A DNA stretch of 28,632 nt, taken from positions 1 to 28,632 of IMG/VR virus record IMGVR_UViG_3300009419_001480; one strand, 5' to 3'. This document shows positions 1 through 28,632 of the stretch, one piece after another (position 1 is the stretch's first letter; every line of letters begins with the position of its first letter). Origin of the DNA: a virus. The notes under the pieces are model-generated. The model was not told where the DNA came from. It worked only from the letters and a program-made list of their open reading frames with translations, and made no database searches. Position numbers and translations under genes: made by a program.

Positions 1-1464
1 CATGTTGTATGAATCTTGCTCAGGAGCTGCGTTAGATACGTGGAAATACTCTAAATCATCGAATACTGCAGAAACTTCTGAAGAAACAACGATCCAGTTA
101 GCACCACCTCTTAATGTAGTCTTGTGGATTTGAGCAGAAATTTGGTTAACTTTAGTAACTAAAGTTTGGTTCCAATCTTTTTGTGTGTAACCTTGTAAAG
201 TTGCACCACCAGTTCCACCGTATTTCCATTCGTTGTAATCCCACTTAGCTTTCCAAGCCGCACCTTTACGTAAATCACGTAAGATTTCACGGTCAACTTC
301 AGCTGCGATTTGCTCAGATAATAAAGCTGTTAATTCAGCTTCAGCGTCGATGTTGTGGAATGCACTAACGTCTTGTGCTAATTCAGGAGACCAGCTAGCT
401 CTTAATTTTCTTTCAGTTACAGAAACTGTTACTGATTCCAAATCAAAAGAAACTTCACCGATTGCATCTTCAAATTCTAAAGTTGCATAACGACGGTAAG
501 TTGCTGTAAAGTCAGTACCATCTAAAGATGTTGTACCTGTTACAGAATAGTTAGAGAAACCTGCAGTAGATGAATAAGATTGTAAATCAACGTTTAAGTA
601 GATTGAACCTTCTTCATCACAGATATCGTTAAAGTTAAGACCATTTGCACCTGCAGATCTTGAACCGTATTCTACAATACCTTTACCATATTTTTGTGTT
701 ACTACGTTAAATGGTAAAGATGTTCTACCACTTAAGTTAGCAATACGAGGACATGTTAAAGATAATGAAGCTAAAAATTCTTCAGTGTCCATTTCGTTAC
801 CGTCTGGACCTGATAATTTACCTTGACCTAATTTAGAGAAACCAGTTAATTTCAAGATAACTGAACCTAATGAAGTTACAGTTGAACCTGAAGTGTAAGT
901 TACTCCGTTACCCTCAGCACCTGCTGCGAATTCATGAAGTGAAGTACCTGTTAAAGAAACGATTGAAAAATCACCTTTAGAGTAATCAAACAAACCTTGG
1001 TCGTTTGCATCACTGTTCTCGTAGAAACGATCATACAAGTTAATACCTGTGTAACCAGTAGAAGCACTAGATCCACCAGCACCACCTGGGATACCGTAAG
1101 GAGAATAGTGTGCATTACCTGCAGTTCTTTCTTGGATTTTAGGTACGAAGAAGAACAATTTACCAATTGGTAAGTTCATTGCTTGTACTGAAACGATGTC
1201 GTTTGCTAATAATTTAGAGAATACACGACGGATAATTGGGAAAACTACAGTCTCGAAAGAACCAGATGCATCAGCTGTTGCTGCTTCATTGATTAAGTAA
1301 GACGCTTGGTTTTCATACAATTGCGCGATGTTATCTTTTTGGTGACCGTTAAGACCTTCTAAAAAGCCTAAGTCATCCCATTTTTTGATGGTATCTTCTT
1401 TGATAACACGAAGGTGCTTAAGACCGATGTTACCTACCATACCTGATTCTAATAATGCTCCCAT
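1..1464 (-). CDS. 23: Major capsid protein, T4 gp23-like (C-terminus cut by window edge)
   Basis: My translation gives 488 codons in one open frame from the ATG at 1464 to the window edge, so only the C-terminus is missing (T4 gp23 is 521 aa). The protein forms the hexameric shell of a T4-type head. After an N-terminal propeptide region comes the family-like stretch PIIRRVFSKLLANDIVSVQ followed by AMNLPIGKLFFF, matching the T4 region just after maturation cleavage. A T4 protease-type site (I-x-E before A) lies at LINE/AATA, residues 57-64, close to the T4 cleavage after Glu65. Later segments include ERKLRASWSPELAQD, EAELTALLSEQIAAEVDREI and GGANWIVVSSEVS, typical of the gp23 core. It is preceded by scaffold and protease genes, the T4 order. 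There is no Shine-Dalgarno sequence, only an A-rich leader. The family call is firm; the exact length is unknown. Confidence 0.95.
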   Translation of the reverse strand, partial: MGALLESGMVGNIGLKHLRVIKEDTIKKWDDLGFLEGLNGHQKDNIAQLYENQASYLINEAATADASGSFETVVFPIIRRVFSKLLANDIVSVQAMNLPIGKLFFFVPKIQERTAGNAHYSPYGIPGGAGGSSASTGYTGINLYDRFYENSDANDQGLFDYSKGDFSIVSLTGTSLHEFAAGAEGNGVTYTSGSTVTSLGSVILKLTGFSKLGQGKLSGPDGNEMDTEEFLASLSLTCPRIANLSGRTSLPFNVVTQKYGKGIVEYGSRSAGANGLNFNDICDEEGSIYLNVDLQSYSSTAGFSNYSVTGTTSLDGTDFTATYRRYATLEFEDAIGEVSFDLESVTVSVTERKLRASWSPELAQDVSAFHNIDAEAELTALLSEQIAAEVDREILRDLRKGAAWKAKWDYNEWKYGGTGGATLQGYTQKDWNQTLVTKVNQISAQIHKTTLRGGANWIVVSSEVSAVFDDLEYFHVSNAAPEQDSYNM

Positions 1465-1495
1465 TTTGAATATTTGTTTTTGGTTTTTTTATTTA

Positions 1496-2665
1496 TTATT
1501 TTATTTTACCCATTAAATCTTTCATTCTCTTGAATTGTGGATTCTCATAAGCTTTAGCTTCTGATAACACTTCTTGAGATGTTGATGTTGATGGAGTGTT
1601 AGAGATTTTTTCAACAACTGATTCGGTAACTGTAGTTTTTGTACCTAATTCAGTTTTTATTGTATTGAATAGACTTTTAGCCTCATTCATAGTAGAAACT
1701 GAATCAAATCTCTTTAATATGTTCAATTTCTCTTGTTTAGTTGTAGAATGTTCTGTAAATAAACGTGTAGCATAAGCTAAGTTTGCATTGAAAACAGCAA
1801 CTTCATTAAGTTTTTCTTTAAAAAGGATTAAAGCCTTCTTATACTCAGAATTTTGTTTTTTCAAATTTTCAACTTCTTCATTCATTTCGTGACGTCCAGC
1901 TTTGTATTTTTTACCCTGAGGTGCTCTAACGTCAGCTCCGAATGTTCTTGCAGCTTCACCAACTTCTTCTTCTTTAGATTCTTCTTCCTCTTCAGAAACC
2001 TCAATTTCTTCAGAATCTTCGTCTTCTTCATCTAACTCAATTTCGTACATGATTTCTTCGTCCGTTTCAGGTTCCATTTCTGGCATTTCCATTTCCGAAT
2101 CATCATCACCATCAAGTTTGATAATATAATCGTCTTCATCTGTTGTAAGTTCTACATTGTTACCGTCTTTTTTAACTACAATACCATCTTCTGGTTTCAT
2201 AGCCTTGAAAACTTTAAGAACTTCATCATCTGAAGCACCAGTCATGTCCATCACATCTTCGTCCTCATCGGAAAAATCATCCATAGATGGTTCTTCGTCT
2301 TCTGATTCTGAATCTGTAGGTAATTCATCATCACCCATTTCTGAGTCTAATGAATCGATACCCTTAGTTGGATCTTCGTTATCGAGGTCTGTTGTGTCAT
2401 TTTCAGCATCATCAGCTTCAGCATCATCTGCTGTTGCTTCATCGTCTGACATATCGTCTGCCTCTTCTTCAGGATTAACTTCATCTTCTGGTTGTTCATC
2501 CATAGGGATTTCAGTTTCTTCCTCTTCTTCCAATGATTCTTTAAGCAAGTCATTCAGTTCTTGTTTCATAGTTGAAGCAAGTATACCCTTTGCATTTTGC
2601 TTTACTGCTTCTTCAAGTGTTTGTACTTGAAGTAACGCTTGTTCTAAAATTGATTTTTCAGTCAT
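1496..2665 (-). CDS. 22: Prohead core scaffolding protein, T4 gp22-like
   Basis: 389 aa. Assigned to the internal scaffold on which the T4-type prohead assembles and which is later degraded by gp21. Position between protease and capsid genes is the main evidence. The protein is highly acidic: roughly residues 40-235 are Glu/Asp-rich low complexity. The C-terminal third (about 255-389) is predicted helical, as expected of a core protein. T4 gp22 is 269 aa, so this one is enlarged by its acidic tract. The last residues (KRMKDLMGKIK) resemble the C-terminal RMKKLMG of the neighbouring protease. The start at 2665 is followed by the helical MTEKSILEQALLQVQTLEE. Direct similarity to T4 gp22 is weak by eye, so the name is partly synteny-based. 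Confidence 0.8.
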   Translation of the reverse strand: MTEKSILEQALLQVQTLEEAVKQNAKGILASTMKQELNDLLKESLEEEEETEIPMDEQPEDEVNPEEEADDMSDDEATADDAEADDAENDTTDLDNEDPTKGIDSLDSEMGDDELPTDSESEDEEPSMDDFSDEDEDVMDMTGASDDEVLKVFKAMKPEDGIVVKKDGNNVELTTDEDDYIIKLDGDDDSEMEMPEMEPETDEEIMYEIELDEEDEDSEEIEVSEEEEESKEEEVGEAARTFGADVRAPQGKKYKAGRHEMNEEVENLKKQNSEYKKALILFKEKLNEVAVFNANLAYATRLFTEHSTTKQEKLNILKRFDSVSTMNEAKSLFNTIKTELGTKTTVTESVVEKISNTPSTSTSQEVLSEAKAYENPQFKRMKDLMGKIK

Positions 2666-2688
2666 TGTGAAATTTTGTTTTATTATCT

Positions 2689-2696
2689 TATAAATA
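2689..2696 (-). promoter_or_regulatory. TATTTATA box upstream of scaffold gene, candidate late promoter
   Basis: TATTTATA on the coding strand, 23 nt before the gp22 start in an 85-nt intergenic gap. The same octamer occurs before several other genes of the window, always in the same orientation relative to the gene. No TTG element at the usual Bacteroidota -33 distance was seen. Promoter function is inferred. Confidence 0.4.
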
Positions 2697-2750
2697 GTAC
2701 GATTTTATGAAAAATTCTCTTTTTCAATATAACTACCCCTATAAAATTTA

Positions 2751-3434
2751 TTATTTGGATAAAAAAGTATCTAAATTCCCCATTAATTTTTTCATTCTGC
2801 TCTCAACTTGGGGTTTTTTCTCTTCAGACTCTTGATATTGGTCTCTATCTGCTTGGTCAGCAAAAACATATGCACCGGGAGTAGATGGTGACGATACTAA
2901 ATCGAAACACACTAACTCAAAGTCTTCTTGAACAATATTCTGTCCTTTTACGTTTTTAAGTGAACCAACACCACGAGAAGATATACCTAAAGTGGCTCCG
3001 TTCATAATTAACATTGCGGCTTGGTCCCCCTTAGTAGATACAATACCCATCTTTCTCCAACCAGGAGAAGTGAATAATTTAATTTTACCCATTAGGATTC
3101 TACCGTCCCACCATGTTTCAAGAATTGAATGGGATACCCTATCTAAATCGATAAGTGAAGATGATGGGTGGTTTAGTTCATTTAAGGCACCACCCTTTTT
3201 AATTAATGTTTGATATTTCTCGTTTTCCCTTTTAAGTAACATCTCAGGATAAATCCTTCCGTTCTTATTTGCAGTATCGTATTTTTGCAAAACAGCATAA
3301 AGGATAAGGTCTTGTGAAAAGTCCATATCCTTTGCCTCTTTAATAATTTGTTTGTTATCCTCTGGTGAAACGTGACCAGCATCGTATTCTATTAAAATTC
3401 CGTGTCCAGTCTCTTTTGGTCCTAATATCTTCAT
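2751..3434 (-). CDS. 21: Prohead core protease, T4 gp21-like
   Basis: 227 aa, close to T4 gp21 (212 aa). It is the serine-type maturation protease inside the prohead, cutting scaffold and capsid propeptides after (L/I)xE. Visible family signatures are the N-terminal strand LILYAVLQKYDTANKNGRIYP, the histidine motif ELNHP (His89) and the nucleophile motif LGISSRG (Ser152 or Ser153), followed by FELVCFDLVSSPSTPGA. The C-terminus carries RMKKLMG, shared with the scaffold's C-terminus. It lies between the 141-aa gene and gp22, with a TATTTATA box 16 nt before its ATG. The annotation is firm; which of the two adjacent serines is catalytic is not certain. Confidence 0.94.
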   Translation of the reverse strand: MKILGPKETGHGILIEYDAGHVSPEDNKQIIKEAKDMDFSQDLILYAVLQKYDTANKNGRIYPEMLLKRENEKYQTLIKKGGALNELNHPSSSLIDLDRVSHSILETWWDGRILMGKIKLFTSPGWRKMGIVSTKGDQAAMLIMNGATLGISSRGVGSLKNVKGQNIVQEDFELVCFDLVSSPSTPGAYVFADQADRDQYQESEEKKPQVESRMKKLMGNLDTFLSK

Positions 3435-3450
3435 TTATAGATTTTATTAC

Positions 3451-3458
3451 TATAAATA
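3451..3458 (-). promoter_or_regulatory. TATTTATA box upstream of prohead protease gene
   Basis: TGTATTTATAG on the coding strand, 16 nt before the gp21 ATG, in the short gap after the 141-aa gene. It matches the boxes before scaffold, portal, terminase and the 332-aa gene. Candidate late promoter, inferred. Confidence 0.42.
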
Positions 3459-3472
3459 CATCAAGAACCAAG

Positions 3473-3898
3473 TTATTTCTTACTTTTGTGAAAATTGAAT
3501 AGTTTTTTATCAATTAAACTACCATCGATAACATCTTCCAATAAATTTTTTATTGTATTTTTAATTTCTTTTGATTTAACATCGAATTGTTTCTCAACGT
3601 ATAAAGTTATTTCAAGATTCATAAATGACCTTTTTTCTAACTTAATACCTTTTGTTCTTATATCCAAATCCACAATACATTGGTCTTTAAAATTTGAATC
3701 TTTAAGGTTGTATATTGATTCTTTTATTTTTCTTCTTGTTTTTAAAATAGTTTGATTATAATCTTCAGTGTCATTTTCTGGTTGTACCCAAGAATTCAAT
3801 TTTAAATAAACAGTTTTAAGATTTTTAAAATCTACGGTACCGTAACCGATTTTTACATTATTGTAAATCCCTAATGGGATATACTTACCTGTTTTCAT
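3473..3898 (-). CDS. Conserved-looking protein of unknown function in the gp67/gp68 position
   Basis: 141 aa, not recognised. It begins MKTGKYIPLGIYNNVKIGYG and has mixed alpha/beta composition: a beta-rich first half (TVDFKNLKTVYLKLNSWVQP), a basic middle (ILKTRRKIKESIYNL), a strand ITLYVEKQFDV and a C-terminal helix. No signal peptide or membrane segment. It sits directly upstream of the protease gene, where T4 has the small prohead core genes 67 and 68. A head-assembly role would fit by position, but I see no sequence motif proving it. The 106-nt gap upstream is shared with the divergent bS21 gene; TATTTTTG at 3972-3965 on the minus strand fits TAnnTTTG and could be its promoter. Confidence 0.75.
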   Translation of the reverse strand: MKTGKYIPLGIYNNVKIGYGTVDFKNLKTVYLKLNSWVQPENDTEDYNQTILKTRRKIKESIYNLKDSNFKDQCIVDLDIRTKGIKLEKRSFMNLEITLYVEKQFDVKSKEIKNTIKNLLEDVIDGSLIDKKLFNFHKSKK

Positions 3899-3955
3899 TA
3901 ATTTCTCATTATTATATATTATTTTATGGTGTTATTAAAAAATAAGGAAAAAAAC

Positions 3956-3986
3956 TTACAAAACCAAAAATAATTTTATATATTTG
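3956..3986 (+). promoter_or_regulatory. Bacteroidota-type promoter of the phage bS21 gene
   Basis: TATATTTG at 3979-3986 is an exact match to the Bacteroidota -7 consensus TAnnTTTG; TTACA at 3956-3960, 18 nt upstream, is a possible -33 element (TTG expected). The predicted leader before the ATG at 4005 is only about 15 nt, is almost purely A/T and has no Shine-Dalgarno-like purine run. Confidence 0.55.
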
Positions 3987-4004
3987 TAATATACTTATTA
4001 TATT

Positions 4005-4196
4005 ATGATTATAATCGATTTATCAAAAGAAAAGAGCATTGAAAGTGCACTCAGAACCTACAAACAAAAAGTTCAGAAAACTAAGCAAATTCAAAAATTA
4101 AGGGAAAGACAACAATTTGAAAAACCTTCAGTTACTAGAAGAAAAGAAGTTTTAAAAGCTGTGTATGTTCAACAAATAAAAAACGGTCTTAATTAA
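4005..4196 (+). CDS. rpsU: Small ribosomal subunit protein bS21, phage-encoded
   Basis: 63 aa, the usual bS21 length. The pattern is diagnostic: MIIIDLSKEKSIESALRTYK at the start, the helix RERQQFEKPSVTRRKEVLKA at residues 33-52, and a basic composition. bS21 binds the 30S platform beside the 3' end of 16S rRNA. In Bacteroidota it is known to help occlude the anti-Shine-Dalgarno sequence; a tyrosine near position 54 contributes in Flavobacterium, and Tyr54 is present here (AVYVQQ). The gene is on the strand opposite to the head genes around it, has its own promoter, and ends inside a bidirectional hairpin. The encoded protein probably joins host ribosomes and changes which messages they start on. 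That effect is inferred; the family identity is clear. Confidence 0.93.
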   Translation: MIIIDLSKEKSIESALRTYKQKVQKTKQIQKLRERQQFEKPSVTRRKEVLKAVYVQQIKNGLN

Positions 4197-4208
4197 GACC
4201 GTTTTTTA
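4177..4208. terminator. Perfect 32-nt palindrome, bidirectional terminator overlapping two stop codons
   Basis: Every base from 4177 to 4192 pairs with 4193-4208. The GC core is CGGTCTT/AAGACCG, flanked by A-runs on one side and T-runs on the other, so it can act as an intrinsic terminator in both directions. The stops of bS21 (4194-4196) and of the converging 248-aa gene (4191-4189) lie in its centre, so both proteins end in KNGLN. Confidence 0.85.
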
Positions 4209-4935
4209 ATTCTGTTAATCTGTAGTAGTTGTACTTAGATGTTGTCATTTTACTAACTTCATCTTTTACTTTATTTAGTTTAGTGGTTAATTCAGTGTCA
4301 TTTGACTCATTTAAAAGTGTAGATACTTGATTAATGATTGATTCTTGTAATTCATTACTTTTGATAATTAAATCATCATGGGTAATTGATAAAATAGTCT
4401 TTAATTCTTCTTTTTGTGATTCTGATAATGTGTTAGAATATAAAACATTAAAATTGTTTGCCAAAACGGCTTGTAACAATGTTTCGTTTGGTACTAATGT
4501 CGAACCTTTAGATTCTTGTATTTCCTTTTTAGTTGTTAAATGATTTACTAATTTATTTTTAGCAATTACTTTCTTCTCAATATTTGATAATGAATCTTTT
4601 TCAGATAATATATCTAAAGACTCATATAATTCGTTATTTTCTATTTCGACATCACCTAATTTACTATGTAGAGATTCACAAAATACATTTAAATCATTCC
4701 AGTTACCCATTGGTTGACCGAAATATGTATTTAATCCCTCAACATACAATTTTGCGGTTTCCTTATCTTCAATATATTTGTTTTCAATTTCTTCATAAAA
4801 CAAATACATTTCTTTAAATGCTTTGTTTTCTTTAATTGTGTTTAATATATCCTTAACTTCTTTCTTATTTTCTTTAGAATAAGACTCAGTTAATTTTGTC
4901 AACATTTTGGTTTTTATAACCCCGAATTTGTTCAT
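4189..4935 (-). CDS. Unknown helical protein between portal and protease genes
   Basis: 248 aa, not recognised. Composition is rich in Lys, Glu, Asn and Leu, with long predicted helices and coiled-coil-like stretches (ILNTIKENKAFKEMYLFYEE, LSESQKEELKTILS, LNKVKDEVSKM). No signal peptide, membrane segment or catalytic motif. It begins 2 nt after the portal stop codon, so it is almost certainly co-transcribed and perhaps translationally coupled to portal. Location beside portal and prohead genes suggests a head assembly or core role, like T4 gp67/gp68, but this is positional inference. Its final codons and stop form half of the palindromic terminator shared with bS21. Confidence 0.75.
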   Translation of the reverse strand: MNKFGVIKTKMLTKLTESYSKENKKEVKDILNTIKENKAFKEMYLFYEEIENKYIEDKETAKLYVEGLNTYFGQPMGNWNDLNVFCESLHSKLGDVEIENNELYESLDILSEKDSLSNIEKKVIAKNKLVNHLTTKKEIQESKGSTLVPNETLLQAVLANNFNVLYSNTLSESQKEELKTILSITHDDLIIKSNELQESIINQVSTLLNESNDTELTTKLNKVKDEVSKMTTSKYNYYRLTELKNGLN

Positions 4936-4937
4936 TT

Positions 4938-6770
4938 TTAATCGTTTATAATATCGTTCAATTTATTTTCTATTTCATAAATATTCTGTTGAGCTCTTTC
5001 CATGTCAAATAAAATATTTTTTCCTTCTTTTTCTTCTCCCAACATACTCAATATCTTTGATTTTTTAGATTTAGTAAAAGATTCACTCAATGGAGCATCT
5101 CCCTCACCACCCGATGGAGGGGTTGCGGGTGCTCCACCCATATCCATTCCACCACCTGCGTCTTCAGTACCCATAGCACCAGCGGCTTCTAATTTTTGTC
5201 TTTCCTCTTCTGAAATACCATATTTGGAATCCACATCGTCAAATACACCAGAACGTTTAATTACATTTTGTGTATTCGTTAACTCAAATCCCATCGCTCT
5301 TTCAAGACGTTGTTGTTGTAAGTCTAATATAACTTCGGAATCACTCATACCAAGTATATTCTTTTTAGCCCATGTATGTGAAACAGGTAAGATACCCACT
5401 TGAGATTGGTCAGATGTCGCATCTTTATACAATGTAATTTTTTCTTTCCACTGTTCGATTTTTAATAAATCAGATTGTGCTGAAGGATTAGTTAATGATA
5501 AAGAAAAATTATTTAACTCATCTTCTAAACCTAAAAGATATAAATGTACTAATGCAATTTTATTTAATTCTTGAATAACAGATTTTTGAATTCTGTTAAT
5601 TGTTCTTGCAAAACGAATATCCATTAATGCTAAACTCTTACCTTCACCAACAACCTCCTCAAATCCTAAGAATGCTTTTGGAATACGTAATGCCGCCAAT
5701 AATTTCTTTTGGATATATTCAATATCTGCAATTTCACCTAAATTTTGTGCTCCAGGTAAAGTTTCAATTGGATTACTTTGTGCTGGGTCACGAACAGGAA
5801 TGAAATAATCTTGGTCTACAGCCATTTGATTATATCTCATATCTACGTTACCATTACGTGGGTCTGAAACCTGATCTCTTTTAAATTTGTTTGCAACACG
5901 TTGTACATATGGTTCGATATCTTTATCGTCCATATTACCAACGAATACTTTGAATACACGTCTTTCAGGTGCTCTTGATGTTCTGTAAATTAACATCGCA
6001 TCTTCAGCAAGTAAAAGTTGTTTCCAAATTCTTCTAATCTTATCTAACATAGAAGTACCGTATGGTAACTTTCTATCATCACCTAATAATCTAAAGTGAG
6101 CAATTTCCCACGCTTGGAATTCTAAATCTTTATTCTTCCAAGTAAATCTTAATTCTCTTGTTGGTACTTTAATATCAGTATAAGAGTTTGGTGTTTTAGA
6201 TGCCGCACCTTCAATTCTTTCAATCTCAATATTTGGTAATTGTTGACAACCAACAACTCCCTTTTCAGGGTCTATTTTTAAATAAACAAAATCATCACCA
6301 TACTTACAAAGACCTCTAGTCCACATTTGTAAGTTTGTATTAACATCTAATTTGTTATTGAATAAATCATCTAATATATTTTTAACTCTATCTGAATCTG
6401 AAAATATTGTTAATATTTGTCCTTTCTCAGACATGGTTGTTGATTCTTCAGCGTAAATGTCTAACGCCGCAGATATCTCAGGAGTAAACTCCATAGATTC
6501 ATAATCGTAATATGCCGATAATCTATTTGGTTCGTAGTAAACAGATTGGTTGTAAAGTGATTGGTCTAACTTAGTCCATTTATCTGCAATGTATTGACTC
6601 TGTTGAGCTTGTAACATTGCCTTTTCATACTCTTCTCTACTGTCTGTTTTTAATATTTCATCTTTATTGAAATTGAACGAAGGTGGAGCGACATTTTTTT
6701 GTTTTGCTTGATTTGGATAACCAAACACCTTTGTTAATCTCTGAAAGACGGTAAGATTCTGTTCTGCCAT
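4938..6770 (-). CDS. 20: Portal protein, T4 gp20-like
   Basis: 610 aa (T4 gp20: 524 aa). It forms the dodecameric portal through which DNA is packaged and which nucleates the prohead. Family-like stretches include RLSAYYDYESMEFTPEISAA (about 83-102), LDIYAEESTTMSEKG, CKYGDDFVYLKIDPEKGVVG, FRLLGDDRKLPYGTSMLDKI, RAPERRVFKVFVGNM, LPGAQNLGEIADIEYIQKKL and ALRIPKAFLGFEE with GEGKSLALMDIRFARTI. The region near 545-580 is Gly/Pro/Met-rich low complexity, followed by a basic patch (FTKSKKSKILSMLGEE) and a C-terminal helix. The extra C-terminal part explains the greater length. It lies directly after terminase. A TATTTATA box ends only 3 nt before the ATG. Confidence 0.96.
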   Translation of the reverse strand: MAEQNLTVFQRLTKVFGYPNQAKQKNVAPPSFNFNKDEILKTDSREEYEKAMLQAQQSQYIADKWTKLDQSLYNQSVYYEPNRLSAYYDYESMEFTPEISAALDIYAEESTTMSEKGQILTIFSDSDRVKNILDDLFNNKLDVNTNLQMWTRGLCKYGDDFVYLKIDPEKGVVGCQQLPNIEIERIEGAASKTPNSYTDIKVPTRELRFTWKNKDLEFQAWEIAHFRLLGDDRKLPYGTSMLDKIRRIWKQLLLAEDAMLIYRTSRAPERRVFKVFVGNMDDKDIEPYVQRVANKFKRDQVSDPRNGNVDMRYNQMAVDQDYFIPVRDPAQSNPIETLPGAQNLGEIADIEYIQKKLLAALRIPKAFLGFEEVVGEGKSLALMDIRFARTINRIQKSVIQELNKIALVHLYLLGLEDELNNFSLSLTNPSAQSDLLKIEQWKEKITLYKDATSDQSQVGILPVSHTWAKKNILGMSDSEVILDLQQQRLERAMGFELTNTQNVIKRSGVFDDVDSKYGISEEERQKLEAAGAMGTEDAGGGMDMGGAPATPPSGGEGDAPLSESFTKSKKSKILSMLGEEKEGKNILFDMERAQQNIYEIENKLNDIIND

Positions 6771-6773
6771 GTA

Positions 6774-6781
6774 TATAAATA
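6774..6781 (-). promoter_or_regulatory. TATTTATA box immediately upstream of portal gene
   Basis: GTATTTATATAC on the coding strand with the ATG only 3 nt after the octamer, the same spacing as at terminase. If this is a -10 type element the transcript would be leaderless or nearly so. Candidate only. Confidence 0.38.
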
Positions 6782-6823
6782 CTTTTCTTTATAATATAAA
6801 CTAAATTATTGATAAATGGAATC

Positions 6824-8194
6824 TTATTTTGACTTACCAAATAACCACATATGTTCTCTATAAGCGTCCTTTGATATATTCATATTGTTATTTGGGTGAT
6901 ATAAATTTTGATTATCAATACCCATAGAACCTATTTGGTCAAACGCGGTACCATAAGAGTAAAAAGATTTATTAGGTTCATACGACCTTTCAGACATTGT
7001 CCAAGATTCCAACATCGCTTTATTAGCGGATTCGTTCTTTTTCAATTGGTTGAAGCACATATCTGCAGCGTATAACGCCATCGACATACTCATAATTGAG
7101 TCATCATGTGCACCCTTCATGTGGTCGGGTCTACCATTCATATAAACAAACGTATTGAGTTCGTTTAACAATCTACTTGACCTAACACTAAATCCTTTTC
7201 TAAGTTGCTCCTCAAATGCCGCAACTATTTGGGTTCTTTTATTATTGAAATTTATACCAGGAATTTTATCCATCGCCTTTTTGTTCCATTCCCATATGTT
7301 TTGGGTGTTTATCCCATCAATGTATAGATTTTTATATTGCATTTCCTGTAACTTTCTAGATGTTGCTACACCCATACCACCGGTAATGTCAATAACAATG
7401 TATGCTTCATATAAGATACCCCATTTATATGCGACCGCCGCCAAATCATCTGGTGGTATTTTACCAATGTATTCTGCAACTTGTTCTCTTTCATCAAAGT
7501 CAATGATATTAATTGATGAGAAGTCTTCACTATCTCCTCTACTAACATCAACACCCATAATATAACGATGACCCTCAACTGGTTCTTTCCAATGCCAAAA
7601 GGTACCTTGCATGTACTTCTCTTTAGGGATACGAATCATATTTTTAGCAATATTCTCTTGAATATCGCCAGGAATTACCCCATCTCCTGAACCTAAGAAA
7701 TCACATTCCAATTCCTGAGCAATCTTACGTCTATCGTATTTAAATTTCTTAGACATAGATTCAAACCAAGAAGAATATGGTTTATAACCTTGTTCGATAT
7801 ATTCGTTATATTTCTCAGGATCAAAATCCTTCATTATAACTTCCTCATCATTATATTGTTCTCTATTCAACATATAATGACAAATATCTTGACATTTAAC
7901 CCAATGTAAATCTTTGGTGTAACGAGGGTCTTTAAACCACCTTAAATCTGTTATATGGAAATCATTGATTCCACGTAATGCTTGGTCATAAACACCATAA
8001 TAGATAGGGTCATAACCATTTGGGGTTGAGATAAGAATAATCTTACCACCCGTTGATAGGGACGCCATAGATGCTGCCCAAAAATCTTCTCCCGCTTCAA
8101 TATAAGCAGCCTCATCAAATACAAGTATGGTTGGTGTGTAACCACGTAACGCATCCGCAGATGTTGCAACTGCTTTAACCTCACAACCGTTATT
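6824..8194 (-). CDS. 17: Large terminase subunit, T4 gp17-like: C-terminal part (Walker B and nuclease), separated by a one-base shift
   Basis: The open frame starts at 8194, just after the shift; the first ATG in it (8068) is too late because the Walker B strand ILVFDEAAYIE lies upstream of it. It runs on through MASLSTGGKIILISTPNG (coupling motif) to the RNase H-like nuclease: IMGVDVSRGDSEDFSSINII (first acidic motif), YIVIDITGGMG, and GAHDDSIMSMSMALYA (final acidic motif). Joined to 8190-8600 the protein is about 592 aa, close to T4 gp17 (610 aa), with nothing missing. So the gene is either read by frameshifting or, more probably, a single A has been added to an A-run in the assembly. It cuts and translocates phage DNA into the prohead via the portal encoded next. 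Confidence 0.9.
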   Translation of the reverse strand, partial: NNGCEVKAVATSADALRGYTPTILVFDEAAYIEAGEDFWAASMASLSTGGKIILISTPNGYDPIYYGVYDQALRGINDFHITDLRWFKDPRYTKDLHWVKCQDICHYMLNREQYNDEEVIMKDFDPEKYNEYIEQGYKPYSSWFESMSKKFKYDRRKIAQELECDFLGSGDGVIPGDIQENIAKNMIRIPKEKYMQGTFWHWKEPVEGHRYIMGVDVSRGDSEDFSSINIIDFDEREQVAEYIGKIPPDDLAAVAYKWGILYEAYIVIDITGGMGVATSRKLQEMQYKNLYIDGINTQNIWEWNKKAMDKIPGINFNNKRTQIVAAFEEQLRKGFSVRSSRLLNELNTFVYMNGRPDHMKGAHDDSIMSMSMALYAADMCFNQLKKNESANKAMLESWTMSERSYEPNKSFYSYGTAFDQIGSMGIDNQNLYHPNNNMNISKDAYREHMWLFGKSK

Positions 8195-8196
8195 TT
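8190..8196 (-). other. One-base frameshift point in the terminase gene
   Basis: On the coding strand the zero frame reads TTA AAA TAA (stop); dropping one A of the AAAA run (8196-8193) gives TTA AAT AAC and restores a continuous terminase. Most likely a homopolymer error, otherwise a +1 recoding site. Confidence 0.8.
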
Positions 8197-8600
8197 AACC
8201 TAAATCTACTTTCTGAGTTTTTATCTGGCGAAAAACCAACATTAATCCATTCAGGCCATTGTTCAATAAAGTGTCTAACCTTATTAGCCATCTCCACCGC
8301 GGTATCACGTTTGTTCGCAATTAGTAGAACTCTCTCAGGTTCACTTTCTTTGGCAGTCTGTAATTTTTTAGAAATCCAAGCTGCGGTAACCGTAGTAACC
8401 CCCGCCTGTCTATATTTTCTAGTTATGTTTTCATTGTAATTTTCATAATCCTGAATCAATTGAATTTGGTCAGGGAATAATTCTAATGGAACATATTTTT
8501 TTTGAGTATTATCATAGGTTTGCAAATATGTTTTTAATGCATATGGTGCATCCTTCATAATCTTTGCATACTCTTTTAGTTGTTCTATTTTGGAATTCAT
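8190..8600 (-). CDS. 17: Large terminase subunit, T4 gp17-like: N-terminal ATPase part ending at a one-base shift
   Basis: 136 aa. Contains the start of the terminase ATPase: the adenine/Q-type region VPLELFPDQIQLIQDYE, then the P-loop RKYRQAGVTT (residues 61-70), then RVLLIANKRDTAVEMANKVR. The usual P-loop lysine (GKT) is Val68; Lys62 at the front of the motif may substitute, as in the deviant Walker A motifs known from other large terminases. The frame meets TAA right after ...SRFRLK, where the sequence TTAAAATAAC would read RLNNGCEVKAVAT if one A were removed. Not a stand-alone protein; see the C-terminal part. The start at 8600 follows a terminator and a TATTTATA box. Confidence 0.88.
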   Translation of the reverse strand: MNSKIEQLKEYAKIMKDAPYALKTYLQTYDNTQKKYVPLELFPDQIQLIQDYENYNENITRKYRQAGVTTVTAAWISKKLQTAKESEPERVLLIANKRDTAVEMANKVRHFIEQWPEWINVGFSPDKNSESRFRLK

Positions 8601-8603
8601 ATA

Positions 8604-8611
8604 TATAAATA
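8604..8611 (-). promoter_or_regulatory. TATTTATA box immediately upstream of terminase gene
   Basis: TGTATTTATATAT on the coding strand, ending 3 nt before the terminase ATG and starting right after the T-run of the upstream terminator. Same octamer and spacing as before portal. Candidate late promoter. Confidence 0.38.
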
Positions 8612-8640
8612 CAAAAAAAAAAGGAGGTTTAAAACCTCCT
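8611..8640 (-). terminator. Intrinsic terminator after the 496-aa gene
   Basis: AGGAGGTT/AACCTCCT hairpin (8622-8640) followed on the minus strand by a run of ten T. It starts 4 nt after the 496-aa gene's stop, which separates that operon from terminase. Confidence 0.82.
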
Positions 8641-8644
8641 CATA

Positions 8645-10135
8645 TTATTCTTTAGGTCTGTCTAATCCTAATTCTTTATAAATGTCATAATCATCATCAT
8701 CGTCATCATCTTTAGACAATGAAATACCCGGAATGCTTGATATAAAATCCATTAATTCGTCCGATTCAATTTCATCTGACATTGTTTCTAACTCATCGTT
8801 AAATTGATTCATCGTTTCCTCATAATCTTGTTGATTGAACATTTGTTGAATTGACGCCATTAAATCCGTCATTAAACGTTTTCCATTTTCACTATTACTA
8901 ACAACTTCTTTCATTAAAACTAAAAATTGTTTAGCTGGTAATTGGAAAATGTGCATTAACATGTAATTCTGTAATTGTTTACCATTTTCTAAAATTACTT
9001 CGTCGGGAAACTGTCCTCTAATTCTATCCCATATTGCAGGTCCTAAAAGTAAAGTCCACATTTCTTTTTCTAATGTACTTTCTAACTTTTGAGCTTGTTG
9101 GTACATCTCTCTATCTTGTGGATTTGTATATTCTCCAGGTTGTCCGTGACTACCTAATATTTCAAAAACACCTTTAATTAATTCATGTATTAAAACTGGA
9201 AAATTAATTCCTCTTGCAACAACTTTAACTTTTTGTTCTTCTTGTTCACCACCTTCTTCACCACCCTCATCTCCAGTTTCTCCTGTTTCATCATCACCAG
9301 GAAATTCAGTCTTAACCTTACCTGCAACACTATCAGACGCACCTTTAATCATTGAAGGACTAAATTGCCAATAGTTTGCATCGTTAACTGACATCATTAC
9401 ACCGTAATCGTTATATAATTCATCAGAACCCGTAATCTCTCTAAGTTTTTCACCAACAAGTTGGTACATATAATGACCTCTTTTTGAAGCCCCTTGAATA
9501 ATACTATTAATTAAAGATAATTTTGCTCTTTCTAAATCTAATTGTTTTAAATCGATGTATAATTCCTCTTCAACTTCTTGATTTTCAGGATTTATCTGAG
9601 GTTGTTGATTATTATCTTCCTCCTCATCGTCGTCCTCAACATCAACCTCATCCGGATTTTGTTCAGGTCCCTGTTCTCTATTGAAATCAGATTTATCAAT
9701 TTCATTCATTCCAATAATTTTAGCATCAAATTCAACTTCATCACCAATTCCCATTTCCTCTTTAACAATTTCTATTGCTAATTGCTCTAACGCCTCTCTA
9801 TGCGTTGATTCAAGTCTAATAATATTATTATGAGCAGTATACATCATTGTCAATAATGGACCCATTTCAGTACCATCTAATGTACCTTGATAGTTTGTGT
9901 ATTGTCTAACATTATTAACAATTTGTCTATATCTTTCAGAAGCCAAAAGTTCTTGGAGATTTTGGTTTGGTTCGTTTCCTGTTTTAGGAAAAGGTATTTT
10001 TTTTAAGGGTGTATCTCCTGAAGCCAATTTAGCTTGTAAATCGGGATTTGGTCTATCAGCAGTATCAAAATCCATTGCCATCTCTTTTAAATTTTCGTTA
10101 ATTAAAGATAACAAATTTTTCTTAGATAATTTCAT
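8645..10135 (-). CDS. Unknown large acidic phage protein, probably structural
   Basis: 496 aa, not recognised. The N-terminus MKLSKKNLLSLINENLKEM is followed by a helical domain, an Asp/Glu/Asn-rich linker (about 165-190), a second helical domain, a Gly/Glu linker (about 285-305), and a conserved-looking stretch NFPVLIHELIKGVFEILGSH. The helical C-terminal region includes LLGPAIWDRIRGQFPDE and LPAKQFLVLMKEVVS and ends in an Asp run before YDIYKELGLDRPKE. HELIKG lacks the second histidine of a HExxH zinc site, so no protease call is made. It is the last gene before terminase and follows three co-directional genes of similar acidic character. A virion or neck role is guessed from position only. 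Confidence 0.75.
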   Translation of the reverse strand: MKLSKKNLLSLINENLKEMAMDFDTADRPNPDLQAKLASGDTPLKKIPFPKTGNEPNQNLQELLASERYRQIVNNVRQYTNYQGTLDGTEMGPLLTMMYTAHNNIIRLESTHREALEQLAIEIVKEEMGIGDEVEFDAKIIGMNEIDKSDFNREQGPEQNPDEVDVEDDDEEEDNNQQPQINPENQEVEEELYIDLKQLDLERAKLSLINSIIQGASKRGHYMYQLVGEKLREITGSDELYNDYGVMMSVNDANYWQFSPSMIKGASDSVAGKVKTEFPGDDETGETGDEGGEEGGEQEEQKVKVVARGINFPVLIHELIKGVFEILGSHGQPGEYTNPQDREMYQQAQKLESTLEKEMWTLLLGPAIWDRIRGQFPDEVILENGKQLQNYMLMHIFQLPAKQFLVLMKEVVSNSENGKRLMTDLMASIQQMFNQQDYEETMNQFNDELETMSDEIESDELMDFISSIPGISLSKDDDDDDDYDIYKELGLDRPKE

Positions 10136-10144
10136 ATTTTCAAA

Positions 10145-10302
10145 TTATTTTTTATCTCCCTTAGTTGTTGCTTTAGGGAAAGGATTAACTTTAGGTCCAG
10201 GTTTAAGTGGAGATTTAGGTTTATTTGGTTTAGTACCAGGATTAACCTTTGGTTTACTCGGTGCAATTTTTGGATCATCTTCCCTCAACGCTTTAGGATA
10301 GG
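10145..10302 (-). pseudogene. Frameshifted C-terminal continuation of the 230-aa gene (second Pro/Lys repeat)
   Basis: In the -1 frame relative to the 230-aa ORF, translation continues YPKALREDDPKIAPSKPK and then a second copy of the Pro/Lys/Gly repeat, ending PKATTKGDKK at a TAA (10145-10147), 9 nt before the next ATG. Copy one reads CCTATCC where the second copy has CCTTTCC; adding one base there would fuse both into one protein of about 277 aa. So a one-base loss, real or from assembly, hides the true C-terminus. Confidence 0.7.
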
Positions 10303-10396
10303 ATTTACCTTTGGTCCAGGTTGGAATGGTGTTTTAGGTTTGTTAGGTTTTGTACCCGGGTCAACCTTTGGTTTGCTTGGTGCAATTTTTGGACCA
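10168..10396 (-). repeat. Tandem near-repeat of about 100-130 bp encoding KIAPSKPKVxPGTKPNKPK
   Basis: Two imperfect direct copies (about 10168-10275 and 10299-10396). Both encode PKIAPSKPKV(D/N)PGTKPNKPK followed by a related PGPKVNP segment. The copies differ at scattered third positions, so the duplication is not recent. Confidence 0.75.
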
Positions 10397-10977
10397 TTTC
10401 CAACAATAGCTTCATATGTCATGAATTCAGGAAGGCCATTATGTCCTGTTTTTACATTTGGACCATACTGGTGTACTTCTGATTCGTTTAATTTAATATT
10501 GATTAATTCCATAATTTCGTTTTTTGATGTAAAACTATGAAAATTTTCTTCTGCTAATGTATTAACCCATTTTTTTATCTTTTTAGACTCGTCCATATGT
10601 GTGTGATCACATTTACAATCTTTTACTGATTCTCCACAACTATCACATTTCTTACCCTCTTTAACTTCTTTTTTCTGACCCTTTAATATTTTAAAATCTT
10701 GACCATCAATTTTACCATTGTGGTTTTTGTCTAATTTCTTTTGATTACCTTTTAATTCTTCAGAAACTTCTCCTTCCTCACCAACAAGTTTAATATCTTG
10801 TTTTTTAGCTAAGTTTTGTAATGCTGCACTTTTTGATAAAGCATCGGCCGTAGTTGTAATAGCTTCACCTAACATTCTGTTGGCTAAGTTACTAAGTTGT
10901 TTATCTGTGAATTTTACCAATGTCTTTTCTGACATTCCTTCTTTGATTAATTTATCAACTAATTCTGACCTTTTCAT
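10285..10977 (-). CDS. Unknown protein with EF-hand-like loop, CxxC motif and Pro/Lys repeat tail
   Basis: 230 aa as read, probably about 277 aa if the one-base shift near 10300 is repaired. Not recognised as a family. Visible parts: helical N-terminus (MKRSELVDKLIKEGMSEKTL), an EF-hand-like calcium loop LDKNHNGKIDGQDF near residue 85, a CDSCGESVKDCKCDH cluster near residues 110-124 that could bind zinc, a helical segment with ELINIKLNESE, and a Pro/Lys/Gly repeat tail. It overlaps the upstream 133-aa gene by 4 nt (ATGA type), showing operon organisation, and lies upstream of the 496-aa gene. Role unknown; virion or assembly function is possible by context. Confidence 0.75.
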   Translation of the reverse strand: MKRSELVDKLIKEGMSEKTLVKFTDKQLSNLANRMLGEAITTTADALSKSAALQNLAKKQDIKLVGEEGEVSEELKGNQKKLDKNHNGKIDGQDFKILKGQKKEVKEGKKCDSCGESVKDCKCDHTHMDESKKIKKWVNTLAEENFHSFTSKNEIMELINIKLNESEVHQYGPNVKTGHNGLPEFMTYEAIVGNGPKIAPSKPKVDPGTKPNKPKTPFQPGPKVNPILKR

Positions 10978-11375
10978 ATTTCTTTGAATTTTATTTCCTC
11001 TTTTATAAGAAGATAACTTCTAATTTTTAATTTTTTTGTAACACTATCAATTGATTCACCAAATTTAAATGTTAATCTTTCACTATCTGAATCAATGTCA
11101 AATTTCTCCCAAGCCATTGCGACTACACCATCTACAGCATCAATAACTCCGAAATAATCGGAGTCTTGAACTAATTCTAATTGTAAATCTGTATTTTTTA
11201 ATAATCCAACTAAATCAACATATTCAATCTCAGGTGATTTAGGTTGTGATGATGCGGATGCGGGTATAATAAACCACCCATCCATGTCAATTTCAGTACT
11301 TTTACTAAAGATAAATTCGTACTGTTTTTGACCTTTATAATCAGAACCTATTTCATTGACATAGATAAGATGCAT
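10974..11375 (-). CDS. Unknown small beta-rich protein
   Basis: 133 aa, not recognised. No signal peptide or membrane segment. Predicted beta-rich N-terminus (MHLIYVNEIGSDYKGQKQYE, FIFSKSTEIDMDGWFIIPAS), an acidic middle (VQDSDYFGVIDAVDGVVAMA) and a basic end (KKLKIRSYLLIKEEIKFKEI). It begins 1 nt after the stop of the 332-aa gene and its last 4 nt overlap the next gene, so the three are surely one transcript. Within a T4-like head module it may be a neck or completion protein, but I see no specific evidence. Confidence 0.75.
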   Translation of the reverse strand: MHLIYVNEIGSDYKGQKQYEFIFSKSTEIDMDGWFIIPASASSQPKSPEIEYVDLVGLLKNTDLQLELVQDSDYFGVIDAVDGVVAMAWEKFDIDSDSERLTFKFGESIDSVTKKLKIRSYLLIKEEIKFKEI

Positions 11376-11376
11376 T

Positions 11377-12375
11377 TTATTTAAAGTATTTACTTAATTT
11401 TTCACTAATAGCTTGATTAATATCGTTTTTAATTTCGTCTAAATCAAGTTCTTGAACGTCATCTTCATAAGACTGTCCTTCACTTGCTTCAATGTCTGCA
11501 AATTGACTTAAATCCAATTCATTGGTATCTTCTTCACCAATTGGCGACTCAATAAAACTATTCAATAAATCCATAGTCTCGCCTAAGTCTTCGTCACCGG
11601 TTACCGGCTCTTCAGCAGGTACCTCATCTTCTGCAGATGGTTCAGCAATTGGTTCTTCTCCACCCATTTCATCTTCCTCTCTTTCGAATTTTTTAGCAAT
11701 GTCTTCAATATCCTCATCGTCTAATTTATCTAAATCAACGGCAGAAATAATCATGTTTAAAATGTACTTGATATCATCACTTTCCATTTTATCCTGTAAA
11801 TCTCTTAACTCTTGTCCTAACTTACCTGCAAATTTTTGAGCTTCAGCCATATAATCAGAACGTTTTCCTTCTACTCCCATTTCTTCTCCACCCGCTGGTG
11901 GTAATTCACCCATTGGTTCCTCAGCAGGAACATCTCCCATTGGCTCTTCAGCCGCAGGTGGAACATCCATACCAGCATCAGGAGCCATAGGTGCATCCAT
12001 AGAAGGTTGTGCCAATGGAGACTCATCTTGTGGTTTTGTTTGTTTTAAAACATATTTTGTAGCCTCTTGCAAGTCTTCTTGACCTTTTAAAAGATCTAAT
12101 CTTTTAAATGCTTCAGCATATGATGAAAATTTATTTTTGTTCTTCATAAACATACCACCAATGTAATCAAGAGAACTTTCGTTTAACCCCTTTTTTACAT
12201 AGTATCCGTCTTTTTCTTTAACGATACCGTAAACACCCCCATTAGTTGATTCTTTCACTAATTCGGATTTTTTAGTTGATGGTTGGTTATTGTTGTAGTA
12301 GGTTAACTCGAGAATTCTTTTTAATTTGTCATCTCCGTTAAGTTTTTCACTACCAAGTGGTTTTAAGTCTGCCAT
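11377..12375 (-). CDS. Unknown acidic protein, first gene of the pre-terminase operon
   Basis: 332 aa, not recognised. An N-terminal folded part (about 1-110) contains GGVYGIVKEKDGYYVKKGLN and LDYIGGMFMKNKNKFSSYAE, followed by a Pro/Ala/Glu/Met-rich linker with repeated (A/V)PAEEPMG units (about 115-165). Then come a helical block (KFAGKLGQELRDLQDKMESD), more acidic linker and a helical C-terminus (NDINQAISEKLSKYFK). The repeated EEPMG and AEEP units make the linker look like a flexible spacer. It is preceded by a TATTTATA box, so it probably heads an operon with the 133-, 230- and 496-aa genes. Function unknown. Confidence 0.75.
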   Translation of the reverse strand: MADLKPLGSEKLNGDDKLKRILELTYYNNNQPSTKKSELVKESTNGGVYGIVKEKDGYYVKKGLNESSLDYIGGMFMKNKNKFSSYAEAFKRLDLLKGQEDLQEATKYVLKQTKPQDESPLAQPSMDAPMAPDAGMDVPPAAEEPMGDVPAEEPMGELPPAGGEEMGVEGKRSDYMAEAQKFAGKLGQELRDLQDKMESDDIKYILNMIISAVDLDKLDDEDIEDIAKKFEREEDEMGGEEPIAEPSAEDEVPAEEPVTGDEDLGETMDLLNSFIESPIGEEDTNELDLSQFADIEASEGQSYEDDVQELDLDEIKNDINQAISEKLSKYFK

Positions 12376-12408
12376 TTTATTAATTGTTAGATATACTTAT
12401 TCTTATCC

Positions 12409-12416
12409 TATAAATA
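12409..12416 (-). promoter_or_regulatory. TATTTATA box upstream of the 332-aa gene
   Basis: TGTATTTATAGGATAAG on the coding strand, 33 nt before the ATG in a 70-nt gap. Almost identical in its flanks to the box before the protease gene (TGTATTTATAG). Candidate late promoter. Confidence 0.42.
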
Positions 12417-12445
12417 CATTGATATAGGGAAAAAAATAAGGTTCT

Positions 12446-13192
12446 TTATTGTGTTATGGATAATTTCTTATCTACAAGTGTTGTTTTTAGTTTTAATAAT
12501 TTCTCAATGTACCCATTTCGTCTAAGTAATTTAAAGGTCAAGTTTTCATAAGAATACTCCCCTCCTGATTCTAAACCACTTTGTCTAAATTCTTTTAATT
12601 TCTTTCTTAATTCATCAATTGATTCAATCGGTCCCCCTTTTTTGATAAGTAAATCTATTTTCTTCATATATTCTTCAGATTTTTGAAGAATCATCTTATC
12701 GTCAATATTAGATTTAACCTTATCTGGTTCAACAATCCACTTATTGTTTAGAATAGAATAAACACCTGAAGATACGTGTTCTTCATCAACATCTTGGACA
12801 TACAACTCAACATCGTATCCTTTGATAATAATGTTGTGTTTTTCATTCCACACGTTTTTCTTAGCGTCAAAAAATTCTTTTAGTAAGTCTAAATTATAAT
12901 CCGTTTCTTTAAAATCAATTAAAATATGTAGGTCTACGTCTGAATAGTTTGACCAATTGTAGTTTGCTAAAGAACCTGTAAGAACTATATCATGAATAAA
13001 AAATTCAATACCGAGACTATCAATAAAATCATTTGATATCTTTAGTAAATTTTTTCGAATATCCTCACGCATAGAAAACTTACCATCAGACCCTTCGAAA
13101 ATTTGTTCCGATAGTGAATCTTTTGATTTGAAAGACTTGATAATTTTCTTATCTTCTTCCTTATCCTCAATCAGTTCTTCAAATAAACTCAT
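12446..13192 (-). CDS. Nucleotidyltransferase-fold protein
   Basis: 248 aa. The polymerase-beta-type nucleotidyltransferase signature is clear: LTGSLANYNWSNYSDVDLHI has the Gly73-Ser74 pair and the metal-binding Asp85 and Asp87; a third acidic residue lies in GYDVELYVQD (about 127-129). Such proteins transfer a nucleotide to RNA, protein or a small molecule; the substrate here cannot be told. After the catalytic half comes a helical region with SGVYSILNNKWI and KIDLLIKKGGP. It overlaps the upstream KTSC gene by 4 nt, and follows Hsp20 and a small gene. No antitoxin-like partner (HEPN or MNT pair) was seen next to it, so a toxin-antitoxin role is not supported. Confidence 0.86.
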   Translation of the reverse strand: MSLFEELIEDKEEDKKIIKSFKSKDSLSEQIFEGSDGKFSMREDIRKNLLKISNDFIDSLGIEFFIHDIVLTGSLANYNWSNYSDVDLHILIDFKETDYNLDLLKEFFDAKKNVWNEKHNIIIKGYDVELYVQDVDEEHVSSGVYSILNNKWIVEPDKVKSNIDDKMILQKSEEYMKKIDLLIKKGGPIESIDELRKKLKEFRQSGLESGGEYSYENLTFKLLRRNGYIEKLLKLKTTLVDKKLSITQ

Positions 13193-13434
13193 CCTTTTTT
13201 AGTAAACTTATAACTTCTGGCGATATTCTCGTTGAAGTACTTTCCTTGTGATTCAGCAAGTCTAAACTTAGTGAACTTGGACCAAGGAACTTTATTATAC
13301 TCATAAATAGCACCATTATTAAAAGTCACAGTTAAATCCTCATTTTCTGTATTAAATGAGGCCGATTTTAAATTAGACGAATTGATGGTAACGTCAATCA
13401 TCTTTCCATTAATTGTTTCTGAAATTATTCCCAT
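13189..13434 (-). CDS. KTSC-domain protein
   Basis: 81 aa made almost entirely of one KTSC domain. The family pattern is visible: INSSNLKSASFNTENEDLTV, then FNNGAIYEYNKVPWSKFTKF, then AESQGKYFNENIARSYKF, ending in KKG. KTSC domains occur alone in phages and fused to lysyl-tRNA synthetases and other enzymes; binding of RNA or nucleotides has been suggested but the function is not settled. The stop overlaps the start of the nucleotidyltransferase gene by 4 nt, so the two are translated together and may act together. A terminator lies upstream, so it likely begins its own transcript. Confidence 0.88.
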   Translation of the reverse strand: MGIISETINGKMIDVTINSSNLKSASFNTENEDLTVTFNNGAIYEYNKVPWSKFTKFRLAESQGKYFNENIARSYKFTKKG

Positions 13435-13478
13435 AATATTATTGTTTTAGTACTATAATATAAACAATAAATATCAAA

Positions 13479-13503
13479 TAAAAAACCCCCGATGAGTCGG
13501 GGG
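13479..13503 (-). terminator. Intrinsic terminator after the 57-aa gene
   Basis: Stem CCCCCGA/TCGGGGG with loop CTCA, followed on the minus strand by TTTTTTATTTG. It begins 7 nt after the small gene's stop. Confidence 0.85.
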
Positions 13504-13510
13504 TGATAAA

Positions 13511-13684
13511 TTAAAAATTCTTTTTTAATTGATTGATGAGTTTATCACTAAGATATTCCTTTCTTTTTGTACTCTTAACTTCAGGTTCATTAAATTTATT
13601 ACGAATTGATTCGTCATCGGTACTTTTAAGAAGTTTAATGTTGACTTGTTCAATATGGTTACGTTTCATTAAATTTTTATTCAT
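13511..13684 (-). CDS. Small basic protein of unknown function
   Basis: 57 aa, starting MNKNLMKRNHIEQVNIKL and ending INQLKKNF. I chose the ATG at 13684 because the in-frame ATG at 13822 would run through the preceding terminator and the end of the Hsp20 gene. Lys/Arg-rich and predicted helical; no domain recognised. It is bounded by an intrinsic terminator on each side, so it is probably expressed as its own short message, perhaps from the AT-rich leader at 13685-13705 by read-through from hsp20. Such isolated small basic genes in phages are often host-takeover factors, but there is no direct evidence here. Confidence 0.6.
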   Translation of the reverse strand: MNKNLMKRNHIEQVNIKLLKSTDDESIRNKFNEPEVKSTKRKEYLSDKLINQLKKNF

Positions 13685-13705
13685 TATATTTTCTTTATTA
13701 TAAGT

Positions 13706-13733
13706 ATAAAAAAACCCCGTTTTCACGGGGTTT
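13706..13733 (-). terminator. Intrinsic terminator after hsp20
   Basis: Nine-base stem AAACCCCGT/ACGGGGTTT with GAAA tetraloop (13712-13733), continuing into a T-run on the minus strand, 3 nt after the Hsp20 stop. Confidence 0.87.
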
Positions 13734-13736
13734 AGT

Positions 13737-14093
13737 TTAATTAAGAGAAATTTGTCTCTCCAATGACTTTTTCCTATCAATAGGTAAAGTAAGTTCAAGA
13801 ACTCCGTTTTCAACCTTACCAATGATATCTTTTTCCTTCACGTCATCGGGTATATTATAGGATTTTACAAAACTCCCAACAAAATGATGTGATTTATCAC
13901 TTTCTTGTTTTTCGTAAATAATTTTTAATATACCTTCTTTTGTTGAGATTTTTAAATCATCTTTGGTTAATCCAGGTACACTTATCGAAACTGAATATTC
14001 AGTTTCACTTTTACTGATGTTAGTTTCAGGAGTTGATAAAAATCTGTTAGTATCAAATCCTGTGAAGAATGGGTCTTTAAATAATGTTATCAT
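13737..14093 (-). CDS. Small heat shock protein, Hsp20 / alpha-crystallin family
   Basis: 118 aa. Alpha-crystallin domain is recognisable: EYSVSISVPGLTKDDLKIST, GILKIIYEKQE, SFVKSYNIPDDVKEKDI and VENGVLELTLPIDRK. A short N-terminal arm (MITLFKDPFFTGFDTNRFL) and short C-terminal tail complete it; it is a compact member of a family usually 130-160 aa. Hsp20 proteins hold unfolding proteins for refolding by ATP-driven chaperones and are known from T4-like cyanophages. The gene is divergent from a ClpC-like unfoldase, and the 155-bp region between them holds a cluster of GACATT repeats, so the two are probably co-regulated as a protein-quality pair during virion production. Confidence 0.93.
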   Translation of the reverse strand: MITLFKDPFFTGFDTNRFLSTPETNISKSETEYSVSISVPGLTKDDLKISTKEGILKIIYEKQESDKSHHFVGSFVKSYNIPDDVKEKDIIGKVENGVLELTLPIDRKKSLERQISLN

Positions 14094-14134
14094 AGTTTTT
14101 ATATTTTTAATATATTTTTACAAATTATTTGCCA

Positions 14135-14193
14135 AATGTCTAAAACTGACATTTAGACATTGGTTAGACATTTTTTTAGACATTTTGACATTT
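14135..14193. promoter_or_regulatory. Cluster of GACATT repeats between hsp20 and clp, candidate operator
   Basis: A perfect 10-bp inverted repeat AATGTCTAAA (14135-14144) / TTTAGACATT (14152-14161) with 7-nt spacer is followed by more direct copies. GACATT starts at 14148, 14156, 14167, 14179 and 14187, three of them within TTAGACATT. It lies between two divergent chaperone genes, just upstream of the clp promoter. It is not the CIRCE element. A regulator-binding role is inferred. Confidence 0.6.
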
Positions 14194-14195
14194 AT

Positions 14196-14226
14196 TTGTT
14201 TTTTAGAATGAAATGTGTTATGTTTG
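14196..14226 (+). promoter_or_regulatory. Bacteroidota-type promoter of the clp gene
   Basis: TTG at 14196-14198 and TATGTTTG at 14219-14226 (exact TAnnTTTG) with a 20-nt spacer, about 22 nt before the ATG. The adjoining GACATT repeats are placed to control it. Confidence 0.6.
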
Positions 14227-14248
14227 TATCAACAAAACTTAATAACAC

Positions 14249-16267
14249 ATGGCAGTAGATTTCTTCGAGGACGGACCAACCTCAACCCCTAAAAAGGGAC
14301 GCAAAGGTTCAACCACACCAATTTTAGATAACTTCTCAAGAGATTTAATTAAACTCGCAGAAGATGGTAAAATTGACCCTGTTGTTGGTAGGGATAAAGA
14401 AGTAAAAAGAATAGCGCAAATTCTTTCACGTAAAAAGAAAAATAATGCGGTTATTGTTGGCGATGCTGGTGTTGGTAAATCCGCACTTGTTGAAAAACTT
14501 GCTTTAATGATTGTTAAAGGAGATTGTCCAACAAATTTATTAGATAAGCGAATTATGTCTTTAGATTTAACTTCACTTGTTGCAGGTACAAAATATCGTG
14601 GACAATTTGAAGAACGTATTAAAGCAATTTTAAACGAATTACAAGAGTCACCAAATGTAATCGTGTTTATTGATGAATTACACACAATGGTGGGTGCGGG
14701 TAATGCAAGTGGTGCGATGGATGCTGCAAATATTATGAAACCAGCTTTAGCTCGAGGTGAAATACAATGTATTGGAGCAACTACTTTTGATGAATTTAAA
14801 AAACACATCGAAAAAGATTCTGCATTAGTTAGAAGATTTCAGAAGGTAATTTTAAAAGAACCTACGATGGCAGAAACAGTTGAGATTCTTAAAAATTTAA
14901 AAGAGTCATATGAAACATTTCATAGGGTATCTTATGAGGAAAATGTAATAGAAACAATTGTTAAACTTTCTGGTAGATATATTACAGATAGACAATTTCC
15001 TGATAAGGCGATTGATGTAATAGACGAATTAGGTTCAGAAAAAAGAGTATCGAGTAGAGTACCCGAATCAATTGAAAAATTAAAAAAATTGATTGATGAG
15101 ATAAAAGAAAGAAAAATACAAGTTGTTAAATCTCAAAATTATGAACAAGCGGCAAAATTAAGAGATGAAGAAAAGAAAGTTTTCGATAAACTTGAAAATG
15201 AAAAGGTAAAATGGTCAGAAAAACAAAAGGGGAATAAAATTCCTGTCTCTGTTGATGATGTCTATACAATAGTTTCCGAAATGACCGGTGTACCGATTAC
15301 TAAACTTGATAGTAAGGAAACAGAGAAACTATTAAAAATGGAAACCTTATTGACAGATAAAGTAATTGGACAAGAAGAAGCTATTACAACAATATCAAAA
15401 GCAATTAGAAGGAATCGTGTTGGAATCAAAGACGCTAATAAACCTATAGGTTCATTTATCTTTTTAGGATCTACGGGTGTTGGTAAAACACATTTAGCAA
15501 AATCATTAGCTAATCTTTTATTTGGTGACCCTGAAAAAATCATTCGTGTTGATATGAGTGAGTTTATGGATAGACACAATGTATCTAAATTAATTGGTTC
15601 CCCTCCAGGTTACGTTGGGTACGATGAAGGTGGTCAATTAACTGAAAAGGTTAAAAACAACCCATTCTCTGTTATTTTATTTGATGAGATTGAAAAGGCA
15701 CATAAAGACGTTTTTAATCTATTATTACAAATTTTAGATGAAGGACATTTAACTGATTCATTTGGTCGAAAAATAAACTTCACAAATTGCTTGGTTATTA
15801 TGACATCCAATTTGGGGGCTAAAAGAGTTTCTGAATTTGGTGGAGGTGTTGGTTTTAATACATCATCAAGCGAAACTCAAAAGTACGAGGTAAGAAAGTC
15901 AATGATACAAAAGGCGTTAAAACAACAATTTAACCCAGAATTTTTAAATCGTATTGATGACGTAATATTATTTAATGCTCTTAATGAAGAAACTCTTAAG
16001 AAAATCATTCAAATAGAGATTAGTAAATTAAACAATAGATTGTTGGATAAAAATTTCTTGGTAACCTTTGATAAAACTGTTACAAATAGAATTTTCGAAT
16101 TAAACAGTCAAGAAGAATACGGCGCTAGACCTCTAAAAAGAATCATTCAAAATCTTTGTGAAGATTTTTTAAGTGAAGAAATTTTAAGAGGAAATATTAA
16201 AGAAGGAGAACAAATAATCCTTAAATATAAAGACGAAAAACTGACAATTTCAAAAAAATTGTTATAA
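14249..16267 (+). CDS. ClpC-like AAA+ unfoldase lacking the N-domain
   Basis: 672 aa. Two AAA+ modules. D1 has Walker A GDAGVGKS (71-78) and Walker B VIVFIDELH (137-145). A UVR-type middle segment follows (about 288-325, QNYEQAAKLRDEEKKVFDKL), typical of ClpC rather than ClpB. D2 has Walker A GSTGVGKT (407-414), Walker B VILFDEIEKAH (475-485), the pore loop GSPPGYVGYDEGG and sensor ARPLKR. The two ClpN repeats (about 150 aa) that bind adaptors in host ClpC are absent: the protein starts in the linker just before TPILDNFSRDLIKLAEDGKI. VGF at 534-536 sits where ClpA/ClpC/ClpX carry the ClpP-binding tripeptide, so docking to host ClpP is plausible. It probably unfolds or remodels proteins with Hsp20; target unknown. 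Confidence 0.93.
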   Translation: MAVDFFEDGPTSTPKKGRKGSTTPILDNFSRDLIKLAEDGKIDPVVGRDKEVKRIAQILSRKKKNNAVIVGDAGVGKSALVEKLALMIVKGDCPTNLLDKRIMSLDLTSLVAGTKYRGQFEERIKAILNELQESPNVIVFIDELHTMVGAGNASGAMDAANIMKPALARGEIQCIGATTFDEFKKHIEKDSALVRRFQKVILKEPTMAETVEILKNLKESYETFHRVSYEENVIETIVKLSGRYITDRQFPDKAIDVIDELGSEKRVSSRVPESIEKLKKLIDEIKERKIQVVKSQNYEQAAKLRDEEKKVFDKLENEKVKWSEKQKGNKIPVSVDDVYTIVSEMTGVPITKLDSKETEKLLKMETLLTDKVIGQEEAITTISKAIRRNRVGIKDANKPIGSFIFLGSTGVGKTHLAKSLANLLFGDPEKIIRVDMSEFMDRHNVSKLIGSPPGYVGYDEGGQLTEKVKNNPFSVILFDEIEKAHKDVFNLLLQILDEGHLTDSFGRKINFTNCLVIMTSNLGAKRVSEFGGGVGFNTSSSETQKYEVRKSMIQKALKQQFNPEFLNRIDDVILFNALNEETLKKIIQIEISKLNNRLLDKNFLVTFDKTVTNRIFELNSQEEYGARPLKRIIQNLCEDFLSEEILRGNIKEGEQIILKYKDEKLTISKKLL

Positions 16268-16271
16268 ATAG

Positions 16272-16301
16272 TTGACTTTTTTATAAAGTTATATATATTT
16301 A
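16272..16301 (+). promoter_or_regulatory. Promoter-like TTG-N19-TATATTTA before the candidate small RNA
   Basis: TTG at 16272-16274 and TATATTTA at 16294-16301 (one mismatch to TAnnTTTG), spacer 19 nt, just downstream of the clp stop. An overlapping TATTTATA box lies at 16296-16303. It would start a transcript near 16305-16308. Confidence 0.42.
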
Positions 16302-16307
16302 TATTCT

Positions 16308-16409
16308 CAGAGGTTCTCTTTGTCGATTACCTTTTCGTTTTTTTTCATAAGTAAGTGGGGTTGAACCCACCGAAAGACCTTAAACCCCGACATCTCGTTG
16401 GGGTTTTTT
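16308..16409 (+). ncRNA. Candidate small structured RNA or attenuator of about 100 nt
   Basis: No ORF in this 102-nt stretch, but it lies between a promoter-like element and a strong intrinsic terminator. Possible helices: AGAG/CTCT near 16309-16318, GTGGG/CCCAC (16355-16370), and the terminator stem AACCCCGAC/GTTGGGGTT (16383-16405, loop ATCTC) ending in six T. GGGGTT at 16357-16362 can alternatively pair with AACCCC at 16383-16388, the ascending arm of the terminator. This allows an antiterminator fold. It is neither a tRNA nor a family I recognise. Confidence 0.42.
16383..16409 (+). terminator. Intrinsic terminator of the candidate small RNA
   Basis: Nine-base-pair stem (one G-T pair), five-nt loop and T6 tail, between the clp gene and the small lipoprotein gene. 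Confidence 0.85.
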
Positions 16410-16418
16410 CATTGAAAT

Positions 16419-16449
16419 TTGGTTTTATCAGTGTATTTTCGTATATTTA
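16419..16449 (+). promoter_or_regulatory. Promoter of the small lipoprotein gene
   Basis: TTG at 16419-16421 and TATATTTA at 16442-16449 with a 20-nt spacer. The ATG at 16456 is so close that the message should be leaderless or nearly so. Confidence 0.42.
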
Positions 16450-16455
16450 CATTAT

Positions 16456-16635
16456 ATGAAAAAATATACATTTATCTTAGCACTTGGTGTAGCACTTACA
16501 CTAACTGCATGTGGTTCAGGGTCAACCGCAACTGAAACAACTGACTCAACGGCAGTTATTGTAGATTCTGTGGCTGTAACTGCAACAGATTCAACAACTG
16601 CACAAATTCCTGCAGACAGCTCAGCTGTAAAATAA
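16456..16635 (+). CDS. Tiny Thr/Ser/Ala-rich lipoprotein
   Basis: 59 aa. It begins MKKYTFILALGVALTLTACG: a lysine pair, a hydrophobic core and lipobox LTAC, so Cys19 should be lipidated and the mature part is only about 41 residues, rich in Thr, Ser, Ala and Val (TATETTDSTAV, VAVTATDSTTA). No Lys-Asp-Asp motif follows the cysteine, unlike the 126-aa lipoprotein at 24540, so it probably stays on the periplasmic face. It resembles small entropic lipoproteins of Bacteroidota. In a phage it could be a superinfection-blocking lipoprotein or an outer-membrane partner in lysis; neither is shown. It has its own promoter and terminator. Confidence 0.8.
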   Translation: MKKYTFILALGVALTLTACGSGSTATETTDSTAVIVDSVAVTATDSTTAQIPADSSAVK

Positions 16636-16640
16636 AAATT

Positions 16641-16672
16641 TAGGTCGGTAACCAATCCGACCTTATTTTTAA
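16641..16672 (+). terminator. Intrinsic terminator after the tiny lipoprotein gene
   Basis: Stem AGGTCGG (16642-16648) / CCGACCT (16657-16663), loop of 8 nt, then TATTTTT. It lies only about 20 nt before the kinase start, with no room for a clear promoter, so the RNA-repair operon may depend on read-through here. Confidence 0.78.
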
Positions 16673-16689
16673 TTTAAAACCCACTCTCC

Positions 16690-17118
16690 ATGGATACAAA
16701 TACAGAAAAACAAGGTGATTTAATACTTCTTAGAGGTATACCTGGTTCAGGTAAAACAACATTAGCAAATGTTATATTACAACAACCAAATAATAACCCA
16801 CAAGAGATATTATCGGCGGATGATTTTTTTGACGACGGAAATGGTGGATATAATTTTGACCCCACCAAATTAAAAGAAGCTCATAACTATTGTCAATTTA
16901 GGTGCTCTGAAAGAATGAGACAACAAAAATCAAGAATAGTCGTTGCGAATACTTTTACCCAAGAATGGGAGATGGATGAATATTTTAAAATGGCAGAAAG
17001 ATATGATTATCGTGTTCACACCATAATTGTTGAAAATAGACACGGTAACGAAAATATTCACGGAGTTCCAAGAGATAAACTTCAACAAATGAAGAATAGG
17101 TTTGAAATCAAATTGTAG
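16690..17118 (+). CDS. P-loop 5'-polynucleotide kinase-like protein (no phosphatase domain)
   Basis: 142 aa. P-loop RGIPGSGKTT (15-24), acidic SADDFF (42-47), VVANTFTQ (84-91) and C-terminal HGVP (124-127) fit the AAA_33 kinase group that includes the kinase half of T4 Pnkp and N4BP2. Predicted to phosphorylate 5'-OH RNA ends with ATP. T4 Pnkp also has a C-terminal phosphatase that removes 2',3'-cyclic phosphates; that half is missing. It is the first gene of an operon with RNA ligase and a cyclic-phosphate-processing receiver protein, which may supply the missing activity. The stop abuts the next ATG (TAGATG). Substrate preference, RNA versus DNA, is inferred from the neighbours. Confidence 0.85.
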   Translation: MDTNTEKQGDLILLRGIPGSGKTTLANVILQQPNNNPQEILSADDFFDDGNGGYNFDPTKLKEAHNYCQFRCSERMRQQKSRIVVANTFTQEWEMDEYFKMAERYDYRVHTIIVENRHGNENIHGVPRDKLQQMKNRFEIKL

Positions 17119-17364
17119 ATGAGTCAATTTATTGAATCTTATTTTAAAATCATGTCACCAAAAAAAACAAAAATGAAATTCCATTCAAGTTTATTTAAAA
17201 ACCAATGGGCGGTATACCCGTTACCATTTGCATATCTTTATTTTGAAACATGTGAACCAGAATCACATAAATCATTACTTCAAAACAAAATATGTGCAGT
17301 ATATCTATCTTTTAATTGGTTGAAGTGGACATACAATATTGGATTATTTAAACGCATCAAGTAA
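17119..17364 (+). CDS. Unknown 81-aa protein inside the RNA-repair operon
   Basis: 81 aa, not recognised. It starts immediately after the kinase stop and its own stop overlaps the ligase ATG (TAATG), so it is translationally locked between two RNA-repair enzymes. Rich in aromatic residues (NQWAVYPLPFAYLYF, LSFNWLKWTYNIGLF) with a basic N-terminal part (SPKKTKMKFHSS) and basic end (KRIK); no transmembrane call is made because charged and polar residues interrupt the hydrophobic runs. Two Cys (ETCEPE, NKICAVY). Could be a small accessory or RNA-binding partner of the kinase or ligase. Confidence 0.78.
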   Translation: MSQFIESYFKIMSPKKTKMKFHSSLFKNQWAVYPLPFAYLYFETCEPESHKSLLQNKICAVYLSFNWLKWTYNIGLFKRIK

Positions 17365-18533
17365 TGTTGGAAATTTTAGAGAAATATCATAAAGACGGTT
17401 TGTTACATAAACAGACCCACCCAACCCTTGACTTAACTATTTGGAATTATTCTCCAAAAGTTCAATATGAAAGATTGTGGGATGACATCACTATACAATG
17501 CCGCGGTTTAGTCACCAATTCAAAAGGTGATGTTGTTGCAAGACCGTTTAAGAAATTTTTTAACTACGAAGAACATAAACCAGAAGATATACCTAACGAA
17601 GATTTTGTTGTCTATGAAAAAATGGATGGTTCTTTGGGTATTCTTTTTTATTATAAAGAAGAATTAAGTGATGAAAGGAGATATAACATATGGTTTAATA
17701 ACAATTATGAAACGGGTATGGAAAGGTTCTTTGACCCAAACAACATACCCGATTATGATAATCCATATTATGAACCAACACCTAAGACAAAGGGTGAATG
17801 GATATTAGCAACTAGAGGTTCTTTTACATCACCACAGGCAATTAAGGGAAAGGAAATTCTTGACAGACATGATATCAGTGCAATAAGAAAAGATAACACA
17901 TATTTGTTTGAAATTATCTATCCTGAAAATAGAATCGTTGTTGATTACGGTAATGAAGAAAAATTAGTAGTTCTTGGTGCTATACATACTGAAACAGGTG
18001 ACGAAGTTCCCGACAGTTCAATATTTTGGTTACAAGATTGTGGATTTGAAATTGTGACAACATACAAAACTTGGGGTGAAGGGTATGATTTACTTAAAGA
18101 AGAAATTAGTAAGGACAGAGAAGGTTATGTAATTCGTTTTAAAAATGGTTTTCGTATGAAAATCAAAGGAGAAGAATATAAACGATTACATAAAATTTTA
18201 ACCAATATATCAAATAGAGATATATGGGAATACTTAAAAGATAATAGACCTTTAGATGAAATACTTGATAAGGTACCTGACGAATTTTACAATTGGGTTA
18301 AAGAAACTGTACGTGATTTAACAGTAAGATTTGAAAATATAGAAAAAGATTATAGAGAAATATTTGAAAATTTAAATAATCGAAATTTAAGTAGAAAAGA
18401 TTTTGCTTTAAGAGCGAAACAATATAGACACTCTAACATTTTATTTAACATGTTAGATGGAACAAACCCTAAACAAACTATTTGGAAAATATTATATCCA
18501 GATTACTCAAAACCATTTAAGAAAGATGAATAA
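17364..18533 (+). CDS. RNA ligase, T4 Rnl1-like
   Basis: 389 aa (T4 Rnl1: 374 aa). Joins 5'-phosphate to 3'-OH RNA ends using ATP. The adenylated lysine motif is YEKMDGSLGI with Lys86 (KxDG). Other nucleotidyltransferase motifs: QCRGLV (46-51) upstream, ATRGSF and YLFEIIYPENRIV (motif III region), REGYVIRF (motif IV) and FRMKIKGEEY (motif V, Lys-x-Lys). The C-terminal domain from about 275 is helical, as in Rnl1. In T4, kinase/phosphatase and Rnl1 repair tRNA cut by a host anticodon nuclease; the same grouping here suggests defence against RNA-cleaving immunity. The start overlaps the preceding stop, and the end overlaps the next gene by 8 nt. Confidence 0.92.
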   Translation: MLEILEKYHKDGLLHKQTHPTLDLTIWNYSPKVQYERLWDDITIQCRGLVTNSKGDVVARPFKKFFNYEEHKPEDIPNEDFVVYEKMDGSLGILFYYKEELSDERRYNIWFNNNYETGMERFFDPNNIPDYDNPYYEPTPKTKGEWILATRGSFTSPQAIKGKEILDRHDISAIRKDNTYLFEIIYPENRIVVDYGNEEKLVVLGAIHTETGDEVPDSSIFWLQDCGFEIVTTYKTWGEGYDLLKEEISKDREGYVIRFKNGFRMKIKGEEYKRLHKILTNISNRDIWEYLKDNRPLDEILDKVPDEFYNWVKETVRDLTVRFENIEKDYREIFENLNNRNLSRKDFALRAKQYRHSNILFNMLDGTNPKQTIWKILYPDYSKPFKKDE

Positions 18534-19011
18534 CGAAAAGAAAAGAATTTACCTAGATGATGTACGAACACCAATTGGTAAGGATTGGATTATTGTAAGA
18601 AATTATGAACATTTTGTTTCTAACATTAGATTATATGGATTAGAAAATTTTGAAGTTATTTCATTAGATCATGATTTAGGTGAGGAATCTATGATTGAAT
18701 ACTATACAAATGTAAAAAATAATTATGTGTTAAATTATGACAACATAGTTGGTGAAAAAACAGGATACGATTGTTGTAAATTTTTGGTTAGTGAAAGTAT
18801 GAGTAAAAAAATACCACTCCCCCAAATTTATGTACATTCCGCCAACCCAATTGGAAGTGCTAATATGATGGGTTACATTAATAATTATTTAATGAATTGT
18901 AGTTTACCTCAAACTTGTATTAGAGTTAAAATAGAACACACAATTGATGAGCCATTGATACTCTCACCTGAAGCTAGAAAAGCAAAATGGGATAGAAGTA
19001 ATGAAAAATAA
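18526..19011 (+). CDS. Cyclic-phosphate-processing receiver-domain (cREC-like) protein
   Basis: 161 aa from ATG 18526; I reject the longer in-frame start at 18457 because it lies deep inside the ligase gene, whereas MNNEKKRIYLDDVRTP is the natural start. Receiver-like acidic pocket: LDDVRTP (Asp11, Asp12), VISLDHDLGE (Asp48, Asp50), then KTGYDCCKFLV and IYVHSANPIGSANMMGYINN. This pattern matches the small stand-alone receiver-like family predicted, from RNA-repair gene neighbourhoods, to process 2',3'-cyclic phosphate ends. It overlaps the ligase gene by 8 nt. It would fill the gap left by the phosphatase-less kinase. Biochemical activity of the family is a prediction. Confidence 0.85.
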   Translation: MNNEKKRIYLDDVRTPIGKDWIIVRNYEHFVSNIRLYGLENFEVISLDHDLGEESMIEYYTNVKNNYVLNYDNIVGEKTGYDCCKFLVSESMSKKIPLPQIYVHSANPIGSANMMGYINNYLMNCSLPQTCIRVKIEHTIDEPLILSPEARKAKWDRSNEK

Positions 19012-19031
19012 TTTTTATTTTTAAAATAAAT

Positions 19032-19039
19032 TATTTATA
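19032..19039 (+). promoter_or_regulatory. TATTTATA box upstream of the 116-aa gene
   Basis: Same octamer as before the head genes, here on the plus strand and 23 nt before the ATG at 19063, identical spacing to the scaffold gene. Candidate promoter. Confidence 0.38.
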
Positions 19040-19062
19040 TTATAGTAATCAAATATTAGATA

Positions 19063-19413
19063 ATGGCTTACACACAAAAAACAAGAACACCATATAAAAA
19101 AATGTACATAAAAGGGAAATATGAAGATTTCTCTGATTTTTATGACATCAATAAAAAATCAATTTATGAAAATATTTTGGAGGTGTTCTATGGTTTTAAA
19201 GATAATAAAAAAAGAATATTAACCCTTTATATTCAAGCTATTATACAAGGTTTAGAATGGGATACTGAATTTAAATTTAATAGGACCGATACAATTGTTT
19301 TAACCAGAGATGTGTTACCATATTTTGAGAGTATTGAGGACTACGAAAAATGTGCGGAAATAAAAAAATTATATGAAGTGTTGACAAATAAAAAAGAATT
19401 ATCTATAATTTAA
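19063..19413 (+). CDS. Unknown 116-aa protein
   Basis: 116 aa, not recognised. Basic N-terminus (MAYTQKTRTPYKKMYIKGKY), then a helical domain rich in Tyr, Lys and Ile (KKSIYENILEVFYGFKDNKK, LTLYIQAIIQGLEWDTEFKF) and a C-terminal helix with VLPYFESIEDYEKCAEIKKL. No membrane or secretion signal. It is separated from the RNA-repair operon by a 51-nt AT-rich gap holding a TATTTATA box, and followed by a strong terminator, so it is probably a single-gene transcript. Function unknown. Confidence 0.72.
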   Translation: MAYTQKTRTPYKKMYIKGKYEDFSDFYDINKKSIYENILEVFYGFKDNKKRILTLYIQAIIQGLEWDTEFKFNRTDTIVLTRDVLPYFESIEDYEKCAEIKKLYEVLTNKKELSII

Positions 19414-19450
19414 TTGTATCAGGAGAGAGGTACATTTTCATTTTTGTCAT

Positions 19451-19483
19451 ATCCCCGTTGGATTTATCCATCGGGGATTTTTT
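19451..19483 (+). terminator. Intrinsic terminator after the 116-aa gene
   Basis: Long stem ATCCCCG-T-TGGAT / ATCCA-T-CGGGGAT with one T-T mismatch, followed by TTTTTTATT. Downstream, 19484-19581 holds only AT-rich sequence with two TATTTTTCTTG copies (about 19519 and 19547). Confidence 0.85.
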
Positions 19484-19581
19484 ATTGTACTATATAAAGA
19501 ATCTCTTGTTATTATCCTATTTTTCTTGGTATTATAATATTTTTCTTGTATTTTTCCAATAGTTATATAAAAAAATACAAT

Positions 19582-19719
19582 ATGTTAAATTTACTTATAG
19601 GTCTTATCTTATTATGTTCCTCTTTTGGAATTACGCTTTCTAAAACAACCAATCATTATGGTGTTCGTAAACAACGTCAACACATTAAACCTCTTATATT
19701 AGATAAGGATATATTATAA
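19582..19719 (+). CDS. Small 45-aa membrane-anchored peptide
   Basis: Starts MLNLLIGLILLCSSFGITLS, an uninterrupted hydrophobic N-terminal helix, then a basic tail (TTNHYGVRKQRQHIKP) ending LILDKDIL. Either an uncleaved signal anchor with a positively charged tail or a short exported peptide. The last two codons TTA TAA form a palindrome that also encodes the last two codons of the converging 517-aa gene. Supported by an open frame, a start in AT-rich leader sequence and its fit to the gap; no family recognised. Moderate confidence that it is a real gene. Confidence 0.5.
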   Translation: MLNLLIGLILLCSSFGITLSKTTNHYGVRKQRQHIKPLILDKDIL

Positions 19720-21267
19720 CATCATTCTTGATCCTATAAGGAAATTACTTAAGAATGGAGAACCTGGTTTGGTACTACCATTTAATCTATAATTAAAACT
19801 AAAACCAAATCTTTTACTTAGTTTATAATCAAACGAAGAACCTAATAAAAATCCCATGTGTCTATTCACGGTTGTTTCACCATTTACACTATTCCACGAT
19901 ATTGGTGAAAACATTGTGAATACTTGTGGAGACACGGTTAATTTTTTACTATATTGATATGGTTTGGTCCAAAATGCAATTGCTGATGATGCCACATTAT
20001 AATCAAATCCATTGTTTGCGTTTTTTAAAAATAAATTAATAACTCCGACATTATAACCAAATGTTCCTTTTTTTGGTGTTGGTTTAATCCAAGTATAACC
20101 TAATAGATTCATATAGTTTCCTCCCAAATAGGCAACCGCAGTACCATATGAATGTATTGCATCTAAAGTCCCGTCTTTTTTCATTGCCATTTTTGTGTAC
20201 CCACCTGTGGCAACTACTTGACTTAAATCACTAGTAATTACCATTCCACCACTATAACTTTCATCTCCCGCCATTGATGATTTACTCACACCTATTGATA
20301 TGGATACCAAATATCTATTATCTGGTGTTTGAGCCGTTGTTAAGTCGGAAGACATTAATAATGGATTTGTGACTTCAGTCTTTTTCTTTTTATCCTCTTC
20401 TTTCTTTTTTTCTTCTTTTTTCTCCTCTTTCTTTTCTTCTTCTTTTTTACTTTCTTCTTTCTTCTCTTCTGATTTTTTTTCTTCAGATTTAGTTTCTTCT
20501 TTCTTTTCTTCTGATTTAGTTTCAGTTTTCTTTTCTTCTGTTTTTGATTCAGTTTTACTTTCTGTCTTTGATTCGGTTTTAGTTTCAGTCTTACTTTCCG
20601 ATGATGATGAAGAAGAACTACTTGACGAAGAAGAACTACTTGATGAAGATGATGATCCACCACTTGCTGGTGGTGATGAACTACCACTTGATGGTGGAGG
20701 TGATGAAGTTGGTGGTGGTGTTGATGCAGTACTTGCCGCTGATGACGCGGCACCACTTGCAGCACCACTTGCTGACGAACTTGCTGCTGATGATGCTGCT
20801 GAACTTGCAGCAGACGAAGCGGCTCCACTTGCTGCTGATGAGGCGGAACTACTTGCGGCTGAGGCGGCACTAGCGGCTGCGGCATCTGACGCAGCTTTAG
20901 CTGCAGCATCTGAAGCCGCTTTGGCCGCGGCAGCCGCCGCCGCATCCGCGGCCGCTTTAGCTGCAGCATCTGCCGCCGCTCTTGCCGCTGCTTGTTGAGC
21001 TAAGAAAATTGCATCATCTTGTGTCGAACACGGTGTTGCAAATATAGAATTTACCCATAATTGGAACGCTCCACTATTAATATCCGCTAATGTGACAATT
21101 CTTGATTTACCTCTAATAATTGCAATTGTTTGATTTTGACCAAATGGAATTGTAACCACGTAAACTTTATTATCACATGGGTCAATGTAAGTCTGTGTTA
21201 TTGTACTTTGACCAAAAGACTTACCACAAAAAAATAATATTAGGAGAGAGATAATATATTTTTTCAT
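19714..21267 (-). CDS. Exported protein with Ala/Ser/Lys-Glu stalk and C-terminal beta-rich domain
   Basis: 517 aa. Signal peptide MKKYIISLLILFFCGKSFGQ, then a small folded domain (21-80, two Cys), an Ala-rich helix (about 91-140, AADAAAKAAAD-like units), Ala/Ser (140-183), a Pro/Ser spacer, a run of about 19 Ser, SKTE repeats, and a Lys/Glu tract to about 298. The last 200 residues (from about 315) are beta-rich with alternating aromatic and small residues, ending SNFLIGSRMML. They share landmarks with the 297-aa protein at 25269: KKGTFGYNVGV versus KKFGTFGYSVI, and LTVSPQVFTM versus VNISPQIFAM. Probably an outer-membrane barrel with a long stalk-like insert. Function unknown; adhesion or surface masking is possible. 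Confidence 0.82.
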   Translation of the reverse strand: MKKYIISLLILFFCGKSFGQSTITQTYIDPCDNKVYVVTIPFGQNQTIAIIRGKSRIVTLADINSGAFQLWVNSIFATPCSTQDDAIFLAQQAAARAAADAAAKAAADAAAAAAAKAASDAAAKAASDAAAASAASAASSSASSAASGAASSAASSAASSAASSSASGAASGAASSAASTASTPPPTSSPPPSSGSSSPPASGGSSSSSSSSSSSSSSSSSSSESKTETKTESKTESKTESKTEEKKTETKSEEKKEETKSEEKKSEEKKEESKKEEEKKEEKKEEKKKEEDKKKKTEVTNPLLMSSDLTTAQTPDNRYLVSISIGVSKSSMAGDESYSGGMVITSDLSQVVATGGYTKMAMKKDGTLDAIHSYGTAVAYLGGNYMNLLGYTWIKPTPKKGTFGYNVGVINLFLKNANNGFDYNVASSAIAFWTKPYQYSKKLTVSPQVFTMFSPISWNSVNGETTVNRHMGFLLGSSFDYKLSKRFGFSFNYRLNGSTKPGSPFLSNFLIGSRMML

Positions 21268-21719
21268 TATTTATTGTTCAGTCCGATTGATATTTGAGAA
21301 TACTTTCTAATTGGGTCAGTATCTAATTTTAATGTGAACCATTTGAAATCTCTTATTAGTCCGACTTTGAATGTGGTAAAGTTTATATTTGATTTTGGAA
21401 ATGATATACCACCTAAGTCATCTTTACCCTGATATCTTTGAATTTCGTTACCAAATCCTATCATTGTATGTACTCCGAATTTATTGAATCTCTTTCCACC
21501 TCCTAAATAAAGTGTATGTTCTTTTGTGAATATCTCTTTACTAACAGGAAAATCTGCAATAACTAAATTACCATTTGGAAAATACTGATTTCTATCTATA
21601 TCATAACTCATCACATAATCCATAATGAAATATCCTTTCTTACCTCCGATAGTTCCCCAAAATGATGCTTGTTTATTGTTTGTGTGACCAATACCAACGA
21701 TGTATATACCTTTTCTTTT
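21267..21719 (-). CDS. C-terminal part of a frameshifted exported beta-rich protein
   Basis: Open frame from 21719; the first ATG in it (21623) is internal. It reads GIYIVGIGHTNNKQASFWGT, then GGKKGYFIMDYVMSYDIDRN, and on to LKLDTDPIRKYSQISIGLNN. The content is typical of an outer-membrane barrel or beta-sandwich. It continues the exported protein encoded at 21611-22084 after a one-base shift between 21711 and 21721, giving a joint product of about 272 aa. Its stop is next to the start of the 517-aa gene, so they share an operon. A -1 shift on the A-rich AGAAAAGAAAAGG would fuse them in vivo, but a missing base in the assembly is as likely. Confidence 0.75.
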   Translation of the reverse strand, partial: KRKGIYIVGIGHTNNKQASFWGTIGGKKGYFIMDYVMSYDIDRNQYFPNGNLVIADFPVSKEIFTKEHTLYLGGGKRFNKFGVHTMIGFGNEIQRYQGKDDLGGISFPKSNINFTTFKVGLIRDFKWFTLKLDTDPIRKYSQISIGLNNK

Positions 21720-22084
21720 CTAATAGTGTCTCTTTTACCATTTTCATATACACGAATCACACTTCTTTGTCTCCACCCAAAATCATCATACCATATGTAT
21801 GGGAATGGTTGGTACCATCCCCAATTACCCCAATAATAACCAAATTGATTAGGTCTGCCCCAATTTTGAATTCTAACTCTTCCACGAGGGTCTGGTTGTG
21901 ATTGTCTAGGTGAATTATTTCTCCATCTACTTATATCGTTTGTTTGTGTAGTGTTTTGTTGTACTCTAGGCACTTCCACTCTTGTTTGTGGAGTTGATTG
22001 TTGTGGAGGATTGGTTCTCCAATTTGACACTTGTCCAAATATCAGGGACGGTATTAATAATAATACAAATAAGAGAGTTTTCAT
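21611..22084 (-). CDS. N-terminal part of a frameshifted exported protein (Trp/Arg/Asn/Pro-rich)
   Basis: 157 aa as read. Signal peptide MKTLLFVLLLIPSLIFGQ, then low-complexity Gln/Pro/Arg/Asn with repeated WR(T/N)N motifs (SNWRTNPPQQS, SRWRNNSPRQS), an aromatic patch (FGYYWGNWGWYQPFPYIWYD) and VIRVYENGKRDTIRKEK. After this point the frame gives an unrelated tail; the natural continuation (GIYIVGIGHTNN) lies one base away and encodes a beta-rich domain. The true protein is about 272 aa. It is downstream of a CsgG-like gene but separated by a terminator, and carries its own TATTTATA box. The family is not recognised; the domain plan resembles the 517-aa neighbour. Confidence 0.78.
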   Translation of the reverse strand: MKTLLFVLLLIPSLIFGQVSNWRTNPPQQSTPQTRVEVPRVQQNTTQTNDISRWRNNSPRQSQPDPRGRVRIQNWGRPNQFGYYWGNWGWYQPFPYIWYDDFGWRQRSVIRVYENGKRDTIRKEKVYTSLVLVTQTINKHHFGELSEVRKDISLWIM

Positions 22085-22097
22085 AGATTTGTTTTTA

Positions 22098-22105
22098 TAT
22101 AAATA
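22098..22105 (-). promoter_or_regulatory. TATTTATA box upstream of the exported protein gene
   Basis: ATATTTATATAAAAAC on the coding strand, 13 nt before the ATG at 22084 and just after a terminator. Same octamer as before head genes. Confidence 0.36.
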
Positions 22106-22106
22106 T

Positions 22107-22136
22107 AAAAAAAGGGGGTTATTATACCCCCTTTTT
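22107..22136 (-). terminator. Intrinsic terminator after the CsgG-like gene
   Basis: Eleven-base stem AAAAAGGGGGT / ACCCCCTTTTT with loop of six, T-run on the minus strand; the A-run on the other side makes it potentially bidirectional. Confidence 0.87.
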
Positions 22137-22158
22137 AATAATTCTTTATGTTAAGATT

Positions 22159-22881
22159 TTATTTTGTGAAAATACCCTTTTTAATCATTCTATCTAAAAT
22201 GTTAGCACAAGCAACATCTAAAGCCTTTTTTGTTGCAATTGATATTGTTGATTGATTAAACTTAATTGGGTCTATCGTTGCATCTGACAATAAGGTTAGT
22301 TCTCTTTTTGTTGTGGCTTCACCTAAACCTGATCCACCGAATACTACTCCAGTTTCAGCATTTGTAAATCTAACCTGAAGACCTATACGAGTTACCATAT
22401 TGTCTTTAATACCGTCTTTTAGGTTAATGGTTTCATCTTCTGATACCGAGTAGTCATAACACTCAATAGTGACAAAATACTCCGCCAAATTGATTTTACC
22501 ACGACCATCTAATTTGTTTTCAGATATGCCTGCTGCAGATGCTTGGAATTGTTTTACCATACGATTCTTAATTTCCGTTTTATCTTCGGTAAATTTGAAT
22601 CTGTTTAAGTTTTCAAGGTATTCCATTGAAATATTGGCAACACCTAAACCAACACGTTTTTCTTTTAATTCAGGATACATCTCATACATTTCATCAGAAA
22701 TTCCGGCCTTTAATATTTGAATTGGAATTTGGGGTCCATCGTAATCCATGTAAGCACTTATATCTCTTTTCTTTTCAAAGTCTGCCTTATACTCTTCTGT
22801 TTTAGTTTTACCAATTGTTTGTGCACTAACGGCAACAACGCTTAGTAAAAGAACACTTAATAATATTAATAATTTTTTCAT
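22159..22881 (-). CDS. CsgG-like exported protein
   Basis: 240 aa. Signal peptide MKKLLILLSVLLLSVVAVSAQ. The mature part follows the CsgG/LpoB-type pattern: VGLGVANISMEYLENLNRFK (first strand and helix), AEYFVTIECYDYSVSEDE (the A-D-Y-x-V-T strand), TRIGLQVRFTNAETGVVFGG (strand with T-G-V-V), then SIATKKALDVACANILDRMI (C-terminal helix). In bacteria CsgG makes the outer-membrane pore for curli. There is no lipobox cysteine, unlike E. coli CsgG, so a soluble periplasmic or non-lipidated relative is possible. No curli subunit or CsgE/F gene is visible, so curli secretion is not claimed. It lies in a block of exported phage proteins. The family call is from pattern only. Confidence 0.68.
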   Translation of the reverse strand: MKKLLILLSVLLLSVVAVSAQTIGKTKTEEYKADFEKKRDISAYMDYDGPQIPIQILKAGISDEMYEMYPELKEKRVGLGVANISMEYLENLNRFKFTEDKTEIKNRMVKQFQASAAGISENKLDGRGKINLAEYFVTIECYDYSVSEDETINLKDGIKDNMVTRIGLQVRFTNAETGVVFGGSGLGEATTKRELTLLSDATIDPIKFNQSTISIATKKALDVACANILDRMIKKGIFTK

Positions 22882-22891
22882 ACATTCTATT

Positions 22892-23062
22892 TTAACCCTT
22901 CCAATTTTTTGGGTGTGATTTTCTTTTAAATGTTTTATTTTTTACTTCTTCAACAACCTCAACAATTTCAGGTTCTGAAATTACTTCTTCAACAACCTCG
23001 ACAATTTCGGGTTCCGTAATTATTTCTTCAATAATTGTAACGATTTCATTATTTTCTTCCAT
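22892..23062 (-). CDS. Small acidic protein with a duplicated EEVISEPEIVEVV motif
   Basis: 56 aa. MEENNEIVTIIEEIITEPEI, a second copy EEVISEPEIVEVVEEV, then a basic tail KNKTFKRKSHPKNWKG. The two 13-to-15-residue units are also near-identical in DNA (CTTCAACAACCTC repeats). Charge is strongly split: acidic repeats, basic end. No signal peptide. Located 10 nt upstream of the CsgG-like gene and after a terminator, so it may head that transcript. The repeats and regular codon pattern support a real gene; no family recognised. Confidence 0.6.
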   Translation of the reverse strand: MEENNEIVTIIEEIITEPEIVEVVEEVISEPEIVEVVEEVKNKTFKRKSHPKNWKG

Positions 23063-23089
23063 TTTTAATTAATTTTAAATAAATTTTTA

Positions 23090-23117
23090 TTAAAAAAGGG
23101 GGGTTTTATCCCCCCTT
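23090..23117 (-). terminator. Intrinsic terminator after the 85-aa holin-like gene
   Basis: Stem AAGGGGGG / CCCCCCTT with loop ATAAAA, followed by a T-run on the minus strand, 4 nt after the gene's stop. Confidence 0.87.
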
Positions 23118-23121
23118 AATA

Positions 23122-23379
23122 TTAACCTTCCATTTCGTCTTTCTTTTTGTGTGTGAACTTGTCCACCGTATCAGCACCCATACCAATTCCTGTGATTAAC
23201 ATCACAGCATTAACTAATTCAGGTGACGGTGCGAAATCCGCGTGAGAGAACGAATTTAATACCATCGTAATACATAGGAACATTGCACCTACCATTGCTA
23301 TTACCGGCTTAACCGATATTGATCCCCTTTCATCTTTGAAAAGTTCGATAACCCATTCTTTAAATTTCATTTTTGTCAA
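23122..23379 (-). CDS. Small two-helix membrane protein, holin-like
   Basis: 85 aa. Cytoplasmic-type N-terminus MTKMKFKEWVIELFKDERGS, a first membrane helix (about 24-45, VKPVIAMVGAMFLCITMVLN), a short loop, a second hydrophobic helix (about 55-72, ELVNAVMLITGIGMGAD) and a charged tail THKKKDEMEG. Size, two helices and a highly charged C-terminus fit class II holins, and the neighbouring 209-aa gene looks like another holin. No endolysin is visible in this window to confirm a lysis cassette. Translation starts 16 nt after the upstream stop. A membrane role is clear, the holin call is moderate. Confidence 0.6.
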   Translation of the reverse strand: MTKMKFKEWVIELFKDERGSISVKPVIAMVGAMFLCITMVLNSFSHADFAPSPELVNAVMLITGIGMGADTVDKFTHKKKDEMEG

Positions 23380-23395
23380 TTTTTAATTTTATTTA

Positions 23396-24025
23396 TTATC
23401 CTTCCATATGCATTTCTGCAATTTCATCTTTTATCTTACCACATTTCAAACATTCCTCAGTACCATCTCCGTCTAAATCTCCCCAAACGTGTTCACATTG
23501 TCTGTGTGCGAAATACATGTCAATTTTACCATCACCATCAAAATCAATACCATCCATTGTACCATCACCATCTTCATCAACCTCCACACCAGTTCTTGGT
23601 TGTGTAGTCGGTACTTGTTCAAACGTATCGTTTATCTTTTCAACTTTTGAATTCTCTAATGCTGTTTGAAATGATTCAGGAATTAAAGGACTATTATTCG
23701 GTGGAGTTACAGGCATATCAGCTGTGTTACTTAATGATGTACCATCTTCCTCATCCATTTTCTGAACTAACATCTTATCCTTATCGGTATCACTAAACCA
23801 ATAGTCAATGATTTTACCATAAGAACCAATGAAAGCACCTAATAACAATAAAAGAAGTTCTTTCCATTCTCCCGCTATTTCTGATTTGTTTAGTATGGCG
23901 AAAAACATTCCTCCTATAATAAACATAAATCCACCCAATACTAACGCAGTAATATACCATCTGCGTTTCATCATATTACTCAATAAATCTTTAAAACCAC
24001 TCGGTTGTTCTTTTTTTTCTGACAT
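23396..24025 (-). CDS. Holin-like membrane protein with C-terminal Ca-binding loops and Cys cluster
   Basis: 209 aa. N-terminal module: WYITALVLGGFMFIIGGMFF (23-42) and LLLLLLGAFIGSYGKIIDYW (57-76) followed by FSDTDKDK, resembling the 3TM-type phage holin pattern in which the last helix ends in a YWF motif. Then a flexible linker (90-145) and a C-terminal module with EF-hand-like repeats: DEDGDGTMDG (150-159), DFDGDGKIDM (161-170) and DLDGDGTEEC (183-192). Cys177, Cys192 and Cys195 with His178 could bind a metal. The fusion is unusual: calcium-type loops on a holin would put divalent cations or a partner protein in control. Part of the exported/lysis block. Confidence 0.68.
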   Translation of the reverse strand: MSEKKEQPSGFKDLLSNMMKRRWYITALVLGGFMFIIGGMFFAILNKSEIAGEWKELLLLLLGAFIGSYGKIIDYWFSDTDKDKMLVQKMDEEDGTSLSNTADMPVTPPNNSPLIPESFQTALENSKVEKINDTFEQVPTTQPRTGVEVDEDGDGTMDGIDFDGDGKIDMYFAHRQCEHVWGDLDGDGTEECLKCGKIKDEIAEMHMEG

Positions 24026-24047
24026 TTTTAATTGTTTTACTAAATTT

Positions 24048-24200
24048 TTATCTTTCCCAACGCCAGCCCTTTTTCTTTCCTCTAATAACTAGATATGTAC
24101 AACCGATTACGAATGATGATAAAAACCATATTGGTGAATCGATTGCTATTCCTATCATAGATATAGAAACCACTGATATAAAACTTAACCCCTGTTCCAT
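24048..24200 (-). CDS. Small two-helix membrane protein
   Basis: 50 aa from the ATG at 24200, which starts 1 nt after the upstream stop; the in-frame ATG at 24236 would overlap the upstream gene by 35 nt and is rejected. Two hydrophobic segments (LSFISVVSISMIGIAIDS, PIWFLSSFVIGCTYLVI) and a strongly basic end RGKKKGWRWER give a hairpin with cytoplasmic tail. Holin- or antiholin-like size, no motif to decide. Tightly packed between the 105-aa and 209-aa membrane proteins. Confidence 0.62.
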   Translation of the reverse strand: MEQGLSFISVVSISMIGIAIDSPIWFLSSFVIGCTYLVIRGKKKGWRWER

Positions 24201-24201
24201 A

Positions 24202-24519
24202 TTACCACTTAGGAGCCTCTTCTTTAAACTCATCACCTTCTTTTTTCTTAACCGGTGCTGGTTTTTCTTTAATTGTTTCTTTTTCTTTAATTACAACTGT
24301 CTTACCACCACCTGACGCTTGTTGTGCCTGTTGGTTTGAGTTTGTAATGTTAATTACAGGTGCTGCCTGTTGTACCGGTGCAGGTTCATCACCACCACCC
24401 GTTATTTGGGTTACTCCCCAAGTTCCTAATCCCATTACTGCTGTTGTTATTACACCAATAATAGTTTTTTTCAATCCTGATAAAGTCCCATCGTTTGAAT
24501 TTTCTACTTCTTCTGACAT
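24202..24519 (-). CDS. Single-helix membrane protein with Pro/Lys-rich tail
   Basis: 105 aa. Acidic N-terminus MSEEVENSNDGTLSGLKK, one membrane helix (about 19-40, TIIGVITTAVMGLGTWGVTQ), then Gly/Asp, Pro-Gln-Ala (PAPVQQAAP), a Gln/Asn patch, GGGK and a Lys/Glu/Pro-rich end (KEKETIKEKPAPVKKKEGDE). Topology would be N-in, tail in the periplasm. The charged Pro/Lys tail could cross the cell wall as an inner-membrane spanin or TonB-like arm, with the lipoproteins at 24540 and 24924 as outer-membrane partners; this is inferred from arrangement only. Real gene by its packing in the operon. Confidence 0.65.
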   Translation of the reverse strand: MSEEVENSNDGTLSGLKKTIIGVITTAVMGLGTWGVTQITGGGDEPAPVQQAAPVINITNSNQQAQQASGGGKTVVIKEKETIKEKPAPVKKKEGDEFKEEAPKW

Positions 24520-24539
24520 TGTATTTTGTTTTTATATAA

Positions 24540-24920
24540 TTATTGTATTTTATTAAAATCTGTAATTCCTAATTGTTTACCGTTAGAGTCAAACAATCCA
24601 ATTCTGTATGCTGATGATGGTAATGCGTTTGTGTAAACCTTCAATAAATTATCACCGGCAATTACATTCATTGTTTCTTTAGATACCACCCTATTTGAAA
24701 TGTCAAATATTTTAATTGTTACCGAACCTGCGGTTTCAATTTTAACGTTCATAGCCACTTCTGAAGTGACAAATGCTGATTGTAGTTTAATACCAACAGA
24801 ACTTGCCATTTTAAGGTCTTCTGATATTGATTGAGGTGCGGGTAAGATATCGTCCTTATAACATCCTGTTAAAATTGTGGATACCAATACCAATAAGAGA
24901 ATCTTTTTCATTTTTGTCAT
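24540..24920 (-). CDS. Lipoprotein with surface-export motif and type IX sorting-domain-like C-terminus
   Basis: 126 aa. Signal peptide and lipobox VSTILTGC; Cys20 is followed by YKDD, i.e. Lys at +2 and Asp-Asp at +3/+4, matching the K-(D/E)2 lipoprotein export signal described for surface lipoproteins of Bacteroidota. The C-terminal 75 residues (VTIKIFDISNRVVSKETMNV, GDNLLKVYTNALPSSAYRIG, LFDSNGKQL) have the strand pattern of the type A C-terminal sorting domain of type IX secretion. Because it is lipid-anchored, that domain is probably a structural or binding module, not a sorting signal. It sits 3 nt after a paralogous lipoprotein gene. Predicted to be displayed on the host surface during infection. 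Confidence 0.8.
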   Translation of the reverse strand: MTKMKKILLLVLVSTILTGCYKDDILPAPQSISEDLKMASSVGIKLQSAFVTSEVAMNVKIETAGSVTIKIFDISNRVVSKETMNVIAGDNLLKVYTNALPSSAYRIGLFDSNGKQLGITDFNKIQ

Positions 24921-24923
24921 TTT

Positions 24924-25265
24924 TTAATTTACTATTATTGTTGTCTTTTTTAATTCTTTTTTATCCACATCCTCAAGTACTAAATATAAATATCCCTTGG
25001 GTAGTGAATTGGTATAAATCTTTTTTTCATTTTCACCTATTTGACCATTAAATTTTTCTCGACTTATTACTTGTCCACTATTTTTATCGATTAAAATTAA
25101 ATAATGTACAGTATTAGAGGTTAAATCAAAAAAAATTGATTGACCATTTGTTACACTACTTTCACCCACATTGAATATTTTTTCAACAGGGGAAGTTGGG
25201 GTTGGGATATCCATCTTAGTACAACCCCATAGTAAAATCACAAATATGAATAGTATTTTTTTCAT
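24924..25265 (-). CDS. Lipoprotein paralogous to the 126-aa neighbour
   Basis: 113 aa. Signal peptide MKKILFIFVILLWGC with Cys15 as lipid anchor (lipobox variant LLWGC). The following TKMD has Lys at +2 and Asp at +4, only a partial surface-export motif. After a short Pro-rich spacer (IPTPTSPVEK) comes the same beta domain plan as the neighbour: VHYLILIDKNSGQVISREKF, GENEKKIYTNSLPKGYLYLV, LEDVDKKELKKTTIIVN; both proteins share the (V/I)YTN(A/S)LP core. So the two genes arose by tandem duplication. Packed 3 nt from each neighbour, in one operon with the barrel-like and lectin genes. Confidence 0.78.
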   Translation of the reverse strand: MKKILFIFVILLWGCTKMDIPTPTSPVEKIFNVGESSVTNGQSIFFDLTSNTVHYLILIDKNSGQVISREKFNGQIGENEKKIYTNSLPKGYLYLVLEDVDKKELKKTTIIVN

Positions 25266-25268
25266 ATG

Positions 25269-26162
25269 TTAAAATTGAAAGTTTGTTCCTATCATAAACA
25301 TTATTGGATTACTCTTTTTATACCCAACCGATTCGCTCAATTTGTCAAAAGTTGTGTTATATCTAATATTAGTATTCAAAATGAACCTTTTAGTTATTTT
25401 CCAATCAATAGATGTTCCATAATATAAGTCCAAATTGAAATCGTCTATATATGCTAAATCCGATTCAGTACCATCTTTAAATACTTTATATACATCGCTC
25501 ATTGCAAATATTTGTGGTGATATGTTTACTCTCTTTGTTTTCAATGTATATGTGTACATCACCATACCTCTATAACTTATTTCACTTGATGCCGGTATCA
25601 TTGGGTATATTAAATCTTTAAAATCACCATTTTCATCTACCGTATATTTTCCTTCCCACTCACCCTGATAAGTCTCCCAAAATGATTTTGACGCAATTAC
25701 ACTATAACCGAATGTTCCAAACTTTTTAGTTCTGAATACATCGATAAATGATAATGTAATATCTTTTTGGAAATCAAAATCCGTTGAATAAAATGATTGT
25801 AATGTAGTAGTTCTTTTTTCAGTATTTTTACTAAGGCCATAACCCACACCATAGTAGTTCCATATAGGATTTATTGATCCCGCGAATGTATGTCCCCACT
25901 GCCCATTCATAGATGATTTATTGTAACCCAAATTAAGAGTAGTTGATATTTGTTTTCCAATTATACCAACTGATAAGTTTGAGGATGAAAGTACATCTTT
26001 TGAAAAATTAACATAGGATTGTAATATACCCACATCGTTCCAATCATCACTCTCTCCAAATAATTCTTTTGCCGATAGTTGTAATGTATCGGGTTTTTGT
26101 ATTTGTGCATTTGATACAAATCCAATCAAAACTAACGATATGATTAATAATAGTTTTTTCAT
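25269..26162 (-). CDS. Exported beta-barrel-like protein, related to the end of the 517-aa protein
   Basis: 297 aa. Signal peptide MKKLLLIISLVLIGFVSNAQ. The rest is beta-rich with Gly/aromatic alternation typical of outer-membrane barrels: SVGIIGKQISTTLNLGYNKS, FAGSINPIWNYYGVGYGLSK, KKFGTFGYSVIASKSF, VNISPQIFAMSDVYKV, and the end MFMIGTNFQF with terminal phenylalanine, as expected of a barrel. Several landmarks align with the C-terminal domain of the 517-aa protein at 19714, so they appear to be paralogues. It starts within the stop of the lectin gene (TAATG overlap) and is followed 3 nt later by a lipoprotein gene. A role with the secreted lectin, for example as its membrane anchor, is conceivable. 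Confidence 0.82.
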   Translation of the reverse strand: MKKLLLIISLVLIGFVSNAQIQKPDTLQLSAKELFGESDDWNDVGILQSYVNFSKDVLSSSNLSVGIIGKQISTTLNLGYNKSSMNGQWGHTFAGSINPIWNYYGVGYGLSKNTEKRTTTLQSFYSTDFDFQKDITLSFIDVFRTKKFGTFGYSVIASKSFWETYQGEWEGKYTVDENGDFKDLIYPMIPASSEISYRGMVMYTYTLKTKRVNISPQIFAMSDVYKVFKDGTESDLAYIDDFNLDLYYGTSIDWKITKRFILNTNIRYNTTFDKLSESVGYKKSNPIMFMIGTNFQF

Positions 26163-28447
26163 TAGTTTACTTTCACTTTTAATTGTGTTCCATTTTTATT
26201 AACCGCATCAGTTGTTGATATTGAAGTCAATCCTAATATTCCGGTTATTCCAATTTTTGGTACAAATGTTATTTTATATTCCGTTGTTTTATCCAATGTA
26301 GTTGATGCATCACCAATTAGAGACCCAATTTTTACATAGGTACCTTTATCGGTTCCAAAATTAGTTGGGTTACCTTTTGTTATAAACTCTACCTTTTGGA
26401 ATTCTAATATCGTATTATCATAATTTAATTGGAATTGTGCACCAACTAACTCTTGTTGTAACGGGTCTATTGATATAGTTACTACAACTTTACCACCTAT
26501 ATTTTCACCCATAAGTGATGCGTTAATTTCATTTGAAACTGAATTAGTTGTTAAACTCATTGTCCTATATGAATTAGTTGCAACACCACTTACACTTTGC
26601 TGTGCTGAATGTGAAAGGTTTACATCACCCAACCAAGTTACACTTAAATTATACGTGTTATTCAAACTACTCAATGTAAATGGAAGTAGATTACGAGTTG
26701 AATTAAATTGAGTCGCCCAATTTGATGTTGTTATCCCAACATAATCGGATTTGTTATATAACTTCATCAAATAAGTTAATGCCGTGGATTGTGAAAGTGA
26801 TTGAACTCCTGTAAGATGTTGTAATAATTTATATGTATCACTTTCATTAAATACCCCATTACCGTCCACATCTGCGTTCAAATACTGAATACCATTTGTT
26901 AATCCCATCCCACTTTGATTTCCAAATATCCCACCATCCGCCAATTCCTTAAACGCTAAAAAAACATCCGATACTGTAACAATACTATTATATAATGTGT
27001 TTAGTTCGTTTTGATTAGAATGAGATAATTCCATTCCGTGTGGTTTATATGTCATCGTTGGTGAAAAAGTAAATTCAGCTTTCGTTCCATACCAACCATC
27101 TTGTAATCTTAATTGAGATTGAAATGTTGATGAAGTTATTTTGGTTGTTAAATTACCTGACATTATATAGGTTTTCCAAAAACCACTTACATTACTAACG
27201 GTAACTGGTCCATCGTATATATCAAATAATTTAATTGAAGTTACATTGTTTGGAGAAACACCCGTTCCATCAAATTCTCTTTCGTCTATTAATAATTGAT
27301 GTCCACCTAAATTGGCGTCATATGGATTTATTATTGCCCATTCAACTTGTCCAGCGGATGTTGTCGCTTTAACTCCATTTGCAGTTTTAGAAGTATCTAA
27401 TAAACTCGTTAAATCAACTTTACCTAAACCACTTAATTGTTTAGCGGTTCCGTTTACTACATTCCAAGTATTATTTGTGTATGTATATCCTTTTGCTGAA
27501 AATTTAGTTTCATCTATATTAGTTCCAAAATCAACATTAAATGATGCTCTTAATACTTCTCCGTTTGAGTGAGTTACACTATTGGTATAAAATTCAGTAA
27601 ATGTTGCATCATCAGGGTTAGTCCAAGTTCCGTATTCAATTATATAAGGATTGTTCCAATTGTTTGATAAATCATTCCATGTTGGTTGACTGTTCCAGTT
27701 TGTTACTGCATAATTCTCACTACCATTATTACCATTTGGTTCACCTGATGCCCAGTTATTATAAACACCAGGAATATTTCCGGCGGTTTGTCCATTTGAG
27801 GTTTTCATTACCGTCCCCTTTTCAGGTCCCGCGTCAATTACCCAAGTCCCATCTTTAACTTCATCGGTTGCCGCAAACCATATATTAGCTTGTGGTACGT
27901 TGGAAAATATAAAAGCATTTTCAGATGCTGATGTTATTGTTACTAAATATCCTGTCTGTCCTTTGAATGTTGTTAATAATGATGCGGCTCTTGCTCCGGT
28001 GTATGTTGTACCTGTTGATATTGGTCTATAAAAGTGTCCGTTTACACCATTGTAAAAATATCCAACAGGGTTTACAGTTGCCGCTACCGATATTTGAACA
28101 TTACCAACTACTGAGCCTGTGGTTATTTTTAAAGATGCTAATGCATTATTGATACTAGCCATTGTACCTGTTACCACTAAACGAGTTTTATTACCTGTTA
28201 AAGTAAATCCACTTGCTGCGGTTAAACCCGTTGTTGTATTAAGGTAGAACGTAGTATTTGTTGATGGGTTGATTAAACTTATTGATGCTAACAAATTAGA
28301 TGTCGTAGAAAATCCACTTAAACTAAACCCACTTGCATCTTGTCCAATTGTAGACGGTATAAACGACTTAGAGTCCGGAGCAGATACACTCTGTCCGAAC
28401 CCTAAAAATGAGATTAGTAAAAAACATATTACTAATAATTTCCTCAT
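26162..28447 (-). CDS. Secreted C-type lectin protein with dockerin-like and cohesin-like modules
   Basis: 761 aa. Signal peptide MRKLLVICFLLISFLGFGQ; a beta-rich repeat domain (20-125); a C-type lectin domain (about 131-273) with GYLVTITSASENAFI, IWFAATDEVKDGTW, the sugar-site motif EPN (236-238) and WND (257-259). A beta-rich middle follows, then a dockerin-like segment LNADVDGNGVFNESD (about 523-537), and a cohesin-like C-terminus (about 653-761) with VGAQFQLNYDNTILEFQKVE. EPN with WND is the calcium-dependent mannose/glucose-type site in known C-type lectins. No lipobox or classical sorting tail, so attachment is unknown; it may bind the adjacent barrel or a cohesin partner. Unusual for a phage: it is exported by the host rather than being obviously virion-borne. 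Confidence 0.85.
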   Translation of the reverse strand: MRKLLVICFLLISFLGFGQSVSAPDSKSFIPSTIGQDASGFSLSGFSTTSNLLASISLINPSTNTTFYLNTTTGLTAASGFTLTGNKTRLVVTGTMASINNALASLKITTGSVVGNVQISVAATVNPVGYFYNGVNGHFYRPISTGTTYTGARAASLLTTFKGQTGYLVTITSASENAFIFSNVPQANIWFAATDEVKDGTWVIDAGPEKGTVMKTSNGQTAGNIPGVYNNWASGEPNGNNGSENYAVTNWNSQPTWNDLSNNWNNPYIIEYGTWTNPDDATFTEFYTNSVTHSNGEVLRASFNVDFGTNIDETKFSAKGYTYTNNTWNVVNGTAKQLSGLGKVDLTSLLDTSKTANGVKATTSAGQVEWAIINPYDANLGGHQLLIDEREFDGTGVSPNNVTSIKLFDIYDGPVTVSNVSGFWKTYIMSGNLTTKITSSTFQSQLRLQDGWYGTKAEFTFSPTMTYKPHGMELSHSNQNELNTLYNSIVTVSDVFLAFKELADGGIFGNQSGMGLTNGIQYLNADVDGNGVFNESDTYKLLQHLTGVQSLSQSTALTYLMKLYNKSDYVGITTSNWATQFNSTRNLLPFTLSSLNNTYNLSVTWLGDVNLSHSAQQSVSGVATNSYRTMSLTTNSVSNEINASLMGENIGGKVVVTISIDPLQQELVGAQFQLNYDNTILEFQKVEFITKGNPTNFGTDKGTYVKIGSLIGDASTTLDKTTEYKITFVPKIGITGILGLTSISTTDAVNKNGTQLKVKVN

Positions 28448-28448
28448 A

Positions 28449-28632
28449 CTATTCTACTATTAAATTTATTTTGTTTCCACCACCATCAACGGCATCTGAT
28501 AAAACAGTATAAAATAAACCAGCTGTATTCGTTAAAGTTTGTTTTGGTATAAATGTTAATTTATAAGGTGTACCTACTTTAATTCTTGCAGTTTTTGTTT
28601 GGTCCATTGAACCAAATGTTAATCTACCGTCC
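28449..28632 (-). CDS. C-terminal end of a cohesin-like exported protein (cut by window edge)
   Basis: Only the last 60 codons and stop TAG (28449-28451) are in the window; the 5' part continues past 28632. The visible part reads DGRLTFGSMDQTKTARIKVG, then TPYKLTFIPKQTLTNTAGLF, and ends SDAVDGGGNKINLIVE. It aligns with the end of the neighbouring lectin protein (IGSLIGD...EYKITFVPK...TTDAVNKNGTQLKVKV), so it is a second copy of the same cohesin-like domain. The stop is 1 nt before the lectin start, so the two are co-transcribed. Confidence 0.8.
   Translation of the reverse strand, partial: DGRLTFGSMDQTKTARIKVGTPYKLTFIPKQTLTNTAGLFYTVLSDAVDGGGNKINLIVE

Follow-up and report, generated by a model that had tools for sequence, protein, structure and literature searches.

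Ribosomal protein bS21 is encoded by many phages. In Flavobacterium johnsoniae, ribosomes without bS21 translate the rpsU message, which bears a strong Shine-Dalgarno (SD) sequence, better than ribosomes containing the protein, and SD-free messages worse, so that rpsU is equipped with a feedback device (McNutt et al. 2023, PMC9976891). This is the best-documented translational feedback of the Flavobacteriia. The phage locus considered here raises the question of what it means for such a circuit when a second copy of the gene is expressed from a message that has no SD sequence at all.

The window, i.e. the whole stretch of DNA that was analysed (28,632 bases), comprises the entire IMG/VR record. 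On its minus strand it contains a set of T4-like head genes encoding the major capsid protein (1-1464), a prohead protease (2751-3434), the portal (4938-6770) and the terminase (6824-8600). The bS21 gene (4005-4196, plus strand, ATG to TAA) is one small gene of 63 codons running opposite to these head genes and flanked by two hypothetical genes for which no family was found: a divergent gene for a protein of 141 amino acids (3473-3898, minus strand) and a convergent gene for a protein of 248 amino acids (4189-4935, minus strand), whose stop codon overlaps that of bS21. The assignment as bS21 made in the initial annotation was confirmed, as the product matches the PFAM family Ribosomal_S21 (PF01165) with an E value of 1.3e-12 and a score of 47.6 bits, exceeding the curated cut-off of 27, and its best matches in the PDB are Bacteroidota-type bS21 proteins, including that of F. 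johnsoniae (7jil). As to the neighbourhood, the terminase region is split over two frames of 136 and 414 amino acids, while related contigs have a single ORF of about 591 amino acids; either the frame is broken here or the assembly contains an error. Close to the head genes, a ClpB/ClpC-like ATPase (14249-16267, plus strand) and an Hsp20 protein (13737-14093, minus strand) are encoded. That a phage protease might attack host bS21 has been put forward as a speculation (McNutt et al. 2023).

Phages of this type are already known (Chen et al. 2022, PMC9723584). They share with the window the T4-like head block, the lone bS21 gene on the opposite strand, Tyr54, and a C-terminus conserved within the clade; the leader, the promoter boxes and a terminator encoding the C-terminus are not treated in the consulted part of that article. 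New here are the survey of leaders, the promoter-like boxes at the position of the host SD, and the bidirectional terminator that encodes the C-terminus. The ribosomal proteins of viruses described by Mizuno et al. (2019, PMC6375957), with the bS21 of Pelagibacter phage HTVC008M, resemble the present case in that bS21 is phage-encoded, but both the phage and the host lineage differ. One phage-encoded bS21 enters Escherichia coli ribosomes, according to a citation in McNutt et al. (2023), whereas entry of the present protein into ribosomes is presumed.

An SD sequence has to be located no more than about 20 nt ahead of the ATG. Leaders were assessed by the duplex energy between bases -22 to -3 and the Flavobacterium 16S tail AACACCUCCUUUCU. 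The 16S tail of a Flavobacterium, taken from the genome sequence, reads GGAACACCUCCUUUCU; the 16S pattern used was GGAACACC, the variant GGATCACC having matched nothing. The translation start region of the phage gene (TTTGTAATATACTTATTATATT, 3983-4004, plus strand) has one G, one C and no SD core between -22 and -3, and its duplex with AACACCUCCUUUCU reaches -0.9 kcal/mol. The extended SD (at or below -13 kcal/mol), which is the mark of an autoregulated rpsU, is thus absent from this leader. The initial annotation was right in describing the message as devoid of an SD and nearly right in ascribing to it a pure A/T leader of about 15 nt, since one C occurs among the 15 nt that precede the ATG (TATACTTATTATATT). 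A transcription start further upstream that would supply an SD was considered and rejected, because a more distant start could not add one inside the stretch of about 20 nt to which an SD is confined.

A survey of 100 related loci from two phage groups, yielding 28 distinct leaders, extended this result. The clade to which the window belongs is represented by 79 usable loci including the window itself (22 distinct leaders, median -1.2 kcal/mol, strongest -7.4), and other viral contigs contributed 21 loci (6 distinct leaders, strongest -4.8), so that no distinct leader reached -8 kcal/mol. Additional phage members gave the same SD-free picture. Two exceptions were found outside both groups. In an uncultured 735-kb phage, bS21 is preceded by AAAGGAGGATAA (-12.1 kcal/mol; L218 301-477, L338), and the genes around it are mostly SD-free; the second locus (L337) has a weaker SD (-9.7 kcal/mol). 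Viral contigs were also queried with a Prolixibacteraceae bS21, which returned one locus. The 735-kb phage, as a bS21 phage with an SD, and the clade without one offer a natural comparison.

On the host side, a search of genomes with the same protein profile gave 80 loci for evaluation. Among Flavobacteriaceae, 27 of 28 rpsU leaders lie at or below -13 kcal/mol (median -20.9), whereas this holds for none of the leaders from Saprospiraceae (0/7), Spirosomataceae (0/7) and Prolixibacteraceae (0/14); those of some Bacteroidales are intermediate, at about -10 to -12. The survey results are broadly in line with McNutt et al. (2023). The proposed opposition of a host rpsU with a strong SD and a phage copy without one consequently stands for the Flavobacteriaceae and not for the other three families; on the phage side, it applies to all 28 distinct leaders and breaks down for the bS21 of the 735-kb phage. 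A Flavobacterium-type rpsU including its SD also occurs on a contig assigned to a Limnohabitans MAG (L106); this contig is probably mis-binned.

As regards the host of the phage, the closest matches of both bS21 and the portal are Bacteroidota proteins and also, among others, those of a Flavobacterium phage, and the nearest cultured relatives by portal include Microcystis phage Mel-JY01 and Flavobacterium phage immuto; none of this amounts to a direct host link. A bS21 tree grouped the clade (clade A) and gave no placement among hosts. When positions 1-20000 of the window were compared with 397 genomes from the family of a Flavobacterium in search of CRISPR spacers, matches of the Clp ATPase gene swamped the search and no host link emerged. 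Chen et al. (2022) report a single Flavobacterium spacer directed against a related phage. As a strong rpsU SD is missing in three candidate families, the true host may have no such feedback.

The best-supported account, to which we would give somewhat less than an even chance, is that the supply of phage bS21 bypasses the bS21-sensing feedback of the host and that, where an SD-bearing rpsU exists, the host gene is held off. Its starting points are directly observed, namely the gene, its missing SD, the conservation of this lack within the clade, and the SD of Flavobacteriaceae rpsU. The gene, belonging to a T4-like Bacteroidota phage, would give rise to a short SD-free message of its own, which would be translated by ordinary bS21-bearing ribosomes without waiting for bS21-lacking ones, a step that follows from the biochemistry of McNutt et al. 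(2023). The product would enter host ribosomes, where Tyr54 would help to keep the 16S tail shut in the manner of the host protein. In hosts whose rpsU carries an extended SD, ribosomes filled with phage bS21 would then turn off host rpsU through its own feedback, and new ribosomes would receive phage bS21. In favour of this account, bS21 of such phages is transcribed along with the late genes, and a related phage is the target of the Flavobacterium spacer mentioned above (Chen et al. 2022). Compared with the autoregulation of rpsU in F. johnsoniae, the protein and its tail-sequestering Tyr54 are the same, but the extended SD that the feedback depends on is missing from the phage message, and we infer an escape of phage bS21 from this feedback as a logical consequence. 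If the feedback is indeed bypassed and the host gene silenced, what the SD-free leader and the host circuit are for can be tested directly with existing F. johnsoniae reporter and depletion strains. A further idea of the initial annotation, that a flood of bS21 would favour SD-less phage messages, fails: host messages are SD-free as well, so that a closed 16S tail gives phage messages no advantage and only host rpsU would be disfavoured.

Whether the missing SD is a property of bS21 in particular was judged from two related phage contigs (217 and 151 kb), in which 11 of 339 predicted genes reached -7 kcal/mol or better, compared with 24 of 339 mock regions; each gene was assumed to begin at the first ATG of an ORF, with the longest ORFs that do not overlap taken as genes, and some ATG distances will be wrong. 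The absence of an SD from bS21 is the default of the phage clade, at chance level and nothing special, which means that selection for escape is not required. We consider it nearly as likely as the account given above that the missing SD is a mere default of Bacteroidota-type phage messages, that bS21 is expressed as other phage genes are, that the rpsU feedback has had no part in shaping its leader, and that host rpsU is affected, if at all, only incidentally. The lack of a strong rpsU SD in several candidate host families agrees with this. A default state leaves unexplained, although it need not explain, why an SD is consistently missing in the clade from the one gene that most needs it in its host version, and even then the phage gene would still be outside the feedback.

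The leader is further characterized by two promoter-like boxes. The far one, TATATTTG (3979-3986, plus strand), ends 18 nt before the ATG and is kept in most clade members, where it ends 17-19 nt before the bS21 ATG; it fits the TAnnTTTG box of Bacteroidota promoters. The near one, TACTTATT (3992-3999, plus strand), ends 5 nt before the ATG and is a variant of the motif TATTTATA. In most clade members it has the form TA(C/T)TTAT(A/T) and ends 4-5 nt before the ATG; the exact TATTTATA is found in five loci (L011, L019, L059, L078, L282), and most members deviate from it by 1-2 bases. This 8-mer is enriched about tenfold in sense orientation before the genes of two clade contigs (L197-L215), and in 20 of 51 cases on these contigs, portal and terminase among them, only 3-7 nt separate its end from the ATG. 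In Flavobacterium phage immuto (L216), it precedes late genes at a distance of 11-17 nt from the ATG. The window itself has the motif upstream of 6770 and 8600 (both minus strand). We infer from this distribution that TATTTATA is a late promoter motif, and its frequent location 3-5 nt from the ATG suggests that late phage messages may be leaderless or almost so; for TATTTATA and for leaderless late messages of such phages, nothing relevant appeared among the papers listed by literature searches. If either box served as promoter, the leader of bS21 would measure no more than about 14 nt, and the stretch that forms the SD in Flavobacterium is occupied by promoter-like sequence in the phage gene.

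From the positions of the boxes and the sense enrichment of TATTTATA, it could be argued that transcription rules the leader: a late-type box at the ATG would produce a leaderless or near-leaderless message too short at its 5' end to accommodate an SD, irrespective of what this means for translation. We regard this as less probable than either of the preceding explanations, because the near box departs from TATTTATA in most members, and a start directed by the far box would still provide a leader of about 14 nt.

The protein itself differs from its host counterparts more than was initially supposed. As annotated, the bS21 of the window has Tyr54, and so does each of the 36 distinct clade proteins. 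The statement that all core residues are kept is wrong, however, since the host-type residues Arg14, Arg18 and Arg/Lys21 are replaced in the window protein as in each of the 36. In 71 distinct host bS21 proteins, Arg14 and Arg18 are invariant (71/71 each) and Arg or Lys is present at position 21 in 69. With a spacing of i, i+4 and i+7, the three residues would lie on one helix face. In addition, Arg/Lys30 of the host is changed to Gln in the phage clade (codons 14-30 correspond to 4042-4095 of the window). According to Chen et al. (2022), divergent residues of phage bS21 sit at the mRNA-facing end. This location and the consistent loss of the three basic residues would suit a protein that acts chiefly through its altered N-terminal helix, influencing mRNA choice or initiation for phage messages, with the leader being irrelevant. 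We give this about the same weight as the transcriptional explanation; the second phage group retains Arg14 (8/8) and Arg18 (7/8), which speaks against it. Within the preferred account of supply outside the feedback, the altered helix may contribute a further influence, specific to the phage, on which mRNAs are chosen, in keeping with the proposal of Chen et al. (2022). An improbable extension would be that phage bS21 supplied from its SD-free message fills all ribosomes and shuts off host rpsU by turning the host's feedback against it, and that the charge-stripped protein marks a ribosome pool suited to near-leaderless late messages.

The 3' end of the gene shows a second conserved feature. 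The stop codon of bS21 lies within a bidirectional terminator hairpin (4178-4207), whose sequence also specifies the KNGLN tail of the protein. A hairpin with flanking A and T runs is present at the bS21 stop in 80 of 80 clade loci and in the window, with 21 distinct versions of about -13 to -18 kcal/mol. Standard pairs occupy 233 of 234 pair cells in the 18 gap-free versions, and two positions are changed on both sides. Conserved C-termini of phage bS21 have been seen as a possible sign of ribosome function (Chen et al. 2022); the terminator may be an alternative reason for this conservation. The same palindrome ends the convergent gene, whose stop is located 5 nt before that of bS21 in 71 of the 80 loci, and both proteins terminate in KNGL plus one residue, the convergent protein of the window likewise in KNGLN.
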